Below, one piece after another: positions 1-40,564 of a stretch of 40,564 nucleotides of DNA. Position numbers and translations under genes: made by a program. Position 1 is the first letter of the stretch. Each line of letters begins with the position of its first letter. The stretch is from a virus: the IMG/VR virus record IMGVR_UViG_3300025151_008304, positions 1 through 40,564 of that record; one strand, given 5' to 3'. The notes beneath the pieces were generated by a model. That model did no database searches, had not been told where the DNA came from, and saw only the letters and a list, made by a program, of their open reading frames with translations.

Positions 1-2009
1 TCATTAACAACGTAAAAGTTTCCACTCTTACATTCGTATACAAACATTACCGAGAAGTTCGGTTCGATGCTCTGCTCCACGCCGTTAATATAGCCAATAG
101 TGGCAGTAGGAGCAATTGCCATAGTGTTACTATTTCTGATTCCATATTTTAAAATGTGTTCTCTTACTTTTTTCCAATCGAGTTTTCCCCGCACGGGAGT
201 CTTTGGAGACTTTTTTCTAAAATCTAGTAAGTTGTTGTAAGTGTCGATGGGTAGTTGACCCTTTTCCCACAGTGAGCCAGAATAAGTCTTGTAGCTTCCT
301 CTTTCTTTAGCTAATTCGCTAGAAGAAAGAATCGCGTTGTAAGAAAAGAACTCTGTCAATTCGTCTATGAATTTTACAGCTTCGTCTGAATCGTATTGGA
401 CATTAAGAATCTGTAAAACGTCATGGGTAGCCATCATACCTAATCCAATTGGTCGATGTTGCATATTAGCATTTTCAGCCTCTTTAGTGGGATAAAAGTT
501 TAAGTCAATTACGTTGTCTAAAAGACGAATAGCAGTCTTAATTGTAGACGCTAATAAATCTTTATTTAGCTTCTTTCCTTCAAGATGGTTTTTTAAATTA
601 ACGCTACCAAGGTTGCATACTGCTGTTTCCCCTACTTCTATTTTTTCTCCATCTTTATATTTTGATGGTTTTGTATGCAGAAGAATTTCAGTACATAAAT
701 TACTTGAATGAACAGTGCCTTGATGTTGGTTGCTGTACCGAATATTTGATGGGTCTTTAAAAGTTACCCAAGGATGGGATGTCTCAAATAAAACTTTCAG
801 CATTTTCTTCCAAAGCTCTTTAGCTTTTACCTTGCGAAAATTTTTCAACTCTCCTTCCTCTGCTTTTTGGCAGTAGTAATCATAAGACTCTTCAAAGTCT
901 TCCCCATAAGCTTCATGCAATTCTCTGCAATCAGAAGGGCAGAACATGTACCAATCTCCATCTTCTTGAACCTTCTTCATAAAAAGGTCAGGAATCCAAG
1001 AGGCAGTATTCATATCGTGACATCGAAGTCTTTCATCGCCGGTGTTTCGGCGAAGATTTAAAAAGTCTTCAAAATCAAGATGCCAAGGCTCAAGGTAAGC
1101 GCATCCAGCACCGGGCCTTTTGCCGCCTTGGTTTACCGCGACAAGTGTGTCGTTGAGGATTTTGAGCCATGGCACAAGACCTCCAGAAATCCCGTTTGTG
1201 CCTTTGATATAAGCCCCAGAAGCACGAAAATTAGTAACGTCAAAGCCAAGACCTCCGGCGTACTTACTTTTTCTGGCTTCTTGCCAGACTCCTTCGAATA
1301 TTCCGTCGATGCTGTCATCAAATGTATTTAGGTAACACGAGCTTAATTGAGAGTGAGTAGTTCCGCTATTAAATAATGTAGGAGTGGATGGAGTGTAAAG
1401 CAGATTGCTAAACAGGTTGTAAAACTCAATTGCTCGTTCTTCTTTATTTTCTTCATTTAAAGCTAGCCCCATTGCGATCCTCATCCAGAACGCTTGGGGC
1501 GATTCGATTATCTTATTATTAATACGAATAAAATATCTATCAATTAAAATTTGTAGCCCAAGATATTTAAACTTTCTGTCACGATCAGGTATTAAAGCTT
1601 CCGAAAGTTTTTTTAAGTCATAGTCAAGTAGTCTTTCGTTGAGAATATCATTTTTGACCAGCTTCTTTACGCCATGTACGAAAGATTTTTTATACTGTAA
1701 ATCAAAAGTATCTGAATCCACACTTTCCCTAAAAACTTCTTTGTAAAGTGCATTAACCGCTAACGCCGCCGCTACATTACTATAATTAGGTTCTTTTTCT
1801 ATTTTGGCGCGAGCCGATAAAATTAAGGCCTCATCTATTTCTTTTGTTGTTATTTTATCGTAAAGCTGTAATTGCGCGTCGAGAATAACTTCACTAGCAG
1901 AGACGTTGTTGCCGTCAATACCAACACAAGCTCGATAAACGCATTTGTTTATCTTCTCTACGTCAAATTCCTCTAGTTTTCCGTTTCTCTTTTTTACTTT
2001 TATTTCCAT
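1..2009 (-). CDS. nrdA: Ribonucleoside-diphosphate reductase large subunit (class I), 3' end outside window
   Basis: This is the alpha subunit that reduces ribonucleotides to deoxyribonucleotides for phage DNA synthesis. About 669 residues are visible, read from ATG at 2009 leftwards, and the frame is open to the window edge, so roughly the last 100 residues (including the C-terminal redox cysteine pair) are missing. An ATP-cone-like domain fills about residues 1-95 (KRNGKLEEFDVEKI). Active-site elements are in place: the SSCYL cysteine near 225, the SSNLCTEI radical-site motif with Asn, Cys and Glu at about 437-441, VCNLGSVNL with the partner cysteine near 465, and PTATIGYINGVEQSIEPN near 644. 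It has its own promoter and a leader hairpin just upstream. The small subunit is not in the window. Identity is secure from motif order and length. Confidence 0.96.
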   Translation of the reverse strand, partial: MEIKVKKRNGKLEEFDVEKINKCVYRACVGIDGNNVSASEVILDAQLQLYDKITTKEIDEALILSARAKIEKEPNYSNVAAALAVNALYKEVFRESVDSDTFDLQYKKSFVHGVKKLVKNDILNERLLDYDLKKLSEALIPDRDRKFKYLGLQILIDRYFIRINNKIIESPQAFWMRIAMGLALNEENKEERAIEFYNLFSNLLYTPSTPTLFNSGTTHSQLSSCYLNTFDDSIDGIFEGVWQEARKSKYAGGLGFDVTNFRASGAYIKGTNGISGGLVPWLKILNDTLVAVNQGGKRPGAGCAYLEPWHLDFEDFLNLRRNTGDERLRCHDMNTASWIPDLFMKKVQEDGDWYMFCPSDCRELHEAYGEDFEESYDYYCQKAEEGELKNFRKVKAKELWKKMLKVLFETSHPWVTFKDPSNIRYSNQHQGTVHSSNLCTEILLHTKPSKYKDGEKIEVGETAVCNLGSVNLKNHLEGKKLNKDLLASTIKTAIRLLDNVIDLNFYPTKEAENANMQHRPIGLGMMATHDVLQILNVQYDSDEAVKFIDELTEFFSYNAILSSSELAKERGSYKTYSGSLWEKGQLPIDTYNNLLDFRKKSPKTPVRGKLDWKKVREHILKYGIRNSNTMAIAPTATIGYINGVEQSIEPNFSVMFVYECKSGNFYVVN

Positions 2010-2017
2010 ATCTGTAG

Positions 2018-2043
2018 AAAAAAATACACCCTCAAGCAGGTGT
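2018..2043 (-). terminator. Leader hairpin plus T-run upstream of nrdA (possible attenuator)
   Basis: Read on the minus strand, ACACC (2043-2039) pairs with GGTGT (2030-2026) around an 8-nt loop, and seven T follow at 2024-2018, directly before the nrdA ATG at 2009. It lies downstream of the predicted nrdA transcription start (about 2044), so it would form the very 5' end of the mRNA. It could be a short intrinsic terminator or attenuator, a 5'-protecting stem, or the terminator of the upstream small genes. The stem is only 5 bp, so function is uncertain. Confidence 0.4.
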
Positions 2044-2050
2044 GCGATTA

Positions 2051-2079
2051 ACTATGTTACAACGAGACTCAAACGTCAA
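2051..2079 (-). promoter_or_regulatory. Predicted sigma70 promoter of nrdA
   Basis: On the minus strand, TTGACG (2079-2074) is followed after exactly 17 nt by CATAGT (2056-2051). The start would fall near 2044, giving nrdA a leader of about 35 nt, which is longer than the leaders of the other promoters in this window. The -10 matches consensus at only 4 of 6 positions. Confidence 0.55.
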
Positions 2080-2080
2080 G

Positions 2081-2248
2081 TTATTTTTCAATTATCTCTA
2101 ATTTTTCTTTTGTATTTTTCTGGAGATTTTTCATATACTGTTTAGCGCTTTTTAAACCTTCTTCAGTATGGGGAAAAGCTCCATAAGACCACTTACGAGT
2201 TGCAGACTCTATTAAGTAATACTTTTTACTTTTTTTGCTTTTTGGCAT
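2081..2248 (-). CDS. Small basic protein of unknown function (55 aa)
   Basis: A 55-codon frame starts at ATG 2248 and stops at TAA 2083-2081. It begins with a lysine- and serine-rich stretch (MPKSKKSKKYYLIES), then a short mixed region and a charged helix-like end (KNTKEKLEIIEK). Its start overlaps the end of the upstream coiled-coil gene by 23 nt in another frame, the tight packing typical here, and it fills the otherwise empty gap before the nrdA promoter. I do not recognise a family. The Tyr/Trp-containing segment YYLIESATRKWSYGAF resembles small single-sheet phage proteins, but that is only an impression. Confidence 0.6.
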   Translation of the reverse strand: MPKSKKSKKYYLIESATRKWSYGAFPHTEEGLKSAKQYMKNLQKNTKEKLEIIEK

Positions 2249-2567
2249 AAGAGTCTAGTGTTTTTACTATTTGTTCTTCTAAATCAAGAATTGACTGCTC
2301 TAAAATATCTAACTGGTCGTTCTCAAGAGAAATTCTTTTCATTAAGGATTTTACTTCTCGTGAGTATTTTAAATTTTCCTTGAGGTAAGACTCCTCGTCC
2401 ATTAAAAAAGATTCCTCCTCGCACTCGTCTATTTTTTTAAAAACTTTCTCAGTTCTTGCTTCCCAAAATTCTATACTTTTGCAAGATAGTTCTATTGAAT
2501 CAATTAAACTTTCTTTTTTTTCAAAAAGTGGTTGCAAGACAGAATCTAACTTACTCTTTTTTTTCAT
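2226..2567 (-). CDS. Coiled-coil protein of unknown function (113 aa)
   Basis: The protein is almost entirely charged heptad-like sequence, rich in Glu, Lys and Leu, from about residue 15 to the end, and is predicted to be a long helical coiled coil. There is no signal peptide, membrane segment or recognisable catalytic motif. Its ATG at 2567 overlaps the TGA/TAA end of the upstream 60-aa gene by 4 nt, so the two are probably translationally coupled. It sits in a run of small genes between hsp20 and nrdA. It could be a scaffold or adaptor for another phage protein. No function can be given. Confidence 0.75.
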   Translation of the reverse strand: MKKKSKLDSVLQPLFEKKESLIDSIELSCKSIEFWEARTEKVFKKIDECEEESFLMDEESYLKENLKYSREVKSLMKRISLENDQLDILEQSILDLEEQIVKTLDSYAKKQKK

Positions 2568-2746
2568 GGAAGTAAAACCTCTCTTATGATTTTAAGTTTG
2601 TGAGTCATAAAACTTTCACCTTGGTATTTTACGGAGTCTTTCGCTTTAGCTTCAGCATCCTGCCATATAGACACTTCGATTAATTGGTCAAGTAGAGATA
2701 TTAATTGATCATGTTTAGCTTGAGTTAAAATCAAATCGTTTCTCAT
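2564..2746 (-). CDS. Small hypothetical protein (60 aa)
   Basis: A 60-residue, mostly helical acidic protein with no motif I recognise. It starts at ATG 2746 just after the stop of the upstream 64-aa gene and ends in a 4-nt overlap with the next coiled-coil gene, which argues that it is translated. The N-terminal part (TQAKHDQLISLLDQLIEV) looks like a helical hairpin; the C-terminal part is basic. It belongs to the same minus-strand run of small genes. Confidence 0.65.
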   Translation of the reverse strand: MRNDLILTQAKHDQLISLLDQLIEVSIWQDAEAKAKDSVKYQGESFMTHKLKIIREVLLP

Positions 2747-2757
2747 TTAAAAAAATC

Positions 2758-2952
2758 TTATTTTAAAAGTAGGTAATTGTCAAATTCAATTTCGCTCCAA
2801 GTTGCTGATGCTGAGGACTTTCTGTATTGTGAATGACAAACAGCAAGCCTCTGTTTAGGATCTTTAAATTCATTATTCATGACGGAACTAGCCATACATG
2901 AATTTATAAAATCTTCTTTTTTCTGGCTTTTCTTGGGAGAAGGAAGCGGCAT
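2758..2952 (-). CDS. Small phage protein with a QRLAVC-type motif (64 aa)
   Basis: I place the start at ATG 2952 (MPLPSPKKSQKKEDFI). An in-frame ATG at 2982 lies inside the hsp20 terminator hairpin and is unlikely to be used. The first 45 residues follow a pattern common in small proteins of aquatic tailed phages: M-P-x-P start, a lysine run, FINSCM, then KDPKQRLAVCHSQYRK. It contains two conserved-looking cysteines. The remainder is a short acidic tail. Function is not known to me; related segments occur alone or at the ends of larger phage proteins. Confidence 0.7.
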   Translation of the reverse strand: MPLPSPKKSQKKEDFINSCMASSVMNNEFKDPKQRLAVCHSQYRKSSASATWSEIEFDNYLLLK

Positions 2953-2963
2953 ATAAATAATTA

Positions 2964-2992
2964 CACAAAAAAACCGGGCCAAGGCCCGGTTT
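2964..2992 (-). terminator. Intrinsic terminator of hsp20
   Basis: A perfect 10-bp inverted repeat AAACCGGGCC / GGCCCGGTTT (2971-2980 with 2983-2992, 2-nt loop as drawn) lies directly after the hsp20 stop. On the minus strand it runs into seven T (2973-2967). It is one of the two clearest terminators in the window. The symmetric stem could also stop weak plus-strand transcription. Confidence 0.9.
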
Positions 2993-3001
2993 GATAACCC
3001 T

Positions 3002-3358
3002 TTATTTAATTTTAATTTCTTTAGGTTTGTGTTTACTTTTCTTTTTGAATATTAGCCTAAATATCCCATTTTTCAAGGATGCATCAGCGGTTGATGGGTC
3101 GGCTTTTTCGGGGATATGGTATGTTTGTCCAAACTTAACCTCTTTCCCTCTTCTTGTGGTTTTACCTTGTAGGTTGAGGTGTCCGGCAGATTCAATATTG
3201 ACTTTAACGTCTTCTTTAGTGAAGCCGGGCATTTCTACCTCAAATACATAATCCCCATTTTCCTCAATGAAAACAGGATCTAAAGTGTTTTGAAGTTCGT
3301 TGAATAATGGTGTTGCGATGTCTAGCAAACCCCTTCCGAAGTTATCATGTAAATACAT
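3002..3358 (-). CDS. Small heat-shock protein, Hsp20/alpha-crystallin family
   Basis: This 118-residue protein has a short N-terminal arm, then an alpha-crystallin domain from about residue 36 to the end. The domain shows DYVFEVEMPGFTKEDVKVNI and the late strand motif ASLKNGIFRLIF, ending in the basic tail KPKEIKIK. These proteins hold unfolding proteins without ATP, and aquatic myoviruses often carry one, possibly to aid virion assembly or survival under stress. It appears to be a one-gene unit: a promoter abuts the ATG and a strong hairpin terminator follows the stop. The start is fixed by the promoter, which leaves essentially no leader. Confidence 0.92.
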   Translation of the reverse strand: MYLHDNFGRGLLDIATPLFNELQNTLDPVFIEENGDYVFEVEMPGFTKEDVKVNIESAGHLNLQGKTTRRGKEVKFGQTYHIPEKADPSTADASLKNGIFRLIFKKKSKHKPKEIKIK

Positions 3359-3365
3359 GACTACT

Positions 3366-3394
3366 ATTTAGCACGGGGCGTGCCAATGTGTCAC
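3366..3394 (-). promoter_or_regulatory. Predicted leaderless promoter of hsp20
   Basis: On the minus strand GTGACA (3394-3389) is followed after 17 nt by CTAAAT (3371-3366), with TG just before the -10. The -10 ends 8 nt before the ATG at 3358, so transcription should start at or within a base of the start codon. Confidence 0.6.
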
Positions 3395-3417
3395 ATGCCT
3401 TTTTTTCTAGGAAATAA

Positions 3418-3434
3418 GCTAATTTTTAATTAGC
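3418..3434 (-). terminator. Possible terminator after the dCMP deaminase-dUTPase operon
   Basis: GCTAATT and AATTAGC (3434-3428 with 3424-3418) form a 7-bp AT-rich stem with a 3-nt loop just beyond the stop of the 68-aa gene; on the minus strand TTATTT follows. Weak in GC and with an interrupted T-run, so only a candidate. Confidence 0.35.
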
Positions 3435-3450
3435 GAATCGGGCGCCAGTG

Positions 3451-3657
3451 TCATAAAGTCTCATATGATAAGGACCTTATATCATACATTGACACTATAT
3501 CTGTCTCAAGGGGGTTTTCTACATTAGAGATTTCGAAATATTCTTCGTCTATTACTTTCTCTACTTTACCGTTCCAGCCGCCGTTTTTTACAACACGGAC
3601 ATAAGACCCAACCATTTTAGAATTGTAGGAAATAACTTCCTTATTTGAGTTTTGCAT
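3451..3657 (-). CDS. Small protein with a possible SH3/KOW-like fold (68 aa)
   Basis: A 68-residue protein that begins 2 nt after the dUTPase stop and is the last gene of that minus-strand operon. The middle part, GSYVRVVKNGGWNGKVEKVI, has the pattern of a KOW or small SH3-like barrel: a strand, a Gly-rich turn, then a strand. There is no catalytic motif. It may bind nucleic acid or protein. I would not go further than an all-beta small domain. Confidence 0.6.
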   Translation of the reverse strand: MQNSNKEVISYNSKMVGSYVRVVKNGGWNGKVEKVIDEEYFEISNVENPLETDIVSMYDIRSLSYETL

Positions 3658-3659
3658 GT

Positions 3660-4136
3660 TTATTCTCCGGAGCTGCCAAAGCCGCCCTCGCCTCTTTGTG
3701 AATCTTCAAGTGTTTTCATTTCGTTCCACTTTACATTAGTGTGGCATTTTTCTATTATGAGTTGAGCAATCCTATCACCCGGTTTGATATCTATTCTGTT
3801 AGCTGAACCAAACATAGCTTCAAAAGTGCTAGGCCTTAGATTATATCCTTCAAAATTTAAGTTTATCAATAAAACTTTTATTTCTCCACGATAACCGGAA
3901 TCTATCACTCCAGCCATAACGTCTATACCTTTTTTACACGCTAAACCGCTTCTAGGGGCTATTCTTCCGTAAAAACCTTGCGGAATCTCTAGAGAAATAC
4001 CGGTAGACACTAATTTACGTTGAAAAGGTTCCAATGTAACATATTCTGTAGAAAATAGGTCATAACCCGCGTCAGAACAGTTTGCTTGCGATGGTACTTG
4101 CGCCTCTGGGTACAGTTTTGAGTAATTAATTTTCAT
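3660..4136 (-). CDS. dut: dUTP pyrophosphatase (trimeric dUTPase)
   Basis: It hydrolyses dUTP to dUMP and pyrophosphate, keeping uracil out of DNA and supplying dUMP for thymidylate synthesis. All five motifs of the trimeric family are present in its 158 residues: DAGYDLFS (22-29), PRSGLA (61-66), GVIDSGYRGE with the catalytic Asp near 79 and Tyr near 82, GDRIAQLII (120-128), and the P-loop-like RGEGGFGSSG at the C terminus. About 15 extra residues separate motifs III and IV (NLRPSTFEAMFGSANRID), which is unusual in the core of the family. Its ATG overlaps the end of the dCMP deaminase gene by 11 nt, so the two are coupled parts of one dUMP-supply operon. Confidence 0.96.
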   Translation of the reverse strand: MKINYSKLYPEAQVPSQANCSDAGYDLFSTEYVTLEPFQRKLVSTGISLEIPQGFYGRIAPRSGLACKKGIDVMAGVIDSGYRGEIKVLLINLNFEGYNLRPSTFEAMFGSANRIDIKPGDRIAQLIIEKCHTNVKWNEMKTLEDSQRGEGGFGSSGE

Positions 4137-4536
4137 ATTGAACGCACTCTATGTTATAAAAGTTAAAAATCTCTATAGCGCTTTTATCTCTTTTGTAGAC
4201 TTCATTGTAGACTACTTTCTTTATCCCGTAAGCGGCTATCATTGTGGCGCAATAAGAACACGGTAAAAGCGTAACGGCAAGCATTTTAGCCTCATCTCTT
4301 TTTATTAAGCTTAAACAATTTGCTTCAGCATGAACCATAAAAGGTCTCCTATGGTTTCGGTTTCTCAAAAAAGCATGAGAGACATCTTTCCCCGGGGCTA
4401 AACCGTTATACCCCACCGCAATAACCATATTTTTTTCGTTTAAAGCGCATGCTCCAACTTTTTGGTAAATATCTTCGCTTCTTTCCGCCACAGAAGAAGC
4501 GATTTTTAAAGCATATTCTTCCCAGCTCAACCTCAT
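4126..4536 (-). CDS. Deoxycytidylate (dCMP) deaminase
   Basis: It converts dCMP to dUMP. The zinc site is intact: VHAEAN (His69, catalytic Glu71) and LPCSYC (Cys93, Cys96), within 136 residues. I choose ATG 4536 (MRLSWEEYALKI) as the start. An earlier in-frame TTG at 4572 is the first codon of the -35 element TTGACT, so translating from it would read through the promoter. The product feeds thymidylate synthesis together with the overlapping dUTPase gene. T4-type dCMP deaminases are longer and allosteric; this one is close to the compact core of the family. Confidence 0.94.
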   Translation of the reverse strand: MRLSWEEYALKIASSVAERSEDIYQKVGACALNEKNMVIAVGYNGLAPGKDVSHAFLRNRNHRRPFMVHAEANCLSLIKRDEAKMLAVTLLPCSYCATMIAAYGIKKVVYNEVYKRDKSAIEIFNFYNIECVQYEN

Positions 4537-4543
4537 CGGTTTA

Positions 4544-4572
4544 TTTTTATCGTGAACCACCTCAAAAGTCAA
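4544..4572 (-). promoter_or_regulatory. Predicted leaderless promoter of the dCMP deaminase operon
   Basis: On the minus strand TTGACT (4572-4567), a 17-nt spacer and TAAAAA (4549-4544). The -10 ends 8 nt before the ATG at 4536, placing the transcription start at the start codon. It drives dCMP deaminase, dUTPase and the 68-aa gene. Confidence 0.65.
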
Positions 4573-4596
4573 GAAAAATCAAATTTTCCCCGAAAA

Positions 4597-4630
4597 AGAG
4601 GCTTGAGAAACTTTTTTCAAAAATACCTCT
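4597..4630. promoter_or_regulatory. Inverted repeat between divergent promoters (possible operator)
   Basis: AGAGG (4597-4601) pairs with CCTCT (4626-4630), and inside it TTGAGAAA and TTTTTCAA form a nested AT-rich palindrome (4603-4620). It lies midway between the minus-strand promoter at 4544-4572 and the plus-strand promoter at 4640-4668. This position would suit a shared operator, but short AT-rich palindromes are common by chance. Confidence 0.25.
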
Positions 4631-4639
4631 AAAGAAGGG

Positions 4640-4668
4640 TTGACATTCATGGTTTAAAGTTTTATAAA
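4640..4668 (+). promoter_or_regulatory. Strong sigma70 promoter driving the structured RNA region
   Basis: A consensus TTGACA (4640-4645), a spacer of exactly 17 nt, and TATAAA (4663-4668). It is one of the two best promoters in the window. No gene begins for more than 300 nt downstream, so the transcript starting near 4675 would be a long leader or a separate non-coding RNA. Confidence 0.8.
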
Positions 4669-4674
4669 GGGCTT

Positions 4675-4940
4675 TTGCAGCATTGTCATCCTGCTGTTAA
4701 AAGGTGGATGGCCCCGTAATCTAGCGTCCGGCTCTGCTTCTCGGAGACTTTGCACCCGGAGATAACTTGAAAGTGAAAATTTTCAAGGAGTGTAGTTAAG
4801 GTGATGTCATATGGGTGGAAACTACCGCACACCCAAAAAAGGCTAACCGGGGAGTATTCTCAGGGAAAAGAAAGATTGCCGGTGTTTTAGTTAAGTCTTT
4901 TTTTAAAAGATACCGCTAAAACGGGGAAAGTCTCCGTTTC
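4675..4940 (+). ncRNA. Candidate structured non-coding RNA (about 230-265 nt), unknown family
   Basis: This stretch has no convincing gene, is visibly richer in G and C than its surroundings, and follows a near-consensus promoter. It contains a chain of stems: CAGCA/TGCTG (4678-4682 with 4692-4696); TCCGG/CCGGA (4727-4731 with 4756-4760) enclosing CTCTG/CGGAG (4732-4736 with 4742-4746); a perfect 7-bp CTTGAAA/TTTCAAG (4766-4772 with 4781-4787); GGGTG/CACCC (4813-4817 with 4830-4834); ACCGG/CCGGT (4846-4850 with 4879-4883) enclosing GAG/CTC; and AAACGGGGA/TCTCCGTTT (4919-4927 with 4931-4939). A seven-T run occurs at 4898-4904. I found no tmRNA, RNase P, SRP, 6S or group I intron signatures. 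It could instead be a long regulatory leader of the dNMP kinase operon. The 3' end is not certain. Confidence 0.55.
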
Positions 4941-4943
4941 ACT

Positions 4944-4972
4944 TCGACTTTCTAGGGAAAAGTTTATATATT
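4944..4972 (+). promoter_or_regulatory. Possible promoter of the dNMP kinase operon
   Basis: TCGACT (4944-4949), 17 nt, TATATT (4967-4972). A second -10 choice, TATACT at 4974-4979, would give a leaderless mRNA at ATG 4987 but has no good -35. The region is very AT-rich, so chance matches are likely. Transcription could also come from the 4640 promoter. Confidence 0.35.
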
Positions 4973-4986
4973 ATATACTATATTTA

Positions 4987-5580
4987 ATGAGTTCTACATT
5001 TAAGAATATTGGTATCTCTGGAGTAGCTGGTTCAGGGAAGAATACTTTATCTGAGATAATAATTAAATTCTTGGAGAGAATGGATATCCCATGCCAAGAA
5101 CTTTCCATTGCAAATAATCTTAAGAAAGAGTTGTCTCCAATTTCACAGAAACTTTATGGAATAGATCCTTGCTCATGTAGTAGAGAAGAAAAAGATATCA
5201 TAAGACCTCTTTTAGTAGCCCACGGTGAGATAAAAAGGAAACTTTCTAAAGGAAAGCACTGGACTAATATTTTGCACAAGGATTTAGATGAAGAAAAAGT
5301 AAATATAATAACTGATGTTAGGTATTCTGAATACAAAGATGATGAAATAGATTGGTTAAAGAATGATGCTAATGGAGTTTTAATTCATTTATCTAGATAT
5401 ATTGAGAAGAATAATGATAGGGTTTATATTAAAGCAATGAATCAATCAGAAAAGAGAAATGACCCAATCATGAAAGATAAAGCTGATTTTGTGTTAAACT
5501 GGAATACTTATGAAGACAGTTCTCAGAGAATAGCTTCTACAGAAAAATTGTTAAAGTGGATAAAACGGTTGTATGTTTGA
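4987..5580 (+). CDS. Deoxynucleoside monophosphate kinase (T4 gp1-like)
   Basis: A P-loop kinase of 197 residues. The Walker A segment is GVAGSGKNT (12-20), the form typical of phage dNMP kinases, where a residue other than Ser/Thr follows the Lys and Thr comes next. The rest has the expected mixed alpha/beta pattern, with a substrate-domain-like region around residues 85-140 and an ITDVRYSEY strand. The enzyme phosphorylates dNMPs to dNDPs, complementing the divergently transcribed dCMP deaminase, dUTPase and ribonucleotide reductase. It is the first gene of the plus-strand block and overlaps the next gene by 8 nt. T4 gp1 is somewhat longer; the assignment rests on the P-loop form and context. 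Confidence 0.8.
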   Translation: MSSTFKNIGISGVAGSGKNTLSEIIIKFLERMDIPCQELSIANNLKKELSPISQKLYGIDPCSCSREEKDIIRPLLVAHGEIKRKLSKGKHWTNILHKDLDEEKVNIITDVRYSEYKDDEIDWLKNDANGVLIHLSRYIEKNNDRVYIKAMNQSEKRNDPIMKDKADFVLNWNTYEDSSQRIASTEKLLKWIKRLYV

Positions 5581-6022
5581 AGGGCACAAATTAGAAGAGT
5601 ATTTTTGCGAGCCAGTTTTAGCTTTTTGTGGGACTGGGGCCAAATTAAATCTAACTTCTGAAACTATGAAAGCTTTTCATAAATTTAATTTTAATAGTTA
5701 TGAAGCCACTTTTAATTATGAAGTTAAGATAGTTACTTTTCCTAATTTTCTGTTTACAAATAATGATGAAAGTTTTGATGAACCTGCTTTTTTAGTAGAG
5801 TTATCCATAAACTCTGATTTGTTTGATCAAGATAATTTTTTGGACGCTAACGTTTTTTTTCAAAATAATTTAGACGATTTAATAGAATATTGTATAATGT
5901 TACCACGTATGTTTAAAGAGCATCACCGTTATTTACTGAATATGGAAGGATTCAAATCATGTAAATACGGGGACTTTAACAAAAAAGTCACATTATGGAA
6001 AAGGGAAGCTGGGATTCATTAA
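5573..6022 (+). CDS. Hypothetical protein (149 aa)
   Basis: An acidic, Phe- and Asn-rich protein of 149 residues. No motif, signal peptide or membrane segment is recognised. Predicted strands in the first half (EATFNYEVKIVTFPNFLF) and a helical second half suggest a small alpha/beta domain. It is squeezed between dNMP kinase (8-nt overlap) and the sigma factor (28-nt overlap) in one transcription unit, so it is probably expressed early with them. Its function is unknown. Confidence 0.75.
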   Translation: MFEGHKLEEYFCEPVLAFCGTGAKLNLTSETMKAFHKFNFNSYEATFNYEVKIVTFPNFLFTNNDESFDEPAFLVELSINSDLFDQDNFLDANVFFQNNLDDLIEYCIMLPRMFKEHHRYLLNMEGFKSCKYGDFNKKVTLWKREAGIH

Positions 6023-6615
6023 CAGATATTTGTCTAGTAAATAATGTAAAAAGCGTTAATTGCGAGAAAAGTCTTAAAGAACTAATCAAACGCCACTCGG
6101 GCTTGTGTTTTAAAATAATGTCAAGGTTCTCTAAAAGCTTTTATGCAAATAATCTAGACATTAACGAGCTTTATAATGATAAAAATTTGATTATATGGAA
6201 TTCAGCAAACAGTTTTGATGAAGACAGAAAAGTAAAGTTTTCAACATGGTTAGCTAATCAGATAAAATACAGCTGCCTGAATTGCCTAAACAAAAAATCT
6301 AAGGACCGACTTGTAGTAACCGAAGACGAATCCCTAGATGCACTTAAAGAGAAAAATCCTTTTTATAACCGTGTTGAAACACATTCAAGTAATAATTTAT
6401 TTGAGTTTACTGAGAATATTCTATCACAACTCAAAGACCCTAGAATAAAAAAGATATTTTCATTAAGGTATTCTAACGAAGAAAAAAAACCATCATGGTG
6501 TGTTATAGCTGATAAAATTAGCGTTAGCACTCAAACTGCGATAAATCTTCATAATAGAGGTATCGAAATACTAAGAAAAAAAATAAAAAGCGAAAAAATG
6601 TTGGATAACGTATAA
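5995..6615 (+). CDS. Phage RNA polymerase sigma factor, sigma70 family
   Basis: A compact 206-residue sigma factor with regions 2 and 4 only. Region 2 spans about residues 27-100: LKELIKRHSGLCFKIMSRF, then the core-binding and promoter-melting segment ANSFDEDRKVKFSTWLANQI. A linker of about 40 residues follows. Region 4 is at about 141-198, with a helix-turn-helix at WCVIADKISVSTQTAI (168-183) and NRGIEILRKKI. It would redirect host RNA polymerase to phage promoters at a particular stage. The start at 5995 lies within the previous gene; no closer Met exists before the conserved domain. A consensus-like promoter begins 8 nt after its stop, so downstream genes are separately controlled. Confidence 0.82.
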   Translation: MEKGSWDSLTDICLVNNVKSVNCEKSLKELIKRHSGLCFKIMSRFSKSFYANNLDINELYNDKNLIIWNSANSFDEDRKVKFSTWLANQIKYSCLNCLNKKSKDRLVVTEDESLDALKEKNPFYNRVETHSSNNLFEFTENILSQLKDPRIKKIFSLRYSNEEKKPSWCVIADKISVSTQTAINLHNRGIEILRKKIKSEKMLDNV

Positions 6616-6622
6616 AAAAGTG

Positions 6623-6649
6623 TTGACATGCGGTTCCAACTGGTATAAT
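6623..6649 (+). promoter_or_regulatory. Predicted promoter of the SSB-tailed gene and the sugar operon
   Basis: TTGACA (6623-6628) and a perfect TATAAT (6644-6649), preceded by TGG as in extended -10 promoters. The spacer is 15 nt, shorter than the usual 17, and the extended -10 may compensate. The start would be near 6656, leaving a leader of about 6 nt before ATG 6662. It is the only clear promoter for the 14 kb that follow. Confidence 0.7.
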
Positions 6650-6661
6650 CTACAGATTCTT

Positions 6662-6988
6662 ATGTCGAACGAACAAAAGACAAACGACTGGAAAGAGCGC
6701 GAATTAGGCGCTCTATGGGTAAAGAAGAGCGATAAAGGCTCTCAGTACATGACTGGACACATTGAACTCAAAGGTGCTAGCGGCAAAGTGCAGCTAGTAG
6801 TGTTCAAGAATCAGGGCAAAAGAAACGAGGATGGAACTTACACTAAAAGTGAGAAGGCTCCAGCTTTTCGTATCTTTCTGAGTGAATCTCGGGAAGAGCG
6901 CGAAGCAAAGGCTACCCAGCCTACCTCTACTGCTCCTGCTCAAGAAGCAGCAGCTACTAATTCGTCAGATGACGAAATTATGTTCTAA
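6662..6988 (+). CDS. Small OB-like protein with SSB-type acidic tail (108 aa)
   Basis: I start it at ATG 6662 (MSNEQKTNDWKERELGALWV), because the longer frame from 6620 runs through the promoter. Residues 14-75 (ELGALWVKKSDKGSQYMTG, GKVQLVVFKN, KAPAFRIFLSE) match the pattern of small all-beta phage proteins distantly like DUF736 or OB folds. A flexible Thr/Ala/Gln linker (85-100) leads to the end SDDEIMF, which mimics the acidic, Phe-terminated tip of single-stranded DNA-binding proteins (DDDIPF). That tip normally recruits replication and repair enzymes. So an SSB-like role is plausible, though a true SSB fold is not shown. Its stop shares one base with the next start. Confidence 0.7.
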   Translation: MSNEQKTNDWKERELGALWVKKSDKGSQYMTGHIELKGASGKVQLVVFKNQGKRNEDGTYTKSEKAPAFRIFLSESREEREAKATQPTSTAPAQEAAATNSSDDEIMF

Positions 6989-8079
6989 TGTCCGATTTCG
7001 CCTTACATCTACCAATTAACGGTGTAAGCTTCGGTCAGGTTAGCACCGCCCTTCTGCGTGAATTTCACCAGAAGGGGGTGCAGCCTTCTATTTTTACAAT
7101 AGGGCAACCAGACTTAAGTAGCCAAGATTTACCTCAAGATTTCAGCTCATGGCTACAGTCTTGTATAAATAAATCATTTGAGTCCTACAATCGGAATACT
7201 CCTGTATTTAAGTTGTGGCATCTTAATCATGATAGTTTGACGTCCTACGCTAAAGATCAAACCTTGTTGACTTTTTACGAGCTTGATCATCCTACTTCAA
7301 TTGAAATAAACATAGCGAACAACCAGAAACGTCTTCTGGTGACATCTAAGTATACCCAAGATATTCTTTCGTCTTATGGAGTTGAAAATTGTGGCGTTGT
7401 TCCGCTTGGTTTTGATAAATATAATTTTACAAAAAAAGACACTTCATACCTAGAAGGAAAAATAGTTTTTAATCTAACTGGAAAATTTGAAAAAAGAAAA
7501 CATCATCAAAGGTTAATTAAAGCTTGGTTGAAAAAGTATGGAGATAATCCTAAATATGTACTTCAGTGTGCGATAGCTAATCCTTTTATTAAAGAAAATG
7601 ACTTTAAGTCGTTGATAGCTCAGACTTTAGAGGGTCGAAGTTATTTCAACATCAACTTTTTGGGTATGATGCAGAAGAATAGCTTGTATAATGATTTTCT
7701 TAACTCTGGTAATATAATAATTGGCATGTCTGGCGCAGAAGGTTGGGGTCTACCCGAGTTTCAATCTGTAGCATTAGGCAAGCATTCAGTTATACTTAAC
7801 GCTACTGCGTATAAAGAATGGGCTAATGAAGAAAATTCAGTTTTGATTGAACCTAGTGGAAAAATTGACTCTGAAGACGGAATGTTCTTTAAAAAGGGTA
7901 GCCACTTTAACCAAGGTAAAATATTTGATTTTAATGAAGATGACTTTATAGAAGGTTGTGAAAAAGCAATCAAACGATATGAAGAGTCTCCGATGAATGA
8001 ACAAGGGTTAAAACTTCAAGACGAATTTAGTTATTCTAAAACTGTAGATTCAATTATCAACATAATGCAAGATGCCTGA
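6988..8079 (+). CDS. Glycosyltransferase, GT-B fold (GT4-like)
   Basis: A 363-residue glycosyltransferase. The C-terminal Rossmann domain shows IVFNLTGKFEKRKHHQRLIK (about 153-172), the usual start of the donor-binding half in family 4, and GAEGWGLPEFQSVALGKHSV (about 248-267), the nucleotide-sugar-binding E-x7-E-like segment. The N-terminal acceptor half begins LHLPINGVSFGQVSTALLREF with a typical Gly-rich loop. No signal peptide. It opens the sugar operon and overlaps the SSB-tailed gene by one base and the next gene by 8 nt. Donor and acceptor cannot be read from sequence. Confidence 0.85.
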   Translation: MSDFALHLPINGVSFGQVSTALLREFHQKGVQPSIFTIGQPDLSSQDLPQDFSSWLQSCINKSFESYNRNTPVFKLWHLNHDSLTSYAKDQTLLTFYELDHPTSIEINIANNQKRLLVTSKYTQDILSSYGVENCGVVPLGFDKYNFTKKDTSYLEGKIVFNLTGKFEKRKHHQRLIKAWLKKYGDNPKYVLQCAIANPFIKENDFKSLIAQTLEGRSYFNINFLGMMQKNSLYNDFLNSGNIIIGMSGAEGWGLPEFQSVALGKHSVILNATAYKEWANEENSVLIEPSGKIDSEDGMFFKKGSHFNQGKIFDFNEDDFIEGCEKAIKRYEESPMNEQGLKLQDEFSYSKTVDSIINIMQDA

Positions 8080-8437
8080 ATATATTTACGAAAACCCTGA
8101 AACTGGTGAGCAAGTTACAGTTCTTCAAAGTATACATGAAGAACATGTTTATATTATTGATGGTGTAGAGTATAACAGGGTTTATACTATACCTAATGCC
8201 TCTATAGACACTAAAATAAATCCTCACTCAGCCAAGGATTTTCGTGAAAAAGCGAAAGGCTCCATCGGTGATTTATGGGATCAATCTGCCGAAGCCTCAG
8301 CTAAAAGAGAAGAACGCCATGGTCACGACCCAGTAAAGAAAAAGTTCTTTGAAGATTACTCTAAAAGCCGAAAAGGTGCAAAGCACCCCAAAGACCCCAG
8401 TAGGAACGTAGGTTCCAAAAATTTTACAATTGAATGA
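8072..8437 (+). CDS. FmdB-like small phage protein without zinc cysteines (121 aa)
   Basis: The N-terminal 45 residues, MPEYIYENPETGEQVTVLQS then a strand and VEYNRVYTIPNA, follow the FmdB regulatory-protein pattern, but the zinc-binding CxxC pairs of that family are absent. The C-terminal half is highly charged (DPVKKKFFEDYSKSRKGAKH). Similar proteins are common in T4-like phages of aquatic bacteria, with no established function. It is embedded between two glycosyltransferase genes with 8-nt overlaps on both sides, but nothing ties it to sugar metabolism. Confidence 0.8.
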   Translation: MPEYIYENPETGEQVTVLQSIHEEHVYIIDGVEYNRVYTIPNASIDTKINPHSAKDFREKAKGSIGDLWDQSAEASAKREERHGHDPVKKKFFEDYSKSRKGAKHPKDPSRNVGSKNFTIE

Positions 8438-9278
8438 TAAAATCATATTAATTAGTGACTTTTTTATTGATGATTTTGTAGGTGGAGCAGCTTTAAATGA
8501 TGAAGAGGTTTTTGTTACCTTAAATAGGCACTACGACGTACAAAAAATCAAAAGTCGCTATTTGTATCCGGGGTTCATCCAAGAGAACCTCGATTCTTTT
8601 TTTATAATATCTAATTTTTTTGGTATTGAACCTTCTATACGTCAAACTATAGAGGATAATTGTAAGTACATTCTTTATTGTCACGATTACAAGTTTGTTC
8701 ATCATACAAACCCTGCACTGTACCCTAATTTTATTGTCCCTCCCAACCAGCTAATAAATATTTCATTTCATAAAAAAGCTGAAGCTATAATTTGTCAAAC
8801 AGCTTTTCAAAAAAATATTTACGACAAAAATTTAAACCTCCCCGAAAAAACAATCAATTTTTCTGGAAATTTATGGTCAGAGCAACACCTAAATTTATTA
8901 GAGAAGTTGGGGAATAACCCAAGAACTCTGAATAAGTGTGCAGTAATCGACTCTCCATATCCACAAAAAGGGACTAAAGAATCTCAAGAATACTGTAAGC
9001 GAAACAATATACCCTTTGATACTATAAAAGATCCAGATTATGAATCTTTTCTAAAGTTTTTATCCATGTATTCTTCTTTAGCTTTTCATCCATCTACTCC
9101 AGAAACATGTTGTAGGTTGGTTTTAGAAGCTAAGATGTTAGGGATTGAAGTTCACACTAATGAGTTAATTGGTGCTTCTTATGAACCTTGGTATGATAGA
9201 AATGGCTTAAGCTTGATAAACACTATGAGAAGTAAAAAAGAAGACCTACTAGAATTAATAAGAGATGTCAGACGGTAA
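8430..9278 (+). CDS. Glycosyltransferase, GT-B-like
   Basis: A 282-residue protein with the layout of a short GT-B glycosyltransferase. An N-terminal Rossmann-like half (IILISDFFIDDFVGGAALND) carries a Gly-rich loop, and a C-terminal half has a donor-site-like segment, HPSTPETCCRLVLEAKMLG, at about 220-238. The C-terminal half is shorter than in classical family 4 enzymes. A middle part, AEAIICQTAFQKNIY, resembles the strand-helix linking the two halves. It overlaps its neighbours by 8 and 14 nt. Donor and acceptor are unknown. Confidence 0.75.
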   Translation: MNDKIILISDFFIDDFVGGAALNDEEVFVTLNRHYDVQKIKSRYLYPGFIQENLDSFFIISNFFGIEPSIRQTIEDNCKYILYCHDYKFVHHTNPALYPNFIVPPNQLINISFHKKAEAIICQTAFQKNIYDKNLNLPEKTINFSGNLWSEQHLNLLEKLGNNPRTLNKCAVIDSPYPQKGTKESQEYCKRNNIPFDTIKDPDYESFLKFLSMYSSLAFHPSTPETCCRLVLEAKMLGIEVHTNELIGASYEPWYDRNGLSLINTMRSKKEDLLELIRDVRR

Positions 9279-9996
9279 AATAACAGTAATTTTAAACGGA
9301 TATAGACGCCCTCATACCTTAACGCCTCAGATGGAGGCTTTAAAACGGCAGACTATTAAGCCAGACATGGTTATGTTTTGGCAGAATAAAGATAGTGATG
9401 TGAGGTTTGATTATTCTACTTTATCTAATTGTGTAGTTACCACTAGTAATGCAAACTTTGGAGTTTGGGCTCGATTTGCGTATGCTTTAAACGCTACTAC
9501 TGAATATGTTTGCGTTTTTGATGATGATACAATTCCCGGGCCTAAGTGGTTAGAAAATTGCTTGGAGACTATTAAAACTAATGAAGGTTTGTTAGGTACT
9601 ATTGGAGTCATATTTAATGATGAAAATTATATTAGCTACGATAGATGGGGGTGGTCTAAACCTAACGAAGTCACAACTAGAGTAGATATAGTAGGTCATA
9701 GTTGGTTCTTTAAAAGGGAATGGCTTGGAGCTTTTTGGAGGGAAGCCCCAATACCCGAAAGTAGAATATGCGGCGAAGATATGCACTTCTCTTACGCTAT
9801 TCAAAAACATTTAGGGCTTAACACCTATGTACCACCTCATCCCGAAAAGGATAGAGATATGTGGGGGTCTAATCCTACTTTAGCTTACCAATACGGCGTA
9901 GATAAAAACGCGATATCTGTTAATTACCACGGGTCGCATTTTGGTGATGCCCTAAAATCAACTATTAAGAAAGGTTTCAAGTTAATAAAGTCGTGA
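9265..9996 (+). CDS. Glycosyltransferase family 2 (GT-A fold)
   Basis: A 243-residue GT-A enzyme. The N-terminal strand KITVILNGYRRPHTLTPQME is the usual family 2 opening. The metal-binding acidic motif is VFDDDTIPGPKWLE (Asp86-88), and a later GEDMHFSYAI (about 168) supplies the likely catalytic Glu-Asp. No membrane segment is evident, so it works in the cytoplasm or peripherally. It overlaps the previous gene by 14 nt and the epimerase gene by 4 nt (GTGA). The sugar it transfers is unknown; UDP-ManNAc made by the next enzyme is one option. Confidence 0.88.
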   Translation: MSDGKITVILNGYRRPHTLTPQMEALKRQTIKPDMVMFWQNKDSDVRFDYSTLSNCVVTTSNANFGVWARFAYALNATTEYVCVFDDDTIPGPKWLENCLETIKTNEGLLGTIGVIFNDENYISYDRWGWSKPNEVTTRVDIVGHSWFFKREWLGAFWREAPIPESRICGEDMHFSYAIQKHLGLNTYVPPHPEKDRDMWGSNPTLAYQYGVDKNAISVNYHGSHFGDALKSTIKKGFKLIKS

Positions 9997-10997
9997 AAAA
10001 AATATTAATATGTTATGGCACTAGGCCAGAGTATATTAAAATAGAACCTATAATTCTTCACGAGTTATCACAGTGGCTTAATATACGAACTCTATTTACT
10101 GGTCAGCATAAAGACATAGGAAAAGGTACTGTTAAACCGGACTACTCATTTGAGATGCACGATTGCGCCCCTAATCGTCTTAACTCTATTATTTCTAGCA
10201 TAACTGGGTCTTACTGTTTAGATCAAGTTTTAGAGGATGGATTTACCCATGTATTAGTCCAAGGCGATACAGCTTCAGCTTTTACTTGCGCTTTGGCTGC
10301 ATTTAATAAAGGGTTAAAGGTCATACATTTAGAGGCAGGTTTACGCACTTACGATAAGAGTCACCCTTACCCTGAAGAAGTTTATAGGCAATGTATATCA
10401 AGGATTGCAGATGTACATCTTTGTGCTACTAAATCAAATAAAACGAACTTACTAAGAGAAATGGCTCAAGGTGAAATACATATTGTAGGGAATACAGTAT
10501 TAGATCACCTTCAGGATATTCCTATAAGCTATAACAATGATGTCCTTGTCACTTTACATCGTAGAGAAAATCACAAGTCGATTCCATTTTGGTATTCTCA
10601 AATAGAGGATATTGCTCAAGATAATCCTGATTTAAATTTTGTTTTTGTATCTCACCCAAATCCAAACTCGAGATGCCCTCTTAAAAAAGGTTTAAGCAAT
10701 GCTTCAACGGTTGATGCTATGAGTCATTCATATTTTATAAAAAGAGTTTCTGCATGTAGGTTTTTAATTAGTGACAGCGGCGGAGTTCAAGAGGAAGCTT
10801 CCTTTCTTAAAAAGAGGGTTATTGTATGCAGGGAAACAACTGAAAGACCTGAAGCTCTGGAATCATTCAATTACCTTTGTAAAAAGATAGGGGATTTGCC
10901 TGAAATTTTTAATAAAGTGAAAGAAAACTATATTCCAAGCTCAGATTGTCCGTTTGGAGACGGTAAGTCTGCAGAAAAAATTCTACAGGTTATATGA
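9993..10997 (+). CDS. wecB: UDP-N-acetylglucosamine 2-epimerase (non-hydrolysing)
   Basis: It interconverts UDP-GlcNAc and UDP-ManNAc, a precursor of bacterial surface polysaccharides. Family signatures in order: GTRPEYIKIEPII (9-21), VQGDTASAF (89-97), HLEAGLRTYD (112-121), HRRENH (189-194), SHPNPN and ISDSGGVQEEASFLKKRVIV (259-278), then RETTERPEAL. At 334 residues it is slightly shorter than typical (about 370). GTG is the start, in a GTGA overlap with the upstream glycosyltransferase; it overlaps the next gene by 4 nt. A UDP-ManNAc dehydrogenase is not present in the window, so the product may be used directly. Confidence 0.93.
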   Translation: MKKILICYGTRPEYIKIEPIILHELSQWLNIRTLFTGQHKDIGKGTVKPDYSFEMHDCAPNRLNSIISSITGSYCLDQVLEDGFTHVLVQGDTASAFTCALAAFNKGLKVIHLEAGLRTYDKSHPYPEEVYRQCISRIADVHLCATKSNKTNLLREMAQGEIHIVGNTVLDHLQDIPISYNNDVLVTLHRRENHKSIPFWYSQIEDIAQDNPDLNFVFVSHPNPNSRCPLKKGLSNASTVDAMSHSYFIKRVSACRFLISDSGGVQEEASFLKKRVIVCRETTERPEALESFNYLCKKIGDLPEIFNKVKENYIPSSDCPFGDGKSAEKILQVI

Positions 10998-11902
10998 AGA
11001 TAACTGTCACAGGAGGAAGAGGTTTTATAGGGAGTCATTTTGTTGAATCTGCACTCGAACGAGGCTGGAAAGTGCATGATATAGACAAGATGGGTTACGC
11101 TTCTCATAGAGTGCTGCCTTGGGACAAGAATCCTAACTACTCATTAACACACGCTAATATAGCAAATGTTAGGCATATACCCACCTGTAATATATTGATA
11201 AATTTTGCCGCTGAAAGTCACGTAGATAATTCTATAACTAATTGCGCCCCTTTTATTGAGTCGAACGTTAACGGAGTCCACAATTTATTAGAACTAGTAA
11301 GAGTGACCCCTAAATACAAAAGGCCATTATTCTTTCATATTAGCACGGATGAAGTATATGGGGATATAGAAGAAGGTTCTTTTAAAGAAACAGATAAGCT
11401 TAACCCTAGCAACCCTTACTCTGCGACAAAAGCTTGTTCTGAGATGCTAATAAATTCTTATAATAGAACTTACGGCATTGACTACGTGATGACTAGAAGT
11501 GGTAATAATTATGGAGCCCGTCAATACGAGGAGAAGTTAATTGCTAAATGTATATCTTGTTTAAGGGATGGTGAAAAAATACCTGTTCACGGAGACGGTT
11601 CCTATGTAAGGGATTGGACATATGTTAAGGATAATGTGGACGGAATCATGAGCATCATCGACAAAAAGATAAAAAACCAATGCTTCAATATAGCCGCTAA
11701 TAATTACATACAAAATATAGATGTAGTTCGGGCTATTATAAAAACTTTTAATAAAACGGATGAAGAGATACAATTTGTTGAAGATAGATGGGGTCAAGAT
11801 ATTCGATACTCAGTAGATACATCAAAGATAACAAAAGCTACAGGATGGAAACCTAAATATTTTTACGGCCTAAATTTAGATTTTATAAATGAAAAGTTAT
11901 AA
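10994..11902 (+). CDS. NAD-dependent sugar epimerase/dehydratase, dTDP-glucose 4,6-dehydratase-like
   Basis: An extended short-chain dehydrogenase of 302 residues. It has the NAD-binding TGGRGFIGSHF (6-16), an acidic turn at the end of the second strand, HISTDEVYGD (115-124) with the Thr-Asp-Glu characteristic of RmlB-type 4,6-dehydratases, and the catalytic Tyr-x-x-x-Lys in YSATKA (142-147). It also has the substrate segment VHGDGSYVRDWTYVKDN. The enzyme would yield an NDP-4-keto-6-deoxyhexose. The nucleotide partner (dTDP, UDP or CDP) is not certain. It sits in a 4-nt/14-nt overlapping arrangement in the sugar operon, ahead of an acetyltransferase and an aminotransferase that could act on its product. 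Confidence 0.9.
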   Translation: MKITVTGGRGFIGSHFVESALERGWKVHDIDKMGYASHRVLPWDKNPNYSLTHANIANVRHIPTCNILINFAAESHVDNSITNCAPFIESNVNGVHNLLELVRVTPKYKRPLFFHISTDEVYGDIEEGSFKETDKLNPSNPYSATKACSEMLINSYNRTYGIDYVMTRSGNNYGARQYEEKLIAKCISCLRDGEKIPVHGDGSYVRDWTYVKDNVDGIMSIIDKKIKNQCFNIAANNYIQNIDVVRAIIKTFNKTDEEIQFVEDRWGQDIRYSVDTSKITKATGWKPKYFYGLNLDFINEKL

Positions 11903-12698
11903 AAAAGAATTCGATAAACTTTTAAATTTAGTAAAGAGTGAAACTCCTTTTGCTTTTTCTAGATTTTCGGATGGAGAAGTTACTGTACTTAGAAATAAAA
12001 CTGTAGTTTTAGCGGAAGATCATTTTATTCAAGGCGACATTCATGGGCCTAATAAGATTTATGCAAATAGCTACATGCCAGAAGAGCAAAAAAGTTTTAT
12101 ACCTGAGAAAAATAAAAAACAACACTGCAAATTGATAGACGCTTTTCTCTTCCAAAAAGAAAATTACATAAAAGGTATACCCGGTCAAAACAGTTTAGAT
12201 GGTGGAGAGTCGTGGAAATTTTGTACTGAATTATACGGCACAGAAGACTGGGAAAATTTATCTTTTTCTAATGTCATGATAAACGGTAATTACAGTAGAT
12301 TTATTAATGAAATGCTGCCCCTGTTTACTCAACGTGACATTGTTTTAGTAGCTAACGAGAACTCAAAGTTAGATAAATTACCATTTGAAGTTAAAAAGTT
12401 TTTTCCGATTGGCACCAATTGTATGGTTAATGATTTTGATCTGCCTGAAAAAATTAGCGAGTGGATAAAAGAAAATAATATATCCAATCATTTATTTCTT
12501 TTTTCTGCCGCTTCTCTTAGTAATTTTTTATGTTATGATCTTTTTAAGAATCATGATAATAATCAATACATGGATATAGGTTCTTCGCTTGGCCCGTTGC
12601 TTCAGCTCGAAGGTTGGAAGTCCAGTAGGACTTATTTATTAGCTTATTGGGGGAATGTTGATCACCCAGTACTTCATGAGGAGGATGTATGGAATTAG
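11889..12698 (+). CDS. Putative GT-D type glycosyltransferase (DUF1792-like)
   Basis: A 269-residue protein whose N terminus contains FAFSRFSDGE (21-30). This matches the R-x-x-D-G-E signature of the DUF1792/GT-D glycosyltransferase fold, where the Asp-x-Glu binds the metal and nucleotide sugar. Later segments, LFLFSAASLSNFLCYDLF and YMDIGSSLGPLL near residues 197-240, match the conserved second half of that family. No membrane segment. It overlaps the dehydratase gene by 14 nt and the acetyltransferase gene by 10 nt. The assignment is by pattern only; donor and acceptor are unknown. Confidence 0.62.
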   Translation: MKSYKKEFDKLLNLVKSETPFAFSRFSDGEVTVLRNKTVVLAEDHFIQGDIHGPNKIYANSYMPEEQKSFIPEKNKKQHCKLIDAFLFQKENYIKGIPGQNSLDGGESWKFCTELYGTEDWENLSFSNVMINGNYSRFINEMLPLFTQRDIVLVANENSKLDKLPFEVKKFFPIGTNCMVNDFDLPEKISEWIKENNISNHLFLFSAASLSNFLCYDLFKNHDNNQYMDIGSSLGPLLQLEGWKSSRTYLLAYWGNVDHPVLHEEDVWN

Positions 12699-13072
12699 TA
12701 GAATGTAGTAATTTACCCGGAGACCACTGGTACTCTATTCTTGATATTAGGAATGACAATAGAGAAGGTTTTGGAGACCCTAGTATAATACCAACAGCAG
12801 CTCATCACGCCTATATGTTTAAAAACTTTTCCAATTACTTGGTGTGCGTTGATAGCGGCGAAGTGATAGGTTTTATAGGTCATGTTGAAAATGATATAAG
12901 ACTAGCTACAAAGAAAACACATCAAAATAAAGGTGTCGGTAAGTTTATGGTAGAAGGTTTCATGAAAAAATTTCCAAATTCTTTCGCCAAGGTTAAAATT
13001 GATAACGAAGCAAGTAGGAGATTGTTTGAAAGTTGCGGGTTCCTTAAGAAATATTACATATTAGAGAAGTGA
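12689..13072 (+). CDS. GNAT-family N-acetyltransferase
   Basis: A 127-residue single-domain GNAT protein. The acetyl-CoA pyrophosphate-binding loop is NKGVGKFMVEGFM (about 81-93; Q/R-x-x-G-x-G/A type), followed by the conserved NEASRRLFESCGF near 106-118. It lies directly before a sugar aminotransferase, so it most likely acylates an amino sugar made by that enzyme. A GAGGAGG stretch ends 4 nt before the ATG, one of very few Shine-Dalgarno-like sequences in the window. It also encodes the end of the upstream protein, so it may be accidental. Confidence 0.85.
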   Translation: MELVECSNLPGDHWYSILDIRNDNREGFGDPSIIPTAAHHAYMFKNFSNYLVCVDSGEVIGFIGHVENDIRLATKKTHQNKGVGKFMVEGFMKKFPNSFAKVKIDNEASRRLFESCGFLKKYYILEK

Positions 13073-13674
13073 GAAATCCTTTTGAGATAGTTGAGTGGTT
13101 TGAAGAAGCTATAGCAGAATACACGGGAGCTCCGTACGCTATTGCTTGCGATAGCTGCACTGACGCTATTTTTCTTTGTTGCAAGTATTGCGAAGTTCAA
13201 GGCTCTACTGTAACAATACCTTCTCGTACATATGTATCACCGCCTCAATCTATATTACAGGCCGGTGCCAGAGTTGAATTCGAAGATATTGAATGGAGCG
13301 GTATTTACCAATTAAAACCACATCCAATTTACGATGCAGCAAAAAGGTTAACTTCAGGCATGTATATACCGGGTTCTTATATGTGTTTATCTTTTCACCA
13401 CAAGAAGCCACTTAAAATAGGCAAGGGCGGAATGATACTTACAGATGATGAAAAAGCTGTAGAAACTATAAAGAAGTTAAGGTATGAAGGAAGAACAATA
13501 GGCGTGCCTTTTCAAGATGACGATTTGGGAGATGGCGGGTGGAACATGTATATGACTCCTGAGCAAGCAGCCAGAGGGTTAACCTTATTAATGGCTTATC
13601 CCAAACATGCCGAAGATCAAATAGAAGATCCTCCTTACAGAGACTTAAGAACTTTTAATTTATTTAAACAATGA
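13069..13674 (+). CDS. DegT/DnrJ/EryC1-type sugar aminotransferase, short form
   Basis: A PLP-dependent aminotransferase related to enzymes that aminate 4-keto-6-deoxy sugars. The visible elements are YTGAPYAIACDSCTDAIFL (18-36), the family's cofactor-phosphate region, and SFHHKKPLKIGKGGMILTDD (about 104-123) with the PLP-binding Lys. The end of the large domain, NMYMTPEQAARGLTLL, is also present. At 201 residues it is about half the usual 360-400, and the C-terminal small domain is missing with no trace downstream. It may be a working short form or need a partner. It starts at GTG in a GTGA overlap. A product of the 4,6-dehydratase or the GDP-mannose dehydratase could be its substrate. Confidence 0.8.
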   Translation: MRNPFEIVEWFEEAIAEYTGAPYAIACDSCTDAIFLCCKYCEVQGSTVTIPSRTYVSPPQSILQAGARVEFEDIEWSGIYQLKPHPIYDAAKRLTSGMYIPGSYMCLSFHHKKPLKIGKGGMILTDDEKAVETIKKLRYEGRTIGVPFQDDDLGDGGWNMYMTPEQAARGLTLLMAYPKHAEDQIEDPPYRDLRTFNLFKQ

Positions 13675-14480
13675 AAATCGCTTTATGCTTACATGGATAT
13701 TTTGTTAACTCGGGAGGTACTCAAGCCTCTATTGACGGCGCTAACTACATTAAAAATAACATTATTAAAGATAATGAAGTTGATATTTTTGTTCATAGTT
13801 GGGAGCAAACACAAAGTATTCAAGATTTAATAACCTCTACCTATAATCCTACAGAATGCGTATTTGAGGAACAAAACGAATTTGATAAAGAGTTAAGTCA
13901 GATTAAATTCTCTGATTTTGATGATAGCTTTGATCGTGCTCAAACGATGTATAAAAGTAATTCCCCTTTTCAAACTTTAAGCTTCTTATACTCCCGTAAA
14001 CAAGTAATGAATCTTAAGAAAAATTATGAGGAGCAAGAGGGATTTAAGTACGACTGTGTGGTACTAGCTCGTTTTGATTTAGGGCAGCGGGGAAAAGAAT
14101 GCCCCCAACAATACTATGCTACGGATATAAGGTTCGACCCTAATTTAGATATGAGTTATCTATATTCATGTTTTTGGGACCAGTTAAATTGGGGCTATGC
14201 TGATCATTGGTTTTACTCTAACTCTAATAATATGGATATAGTGGGAAATGCTTTTGACAAAGTAATCCCTTACTATCAAATTGACTCTGATTATGCTCGC
14301 GCCATAACAGAAGGATGGCCAGACAGTAATGTATCTAGTGAGTTTAGTAATGAAATGCTTAAAGACACTCCGTCAAAAGATTTAGTTAAGTGGGAAAAAT
14401 GGCACTGCATTGATAACCACAAATACTACAAGTGGTATTTTATTGATACAGGGCTTTACAAAAAAAGTAAATTCGTATGA
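13671..14480 (+). CDS. Putative glycosyltransferase of the sugar operon (269 aa)
   Basis: A 269-residue protein beginning KIALCLHGYFVNSGG, with VDIFVHSWEQ near residue 44 and YDCVVLARFDLG near 125. This pattern occurs in poorly characterised GT-A-like proteins of capsule and phage sugar clusters. In them the ARFDL segment stands in the place of the DxD motif. The C-terminal part is aromatic-rich. There is no signal peptide or membrane segment. It overlaps both neighbours by 4 nt. I assign it as a transferase mainly from those segments and its position, so this is provisional. Confidence 0.55.
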   Translation: MKIALCLHGYFVNSGGTQASIDGANYIKNNIIKDNEVDIFVHSWEQTQSIQDLITSTYNPTECVFEEQNEFDKELSQIKFSDFDDSFDRAQTMYKSNSPFQTLSFLYSRKQVMNLKKNYEEQEGFKYDCVVLARFDLGQRGKECPQQYYATDIRFDPNLDMSYLYSCFWDQLNWGYADHWFYSNSNNMDIVGNAFDKVIPYYQIDSDYARAITEGWPDSNVSSEFSNEMLKDTPSKDLVKWEKWHCIDNHKYYKWYFIDTGLYKKSKFV

Positions 14481-15214
14481 TGACTTTAAAAGACGTTTCG
14501 GTTATTATGTATTCTCACCATGATTATGGTGATGTGTGGCCAATGTTTACAGGGCAAATAGATAAATATATTTCGCCCGAAATTAATAGGTTAATATTTT
14601 GCAACTCAACTACTAATACAATACCTGACAACTGGCAATTAATCGAGTATGAAGAAAACTTGTCTTATAATAAAAAAGTTTATGAATGTTTAGAGAAGGT
14701 AGAAACCGAATTTTGTTTGTATCATCAAGAAGATATGCCGCTTTATGATAGCCCTAATATAGAAGCTATAGAGTCGTTTCTTCCGGAAATTTCAAAAGGT
14801 GAAATAGATTTTGTTAAATTAATCAAAGGAGGAATAGACAATGATATCCCTTATAATTTCTTAAAAAGCCCCTATCTTTTTAAAATACCTCAAAACGCAC
14901 AATACCTTTACGCAAATCAGCCCAGCGTTTGGAAAACTTCACGATTAAAACAGGTTTTCGAGCATACATTTTCACCTACTATAAGAGAATTTGAAACAGG
15001 CGCTCAAGCTACATGCAGATCTTTAAATATTAAAGGTTGTTATACTTACAATAATGAAAGTAAAAGAGGCGAACTACATTGGGACTCTTCAATTTACCCT
15101 TATGTAGCGACTGCTATAGTTAAAGGTAAATGGAATACGAGTCAGTATCCAAGTGAGCTTGGCGTCTTGTTTAAAGAATATGAAATAAATCCATCTGTAC
15201 GTGGTGAAATATGA
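14477..15214 (+). CDS. Putative GT-A-like glycosyltransferase (245 aa)
   Basis: Opens DVSVIMYSHHDYGDVWPMF, a nucleotide-binding strand and loop, and carries EFCLYHQEDMPLYD near residue 74. There the QEDMPLYD segment probably takes the role of the metal-binding acidic motif. FSPTIREFETGAQATCR follows near 162. This arrangement is seen in GT-A-like enzymes with loose similarity to family 2. Two start codons (ATGATG) lie together in the overlap with the previous gene. The next gene begins in an ATGA overlap. Donor and acceptor are unknown. Confidence 0.55.
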   Translation: MMTLKDVSVIMYSHHDYGDVWPMFTGQIDKYISPEINRLIFCNSTTNTIPDNWQLIEYEENLSYNKKVYECLEKVETEFCLYHQEDMPLYDSPNIEAIESFLPEISKGEIDFVKLIKGGIDNDIPYNFLKSPYLFKIPQNAQYLYANQPSVWKTSRLKQVFEHTFSPTIREFETGAQATCRSLNIKGCYTYNNESKRGELHWDSSIYPYVATAIVKGKWNTSQYPSELGVLFKEYEINPSVRGEI

Positions 15215-15741
15215 TTAAACTTTTAATTTTAGATGTTGACGGCGTCTTAACTGACGGAAGAAAAACTTACGATGATAATGGTTTAGGATGCTACAAAGTT
15301 TTTTGTGATAAAGATTTTACTGCAATCAAACGTTTAAAATCTTCTGGTGTACGTGTGTGTTTTTTATCGGGAGATGAGAATGTTAATAGAGCAGTAGCTA
15401 ATAACAGAGACATAGATTTTTATTTTTCCCGAGGAAAATGCAAGACTGAATTTTTAAGTATTTTAAGTGAAAAGTATAGTTGCCCAACTTCTAAAATGGC
15501 ATTTGTAGGAGACGATCTTTTTGATTTACGTATTGCGCAAAGTGTTGGTTATTCTTTTTGTCCATCGGATTCGTGTTCCGAAATAAAGAAAGAGTGCACT
15601 CTAGTACTTAAAAGTAAAGGGGGAGATAACGTAGTAATGGAATTGGTAGATTATCTAATAGATTTTAATTTAATTCCAACAGTTGAACCAAAACAGGTAC
15701 TGGAATCCGTCTATAAATTAGATGAAAAAGAAAAATTTTAA
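15211..15741 (+). CDS. HAD-family sugar phosphatase, KdsC-like
   Basis: A 176-residue haloacid-dehalogenase phosphatase of the KdsC/NeuA-C-terminal type. Motif I is LDVDGVLTDG (7-16, nucleophile Asp8 and acid/base Asp10), motif II the Ser in FLSGD (about 51), motif III the Lys in KCKTEF, and motif IV VGDDLFDLRIA (about 105). It lacks a cap domain, as KdsC does. It would remove phosphate from a sugar or sugar acid. It immediately precedes a sugar kinase and an isomerase-nucleotidyltransferase fusion, suggesting one activation route (kinase, phosphatase, nucleotidyltransferase) such as that for heptoses or 3-deoxy sugars. Confidence 0.88.
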   Translation: MIKLLILDVDGVLTDGRKTYDDNGLGCYKVFCDKDFTAIKRLKSSGVRVCFLSGDENVNRAVANNRDIDFYFSRGKCKTEFLSILSEKYSCPTSKMAFVGDDLFDLRIAQSVGYSFCPSDSCSEIKKECTLVLKSKGGDNVVMELVDYLIDFNLIPTVEPKQVLESVYKLDEKEKF

Positions 15742-16432
15742 AATAGGCCTTTTCGGAAAATGTTATAAAGATAATATTTTTACAATCTCCAAATTCAAAA
15801 AAGGAGAAACTAATATTCCCGTATCCTCAGTCTCCCAACGAGGAGGTATCTATAATATAGACAGGTTAAAAATACCGGGAATTAAAACTAAAACTTTTGA
15901 TGAAGGAAAAGTTAACTCTATCATAATCAACGAACTTGATAGTTCTAAACGTAGTTCGATACTTCATAATTCTTCTACTTTTGAAAATAAAGACACTTCT
16001 TGGAAGTCAACTTATGACTGGATTCACATAGCTTATGTAGATGATATAGACCCAGTTTATTTAAATGATTTTTCCCATGAAAATGTTAGTGTTGATTTCT
16101 GCACCCTTAATCCTAGAAAAAAATACCGTTCAATTATCGATGAATGTTCTTTAGTTTTTGATTCTAGAGAAAGAAAACCGCTCTACAGTGACATAAAAAC
16201 CTCAACCCCACTTATTTTACATGATGAATATGGCTGTGAATGCATAGAAAACGGTAAAATTACCTATTTTTCCACTATAAAGCCTGTCAAAGGGCTAGAA
16301 GTTAATGGGGCAGGAGACATTTTTTGTGGAATATTTCTCTCTCAGCTTTATAATTTAAATTTAGAGGAGGCTGTAAAAACCTCGTGTCAGAAAACTACAG
16401 ATTACTTAAAAGTAAAATATGAAAAAATATAA
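15722..16432 (+). CDS. PfkB/ribokinase-family sugar kinase, short
   Basis: The C-terminal part holds the PfkB signature VNGAGDIFCGIFL (about 194-206), which contains the catalytic Asp and anion hole, preceded by strands with LILHDEYGCECIENGKITYF. At 236 residues it is shorter than typical ribokinases (about 300). The N-terminal sugar-binding half is reduced, yet GGIYNIDRLKIPG resembles the Gly-Gly substrate motif region. Within this operon it may act like the kinase half of HldE, phosphorylating a sugar phosphate before nucleotidyl transfer. Overlaps are 20 and 14 nt with its neighbours. Confidence 0.78.
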   Translation: MKKKNFKIGLFGKCYKDNIFTISKFKKGETNIPVSSVSQRGGIYNIDRLKIPGIKTKTFDEGKVNSIIINELDSSKRSSILHNSSTFENKDTSWKSTYDWIHIAYVDDIDPVYLNDFSHENVSVDFCTLNPRKKYRSIIDECSLVFDSRERKPLYSDIKTSTPLILHDEYGCECIENGKITYFSTIKPVKGLEVNGAGDIFCGIFLSQLYNLNLEEAVKTSCQKTTDYLKVKYEKI

Positions 16433-17573
16433 CTTACTACTTCCTATCGCGGGTAAGGCCCAGAGATTTTTAGACAAAGGCTACACAATGCCCAAACCTC
16501 TCATCATGTCTAAAGATAAACATATCATAGATTGGTCTATGGACTCTATAGACATGGACGAATGTAATGTTATCTTTGCGGTACGTTTGGAACATATAAA
16601 TAATTTTTCTATTGATGATATTTTAAAACAGAAGTTTGGAGAAGATATCAAAATTGTAGTTGTGGATCGAGTAACTGATGGTTCGGTTTCAACCTGTTTG
16701 TTAGCTAAAGACTTGATTAACAATGACTTACCGTTAATCATTTATACTCCTGACGTTTATTTTGAAGACCAGTTCAGTCCTACCGAAATTGACCCGAACT
16801 TAGATGGCTTTTTATTAACCTTTAAAGCTAATAGCCCCGACCATAGTTATGTAGAGCTTAATGAGTCAGGTCTCGCAACTCGTACGGCTGAAAAAGAAGT
16901 CATAAGTGAAAACGCCGCTGTAGGCGTTTATTACTACAAAACGGGCAAGATGTTTGTCGATTATGCAGAGGAAATGATTGAGAAAAATATAAGAACTAAA
17001 AACGAGTTTTATATTTGTCCGATGTATAACCTTTTGATTCGTGATGGGTTAAAGGTAGGTATTTCCCAAGTTAAGAAGATGCATGTTTTAGGGACTCCGC
17101 CTGAGTTGGAGTTTTTCGTTGATCACGTGACTAGTCGATTTGGCGATAAGCCAGTTGCAATTTGTGGAGATCACTCAGGGTTTGATATGAAAACTCTGGC
17201 TAAGAAGGTGTTAGATAAAAATGGAATACCTTACATAGATTTTGGAACTTACATTAAAAAAGATTGTGATTACAACGAGTATGTCATAGCAGCGGTAGAC
17301 TCGATCAGAAATAAAACTTGTGATTTTGGCATGGGTTTTTGCCGAACTGGTCAAGGTATTAACATTCTAGCCAATCATCTTGATGGTATAAGATCAGCTT
17401 TAGTTATGGATAAATATACTGCTGAGTACGCTTTGCGTCATAACTGTGTTAATTTTTTCTCTATTCCTGAGAAGTATGTCTCTGAAGATACCCTTGATAA
17501 TATGGTTAAGATTTGGAAAGAGACTACATTTGATGGGGGTAGACATATGACGAGAATGAAACATATAATGTAA
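16419..17573 (+). CDS. Bifunctional sugar nucleotidyltransferase fused to RpiB/LacAB-type isomerase
   Basis: Two complete-looking domains lie in 384 residues. Residues 1-235 form a sugar-phosphate nucleotidyltransferase: LLPIAGKAQRFLDKGYTMPK with the Gly-rich loop and the Lys of the MPKPL motif, then IIYTPDVYF with the metal-binding Asp. Residues 242-384 match RpiB/LacA/LacB sugar-phosphate isomerases: VAICGDHSGFDMKTLAKKVL, DFGTYIKKDCDYNEY, GFCRTGQGINILAN with the catalytic Cys, and FDGGRHMTRMKHI. Fusing isomerase and nucleotidyltransferase implies that the isomerised sugar phosphate is activated directly. Preceding genes encode a kinase and a phosphatase. The true sugar is unknown. Confidence 0.85.
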   Translation: MKKYNLLLPIAGKAQRFLDKGYTMPKPLIMSKDKHIIDWSMDSIDMDECNVIFAVRLEHINNFSIDDILKQKFGEDIKIVVVDRVTDGSVSTCLLAKDLINNDLPLIIYTPDVYFEDQFSPTEIDPNLDGFLLTFKANSPDHSYVELNESGLATRTAEKEVISENAAVGVYYYKTGKMFVDYAEEMIEKNIRTKNEFYICPMYNLLIRDGLKVGISQVKKMHVLGTPPELEFFVDHVTSRFGDKPVAICGDHSGFDMKTLAKKVLDKNGIPYIDFGTYIKKDCDYNEYVIAAVDSIRNKTCDFGMGFCRTGQGINILANHLDGIRSALVMDKYTAEYALRHNCVNFFSIPEKYVSEDTLDNMVKIWKETTFDGGRHMTRMKHIM

Positions 17574-17575
17574 CA

Positions 17576-18364
17576 ATGTTTGACCTAGTTATACAAGGGC
17601 CACTGGACAATACCTCTTTACAGCATGTAGGTAATTATCATACTCAATTCAAAAATATAATAGTTAGTCATTGGAAAGAAGACTTAACTGATGCTGTAAA
17701 ATCCAACTACGACAAACTTAGTGACTGGAAAATAGTAAAAGGTGATTATGGGGGGCAGTACAAGCCTTTAGCTCAAATTACTTCTCAACCTCTTCCAGAT
17801 TTAGACAGTACTTTTGGATGTGATAAAGAAAGCACATTTTTCTACAGTATCAGTTCTACATACGCTGGATTAAAAAAATGCACTTCTCCTTATGTCATCA
17901 AAATGCGAAGTGATGAATTTTATACTAACTTTAATAATCTAAAACAAAGATTCCTTAAAGATACTAAAAAAATGGTTTGTGGTAATATATTTTTTAAATC
18001 ATGGGACTTCAAACCTTACCATATAGGTGATCACCTTTTTGTTGCTGAAAGAGAAGCTCTTTTGAAGGCTTACAACATTCTTTTTGACGCTTACACTGTA
18101 AAAACTCCTGACGAATATGCCTCTCAGGCTTCTTGGCTCAAACAGGGAGAACCTGACACACCAGAACAAATATTAGCTAAAAGTTTTTTATGCGCGAGAG
18201 GTGTTGCCGACAGGCTTTGGCCGCTAAAAGAGACTTTTTCAAAATACTTTGACACAGTTGATATAAATGAGCTCGGTGCTTACGAAGCTAAATGGCAACA
18301 CGGAAATAAAGTCTATACTAGAGATTGGGAAGGTAACGGTACTAAGTTTACAGGTATAGAATGA
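17576..18364 (+). CDS. WavE-like lipopolysaccharide biosynthesis protein
   Basis: A 262-residue protein that opens FDLVIQGPLD, the start of the WavE family, with IIVSHWKED near residue 28 (matching the family's I-x-S-x-W) and SPYVIKMRSDEFYTN near 109. A late IGDHLFVAEREAL matches the family's second conserved region. WavE proteins are linked to lipopolysaccharide core or O-antigen synthesis and are thought to be glycosyltransferases. It begins 2 nt after the fusion gene and ends in an ATGA overlap with the sulfotransferase gene. Confidence 0.68.
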   Translation: MFDLVIQGPLDNTSLQHVGNYHTQFKNIIVSHWKEDLTDAVKSNYDKLSDWKIVKGDYGGQYKPLAQITSQPLPDLDSTFGCDKESTFFYSISSTYAGLKKCTSPYVIKMRSDEFYTNFNNLKQRFLKDTKKMVCGNIFFKSWDFKPYHIGDHLFVAEREALLKAYNILFDAYTVKTPDEYASQASWLKQGEPDTPEQILAKSFLCARGVADRLWPLKETFSKYFDTVDINELGAYEAKWQHGNKVYTRDWEGNGTKFTGIE

Positions 18365-19005
18365 TAATAAATACTGATAAAAAATTTATTCATATTGCTA
18401 TTCCTCGGACAGCTACTACATGTGTTAATATAGCACTTGGTAACCTTGAACACCCTGAACCTGACGAGCACCACTGTACTATAGCTGAAGTTGTTAATAA
18501 AAATCCTGAATACAAAGATTTTTATAAATTTACTTTTGTAAGGAATCCTTTTGATAAATTGGTAAGTACTTATTACGAATTTAAAAAAAATAGAAAAAAA
18601 AGATATTCTGGAAAAATTAAACATGAAAATCTTTTACTGAGTGAATTTGATGTATCTTCCTGTGACGTAGAAAACTTTCAGAACTTTTGCAGGAACCTAA
18701 AAGAGTCTCCTTGGGTTGACGATTTATTTTTCAAGCCTCAGTTTGAATACATTAATATAGACGGCGAAGATGTTATGAATTATATAGGGAGATTTGAAAA
18801 CTTAAACGATGACTGGTCTAAAGTAAAAGAAAGTATTGGTATGCCTGAAGTAAACCTTGAACAAGGTATCGAGAATGAGCCTCGAGGTTTTTTTAGGGGA
18901 TCACATCATCCTCCTTACTCAGAGATGTATACTTCAACAGAGATAAAAATAGTAGAAGATTTATACCATAAAGACTTAGAATATTTTAATTACTCTTTTT
19001 CATGA
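18361..19005 (+). CDS. Sulfotransferase-family protein
   Basis: A 214-residue protein with both cofactor (PAPS) sites of the sulfotransferase family. The 5'-phosphosulfate loop is HIAIPRTATTCVN (11-23), where Thr-Ala-Thr-Thr replaces the usual K-x-G-T/S, and the 3'-phosphate loop is FVRNPFDKLVSTYYEF (59-74) with the conserved Arg and Ser. The usual Lys in the first loop is Arg, which could lower or change activity. It presumably sulfates a glycan made by the operon. Adenylyl-sulfate kinase and other PAPS-synthesis genes are not in the window, so the host would supply the donor. Confidence 0.8.
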   Translation: MIINTDKKFIHIAIPRTATTCVNIALGNLEHPEPDEHHCTIAEVVNKNPEYKDFYKFTFVRNPFDKLVSTYYEFKKNRKKRYSGKIKHENLLLSEFDVSSCDVENFQNFCRNLKESPWVDDLFFKPQFEYINIDGEDVMNYIGRFENLNDDWSKVKESIGMPEVNLEQGIENEPRGFFRGSHHPPYSEMYTSTEIKIVEDLYHKDLEYFNYSFS

Positions 19006-19637
19006 CAGGTTTAGTTTTATCGCATTTTTATGTAGAGCCAGAGGACGCTGATCGAAAGTATTCTTGGATTAAAAAAGCTATAAATAAAAACCTGAGCCTA
19101 AATAAAAAATTTTATATAGTCTTGTGTGGCCATGGAGTTGCTCCTCCCGCCGAAATAAAGGGATTAGTTAATGAAGTTTATTGGGAACAGGATATTTTTC
19201 CAGAAGAGCTTGGCCGCGGCCATCCTAAATTTTGTATAGAAGGATTTAAAAGGTGCTTAAAAGCGGGATGCGAATTTACCTTGAAGAATAGAGCCTACGA
19301 CTATATAGAGAATATAGAGCCTCTGCAAAAATCTACCTTAATAACTGAGCAGTCATGTTTGCAACAGCAGATAATAGGCGATCTTTTAATGTATGGTTCC
19401 ACACAATACCTTTTTGATTGGTGGAGTAATTCACCATGGGATTATTCTCTAAATGGTATGAAAAACCTATACAATAAATTACCTGAAAATTTCTATCGTG
19501 ATTTAAATTTTGTAAGCGCTGAAGAGATAGGATGGAAAACTTACGAAGATGACAGTAATGATTACTGGGGAAAAAGTAAAGGCTACGAATGGTATAACGG
19601 AAAAGGTTTTTTAAAATATGATTCTAATAGCACATAG
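19002..19637 (+). CDS. Hypothetical protein of the sugar operon (211 aa), WavE-like features
   Basis: The central part TLITEQSCLQQQIIGDLLMY (about 110-129) followed by GSTQYLFDWW resembles the conserved second half of WavE-type proteins (K/Q-x-x-IGD-x-x-x-x-G). The N-terminal strand LVLSHFYVEPEDADRKYSWI is compatible with a small Rossmann-like half. It probably belongs to the same general class of surface-sugar enzymes, but no catalytic residue can be assigned. It overlaps the previous gene by 4 nt and the next by 20 nt, so it is a fixed member of the operon. Confidence 0.5.
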   Translation: MTGLVLSHFYVEPEDADRKYSWIKKAINKNLSLNKKFYIVLCGHGVAPPAEIKGLVNEVYWEQDIFPEELGRGHPKFCIEGFKRCLKAGCEFTLKNRAYDYIENIEPLQKSTLITEQSCLQQQIIGDLLMYGSTQYLFDWWSNSPWDYSLNGMKNLYNKLPENFYRDLNFVSAEEIGWKTYEDDSNDYWGKSKGYEWYNGKGFLKYDSNST

Positions 19638-20040
19638 AGCCAACTTAACTGGGCCTAATTACGCCACAGCTAATACTCCTGAGCAAATAGAGAAAGTTCT
19701 CGCTAAAGGTCTGAACTGCGAAGTGGATGTATGGAAGGTATTTGACAAGTTCTTTTTAGGGCATGATGAACCGAGGTACAAAGTCAGTAAGAAATTTCTT
19801 AAAAATAAAAAATTATGGTGTCATGCAAAAAATTTAGCAGCTTTAGAAAGTATGCTTTATAATAATATTCACTGCTTTTGGCATGAAACTGATAAATTTA
19901 CTGTCACGTCCAAAGGTTATATTTGGACTTTCCCCGGTGAAGAGGTTGGCGATAGATCAGTTATAGTGCATAAAAATAAAGATTGGAAACTTAAATATGA
20001 CTGTTATGCAGTTTGTACAGACTATATAGATAATATATGA
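19618..20040 (+). CDS. Short glycerophosphodiester phosphodiesterase-like protein
   Basis: The N terminus IAHRANLTGPNYATANTPEQ (4-23) is the GDPD-type catalytic opening with His6-Arg7. NCEVDVWKVF (33-42) supplies Glu and Asp of the metal site, and FLGHDEPRYK (46-55) the second His. LWCHAKNLAALESMLY and GYIWTFPGEEVG complete the conserved pattern. At 140 residues it covers only part of the usual 230-250-residue TIM barrel. This short type is common in polysaccharide gene clusters, where it may trim glycerophospho or phosphodiester groups on a glycan. The exact substrate is unknown. Confidence 0.72.
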   Translation: MILIAHRANLTGPNYATANTPEQIEKVLAKGLNCEVDVWKVFDKFFLGHDEPRYKVSKKFLKNKKLWCHAKNLAALESMLYNNIHCFWHETDKFTVTSKGYIWTFPGEEVGDRSVIVHKNKDWKLKYDCYAVCTDYIDNI

Positions 20041-21065
20041 AAAAAGTAATTATAACAGGGATACTGGGTCAAGACGGAGCTAACATGGCAGAATATCTTC
20101 TATCGCTTGACGAAGAAATAAAAGTTTATGGAATGATGAGAAGAAGCGCAAATGCTAACTTCGAAAATATAAACGATTTTAAAGATCATGCTAATTTTGA
20201 AATTTGTTGCGGAGATTTGACGGACGAAATATCTATTGATAAATTGGTTGCAGATATACAACCAGATTATTTTATTAATTTCGGTGCTAATTCTTTCGTA
20301 GGATGCAGTTGGGATATGCCCCTCCAAGTTTTTGATGTTAACGCTCTTGGCGTTATTCGCTGCCTAGAGGCTATCCGCAAATTTAAACCAGACTGTCGGT
20401 TTTACAGCGCCGGAAGTTCTGAAGAGATGGGAGATGTTGATTACAGCCCTCAAGACATAAAACACCCCATAAAGCCAAGAAGCCCTTACGGAGCTTCTAA
20501 AGCGGCTGCTAGACATATAGTAAAAGTTTACAGAGAATCTTATAATCTTTTCGCGATTCATAGCATTCTTTTCAACCATGAAGGAATAAAAAGAGGGGAA
20601 GAGTTTGTGACCAGAAAAATTACCAAGGGAGTTGCTCGTATTTCTCGGGCAATGGACCAAGGGAAGGAGTTTGATCCGATCCCGCTTGGAAACGTTAATT
20701 CTAAGCGGGATTGGTCGGACTCTGAGGATTTCGTTCGTGGAGTTTGGATGATGCTAAACCAAGAACAGCCAAAAGAGTATGTTTTATCAAGCAATGAAAC
20801 TCACAGTATAAAAGAGTTTGTAGAGCTATCCTTCGAAGCGGCGGGAATAGAAGGTAGGTGGGAAGGAGAAGGGTTAAATGAAAAGTATGTCTGTTCTCTT
20901 GATAGCGATGAATTAGTTGTGATAAATAAAGATTTTTATCGTCCTGCAGAAGTGTCTCTTCTCTACGGAGATTCTAATCCGATTAGAAAAGAGTTAGGTT
21001 GGGCTCCTGAAATTTCTTTTAAAGAGTTGGTATCAAGAATGGTCAGAAAAGATTTAAATAATTAG
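20037..21065 (+). CDS. gmd: GDP-mannose 4,6-dehydratase-like enzyme
   Basis: A 342-residue extended SDR enzyme. It has the NADP-binding loop IITGILGQDGANMAEYLL (5-22) in the Q-D-G form typical of GMD, VYGMMRRSANAN (30-41), and YSAGSSEEMGD with Ser-Ser-Glu (123-133). The catalytic pair is in SPYGASKAAARH (Tyr151, Lys155), and SILFNHEGIKRGEEFVTRKI (176-195) is almost diagnostic of GMD. It converts GDP-mannose to GDP-4-keto-6-deoxymannose, which feeds GDP-fucose, rhamnose or perosamine synthesis. Perosamine would suit the aminotransferase and acetyltransferase in this operon. It is the last gene of the operon; a promoter follows within 40 nt. Confidence 0.93.
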   Translation: MKKVIITGILGQDGANMAEYLLSLDEEIKVYGMMRRSANANFENINDFKDHANFEICCGDLTDEISIDKLVADIQPDYFINFGANSFVGCSWDMPLQVFDVNALGVIRCLEAIRKFKPDCRFYSAGSSEEMGDVDYSPQDIKHPIKPRSPYGASKAAARHIVKVYRESYNLFAIHSILFNHEGIKRGEEFVTRKITKGVARISRAMDQGKEFDPIPLGNVNSKRDWSDSEDFVRGVWMMLNQEQPKEYVLSSNETHSIKEFVELSFEAAGIEGRWEGEGLNEKYVCSLDSDELVVINKDFYRPAEVSLLYGDSNPIRKELGWAPEISFKELVSRMVRKDLNN

Positions 21066-21067
21066 GC

Positions 21068-21096
21068 TTGACATTGTTTCATGAATATGCGTTAAT
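21068..21096 (+). promoter_or_regulatory. Predicted near-leaderless promoter of the recA block
   Basis: TTGACA (21068-21073), a 17-nt spacer ending in TGC, and GTTAAT (21091-21096). The start would be 1-3 nt before ATG 21106. It separates control of the replication/recombination genes from the sugar operon. Confidence 0.68.
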
Positions 21097-21105
21097 CTTC
21101 TTCCT

Positions 21106-21489
21106 ATGGCGGCAAAAAGGAAGCGCAAGCTCACTTTAAATCAATTCATTATAAATAAATTTTTATTAGATCCAAAATCCATTTGGAAAAATAAAGGTTT
21201 AGTCGCCAGAGAAATGAAAATTACTAAAACTCTCATAGAAAAGTATCCTTTAGAAGTTTTTTGGCGAGCCCTTCCTTTAAAGTTTGCTATGGAGAGTTTG
21301 GTGTGGTTTATTTCTGCCCAAGGTTTAGCTTATCTTAAATTAGAGTTTGCTAAATTTTCTCTTGACTTACCTGCTCCAAAACGGTATGATGTACCGGATG
21401 TAAAGTTGGGTGAAGATAAAAAAGTTTCATTAAACACTAAAACTATTAAAGATTTCATTAAATATGGCAGCAAAAAAGAAAACAGTTGA
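21106..21489 (+). CDS. Hypothetical protein upstream of recA (127 aa)
   Basis: A basic N terminus (MAAKRKRKLTLNQFI) is followed by a largely helical 127-residue protein with Lys- and Phe-rich segments and no recognised motif. Its end overlaps the recA start by 26 nt, so expression is coupled to RecA. That position and the basic start would suit a RecA loader or a DNA-binding partner, but this is only inference. ATG 21106 is fixed by the promoter. Confidence 0.7.
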   Translation: MAAKRKRKLTLNQFIINKFLLDPKSIWKNKGLVAREMKITKTLIEKYPLEVFWRALPLKFAMESLVWFISAQGLAYLKLEFAKFSLDLPAPKRYDVPDVKLGEDKKVSLNTKTIKDFIKYGSKKENS

Positions 21490-22555
21490 AGGTTTTACTC
21501 CTCTACAACAAATAGAGAGTTATCTAAAAGATCACAAAGACGAGCATTTTAACTTTGAGCAAGAGCCTCATTACATTGTTTCCAGCGGCAGTTTACTTCT
21601 AGACATAGAAATGTCTGGCGGGATTCGCCCTTCGATTATTCGTGCTTCGGGAGTTTCTGAAGGAGGTAAAACCTCCTGCGCTTTATCTTTCGCTAAAAAT
21701 TTCCAAGAAAGCGTGGAAAATAGTATGGTGGTTTATATCAAGTCCGAGGGAAGACTTTCTCCAGAGATGCTGGAAAGGTCAGGACTTGATATTTCTCCTG
21801 AGAAGCTGTTTATTTATAAAAGTAATATTTTTGAAAGCGTGCTTCAGTTGATGAGAGAGTTAATTATGAACAATCCAACCGAATGTAAATACTTTTTCAT
21901 TATTGATTCAATGGATGCGATGGTTCCTAAAAAAGATTTAGATCGCTCTTTTGAAGAGTCAGACAAGGTAGCAGGAGGCTCGGTTTTAAGTTCTAACTTC
22001 TTAAAGAAGATGGCTTTAAGTCTTTCTACCAAGGGCCATATCTGTTTTATGATTTCTCAAGTAAGGAGTAAAGTTAGTGTGAATCAGTACGAAAAAACTG
22101 ACCCTAAACTGACTAATGCCTCTGGTGGAAACGCGTTACTTCATTATTCTGATTGGATTCTTGAATTTCAACCAAGATATGGTGGTGATACAATCCCGCC
22201 GAAAGACGACAAGCCTGAAGGGCATTACTGTAAAATAATTTTTAGGAAAACTTCTAACGAAAAAACTGGAACCATAGTTCGATACCCAATTAAGTACGGA
22301 AGGACAGGGGGTCGAAGTGTTTGGGTTGAATACGAAGTATTGTTGATGCTTTTGCAATGGAAAATGGCAGAAGCTAAAGGGGCTTGGATTGTAATAGCCG
22401 ATGAACTTATTGAAGAACTTAAAGCTGCTGGCCTCGAAATGAACTCAAAACATCAAGGAATTGATAATTTTAGGAAATATCTTGAGAGCGAGCCAGAGAT
22501 TTGTAAGTATTTATTTGCAAAATTCAAAAACACCTTACAAGGAATTGGTAAGTGA
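21464..22555 (+). CDS. RecA/UvsX-like recombinase
   Basis: A 363-residue RecA-fold strand-exchange ATPase. Walker A is GVSEGGKTS (63-71), preceded by SSGSLLLDIEMSGGI as in RecA, and Walker B is YFFIIDSMDAMV (143-154). The DNA-binding loop region near SQVRSKVSVNQYEKTDPKLT, then GGNALLHYSDWILEF, corresponds to the L2 area of RecA/UvsX proteins. The C terminus extends some 60 residues past the core. It would drive recombination-dependent replication and repair. The gene ends in a GTGA overlap with a small nuclease gene. Confidence 0.93.
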   Translation: MAAKKKTVEGFTPLQQIESYLKDHKDEHFNFEQEPHYIVSSGSLLLDIEMSGGIRPSIIRASGVSEGGKTSCALSFAKNFQESVENSMVVYIKSEGRLSPEMLERSGLDISPEKLFIYKSNIFESVLQLMRELIMNNPTECKYFFIIDSMDAMVPKKDLDRSFEESDKVAGGSVLSSNFLKKMALSLSTKGHICFMISQVRSKVSVNQYEKTDPKLTNASGGNALLHYSDWILEFQPRYGGDTIPPKDDKPEGHYCKIIFRKTSNEKTGTIVRYPIKYGRTGGRSVWVEYEVLLMLLQWKMAEAKGAWIVIADELIEELKAAGLEMNSKHQGIDNFRKYLESEPEICKYLFAKFKNTLQGIGK

Positions 22556-22968
22556 AGCTCTATGACATATCTGGTAAACTGCGTTATAAAAGCGTTCAAA
22601 AGTATAGGATTGATTGGGAAGCAGAATGTAGATCCAATCTTCAGTACGAAGTTAAGCAGTTTTTTAAGCCTTACTGGTATGGTCAAATTTGTTACGAAGA
22701 GTTCCCTGTATACGGCACACGGATGAAGGTTGATTTAATTAACATGACTAAAAGGATAGCGGTTGAAGTTCAAGGAGCGCAGCACGATTCCTTTAATAAA
22801 TTTTTTCACAATAATTCCCGAGCTAACTATTTAAGTTCTATTAAGAGGGATTACGACAAAAGAGTTTGGTTGGAAAACAATGATTTTAAAGTCTTGGAGA
22901 TTTTTGAAGAGGATTTGCCATCTTTATCAAAAAAGTACATATCAGAGAAATTTGAGATTTCCATATAA
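22552..22968 (+). CDS. Small PD-(D/E)XK-like nuclease (138 aa)
   Basis: Residues 55-85 give the nuclease core: GTRMKVDLINMTKRIAVEVQ with Asp61 and Glu72-x-Gln74, then a GAQHDSFNKFF helix. This pattern (D, then E-x-Q/K, then a His-containing loop) is typical of Vsr/DUF559-type members of the PD-(D/E)XK fold. The C-terminal part, YDKRVWLENNDFKVLEIFEE, matches the end of such domains. It starts at GTG in a 4-nt overlap with recA, implying a role in recombination or repair. Its DNA specificity is unknown. Confidence 0.72.
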   Translation: MKLYDISGKLRYKSVQKYRIDWEAECRSNLQYEVKQFFKPYWYGQICYEEFPVYGTRMKVDLINMTKRIAVEVQGAQHDSFNKFFHNNSRANYLSSIKRDYDKRVWLENNDFKVLEIFEEDLPSLSKKYISEKFEISI

Positions 22969-22981
22969 AATAGTGTAATAA
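22952..22981 (+). promoter_or_regulatory. Weak candidate promoter before the 91-aa gene
   Basis: TTGAGA (22952-22957), an 18-nt spacer and TAATAA (22976-22981), 5 nt before ATG 22987. Position agrees with the other leaderless promoters but the -10 is poor, so a chance match is possible. Confidence 0.3.
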
Positions 22982-22986
22982 TAAAT

Positions 22987-23262
22987 ATGATTATAAAAGA
23001 AACCCACAGAATACCTGACAACATACTAGATCAGTTGAGCGAATGGTCTTGTGGAGGTTTTGTACTTTTTAATTTTGATGAGGATGGAAATCCTCAAGTT
23101 TACTCTAAAGCGGAGGATGAACGCAACGCTATGTCTTTGCAATATCTAGTGAGTCACTGGTCTGAAGCAATGGAGGATATGAATTCTAATAGTTTTTCTA
23201 AAAATATAAACGAAGCTTTTTTAGCAGACGAAGAAGAGGAAGGTTTTGAAGAAGATGAGTGA
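22987..23262 (+). CDS. Small acidic protein upstream of the FtsZ-like gene (91 aa)
   Basis: A 91-residue protein with a compact N-terminal half (LDQLSEWSCGGFVLFNFDED) and a very acidic end: of the last 15 residues most are Glu or Asp (ADEEEEGFEEDE). No family is recognised. Its stop overlaps the start of the FtsZ-like gene by 8 nt, so the two proteins are probably made together. The acidic tail could bind that GTPase or another basic protein; this is inference from neighbourhood only. Confidence 0.68.
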   Translation: MIIKETHRIPDNILDQLSEWSCGGFVLFNFDEDGNPQVYSKAEDERNAMSLQYLVSHWSEAMEDMNSNSFSKNINEAFLADEEEEGFEEDE

Positions 23263-24523
23263 CACGAGTATAAACGATTATTATCCCACAGAAGGAACAC
23301 CTCCTTCTCTCACTGCTGGAGAGGCTCCTAATTCCACCCCAGCACCAATAGAAGAGCCTGTAGTAACTCCTGTACCGCAGGAATCTCAAGCTCCAGCCGC
23401 AGTAGAAGACTTGGGTATTGATTTACCCGATATTCCTTTGCCAGATGATGAACCGATTGAGGATGATGTAAAAGATCAATTTGATGACGCTGCTTTTAAT
23501 TTTGCCATTGTTGGAGTAGGGCAAGGTGGTTCTCGTTTGGCTGAATCATTTTGGAATTTGGGATACCGCAGGGTAGGAATTATAAATACTGCTCAACAAG
23601 ATTTATCTTTAATCAATGTCCCTGAAGAAAACAAACTGCTTATAGGTGATGGTGGAGCAGGAAAGAATCCCGATGCCGCAGATGAAGTTTTCCGTACTCG
23701 TTATGAAGATATTCTAGATTTTTTAAAGAAAACTTTTGGCACTAAATACGAAAGAGTTTTGGTTTGTGCGGGTGCAGGTGGAGGCACAGGTGCAGGTGGT
23801 GTAGCACGTGTTTTAGAGATTAGCCACGACCTTAATCAATCTTTGGGCAAGGAAACTAAAGATACTGATGCAAAAGTGGGATGCGTGCTGGCTCTTCCTA
23901 CTCGAGGAGAGGGTATAAAAGTTCAAGAAAACGCGAAGAAAACTGTAAATAAAGTTGTAGATCTTCAAAAGGCAGGAGTAGTCTCGCCTTTAATTATATT
24001 AGATAATGAAAAGATTAAGCAATTGTATCCAAAATTAAGCGTTAATCAGTTTTGGAGCACAGCTAATAATAGTATTTGCTCTATCTTTCACCTCTTTAAC
24101 AAGATATCCGCTAAAGAATCAGCATATACAACTTTTGATAAAGCAGATTTAGACACCATCTTTTCGTCAGGTATAATCATGTTTGGAGCTACTCCAATTA
24201 AAGATACTACTGATACTGGAATTTCTTATGCGGTTAGAGACAACTTAAGAAAAAATATTCTAGCTGGGGTAGATGCAGCTACTGGAAACATAGCGGCTTG
24301 CATTATTATTGGTGATAAAGAGTCTCTTGATAATATCCCTCAATCCAGCCTTGAGTATGGGTTTGAGCAGCTCAGCCGCATGATGGGAGCTAATTCAACT
24401 GTCCATCGCGGAATTTATGCTGGCGCCAAGAAAGGCTTGGCTGTATATACAGCTATCGGCGGTTTGAAGGCCCCCGATAATTTATTTGATTTTTTCTTCG
24501 AAGCTAATCGTTCATACACGTAG
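23255..24523 (+). CDS. FtsZ/tubulin-superfamily GTPase
   Basis: I use ATG 23255; an in-frame TTG at 23246 lies further inside the previous gene. Residues 1-78 are a Pro/Glu/Ala-rich, acidic, probably disordered tail. The GTPase core follows: FAIVGVGQGGSRLAESFW (83-100), IINTAQQDL (109-117), and the tubulin signature GAGGGTGAGG (173-182) that contacts the GTP phosphates. TFDKADLDTIFSSGIIMFG (293-311) aligns with FtsZ's catalytic T7 loop (N-x-D-F-A-D-V), keeping both acidic residues (Asp295, Asp298). Such proteins polymerise head to tail and hydrolyse GTP. Phage relatives (PhuZ, TubZ) position replicating DNA. It lies between recombination genes and the DnaB helicase, 5 nt upstream of the latter. 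Confidence 0.88.
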   Translation: MSDTSINDYYPTEGTPPSLTAGEAPNSTPAPIEEPVVTPVPQESQAPAAVEDLGIDLPDIPLPDDEPIEDDVKDQFDDAAFNFAIVGVGQGGSRLAESFWNLGYRRVGIINTAQQDLSLINVPEENKLLIGDGGAGKNPDAADEVFRTRYEDILDFLKKTFGTKYERVLVCAGAGGGTGAGGVARVLEISHDLNQSLGKETKDTDAKVGCVLALPTRGEGIKVQENAKKTVNKVVDLQKAGVVSPLIILDNEKIKQLYPKLSVNQFWSTANNSICSIFHLFNKISAKESAYTTFDKADLDTIFSSGIIMFGATPIKDTTDTGISYAVRDNLRKNILAGVDAATGNIAACIIIGDKESLDNIPQSSLEYGFEQLSRMMGANSTVHRGIYAGAKKGLAVYTAIGGLKAPDNLFDFFFEANRSYT

Positions 24524-24528
24524 ACTAA

Positions 24529-26031
24529 ATGCCCATATATTCTAATCAAGTCGAGACCCACGTCCTCGGCGGACTGTTGAAGCATCCCCACGTATTTCCT
24601 GAGATTGACTCTTTTGTTAATGTAGGAGATTTTTATAATGAAGTTCATCAAAGTGTATTTTGCGTCTTAAGAGACGCAGTTCTTAATGGCGAGAAGGTAG
24701 ATCGCGTTCTAGTTGGTACTAAAATATCTAATCTTGGCATCTCTTACAAAGATGAGATCGATATTTTTGATTACTTAAAAGCACTAACAGTAACAGCCAT
24801 AACTCCCGAAGCAGTTGTAGAGGCTTGTAAAGAGTTAGTTAAAGTAAGGGTGCGGCGGGAGATATATGAAACTACTGAGCGTATGAAAGAGTATGTTTCT
24901 AAAAACCCCAATGATGATTTGGACTCAATCATTTCCCATACGGATTCTATTTATGGTGATAAAATTTCTAGTTACTCTTTTAACGACGATCCAGAAAATG
25001 TATTTGACTCTTTAGAATACGAGATTGAGGAGAGGGGAAATAATCCTCGTGAAGATACAGGGCTTACTACTCCATATAAAGAGTTCAATAGATTATATGG
25101 GGGTTTGAGGAATGGTAACATTTACGCTATTGTTTCTAGACCAGCTCAAGGTAAAACCACTTTTATAAATGATTTATGTTTGGGAACCGCAGTAGCTAAT
25201 GACGTACCAGTATTGGTGCTTGATACAGAGATGACGACTACGGAAATACAGTTCCGTATGGCTGCTGCAAACACAGGGGTTCCGCTTTGGTACTTGGAAA
25301 CGGGAAAATGGAGAAACGACAAAGATATGGAAAGTAAAGTTAGAAACTATTTTTCTAATTTGAAGAAACATAAGTATTTTCATTATCACGTTAGGAATAA
25401 AACTATCGACGAAGTATGCGCCCTAATTAGAAGATGGCACATGAAATATGTAGGTAGGGGTAATGATTGTGTAATTGCTTACGATTACGTGAAGCTTACT
25501 GGGGAAAAAGTAGATAAGAATTGGGCTGAACACCAAGCCATTGGTGAAAAAATAGATAAGTTAAAAAGGGTAGCTGAAGAAATCAATGCGCCTCTGGTAA
25601 CTGCGATGCAGATGAATCGCCAAGGAGAAAGCTTCAATCGTAACTCAAGTAGCCTTGTTGATGACAGCTCTGCTATTTCTTTATCTGATAGATTACAATG
25701 GTTCGCTACTTTTGTAGCTATCTTTCGCCGAAAGACTCTTGATGAAATCTCCTTGGATGGAGATAATTTTGGAACCCACAAATTAATCCCACTTAAAACT
25801 AGATTTCAAGGTAGGGATGCGGCTGGCCACCAAGACTTGATGAGGCGTAGAGTTGTGGAAACTATCAATGGGCGAGAGACTGAAAGCGAAAAGTTTGTAA
25901 ATAATTTCTTAAATTTTAGGGTGGAGAACTTTAAAGTTAGAGAAGAGGGATCTTTGGAGGATATAATAAGGTTCGAGAACCAGTCTTTCAATATTCAGCA
26001 AGGTGATCAGCAGGGGGATTTCGAGCTTTGA
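24529..26031 (+). CDS. Replicative DNA helicase, DnaB family
   Basis: A 500-residue hexameric helicase. Residues 5-150 are the DnaB N-terminal helical domain (VETHVLGGLLKHPHVF). The RecA-type motor follows: YGGLRNGNIYAIVSRPAQGK (190-209) ending in Walker A, LDTEMTTTEIQFRMA (231-245), the Walker B-like CVIAYDYVKLTG, and QMNRQGE with the sensor Gln. A long insert or tail after about residue 390 ends in Gln- and Asp-rich sequence. It unwinds the fork and would work with the primase encoded next (4-nt overlap). It has no intein or fused primase. Confidence 0.93.
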   Translation: MPIYSNQVETHVLGGLLKHPHVFPEIDSFVNVGDFYNEVHQSVFCVLRDAVLNGEKVDRVLVGTKISNLGISYKDEIDIFDYLKALTVTAITPEAVVEACKELVKVRVRREIYETTERMKEYVSKNPNDDLDSIISHTDSIYGDKISSYSFNDDPENVFDSLEYEIEERGNNPREDTGLTTPYKEFNRLYGGLRNGNIYAIVSRPAQGKTTFINDLCLGTAVANDVPVLVLDTEMTTTEIQFRMAAANTGVPLWYLETGKWRNDKDMESKVRNYFSNLKKHKYFHYHVRNKTIDEVCALIRRWHMKYVGRGNDCVIAYDYVKLTGEKVDKNWAEHQAIGEKIDKLKRVAEEINAPLVTAMQMNRQGESFNRNSSSLVDDSSAISLSDRLQWFATFVAIFRRKTLDEISLDGDNFGTHKLIPLKTRFQGRDAAGHQDLMRRRVVETINGRETESEKFVNNFLNFRVENFKVREEGSLEDIIRFENQSFNIQQGDQQGDFEL

Positions 26032-26924
26032 CACACGATTTAAAATCCATTCTAACTGAGATAGGGTATAAACTTCACGACAGAGGCAAAGAATATCGTA
26101 GTCGTGCTATTTATCGTGATTCAGACAACGACACAGTTCTTTCAATCAAAAAAGATACTGGCCGCTGGATAGATTTCAAAGAGCAGCGCTTTGGGACTTT
26201 AGAAGAGTTAATTAAAATAACTCTAAATCTAAAAGACATATCTGAAGCTCGCCAATATTTAAATAGGGAGTTCAATTACCAACCAGCTAAAGTTGAAAAA
26301 GAAACGCTAAAAACCCCTACCACCTTTAGTTCAAAAAATTTAGATTTTATCATGCCAGAATACAAGTACTGGAATGATAGAGGTGTTTCCACACCCACCT
26401 TAAAAAGTTTCCAAAGTGGGACAATGAAGTCTGGTAAAATGGAGGGTAGATATGTTTTCCCCATTTTCGACAGGGACGACAAAATAGTGGGTATGGCAGG
26501 AAGAGCTCTCGACAATGAGAAGAAACCTAAATGGAAGTTGGTCGGTGAGAAAAAGCTTTGGGCGTACCCATTAAAATTAAATTTACCAATTTTGCAAAAA
26601 GAGAAGAAGATAATTTTAGTTGAAAGTATTGGCGATATGTTGGCTCTTTGGGAAGCTGGTATTAAAAATACTATCGTCACTTTTGGATTGAAGGTCACTG
26701 CTAAAATAAAACAAATGCTAATAGCTATTCGGCCAAATACAATTCATATAGCCTTTAATAATGACGCTAATCGAGCTGGTAATGAAGGAGCTAACAAAGC
26801 GTACGCAGAACTAAGTAAGCATTTTGATACTGAACAAATTTCTATCTCACTACCCACTCACAATGATTTCGGGGAAATGAGTAGAAGTGACATCCTGTTA
26901 TGGAAAAGTCAAAACAACCTGTAA
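26028..26924 (+). CDS. DnaG-like primase with Toprim domain and no zinc site
   Basis: The first 80 residues have the shape of a CHC2-type primase zinc domain (YRSRAIYRDSDNDTVLSI, then TGRWIDFKEQRFGTLEELI), but every Cys/His ligand is replaced. Residues 104-160 match the DnaG/T7-primase catalytic N-terminal part (VFPIFDRDDKIVGMAGRAL). The Toprim domain shows IILVESIGDMLALWEAG with Glu199 and IHIAFNNDANRAGNEGANKA with Asp246. At 298 residues it is a compact primase. It probably makes RNA primers for the split DnaE polymerase. Start is TTG in a TTGA overlap with the helicase; no better start is present. Confidence 0.82.
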   Translation: MTHDLKSILTEIGYKLHDRGKEYRSRAIYRDSDNDTVLSIKKDTGRWIDFKEQRFGTLEELIKITLNLKDISEARQYLNREFNYQPAKVEKETLKTPTTFSSKNLDFIMPEYKYWNDRGVSTPTLKSFQSGTMKSGKMEGRYVFPIFDRDDKIVGMAGRALDNEKKPKWKLVGEKKLWAYPLKLNLPILQKEKKIILVESIGDMLALWEAGIKNTIVTFGLKVTAKIKQMLIAIRPNTIHIAFNNDANRAGNEGANKAYAELSKHFDTEQISISLPTHNDFGEMSRSDILLWKSQNNL

Positions 26925-27892
26925 AGGAAAGAATACTTTCCGCTTCTCGTTTAAAGACCTTGGAAACTTGTTCATGGTCTTATTGGTGCAATTACCACTT
27001 AAAACTCCCTCAGAAACAGAATGAGGGCGCATTAAGAGGAACGGTATGCCATCTAGTGTTTGAAATGCTTGTGAAAAAGAAGCACAAAAAACATTACAAC
27101 AAGATTTTAAAAGCCAACAGTATCGAAGGTAGTCCCGCTATTCATCGCATGGTTATGAAGCACTTAACTCAAATGGAAAAGAGCTTTGATTTACCCATGA
27201 CCAATCAAGAAAACACAGAATTGGTAGATGACATGATAATTGTGGGTTTAAATTGTGACTTTTTTGGCCGAGGAGGAAAGGTTGATAAACCAGAGCTGGA
27301 GTTTTTGTTAGATAGTAAAGACCCAAAATATAAAATTAGAGGTTTCATTGATAAACCCATCGTTTATAAAAAGGGTAAAAAAATAAAAATTGTAGATTAT
27401 AAAAGTAGTAAATATAAATTTCGCGGCGAAGAGTTGCATTCAAACGTGCAAGCCATGGTTTATACTTTAGCTGCTCAAAAAGAGTGGGAGGGTTATGAAC
27501 CCACTGTAGAATTTCAGTTTTTAAGGCATCCTCGTAGCCCATTGCAGCAACTTCAATTCAATAAAGAGCAGTTAAGGGGTCTTGAGTATTACCTCGCTCA
27601 CTCTTTTCATATCGTCAATAACTTTACCGAAGAAACCGCAATTACCAACTACGCGGCTGATAAAAAGAAAGATGCTTGGTTATGTAAGATAGGCAAGTGG
27701 AGATGCCCTTACATTGACCCTTATGATTATTTCGTAGTTGTCAATGAGCAAAAAGAAGAAGTAAAAAAATCTTTCAAGAAGGAAGAGCTTCAAGAAGTGC
27801 TTGAAGAAGGTCAAAAGATAGAAAAACGTTCATACGAAGGATGTCCGAGGCACAAAACTAATTCTGAAGATATACTTGACATGTTTTCTTGA
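26900..27892 (+). CDS. Cas4/RecB-like PD-(D/E)XK nuclease
   Basis: A 330-residue PD-(D/E)XK exonuclease. The opening ILSASRLKTLETCSWSYWCN (12-31) is the Cas4/AddB-type start with Cys24. The nuclease motifs are GTVCHLVFEML (His51), RGFIDKP (Asp151), IKIVDYKSSK (Asp166, Lys168) and SNVQAMVYTLAA (Gln184). Late cysteines at about 262, 269 and 315 (WLCKIGKWRCPYI, YEGCP) could, with Cys24, hold an iron-sulfur cluster, though the spacing differs from classical Cas4. It sits in a replication operon with no CRISPR genes, so a role in DNA end processing or recombination is more likely. The next promoter lies inside its 3' end. Confidence 0.82.
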   Translation: MEKSKQPVKERILSASRLKTLETCSWSYWCNYHLKLPQKQNEGALRGTVCHLVFEMLVKKKHKKHYNKILKANSIEGSPAIHRMVMKHLTQMEKSFDLPMTNQENTELVDDMIIVGLNCDFFGRGGKVDKPELEFLLDSKDPKYKIRGFIDKPIVYKKGKKIKIVDYKSSKYKFRGEELHSNVQAMVYTLAAQKEWEGYEPTVEFQFLRHPRSPLQQLQFNKEQLRGLEYYLAHSFHIVNNFTEETAITNYAADKKKDAWLCKIGKWRCPYIDPYDYFVVVNEQKEEVKKSFKKEELQEVLEEGQKIEKRSYEGCPRHKTNSEDILDMFS

Positions 27893-27904
27893 GTTTGTTA
27901 CAAT
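27876..27904 (+). promoter_or_regulatory. Near-consensus leaderless promoter of the polymerase genes
   Basis: TTGACA (27876-27881), exactly 17 nt, TACAAT (27899-27904), overlapping the 3' end of the nuclease gene. The -10 ends 9 nt before ATG 27913, so the transcript should begin 1-2 nt before the start codon. Confidence 0.78.
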
Positions 27905-27912
27905 GCACGGAT

Positions 27913-28731
27913 ATGGACGGTATTGTACCTCTTTTTAAAAGTCACTACAGCTTAGGGAAGTCGATTCTGACCTTGTCTCTGCCAGATGCAGAATATGACT
28001 CGGAAGGCACAAAAGACACTTCGGATTCCATTTTTGAGATAGCTTTAGATAGATTTCATCATAATGATCCCGGTGCGTCAGATTTGTTTTTAGTTGATGA
28101 TTGTATGAGTGGGTTTTTAGAGGCTTATACTAACACTGAAAAAATCAATAAAGCTCCCTACTCCAAAAAACTTAAATTAATATTTGGGCTACGTTTGACT
28201 TTTTGTCCAGATATGAATGATAAATCTGAAGAAGGTAGGAAGGATTCTTATAAAAATATAATTTTTGTTAATAACGTACAAGGGTACAAACAATTGATAA
28301 AAATCTGGACTACTGCTGCTCAAGATGGGTTCTATTATGAACCCCGAATTGATTTTAAAACATTAAAGGAGTTTTGGACAAAAGACTTACTTTTAGGCAT
28401 TCCTTTTTATGACTCTTTTCTGCATCGTAATAATTTCACTGTCTCTAGTTGTATCCCCGATTTCTCATACGTGAACAAACCAGTATTTTTTATTGAAGAT
28501 AATGATACTTTAATAGACAGCCTTTTGGCAGATAAAGTCCGAGAGTATTGTAAAGATAAATACGACGTTCAAGAAAGTAAGAGTATTTACTACAAAAATG
28601 ATGAAGACTTTGACTCTTACCTCACTTTTAAATGCATAAATAAAAGGACTACGGTAGAAAAGCCTAATTTTGATGGAATGTGTTCTAATAATTTTAGTTA
28701 TGAAAGTTATAGGAGGTTAGTCAATGGATAA
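27913..28731 (+). CDS. Stand-alone PHP domain of a DnaE-type DNA polymerase III alpha subunit
   Basis: I start it at ATG 27913, fixed by the promoter; a TTG at 27889 is inside the -10/-35 spacer. The 272 residues match the N-terminal PHP domain of DnaE. PLFKSHYSLGKSILTL takes the place of the HxH-containing first motif, KLIFGLRLTF the central strand, and YKNIIFVNNVQGYKQLIKIW then GFYYEPRID are near-textbook DnaE segments. Most metal-binding His/Asp positions are lost (only one His in the first motif; DDCMSG instead of TDHG), so the domain is probably structural. Normally it is fused to the polymerase; here it is its own gene, 8-nt overlapping the proofreading exonuclease. Confidence 0.82.
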   Translation: MDGIVPLFKSHYSLGKSILTLSLPDAEYDSEGTKDTSDSIFEIALDRFHHNDPGASDLFLVDDCMSGFLEAYTNTEKINKAPYSKKLKLIFGLRLTFCPDMNDKSEEGRKDSYKNIIFVNNVQGYKQLIKIWTTAAQDGFYYEPRIDFKTLKEFWTKDLLLGIPFYDSFLHRNNFTVSSCIPDFSYVNKPVFFIEDNDTLIDSLLADKVREYCKDKYDVQESKSIYYKNDEDFDSYLTFKCINKRTTVEKPNFDGMCSNNFSYESYRRLVNG

Positions 28732-29413
28732 TCATTTATTAAGATTTCAAGAGAAGCAGTTTTTGTTTTATGATTTTGAGACATTCAATTTAAATCTTCA
28801 TGATTCATTTAATCTACCTTGGCAGATAGCTGTTAAGAGGGTTGAGGTTGTAGGTAATGATGGTAAATTTTTCAACAAGGTACTTAAAGTGCAAGAGGAA
28901 GACTCTAAAGCCGAAAGTAAGGATTTTTATTTAGAATGGGATTCTCCCCTTAAAATTGGTGAAGAGGCTAAACGTATAACGAGATATTCTGAGCGGGTAT
29001 TTCAAAGTAGGAAAATGCCTCAAGAAGAAGTCTTTAAAATTATATACCCATTGATCGAAGAATGTGACTACATGGTTGGTCATAATATTTTGGGATTTGA
29101 TATATATTTACTTAGGAATTGGTACAGGGCCAACGGCAAAAGCTATTCTCATTTAGCGGAAAAATCTTTAGATACTTTTGCTATTGCTAAAGCTGTAGCT
29201 CTAGATTATAAGTTTAATCCCTTGGACTGTTCTTTTTTAGAATTCCAAATGAAGATGATTAATGTACGCAAACGTGGCATAAAAACTAGCCTCAGTGCTT
29301 TAGGTAAACAGAACTCAATAGAGCATGATTACTCGCGGCTTCATGACGCTAAAGTAGATATCGACTTAAACCACAAGGTTTGGGACAAATTAAAATATCA
29401 AATAGATTTATAA
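28724..29413 (+). CDS. DnaQ-like 3'-5' proofreading exonuclease (DEDDh)
   Basis: A 229-residue exonuclease with all DEDDh residues visible: FLFYDFETFN (Asp17, Glu19), MVGHNILGFDIYLL (Asp126) and the ExoIII motif LHDAKVDIDLN (His207, Asp212; H-x4-D). A 60-residue insert between the first two motifs makes it larger than the epsilon core. It would remove misincorporated nucleotides for the polymerase encoded downstream, with the PHP domain encoded upstream. No clamp-binding peptide is obvious at the C terminus. Confidence 0.88.
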   Translation: MDNHLLRFQEKQFLFYDFETFNLNLHDSFNLPWQIAVKRVEVVGNDGKFFNKVLKVQEEDSKAESKDFYLEWDSPLKIGEEAKRITRYSERVFQSRKMPQEEVFKIIYPLIEECDYMVGHNILGFDIYLLRNWYRANGKSYSHLAEKSLDTFAIAKAVALDYKFNPLDCSFLEFQMKMINVRKRGIKTSLSALGKQNSIEHDYSRLHDAKVDIDLNHKVWDKLKYQIDL

Positions 29414-29431
29414 AGAATTATGTTTCAAATC

Positions 29432-29437
29432 TATAAT
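29432..29437 (+). promoter_or_regulatory. Perfect -10 (TATAAT) just before the 79-aa gene
   Basis: TATAAT ends 6 nt before ATG 29443, the spacing seen for the leaderless promoters, but no acceptable -35 element is present at 16-18 nt upstream. Possibly a weak or sigma-factor-specific promoter. Confidence 0.3.
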
Positions 29438-29442
29438 AGGTT

Positions 29443-29682
29443 ATGCCTAGTTTAGATTTTGTATACGACATAACCGAAAAGTTAGACGAAGAGAAAATTG
29501 ATTATTTAGTACTTACTATACGCGACCACAAAAAAGAAAGCAAAGTAGATGTGTTTTTTAACGTGTGTCGTGAAAGTGAGCCAGTATTAGAAAAATCTTT
29601 AAATCAAATTATAGAAATAGTTAAAAAACGTGACGACACAGAGCCCCAAAAGCCAAAAAGAAGACGGCGCAAAAAAAGTTAA
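29443..29682 (+). CDS. Small protein with basic tail, upstream of the polymerase gene (79 aa)
   Basis: An alpha/beta-looking 79-residue protein (DFVYDITEKLDEEKIDYLVL, KVDVFFNVCRE) that ends in a strongly basic tail, EPQKPKRRRRKKS. The tail suggests nucleic-acid or acidic-protein binding. It overlaps the start of the polymerase gene by 53 nt in another frame, and lies between proofreading exonuclease and polymerase genes, so it may be a polymerase accessory factor. No family is recognised. Confidence 0.7.
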   Translation: MPSLDFVYDITEKLDEEKIDYLVLTIRDHKKESKVDVFFNVCRESEPVLEKSLNQIIEIVKKRDDTEPQKPKRRRRKKS

Positions 29683-32314
29683 GTTATCCGATTTGTTCAA
29701 GAAGATTACCCTAAAACTTCATGGGGTAAGGCTACCAAAATTTGAAATAGAAGAGAAGCACCTCAAAAAGTACGCTACTCAAATTGAAGCAGCCGCCAAG
29801 GGCGGTGAAGTTGATAATAAAGTATTTTTACGAGCTGTTTGTGCTAAAAGGTTTTATGATCTAGGTCTACATAACAGACAGGATAAAAAAATGTATATAG
29901 ATAGGATGGTCTATGAACTTGGCATCCTTGAAGAATTGGGATTTGTAGATTATATATTATTGGTTTGGTCTGTGGTTAACTACTGCAATGAGGAAGATAT
30001 ACCTTTGGGATTAGGTAGGGGTTCTGCTGCTGGTAGTATGGCTTTATATTTACTAGGTGTTACAGACATTGACCCACTTAAATACGAACTGTTTTTCGAG
30101 AGATTTGTTTCTAAGGCTAGAGCTAAAAAATCTGTAGTAGACGGGGTTACCTACTTAGATGGATCGCTAATGTGCGATGTTGATATAGATGTTTGTTATT
30201 ATAAACGTAAAGATGTTTTAACGCATTTAAGAGAAAAGTTCGGTGGTAAGACATCTAAAATACTTACCCTCAACACTTTAAGTGGCAAGTTAGTCATGAA
30301 GGAGTGCGGTAAGGTTTTAGGCGGCAAGTCTGAAACAGAAATGAATGGTGTGTCGGCCTTAATACCTAAAGTTTTTGGTCAGGTCGAAGATATTGCGTCT
30401 GCTTGTGAAACTGTTCCTGACTTTGGTAAATGGTGCAAGAGGAATCCTCGCGTCTTTAAAGTAGCTAATAAGATAAAGAACCTTAATAAAAATAAAGGTG
30501 TTCACCCTTCTGCTATTTTACTTTCTTACGATAGAATGGACGAAAGTTGTCCTTGCGAATTAGACTCATCGAAGGAGCCAGTATCTTCTTTTGATATGGA
30601 TTGGTCTTCGATATCTAATGTTAAATTGGACGTGTTAGGGTTGAGAACTGTTTCTGTAGTTAATGAATGTTGTAAAATTATTAACAAAGATCGCCCTAAA
30701 GAGCAACACATCACTCTTAAAACAATGGCGGCTGATCTTGAAGAAGAAGCTATTTATGACAAATTAAATGAACAGATACAACTTGGATTAAGAATAGGTA
30801 TTTTCCAAATAGAAGCTGACGTAGCTTACAAAGCCTGTAAAGAAGTAAGACCTACAAACTTAGAGCATTTAAGCGGGGTGCTTGCTTTAGCACGACCCGG
30901 GGCAATGGATTACATCAAGCAGTATGCGGATTTTGTAAATACGGGTGTTCCTGAACCTACTCACCCAGTGTTTGAGACCGTTCTTAATAAAACTGGTGGC
31001 ATAGTTTTATATCAAGAACAGTTAATGAAAATGGCTACTTTAATAGGCTTCACACTTGATGAAGCTGAAATTCTGCGCCGTATTGTTGGTAAGAAGAAAG
31101 TTAGCGAGGTAAAGAAGTGGAAAAAGAAGATTAGAGATAAAGTTAAGCAAAATAATTTTAAGGATCTTGTAGGCACTGAAGATGCAGGAGATTTTTTGTG
31201 GAAGGTATTAGAGGACTCTGCTAATTATTCCTATAATAAATCTCATTCGATTAGTTATGCGGCTTTGGCTGCTATTACTGCCAAATTAAAATCCCAACAT
31301 CCTAAAGAGTTTTTCTTAGCACTATTGAGGATGACGGCTTTTGAGCCTGACCCGTTAACTGAAGTAGGTAAAATTAATCAAGAGCTTAGATATTTTGGTA
31401 TAAAGTTGCTGGCTCCAAATTTACTCAAGTCCGAAATGGAGTATAGCATTGAAGGAGACAACATACGCTTCGGCCTAACAGCGATAAAAGGGATATCGGA
31501 AAAATCTATCGGAAAGCTAGAAGGGTTTAAAAACCAATACTCAAATAAGTTTGAAGTATTTCAAGGGGCTTCACAAGCTGGTCTTGGTATTGGTATATTA
31601 TCGGGACTTATCCAAGCTGGAGCTTTGGAGGGTTGTCACGATGGGTCACGTAGTCGGACAGTGGCAGAAGCACAACTTTTCAATTTGTTGACTGATCGTG
31701 AAAAAAGTTATGTGTTTGAATTGGCTGAGGAGTTTTCATTCGATTTGATGAAAATAGTAAAGTATTTGCACGAAAAACATATTGATATAAAAGGAAAACC
31801 TGTGATAAAGGAATCCCGAATACAAACTATTCGCAGGAACTTTGAGCCCTACAAGCAGATATACTACAAAAACAAAACAAATGAGACTTTTGCAAATTGG
31901 TATTATGAAAATACTCTACTGGGATACACTCACGGAAAAGCTTTGCGCGAAGTAAGCCCTGAGTATTCTCACTTAGATTCCATTAGTGACTGCTTGATAG
32001 AGACAGAAGGTAGCCCTGTTTCATTTATAGGCACTGTCATAGATACTTTTAAATCTAAGAGTCAAAAAGGTACTCCATATTTCCGTATGGCCGTCAGAGA
32101 CGAAACTGGGGAATGCACAGTGATGCTTTTTACTCAGAAGAATAAGGACCATATTCAAGCCTGCAAGACTATGAATAACGGTGAGCTTCCGAGCAAGAAG
32201 TCCATCGTTATAGTCAAAGGAACAAAGAAGGATGGTGATACTATTTTCGCCAATTTAATCAAAACCCAAGATCAACAAATTTATATGAAGTTAAGCGAGA
32301 TTAAGGGTAAATAA
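29630..32314 (+). CDS. dnaE: DNA polymerase III alpha subunit, DnaE-type catalytic core without PHP domain
   Basis: Replicative polymerase of 894 residues lacking the N-terminal PHP domain, which is encoded at 27913. It starts at GTG; LHGVRLPKFEI (31-41) corresponds to the region just after PHP. The catalytic site is intact: LGLGRGSAAGSMALYLLGVT (126-145), CDVDIDVCYYKR with Asp183 and Asp185, and VKLDVLGLRTVSVVNE with the third Asp at 334. Finger and thumb motifs include GIVLYQEQLMKMA and YNKSHSISYAALAAITAKLK. The C-terminal OB fold is visible at about 800-850 (VSFIGTVIDTFKSKSQKGTP), but no tau-binding domain follows. It is stopped 41 nt before the next gene. Confidence 0.95.
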   Translation: MTTQSPKSQKEDGAKKVKLSDLFKKITLKLHGVRLPKFEIEEKHLKKYATQIEAAAKGGEVDNKVFLRAVCAKRFYDLGLHNRQDKKMYIDRMVYELGILEELGFVDYILLVWSVVNYCNEEDIPLGLGRGSAAGSMALYLLGVTDIDPLKYELFFERFVSKARAKKSVVDGVTYLDGSLMCDVDIDVCYYKRKDVLTHLREKFGGKTSKILTLNTLSGKLVMKECGKVLGGKSETEMNGVSALIPKVFGQVEDIASACETVPDFGKWCKRNPRVFKVANKIKNLNKNKGVHPSAILLSYDRMDESCPCELDSSKEPVSSFDMDWSSISNVKLDVLGLRTVSVVNECCKIINKDRPKEQHITLKTMAADLEEEAIYDKLNEQIQLGLRIGIFQIEADVAYKACKEVRPTNLEHLSGVLALARPGAMDYIKQYADFVNTGVPEPTHPVFETVLNKTGGIVLYQEQLMKMATLIGFTLDEAEILRRIVGKKKVSEVKKWKKKIRDKVKQNNFKDLVGTEDAGDFLWKVLEDSANYSYNKSHSISYAALAAITAKLKSQHPKEFFLALLRMTAFEPDPLTEVGKINQELRYFGIKLLAPNLLKSEMEYSIEGDNIRFGLTAIKGISEKSIGKLEGFKNQYSNKFEVFQGASQAGLGIGILSGLIQAGALEGCHDGSRSRTVAEAQLFNLLTDREKSYVFELAEEFSFDLMKIVKYLHEKHIDIKGKPVIKESRIQTIRRNFEPYKQIYYKNKTNETFANWYYENTLLGYTHGKALREVSPEYSHLDSISDCLIETEGSPVSFIGTVIDTFKSKSQKGTPYFRMAVRDETGECTVMLFTQKNKDHIQACKTMNNGELPSKKSIVIVKGTKKDGDTIFANLIKTQDQQIYMKLSEIKGK

Positions 32315-32355
32315 TTATAGATTAATCAGTCATTAACTCATAAAATACACTGTAT

Positions 32356-32841
32356 ATGATAAAGTTTTTCAAGCCCAATCCTCGAGTTACCGGCAACGGT
32401 TGTTCTTTTTCCTACAACTCCAAGGATCAATCTTTCTGGATCAATTTTGTAAAACAATCTTCATGGGAGAATGGTAAGGGTAAGTTTCAAGTTGGCCCCG
32501 ATAAAAAAGCTAACGCAAAGTTTAGTGCTACCGAGATAGCAGGAATGATACAGGCTATAGACTCTAATAAGTCTATGAAAGACTTAGGCTTAAACGGATA
32601 TCATGGTTATGATGGGAATACCACTACTTACAATTTTGGCCCCTACATTAAAGACGGCAATCAAGTAGGGTTTTCTTTGGCACTCAACCAGACTAAGGAT
32701 GGCAATAAGAAGTCTTTTGTGATGGGCTTTACCTATCCAGAGGCTAGGTTACTTCGCGAATATCTCCTTACTGCACTAAATAAGAGCAACACTTACTCCA
32801 TTGAAAATTCGTTTGGTGAGAAATCTGAAAAAGATTTTTAA
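32356..32841 (+). CDS. Putative single-stranded nucleic-acid-binding protein (161 aa)
   Basis: The protein has a beta-rich body: CSFSYNSKDQSFWINFVKQS (16-35), KANAKFSATEIAGMIQAIDS (51-70), YNFGPYIKDGNQVGFSLALN, then YPEARLLREYLLTALNK as a final helix. A long sheet plus C-terminal helix recalls the PC4/whirly type of ssDNA-binding fold, and its place directly after the polymerase gene fits that. No SSB-type acidic tip is present. I regard the binding role as a guess from fold pattern and context; the frame itself is certain. Confidence 0.6.
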   Translation: MIKFFKPNPRVTGNGCSFSYNSKDQSFWINFVKQSSWENGKGKFQVGPDKKANAKFSATEIAGMIQAIDSNKSMKDLGLNGYHGYDGNTTTYNFGPYIKDGNQVGFSLALNQTKDGNKKSFVMGFTYPEARLLREYLLTALNKSNTYSIENSFGEKSEKDF

Positions 32842-34766
32842 TGAAAAAAATATTATTTCAAACTGATTCTAGTTTAGCGAAAACAGGGTTTGGCAGAAAT
32901 GCTAAAGCTCTCCTTTCGTACCTTTATAAAACAAAAAAATATGAAATAGTGCAGTACTGTTGTGGTACTGACTATGCAAATTTAGCATTGCAAGCTACTC
33001 CATGGAAATCTGTGGGGACATTACCAAGTGACCCCAATGAGCGCCATCGGATTAGTCAAGATGCTGGTCAAGCTAGGATTGCAAGTTACGGTGGTTACCT
33101 CATTGACAAAGTTATGAATGAGGAAAAACCTGATTTCTATTTTGGTGTTCAAGATATATGGGGTACTGAATTTGCTATTGATAAACCTTGGTTCAACAAG
33201 ATTAACTCTGTCATTTGGACTACTTTGGATTCTCTGCCAATTTTACCGTCTGCTGTTAAAAATGCCCCCAAGATAAAAAATTATTGGATTTGGAGTTCGT
33301 TTGCTACGAAAGAGCTTCATAGACTTGGGCACACTCATGTTAAAACGATGCACGGGTGTATTGAGACAGATTATTTTTACCCTCTGGAAGACGCTGAGAA
33401 GAAGAAGTTAAGGCAGCGGCACAACATAGAAGAGGACGCTTTTATAGTTGGTTTTGTGTTTAGGAATCAGCTTCGAAAATCTGTCCCTAATTTATTGGAG
33501 GGCTACGCAAAGTGGAAGGAGCAAGAAAAGCCTAAAAAGAAAACGTACTTACTTTTTCATACTCATTGGAAAGAAGGTTGGAATATACATAAGCTTGCTG
33601 AGGAATACGGTATTGATAAGTCTGAGATACTCACAACTTACGTCTGTAAAAAGTGCGGCGATTATCAAGTGAAAGCTTACGATGGTGAAGACAAGGATTG
33701 TCCTAGCTGCCTCTCTGAAAAAACTCAAGTTACTACTAGCGTGGGAGCAGGAGTAAGGGAAGATCAACTTAATGAAGTATATAATTTAATGGACTACTAT
33801 TGCCACCCATTTACAAGTGGTGGTCAGGAAATTCCAATCCAAGAAGCTAAATTAACGGGTCTAATAACTGGAGTTACAAATTATAGCTGCGGAGAAGAAA
33901 GTTGCGAAGAAGGCTCTGGCTCTTTACCTTTAAGCTGGTCGGAATACAGGGAACACCAGACGGAGTTTAAAAAAGCTTCTACTTGCCCTATCTCTATATC
34001 TACTAGCATAGATGTAGTTTACAATATGTCGGAAGAGGAGAGGAAAGAAGAGGGTAAAGTAGCTAGGCAATGGGCTATTGATAATTTTTCAGTTGAGGTT
34101 ATCGGTAAGAAATTCGAGGAGTTTATAGACAATACTGATTGTACCGATTACAAATTTGAAGACGAAGAGGATAAATCAACTATTAAAAAGAATAACCCAG
34201 ACGCTTTTATTCCTGCGATTGAAAATGATTCTGAATGGGTGTTGACTTTATACAAAGAAATACTTGCGACGGAAAACCATGTTAATGATGAAGGTTATAA
34301 AACTTGGATGCATTCTTTAGCAAACAAAGTTCCGCGTGAACAGATAGAAGATTATTTTAGAAAAGTCGCTCGAGATCATAACGCAAAATATTTTCCCGAG
34401 AAAGTAGAGGATAACCTAGATAAAGATGATGAAGGTAGAAGGATTGTTTATGTCATGCCTGAGAGTAGTGTTGATGTATTTTTATCCACCTCTTTACTAA
34501 AGTCCATAAAAGAAAAATATCCAGATTACAACCTGTACTTCGCTACTAAACCACAATATTTTCATATACTTCAGGGCAATCCGTATATACATAAAGTTAT
34601 TCCTTACAACGCCCAGTTTGATAATGCTTTATACCTTGAAGGGATGGGTGATCAAAAAGGCTTTTTCGAGATAGCTTTTACCCCTCATATAACAACTCAA
34701 CGGGCTAACAATTATATTCATAATTGCAAAGATATAATAGATAAGAAAAGATTATGCACATTTTAG
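32841..34766 (+). CDS. GT4-like glycosyltransferase with zinc ribbon, joined to first half of a GT9 domain
   Basis: A 641-residue protein. Residues 1-430 are a GT-B enzyme: ILFQTDSSLAKTGFGRNAKA (4-23) is the acceptor-side loop, DAFIVGFVFRNQLRKSVPN the start of the donor half, and FTSGGQEIPIQEAKLTG the donor site with the E-x7-E-like pattern. A zinc-ribbon insert sits at about 268-290 (VCKKCG and DCPSC). After an acidic linker with KSTIKKNNPD, residues 532-641 (RRIVYVMPESSVDVFLSTSL, YFHILQGNPYIHKVIPYN) look like the N-terminal Rossmann half of a family 9 heptosyltransferase-type enzyme. The frame stops at 34766 within that domain; the other half continues in the next gene, one frame away. Confidence 0.8.
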   Translation: MKKILFQTDSSLAKTGFGRNAKALLSYLYKTKKYEIVQYCCGTDYANLALQATPWKSVGTLPSDPNERHRISQDAGQARIASYGGYLIDKVMNEEKPDFYFGVQDIWGTEFAIDKPWFNKINSVIWTTLDSLPILPSAVKNAPKIKNYWIWSSFATKELHRLGHTHVKTMHGCIETDYFYPLEDAEKKKLRQRHNIEEDAFIVGFVFRNQLRKSVPNLLEGYAKWKEQEKPKKKTYLLFHTHWKEGWNIHKLAEEYGIDKSEILTTYVCKKCGDYQVKAYDGEDKDCPSCLSEKTQVTTSVGAGVREDQLNEVYNLMDYYCHPFTSGGQEIPIQEAKLTGLITGVTNYSCGEESCEEGSGSLPLSWSEYREHQTEFKKASTCPISISTSIDVVYNMSEEERKEEGKVARQWAIDNFSVEVIGKKFEEFIDNTDCTDYKFEDEEDKSTIKKNNPDAFIPAIENDSEWVLTLYKEILATENHVNDEGYKTWMHSLANKVPREQIEDYFRKVARDHNAKYFPEKVEDNLDKDDEGRRIVYVMPESSVDVFLSTSLLKSIKEKYPDYNLYFATKPQYFHILQGNPYIHKVIPYNAQFDNALYLEGMGDQKGFFEIAFTPHITTQRANNYIHNCKDIIDKKRLCTF

Positions 34767-35938
34767 AATCCTACGCATTGCAAAACGATTTAAAGATAGA
34801 TAAACCTTTAATCTATGAAAAATATTTCCCCTTAACTATAGACAAGTTCATAACGCTTGACACGTCTTCGTTGGGTACGAAAGCTTTGAACTATGATCAC
34901 TGGCAGTTGGTAGTAGACTTAATTTACCCAAAGCTAAAAGAGTTGGATATATATATAGTTCAGTTAGGCGAGAAAACAGACCAACTTCTGCAAAATTGTT
35001 ATTCAACAATGGGTCAATGCAATTTTAATCAAAAAGCGTATGTGATTAGTAAAAGCCTAGCTCATGTATCTACAAATAATGAGAGCTGTCACATAGCTTC
35101 CCACTACAATAAAAAATCTGTAGTGGTGTTTTCTAATAATTGCTATACTGGCCAGTTTAAACCTTATTGGACAGATGAAGATAAGGTCTGTATTGTTGAG
35201 CCGCCTAAAGGTAGTGTTCGTCCTTCTTACAATCCTAACGAAGAACCAAAATCTATAAATACTATCGCGCCCGAAGAAATAGCTTCTAAAATTTTAGCGT
35301 TAGTCGGAGTTCATACTTTTTCTCCTGAGCTAAAGACAGTTAAGATCGGTAAGTCCTTTTATAATTCTCGGATAGATTCTGACCTAACTCATTTGTTGGA
35401 CGCTAATAAATTAAAAGTTGCTTCGTTAATAGTTCGTATGGATTTTAATTTTAATGAAGCTAATTTAGTTAAGCAGTTGGAAGCGTGTCCTTGTTCTGTC
35501 ATAACTTCCAAACCTATAAGTGATGAGATTTTAAATAAATATCACAAAAAAATTGTAGAGCTAGTTTACTATATAGAAGATGACCATAGCCCTGAATTTA
35601 TCAGAAAGATAAAGCAGAAATCTATAAATTACCTTTTACGAACTCGAAAAGAAGGTAAAGAAATAAATGATTTAAAGTTAGATTACTTTGATTATGGCCT
35701 CATACAGCCTATAAAGGCTAAATCTCGAGATGATTTTGAAGAGCTCAAGGGTAAAAATAAATTATTTTATAAATCTAATTATTTTATTGTTCATGGTAAC
35801 AAGTTTTATCCTAGCACCGCAGCTTTCTTAAATAAGGAGCAAGGTTCTCCAAATATGAAGCACGAAATTCACCCAGTTATTGATTCTCCACTTTTCTGGG
35901 AAGAAGAAGAACATTTTCAATTTTTGGCAAAAAAGTAG
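34754..35938 (+). CDS. Second half of a GT9-like glycosyltransferase plus unknown C-terminal domain
   Basis: The first 190 residues complete the GT9-type fold begun in the previous gene: MHILESYALQNDLKIDKPLI, KFITLDTSSLGTKALNYDHW, and SLAHVSTNNESCHIASHYNK with the S/C-H-x-A-S motif that marks the donor site of heptosyltransferase-like enzymes. Residues 195-394 form a second region I do not recognise, ending in charged sequence near FWEEEEHFQFLAKK. The ATG overlaps the previous frame by 13 nt. Either the enzyme works as two chains, or the pair is one protein disrupted by a frameshift. Confidence 0.72.
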   Translation: MHILESYALQNDLKIDKPLIYEKYFPLTIDKFITLDTSSLGTKALNYDHWQLVVDLIYPKLKELDIYIVQLGEKTDQLLQNCYSTMGQCNFNQKAYVISKSLAHVSTNNESCHIASHYNKKSVVVFSNNCYTGQFKPYWTDEDKVCIVEPPKGSVRPSYNPNEEPKSINTIAPEEIASKILALVGVHTFSPELKTVKIGKSFYNSRIDSDLTHLLDANKLKVASLIVRMDFNFNEANLVKQLEACPCSVITSKPISDEILNKYHKKIVELVYYIEDDHSPEFIRKIKQKSINYLLRTRKEGKEINDLKLDYFDYGLIQPIKAKSRDDFEELKGKNKLFYKSNYFIVHGNKFYPSTAAFLNKEQGSPNMKHEIHPVIDSPLFWEEEEHFQFLAKK

Positions 35939-35967
35939 TTGACTTACCAACCTAAAAGTATTACCCT
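35939..35967 (+). promoter_or_regulatory. Predicted promoter of the 35979-40169 operon
   Basis: TTGACT (35939-35944; it overlaps the previous stop TAG), exactly 17 nt, TACCCT (35962-35967). The start would be about 5 nt before ATG 35979. The -10 is weaker than in the other promoters. Confidence 0.6.
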
Positions 35968-35978
35968 CTAAAAGACAT

Positions 35979-36695
35979 ATGGGAACTACAGTGATAAATA
36001 AACCTCCGGTTACTTTCAAACGTAATCAATACGGATTACTCGAAGACAAAAACGTAAAGTATGAGTTTAATGATGATGGAACAGTAAACTGGCGTAAAAT
36101 GATTAAGCCAGAGTTCTTGGTCGCTAACAGAGATCGTACTGCTGAAACTGATATTTCAAAACTCGAAGATAATGAACTAATTATTTTGCTTGGGGGCTTG
36201 AAGGATTTAGCTAACGTAAGAGGCTATCATTCAGTGACTTACAAAATCCATGAATCTTCTCCTGAGTATGTTTGTGCTTCTTGTAGTATAGTTTGGATTG
36301 GTAATTATGAAACCGAGAAGGGAGAATCAGTTTTATTTGAAGCGCTAGCAGATGCAGGGCTCAAAAATACAGAAGGGTTTAGCCAAATGTATCTCGCAGC
36401 TATCGCAGAGAACAGAGCTTTCTGTCGTGCGGTACGTAATTTTTTGCGAATCAACATCGTCGCTAAGGAAGAGTGCAAGAATGTCAAAATTTCAAAACCA
36501 AGTCCTAACGTCAACGCTGCTTCTCCAGACATATTCTTATCTACTCTTATGAAGGAGAAGAATATAGATTTTGGAGCTATCAAAGCAAAAATGATCAAAG
36601 AAAGCGTCAAAGGGGCAGTAGAATGGAATTCGGTCAAAGATATTCCTCGCTTGAAGATGTTTGAGCTGATTGAAAGAATGCAGAAAAAGAAATGA
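35979..36695 (+). CDS. Possible single-strand annealing or DNA-repair protein (238 aa)
   Basis: The N-terminal 160 residues are beta-rich (SVTYKIHESSPEYVCASCSI, VWIGNYETEKGESVLFEALA) and then contain a helix MYLAAIAENRAFCRAVRNFL followed by RINIVAKEE. That A-x-x-E-x-R-A-x-x-R-A-hydrophobic pattern is reminiscent of Rad52- and ERF-type phage annealing proteins. The last 70 residues are helical, ending in basic ERMQKKK. The following genes encode two nuclease-like proteins, which would suit a recombination role. The assignment is from pattern only; a general ssDNA-binding protein is an alternative. Confidence 0.45.
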   Translation: MGTTVINKPPVTFKRNQYGLLEDKNVKYEFNDDGTVNWRKMIKPEFLVANRDRTAETDISKLEDNELIILLGGLKDLANVRGYHSVTYKIHESSPEYVCASCSIVWIGNYETEKGESVLFEALADAGLKNTEGFSQMYLAAIAENRAFCRAVRNFLRINIVAKEECKNVKISKPSPNVNAASPDIFLSTLMKEKNIDFGAIKAKMIKESVKGAVEWNSVKDIPRLKMFELIERMQKKK

Positions 36696-37183
36696 ACTAC
36701 CTACAAAGGTTCAAGGTAAGCGAAGCTACTCTCAATAAAGCTCGCGATAGGTTTGAAAAGTTCCCCTTGTTAAATAACTCTATTAGAAATAGAGAAGGAG
36801 GGCTTGTTGGTTACATCGGTGAGGCTTTAGTATTGCACCTTCAAGGTGGCGAGATAAAGGATACGTACGATTACGATTTGATTAACGCTGACGGCGTTAA
36901 GATAGACGTAAAGACCAAAGAGCGCAAGGTCGCTCCTAGATCTAATTACAACTGTACTGTAGCTGATTACAACCCAAATCAAAAGTGTGATAGATATGCT
37001 TTCGTCAGCGTACTAGAAGACTACAAAACCGCATGGTATTTGGGCAGTATATCAAAAGAGGACTTTTATAAGAAGGCTGTTTTTTATAAACAGGGCGATC
37101 TTGACCCTGACTCCTCTCCCAGATATCCTTTCAAGTTTACGGCTGACTGCTACAACATTAAAGTAAACCAATTAGAATTATGA
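36692..37183 (+). CDS. PD-(D/E)XK-like nuclease (163 aa)
   Basis: GLVGYIGEALVLHL (37-50, Glu44) followed by YDLINADGVKIDVKTKERKV (61-80, with Asp72-x-Lys74) is the sequence signature of a PD-(D/E)XK nuclease core: helix Glu, then D-x(n)-D/E-x-K on the hairpin. The C-terminal third is aromatic-rich and Pro-rich. No membrane segment. It overlaps both neighbours by 4 nt. Its place after the putative annealing protein suggests a repair, recombination or host-DNA-degrading role. Confidence 0.68.
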   Translation: MNYLQRFKVSEATLNKARDRFEKFPLLNNSIRNREGGLVGYIGEALVLHLQGGEIKDTYDYDLINADGVKIDVKTKERKVAPRSNYNCTVADYNPNQKCDRYAFVSVLEDYKTAWYLGSISKEDFYKKAVFYKQGDLDPDSSPRYPFKFTADCYNIKVNQLEL

Positions 37184-37614
37184 GCTTCTACTTAACTAGA
37201 CCAGACGAAAGTGATTCCGAGAATAATAATGACTTTACCGCAAATATACGGACTTATTCGGCGCTATTTAAAATAGCTTTAGTTTATGGCTTTGAGCCAA
37301 AAGGGGATATACCGTTTTCCAATGATGGCGGCTGGGTAAGTGATGATGATGCCCTCTGTTGGGCTAAAGCCATTGAATCGTCTTTGGATGATATTCCAGA
37401 CCAAAAAGCAGAGCCACTGCCAGAAAAGGTGGAAGAAATTAATTCTAAAATGAAGGCAGCATTTGAGTCTGAGGAAAATCTTGCTATGTTGAGGCACGCT
37501 ATTCAAGCTAACCCTCACGCTTCAATACTAGAGGTATTTTCGGGTAAAGACGGTAAAGATTACTTGAAAGAATTTATTGGGTTCTTGAAAAAGGGGGGCT
37601 TCAGTACGTGGTAA
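37180..37614 (+). CDS. Acidic hypothetical protein (144 aa)
   Basis: An Asp/Glu-rich protein with no recognised motif. The segment GWVSDDDALCWAKAIESSLD and a helical C-terminal part LEVFSGKDGKDYLKEFIGFL are the most structured-looking regions. It overlaps the upstream nuclease gene by 4 nt and the cupin gene by 7 nt. Its expression seems certain, its role unknown. Confidence 0.72.
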   Translation: MSFYLTRPDESDSENNNDFTANIRTYSALFKIALVYGFEPKGDIPFSNDGGWVSDDDALCWAKAIESSLDDIPDQKAEPLPEKVEEINSKMKAAFESEENLAMLRHAIQANPHASILEVFSGKDGKDYLKEFIGFLKKGGFSTW

Positions 37615-37952
37615 AACAGGTAGATAAAGATTGGGGCTACGAAATATGGCTTAGTAATAATGAGAAAGAAAATTATTGCGGCAAAATGCTTTATATCGAA
37701 GAAGGTAAATCTACTTCAATGCACTTCCATGCTAAAAAGCATGAGTCTTTTTACATACTCGAAGGAATACTTTGCATATACATTGTAGATACAGCTACGA
37801 CAGAGGTAACCCCGCATTATGTTAAACAAGGCGAAAGGTTTGTCATGGACAGGCTTGTCCCTCACAAACTTGAAGCACATAGTGGCCCAGTTAAATTTAT
37901 TGAAATAAGCACCTTTCACGAAGACAGTGATAGTTATAGAGTTTATAAATGA
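37608..37952 (+). CDS. Cupin-domain protein (mannose-6-phosphate isomerase type II-like)
   Basis: A single 114-residue cupin. The first metal motif is SMHFHAKKHESFYILEG (about 38-54, with two His, one Glu), and the second is RLVPHKLEAHSG (about 84-95, His). The opening KQVDKDWGYEIWLSNNE and the pattern up to the first motif match the C-terminal cupin domain of bifunctional mannose-1-phosphate guanylyltransferase/phosphomannose isomerase. It could supply mannose phosphate for the GDP-mannose dehydratase at 20037, or act on another sugar. The start is GTG, 7 nt inside the previous gene. Confidence 0.8.
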   Translation: MVKQVDKDWGYEIWLSNNEKENYCGKMLYIEEGKSTSMHFHAKKHESFYILEGILCIYIVDTATTEVTPHYVKQGERFVMDRLVPHKLEAHSGPVKFIEISTFHEDSDSYRVYK

Positions 37953-38503
37953 GTAACGTTATAACTTTATTTATTTCTGATGATGAATCAGAAAAGGTAC
38001 GAGAGAACGCTAAACTAGCAATGCTAGGAGGCGTTTCAAGGATAAGAAATAATAAAGAAAGGAAAAAGTCTTTGGCCGAGGATCAGTTAGTGGGACAAAT
38101 TTCCACTTATGTTGGTTCGGTTTTTCTTACTGGGTCTGCGGACGGTTATTATAAAGCGAGAGATAAAGCTAACAAGAACCCCTATAAGGGAGATGGCGGT
38201 GTTGATATTATTGGCTTGCCAAATGTAGATATTAAAGGTAGTATGATGAGGTATTCCCAAGACCCATTGAAGTACCGTTTGTTAGTTAGGCCTCAAGAAA
38301 GGCATAAAGATTGGATTTACGTCCTTGCGATGGTTCCAAAACAAAGGCCGTACAAATGCCATTTAGTAGGTTGGGCATATGACTCCGACTTGCCTGAAAA
38401 AGCTTACAGTGGGGATATCAAGGCCCTTCATGGGGCTTTTGTTAAAGAGGGTCGTGATCTTCGGCCAATGAAAGAACTTAAAAATGAAATTAGCAATAGT
38501 TAG
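37949..38503 (+). CDS. Second PD-(D/E)XK-like protein (184 aa)
   Basis: The N-terminal half is helical and basic (RIRNNKERKKSLAEDQLVGQ), then NPYKGDGGVDIIGLPNVDIK (77-96) with Asp86 and Asp94-x-Lys96 followed by a strand YRLLVRPQERHKDWIYVLAM. This is the helix-D-x(n)-D-x-K-strand-Q arrangement of PD-(D/E)XK nucleases, including many restriction-like enzymes. The active-site Glu of the helix would be Glu44. Its sequence is unlike the nuclease at 36692, so it is not a recent duplicate. ATGA overlap with the cupin gene; 20-nt overlap with the next gene. Confidence 0.6.
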   Translation: MSNVITLFISDDESEKVRENAKLAMLGGVSRIRNNKERKKSLAEDQLVGQISTYVGSVFLTGSADGYYKARDKANKNPYKGDGGVDIIGLPNVDIKGSMMRYSQDPLKYRLLVRPQERHKDWIYVLAMVPKQRPYKCHLVGWAYDSDLPEKAYSGDIKALHGAFVKEGRDLRPMKELKNEISNS

Positions 38504-38909
38504 CGGCGGATTTGATCCCGTTCATGTGGGTCATATTGAACTTTTACAAAAAGCTCGTGAAATGGCTGATAGTCTTTTCGTGATAGTTAATAACGATCAG
38601 TTCTTAGAACGTAAGAAGGGTAAGCCTTTTATGTCTCTGAACGAAAGAATTGCCATCATGCAAGCCTTCAAGGGTGTTGAAGTGGCTTTGGAATCAGTAG
38701 ATGAAGATGATACTGTTTGCGAAACATTAACTTGGTTATACGCAGCTTATAAACCAAAATTTAAGGAAATGTTTTTTTGCAACGGGGGAGACAGGACGTC
38801 AGGAGACGATACCCCCGAGCATGAAATATGCTTAAAGATAGGCATCAAACCTATTTATGGATTGGGAGCTAAGATACAAAGCAGTAGCGAACTCATTAAA
38901 AAACTATGA
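38484..38909 (+). CDS. Cytidylyltransferase-like nucleotidyltransferase (RfaE/HldE C-terminal-like)
   Basis: A 141-residue enzyme of the HxGH nucleotidyltransferase superfamily. IVSGGFDPVHVGHIELLQKA (5-24) holds His14 and His17. Further matches are VNNDQFLERKKGKPFMSLNE, VDEDDTVCETL and FFCNGGDRTSGDD (with the GGD of heptose-phosphate adenylyltransferases), ending IQSSSELIKKL, the usual I-S-S-S position. It activates a phosphorylated sugar, alcohol or heptose to a nucleotide. Together with the kinase at 15722 and phosphatase at 15211 it would rebuild the HldE/GmhB sequence of heptose activation. Glycerol-3-phosphate cytidylyltransferase activity is the main alternative. Confidence 0.85.
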   Translation: MKLAIVSGGFDPVHVGHIELLQKAREMADSLFVIVNNDQFLERKKGKPFMSLNERIAIMQAFKGVEVALESVDEDDTVCETLTWLYAAYKPKFKEMFFCNGGDRTSGDDTPEHEICLKIGIKPIYGLGAKIQSSSELIKKL

Positions 38910-39667
38910 AAAATATGAAGTACGTAATACTATCAATGCTATTCTCTGTTTCTGTTTTTACGCAGACAGAAGAAAATAGGTCGTTTGTAGCTTTTGCTAA
39001 CAGCTACATTCCAGAGTTAGATGAAAGAGTCTTAACTCGCGAAGAAATGTGGAAAGAGCCGGTAGGCAAGGAATATTTCCCGATTAATGACATCATAACA
39101 AAGAAGACTTTATTCATCCCAAAGAGCGGAGCAAATAAAGCATTCTATCAGTCCCTTAACTATTATAATAGAAATCTTTTCATGGCGCTAAAAGAAGCCG
39201 CAAAGAAAGCGAGAGAAGATAAGAAGGTGATCTATGTCAATATCGTGGCTGGAGAGAATATACCCGCTCATACTTTTGGAGGCAGGAATAATACATACAA
39301 AGCTTCTGAATATACAGAAGGACAGTGGACTGTGTTTGGCATAGACCAGAAAGGAGTTTTAGTCCAAGACCATTATCAACATGGTCAGTACGGTAAAGTT
39401 GGCCGTGACGGTATTTCTTATCAGCACGCTATAAAAACTTTCAAAGCCACCGCTTTGCGTAAAGCTGCAATGAGAGCTGAAAAGAGCGACAAAGAAAACG
39501 ATTGGCATGTAGTATTTGACTTGGGCGATGGAGCTAGCCAGACCTATACCTTTGACACTTTCGTTGAATACGAAGAATTTTACAATTTAACTAGACTGTA
39601 TGAGCAAGATAAGAGCAAGTACAAGGTGAAAAAAGTAAAAGCGCCTAAACCTTTAGTTAAAAAATAA
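38906..39667 (+). CDS. Secreted protein of unknown function (253 aa)
   Basis: The N terminus is a good signal peptide: basic MKNMKY, hydrophobic VILSMLFSVSVF, then a polar stretch TQTEENRS where cleavage would occur. There is no lipobox. The mature part has charged alternating sequence with repeated Lys (EAAKKAREDKKVIYVN), a central IPAHTFGGRNNTYKASEY, and a final Lys-rich tail. No family is recognised. A secreted phage protein followed by two small membrane proteins could act on the host envelope (lysis, superinfection exclusion or surface change), but there is no catalytic motif to support one. Confidence 0.7.
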   Translation: MKNMKYVILSMLFSVSVFTQTEENRSFVAFANSYIPELDERVLTREEMWKEPVGKEYFPINDIITKKTLFIPKSGANKAFYQSLNYYNRNLFMALKEAAKKAREDKKVIYVNIVAGENIPAHTFGGRNNTYKASEYTEGQWTVFGIDQKGVLVQDHYQHGQYGKVGRDGISYQHAIKTFKATALRKAAMRAEKSDKENDWHVVFDLGDGASQTYTFDTFVEYEEFYNLTRLYEQDKSKYKVKKVKAPKPLVKK

Positions 39668-39670
39668 ATT

Positions 39671-39913
39671 ATGAAATCATTCATTAACTTTGAGTACATG
39701 ATTACTCCGGGGATCTTAAAGATTCTTTGTTACGTTGGGGCAGTCGTTACTGTCGTTATGGGAATTTTAGCTCTTTTTTCGGGAGCTTCCGATGCGGTGA
39801 CAGCCGGAATTAGTCTGATGGTTTTGGGGCCAATAGCTTGCCGTATTTATACAGAGCTGTTGTTGGTCATCTTTGAAATTCACAAGACGTTAAAAGAAAT
39901 CCGAGATAAATAA
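39671..39913 (+). CDS. Small membrane protein, DUF4282 family
   Basis: An 80-residue protein with two transmembrane helices, ITPGILKILCYVGAVVTVVM and AGISLMVLGPIACRIYTELL, followed by a cytoplasmic EIHKTLKEIRDK. The pair together with the LGP-x5-R-I-Y-x-E-L-L motif and the closing I-x-x-T-L-x-E-I matches the DUF4282 family, whose role is unknown. It begins 3 nt after the stop of the secreted protein and is followed by another membrane-protein gene after one base. A phage-encoded copy is uncommon in my experience. Confidence 0.75.
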   Translation: MKSFINFEYMITPGILKILCYVGAVVTVVMGILALFSGASDAVTAGISLMVLGPIACRIYTELLLVIFEIHKTLKEIRDK

Positions 39914-39914
39914 T

Positions 39915-40169
39915 ATGGAAACAGAAATTAGTCCTATTCAGTTGGTGCTGGCGCTCCCTTCGCTAGTGTGTCTTATTATTGTTATTGTTAACATGTTCCA
40001 AAATGGTAGTAGCGGATTAGGTATAGCTACTATAATTCTTACGCTCCTTTGCGGCATCGGCAGTCTAATCGCTTTTGTTTGGGGCTGGATGAACATGGGA
40101 GGCAAAGTTATGATCGCTTGGACAATCTTGACCATAGCTGGAATTATAGCTAGCGTAGGGGGTGTTTAG
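39915..40169 (+). CDS. Small three-helix membrane protein (84 aa)
   Basis: Three hydrophobic segments fill the protein: PIQLVLALPSLVCLIIVIVN, then GIATIILTLLCGIGSLIAFV and AWTILTIAGIIASVGG, with little else. Short Gly- and Asn-containing loops separate them. It starts one base after the DUF4282 gene and ends 20 nt before a strong terminator, so it is the last gene of the operon. It could be holin-like, yet no lysozyme or endopeptidase gene is nearby, and it may instead be a host-like envelope protein. Function is unknown. Confidence 0.7.
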   Translation: METEISPIQLVLALPSLVCLIIVIVNMFQNGSSGLGIATIILTLLCGIGSLIAFVWGWMNMGGKVMIAWTILTIAGIIASVGGV

Positions 40170-40188
40170 CATATTTGGGTAACGTGGT

Positions 40189-40229
40189 TGCCCCGTCGTG
40201 AGTTGAACATCGCGGCGGGGCATTTTTTT
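40189..40229 (+). terminator. Strong intrinsic terminator ending the 35979-40169 operon
   Basis: A 12-bp stem (40189-40200 with 40211-40222, TGCCCCGTCGTG/CGCGGCGGGGCA, including two G-U pairs) with a 10-nt loop, followed at once by seven T (40223-40229). It is the clearest terminator in the window. Confidence 0.92.
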
Positions 40230-40289
40230 ATGAATTTATTTACACAATTGGCGATAAACAGTTTTAAAAGTTTCTTTAAATTGCGTTTT

Positions 40290-40364
40290 ATGGCTGAGAA
40301 GTGTAATTGTAAGGTGTGTAGGTCGAAATATGAAAGAGAAAAAACAAGCAGGAAAAGGAGATAA
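40290..40364 (+). CDS. Possible tiny cysteine-rich protein (24 aa, or 44 aa from 40230)
   Basis: A short frame MAEKCNCKVCRSKYEREK from ATG 40290, ending in a basic tail before TAA 40362-40364. A longer version from ATG 40230 begins directly at the T-run of the terminator and is less likely. The C-x-C-x-x-C spacing and clustered Lys/Arg suggest half of a zinc knuckle. A -10-like TAAATT stands 8 nt before the ATG at 40290 without a -35. The evidence is weak. Confidence 0.3.
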   Translation: MAEKCNCKVCRSKYEREKTSRKRR

Positions 40365-40479
40365 GCCAAGAAATTGTTTTTCTAGCGGGTATAAAGATAA
40401 CTACGAAGCAATCAATTGGGGAGATAAAAAATGTGTCAGTGCTTCAAATGTAAAAAAGAATTCGCCGAAACAGAATTAA
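40330..40479 (+). CDS. Small hypothetical phage protein (49 aa)
   Basis: MKEKKQAGKGDKPRNCFSSG followed by YKDNYEAINWGDKK is the form of a widespread small phage protein: a Lys/Gly start, G-K-G-D-x-P-R-N, then F-x-x-N-Y-x-x-I. It overlaps the end of the upstream tiny frame by 35 nt and the start of the zinc-ribbon frame by 49 nt, so the last third may be constrained by the other frame. Role unknown. Confidence 0.6.
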   Translation: MKEKKQAGKGDKPRNCFSSGYKDNYEAINWGDKKCVSASNVKKNSPKQN

Positions 40480-40547
40480 CATGGGTTATTATAAATAACT
40501 CCTTAAAATTAATATGTGATGAATGCAAAAAAGAAAAAGAATTATGA
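40431..40547 (+). CDS. Small zinc-ribbon protein (38 aa)
   Basis: MCQCFKCKKEFAETELTWVI and then SLKLICDECKKEKEL place two C-x-x-C pairs about 23 residues apart (CFKC and CDEC), a complete rubredoxin-like zinc-ribbon pattern. It lies in a different frame from the overlapping 49-aa gene. It could bind nucleic acid or a protein partner. The motif makes translation likely despite the short length. Confidence 0.55.
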   Translation: MCQCFKCKKEFAETELTWVIINNSLKLICDECKKEKEL

Positions 40548-40564
40548 TATACTTCCAGAGGATT
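40545..40564 (+). CDS. Possible gene start at the right edge (truncated)
   Basis: ATG 40545 overlaps the zinc-ribbon stop (ATGA arrangement) and opens a frame, MIYFQR, running off the window. The overlap matches the gene-junction style here, but only six codons are visible. Confidence 0.3.

Follow-up and report, generated by a model that had tools for sequence, protein, structure and literature searches.

A structured noncoding RNA with a promoter of its own stands immediately before the dNMP-kinase/sigma-factor operon of an uncultured phage, and its fold is conserved among homologues. The stretch of DNA that was analyzed, referred to here as the window, is a virus record of 40,564 bases. The initial annotation had proposed a structured RNA of no assigned family, under a promoter of its own, at this position, a proposal borne out by the conservation of the fold and by the negative results of Rfam searches. 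We put at roughly even odds (probability of about 0.5) the reading that this is a discrete early phage RNA gene, representing a new large structured family, which works in trans through three co-evolving GGGAAAAG sites.

Genomic setting, homologues, and family searches

The promoter was present exactly as first annotated, with TTGACA, a 17-nt spacer, and TATAAA, and the region described as GC-richer indeed has a GC content of 0.45, compared to about 0.36 in its surroundings. The features of the locus are as follows.

4640-4668, plus strand: sigma-70-type promoter TTGACA-17-TATAAA (TTGACA at 4640-4645, TATAAA at 4663-4668), identified by sequence
~4675-4967, plus strand: structured noncoding RNA of ~290 nt, identified by homology, covariation, and absence of an ORF
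4944-4972, plus strand: possible second promoter TCGACT-17-TATATT, matching only 9/12 of the consensus, 14 nt before the kinase ATG
4987-5580, plus strand: dNMP kinase, first gene of the operon (PHROG 139, E = 4.5e-13)
5995-6615, plus strand: phage sigma factor, third gene of the operon (Sigma70_r2, E = 1.6e-7; PHROG 351)

The 5' end of the RNA was placed about 7 to 8 nt past the −10 hexamer, as estimated from the promoter, and the 3' limit where conservation stops. A TTGAC(A/T)-17-TANNNN promoter lies 7 to 12 nt 5' of the first helix (P1) in 11/11 phage copies and in L098, a copy from a MAG contig whose start resembles that of the phage copies. Since the spacing is always 17 and P1 follows the −10 hexamer at this short distance, transcription should, by sigma-70 rules, begin at the base of P1 or close to it.

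The operon gene after the kinase gene encodes a 149-amino-acid protein, and genes for dCMP deaminase and dUTPase lie 5' of the RNA on the opposite strand. A cluster of sugar genes is located inside the phage operon (window 6988-21065), encoding glycosyltransferases, UDP-GlcNAc 2-epimerase, GDP-mannose dehydratase, and an isomerase/nucleotidyltransferase fusion. Similar DNA (TTTTCCCCG...CTTTTTTC.AAAAT) is found at window positions 176-223 and 4579-4626, one upstream of the RNA promoter and the other, it seems, within the leftmost gene of the window. Promoters of the TTGACT/TTGATT type are located only about 10 to 15 nt before start codons (window 4536-4572; L029, L030, and L062), and Shine-Dalgarno motifs are not enriched in the genes of the phage of the window (8/53; background, 0.12); given these two observations, these phages may use leaderless mRNAs.

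Thirteen further distinct copies of the RNA were found. Seven are close phage copies (L015 = L002, L016 = L003, L017, L018, L019, L020, and L021 = L011), which together with the window form group A; three are distant phage copies (L023, L024, and L088 = L090; group B), and three are located on MAG contigs (L096, L097, and L098). The phage copies were collected by a kinase protein search and by DNA-pattern scans, and a single copy was detected in each group A or B record searched. With group A as its only input, a covariance model of the 3' half retrieved the three group B copies (E = 1.1e-8, 6e-6, and 1.6e-5), and a covariance-model scan of bacterial and archaeal genomes retrieved L096 (E = 1.6e-36), L097 (E = 6.9e-24), and L098 (E = 1.1e-36). 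These contigs were binned as Verrucomicrobia, Alphaproteobacteria, and Dehalococcoidia, respectively, a bin being no proof of host. No more copies were present among 388 genomes of the phylum of the Verrucomicrobia MAG and 58 relatives, and neither the RNA nor its kinase had a relative in the collection of named phages.

The three MAG copies may be artefacts of assembly, a possibility that counts against the trans reading. The other genes on the L096 and L097 contigs look chromosomal; from the translations, we take L105 to encode ThiC and 6-phosphogluconate dehydrogenase and L106 to encode a phosphate-transport operon. Directly 5' of the RNA, both contigs contain a reading frame of about 80 amino acids (L096:5526-5790 and L097:3079-3339), which is 94% identical between them amid unrelated flanks, and this region has the look of a small unit that is mobile or has been transferred horizontally; a likeness of the frame to phages proved spurious. 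The linkers between the RNA and the next gene carry repeated CGTA/ACGATACG-like words (L023:5908-5970, L024:5938-5980, L088, L097, and L098), resembling iterons or operator sites.

A conserved reading frame, the alternative that the initial annotation had set against a structured RNA, was looked for in the homologues, and no frame is kept, nor do the homologues have a long reading frame in common. The short ORF from 4804 (AUG UCA UAU...) was rejected, its frame being broken by length differences in L016 to L018 and L020 and not kept in group B. Searches of the window and 22 related loci against Rfam 15 at the gathering threshold returned only tRNAs, in L036 and L061, and at permissive E-values only sub-threshold matches far under the curated cut-offs, with no family among them; at both thresholds, the first description of the RNA as lacking a known family thus holds for the window and the related loci. 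The family models for GOLLD and ROOL, RNase P, 6S RNA, and group I and II introns gave no match, no known riboswitch family in Rfam matched the RNA, and ARAGORN identified no tmRNA or tRNA gene in the window.

Like GOLLD and ROOL (PMC7567579, on ICP1; PMC12286853, on structures), this RNA is large, ornate, noncoding, encoded in phage genomes, and of unknown function. GOLLD and ROOL differ in that they span several hundred nucleotides, frequently lie close to tRNA genes, and are represented in Rfam, whereas the RNA of the window measures ~290 nt, lies beside nucleotide-metabolism genes in a window without tRNA, and has no Rfam match. The abundant noncoding RNAs of ICP1 and PLE are likewise ORF-less and encoded by a phage or its satellite, and they are strongly transcribed (PMC7567579), the likeness being one of description only. 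In the literature on structured phage RNAs and on RNA adjacent to dNMP kinase genes, covered at the level of titles and the opening lines of abstracts and with little from subscription journals, no description of this RNA was found. The family and the fold appear to be new, and the general kind, large structured phage RNAs without known function, is already known.

Fold and covariation

The fold was modeled by hand segmentation of the group A sequences and by RNAalifold on a MAFFT alignment. At least six stems had been claimed at first, a number that is exceeded, since 12 helices are supported, among them two pseudoknots and two long-range helices. In overall order, a 5' H-type pseudoknot (P1/P2) is followed by a domain closed by P10 and containing P3, P4, and the pseudoknot P5/P6, then by P9, with P8 as a long-range contact. 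The helices, together with an alternative hairpin, are as follows.

4677-4682 with 4692-4697, plus strand: P1, first stem of the 5' pseudoknot; two-sided changes in 3/6 pairs, 100% paired
4685-4691 with 4706-4712, plus strand: P2, second stem of the 5' pseudoknot; two-sided changes in 6/7 pairs, 100% paired
4716-4722 with 4873-4879, plus strand: P10, long-range helix closing the central domain; found by RNAalifold
4727-4731 with 4756-4760 and 4735-4737 with 4752-4754, plus strand: hairpin P3; two-sided changes in both parts
4742-4750 (CGGAGACUU) with 4928-4936 (AAGUCUCCG), plus strand: P8, long-range helix of the P3 loop; covarying letters
4766-4772 with 4781-4787, plus strand: hairpin P4; two-sided changes in 4/5 pairs
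4792-4796 with 4821-4825, plus strand: P6, pseudoknot helix with the P5c loop; letter variants
4800-4802 with 4846-4848, 4806-4808 with 4841-4843, and 4813-4817 with 4830-4834, plus strand: P5a, P5b, and P5c; two-sided changes
4884-4890 with 4916-4922, plus strand: variable hairpin P9; two-sided changes in 3/7 pairs, 89% paired, fully paired in group B
4927-4932 with 4946-4951, plus strand: alternative hairpin P7; invariant AAAGUC/GACUUU

On the MAFFT alignment A6, made without structure from eight phages, 98.0% of 450 cells in 57 pairs were paired, and pairing fell to 28 to 46% when partners were slid by 1 to 3 columns as a control. Two-sided changes occurred in 22/57 pairs without P10 (null, 5.1 ± 1.8; maximum, 11 in 2,000 re-deals) and in 23/64 pairs with P10 (tree-aware null, 5.3 ± 1.9; maximum, 14 in 5,000 re-deals), the null being obtained by re-dealing substitutions along a FastTree tree with our own script rather than R-scape, and the structure having been derived in part from the same sequences that were later scored. 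The stems thus covary in homologues, which is the check that the initial annotation had proposed. Within group A by itself, each of the helices P3, P5a, P6, and P8 has only a few two-sided pairs, and none of the four is significant individually; group B and the MAG copies provide the support for them. Across 11 hand-aligned sequences, 489/494 cells were paired. Single-sequence folding energy was only mildly low (z = −1.9 for the plus strand and −1.75 for the minus strand) and by itself is not decisive; the significance comes from the homologues.

The exchanges can be followed in individual helices. P1 reads GCAGCA/UGCUGU in the window and GUCGUA/UACGAC in L016, and P2 reads GUCAUCC/GGAUGGC in the window and UCUGCCU/AGGCAGG in L015. 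P10 is GUAAUCU/AGAUUGC in the window and GUGUUCU/AGAACAC, GAUCUCU/AGAGAUC, or GCGAUCU/AGAUCGC in distant copies, and variants of P6 are GUAGU/ACUAC, GUAGG/UCUAC, and GGAG/CUCC. In P3, all of the cells (88/88 in 11 sequences) are paired. P8, which is weak inside group A alone, pairs with differing letters in the window (CGGAGACUU/AAGUCUCCG), L016 (GAAGACUU/AAGUCUUC), and L024 (AGAGAGACUU/AAGUCUCUCU), with 93/95 cells paired. Group B retains P1, P3, P5, P6, P8, P9, and P10, is without P2, and has a different P4. P5 is entirely exchanged yet still paired in group B and in L097 (AAGA/UCUU and UGCC/GGCA), which in the latter indicates that the fold is under structural selection.

P7 and P8 are mutually exclusive, as both need AAAGUC. 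Of the two, P8 alone showed covariation; because the strands of P7 (AAAGUC/GACUUU) never vary, covariation neither supports nor refutes this hairpin. A direct CCCG/CGGG long-range pairing fits every group A sequence but has zero two-sided changes and was omitted from the model. The MAG copies (L096:5870-6380, L097:2327-2994, and L098:918-1552) share a conserved 3' extension, which can form a further H-type pseudoknot (GCCCC/GGGGC with GGAG/CUCC); folding energy is low in two of them (z = −3.0 and −3.6).

Repeat sites and mode of action

Three GGGAAAAG sites are located in the 3' part of the RNA, outside helices or at their edges, at or between P10, P9, and P8.

4862-4870, plus strand: repeat site 1, AGGGAAAAG; concerted change in L021
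4923-4930, plus strand: repeat site 2, GGGGAAAG; concerted change in L021
4954-4962, plus strand: repeat site 3, AGGGAAAAG; concerted change in L021

The L021 copy has six unique changes at otherwise invariant columns. Three of these are the same G-to-A change, one in each GGGAAAAG site, and two form one compensatory pair in P3b. The chance of the triple change was roughly 7e-4 in a post hoc hand calculation (49 invariant G columns, four of them changed from G to A). The repeats keep GGA while varying in concert, and this joint variation at dispersed sites points to a single partner that would read all three. CsrB/RsmY-type sponges carry several GGA-containing sites. The likeness of the repeats to these sites is a lead only, as the RNA of the window has just three co-evolving sites in a pseudoknotted fold and not many hairpin loops.

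The action in trans is favored by this concerted change in L021 and by the L097 copy, in which the gene next downstream is convergent, not sense, so that the fold is upheld there without a leader role. On this reading, host RNA polymerase would make the RNA early in infection, and the RNA would probably be cotranscribed with the dNMP-kinase operon and processed from it. The fold would display the three sites to a single co-evolving partner, for which a protein is the likeliest candidate, and the RNA could thereby work in trans, either as a scaffold or as a sponge with multiple sites. An antisense role at the starts of phage genes was rejected: when duplex energies were computed for three conserved segments at 53 such starts, they did not surpass background.

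The trans reading is weakened by the position of the RNA, which lies immediately 5' of the kinase gene in 11/11 phage copies (gap, ~20 to 120 nt), with no terminator-like site between the two in the window, and by the RNA-less relatives L029, L030, and L062, which have the same promoter type directly before the kinase ATG, as though insertion had placed the RNA in the kinase leader. The same observations fit a cis-acting, riboswitch-like leader of the dNMP-kinase/sigma-factor operon, in which the choice between P8 and P7 over AAAGUC would set transcription or translation, possibly in answer to a nucleotide or a phage protein; the mutual exclusion of P7 and P8, with strands that are invariant or conserved, also fits. 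We regard such a leader as a serious rival, somewhat less probable than action in trans. L096 and L097 keep the structure without a kinase downstream, and the L097 copy, unlike the 11 phage copies, does not lie 5' of a sense gene. P7 itself does not covary, the RNA matches none of the known riboswitch families, and there is no Shine-Dalgarno sequence to sequester; a switch at a ribosome site is hard to picture when these motifs are not in excess in the phage genes. In cobalamin-type riboswitch platforms, the pairing partner of a hairpin loop is a 3' segment also able to fold into a local hairpin, as is the partner of the P3 loop here, a likeness that we treat as a lead only; the RNA differs from cobalamin riboswitches in having no family match, no Shine-Dalgarno sequence to control, and some copies without a sense gene. 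The initial guess of a dNMP kinase leader thus stands as possible on account of the constant position in phages, whereas a purely kinase-specific role is made less likely by the MAG copies that keep the fold without a kinase. The other initial guess, a regulatory RNA acting on host RNA polymerase or ribosomes, gained no specific support.

Processive antitermination, in which the nascent RNA would bind RNA polymerase for read-through of the ~35-kb plus-strand operon, is unlikely. The put RNA consists of two short stem-loops, and the RNA of the window is far larger. The plus-strand genes do run uninterrupted from 4987 to the end of the window with the RNA at their head, and HK022 put RNA provides a phage RNA precedent (PMC9378689). 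Both put and the EAR element are structured RNAs that open a phage or polysaccharide operon, but they differ from the RNA of the window in size and fold, it has no Rfam match, and no sense operon follows it in L097.

The GGGAAAAG sites may instead be read as DNA, so that they and TCGACT-17-TATATT would be binding sites and promoter of the kinase operon rather than features of an RNA. In line with this, the window shows a mild excess of GGGGAAAA (7 seen versus 2.1 expected), several phages have an inverted GGGGAAAA copy upstream of the promoter, and the 3' end contains the 9/12 promoter match. As conservation at the DNA level could account for the repeats and the 3' tail but for none of the compensatory changes over 12 helices, we consider it very improbable. 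Least probable of all is a replication-primer RNA or origin element, with the transcript priming in the AT-rich sequence located after the RNA in group A: the GC skew changes sign at the RNA, but in two related long records it tracks gene direction on both sides with no single flip there, and the flip was explained as a coding-strand effect.

Other RNAs at the same address

A different structured RNA, of about 300 to 390 nt, is located upstream of the dNMP kinase in L026:5545-5945 (grouped with L027), L028:965-1330, and L034:1000-1290. Two-sided changes were found in 16/75 of its predicted pairs in three sequences, and it had no Rfam match at the gathering threshold. More long GC-richer leaders, unlike the RNA of the window and nearly unlike each other, precede the same kinase in L025:5500-5990 and L061:5590-5960. 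None of the RNAs of L026/L027, L028, L034, L025, and L061 had detectable similarity to that of the window. The slot before the dNMP-kinase/sigma-factor operon may hold three or four sequence-unrelated kinds of RNA and may be of interest in itself.

Tentatively, and as a doubtful extension of the trans reading, the RNA could be a new phage RNA machine: a compact double-pseudoknot RNA that would form an RNP through its three co-evolving sites and act early in trans, as one instance of a broader pattern, with different large structured RNAs filling this slot and bacterial chromosomes capturing copies.

Large structured RNAs to which no function has been assigned are uncommon, and the phage examples, such as GOLLD and ROOL, have long gone unexplained. 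The RNA described here offers a predicted 5' end, a testable secondary structure, and a fixed address beside a phage sigma factor, and its size permits synthesis and structure determination. Homologues are available in phages and bacterial contigs, and the natural variants point to a probable binding site. Uncultured phages, then, harbor RNA families that are absent from Rfam.
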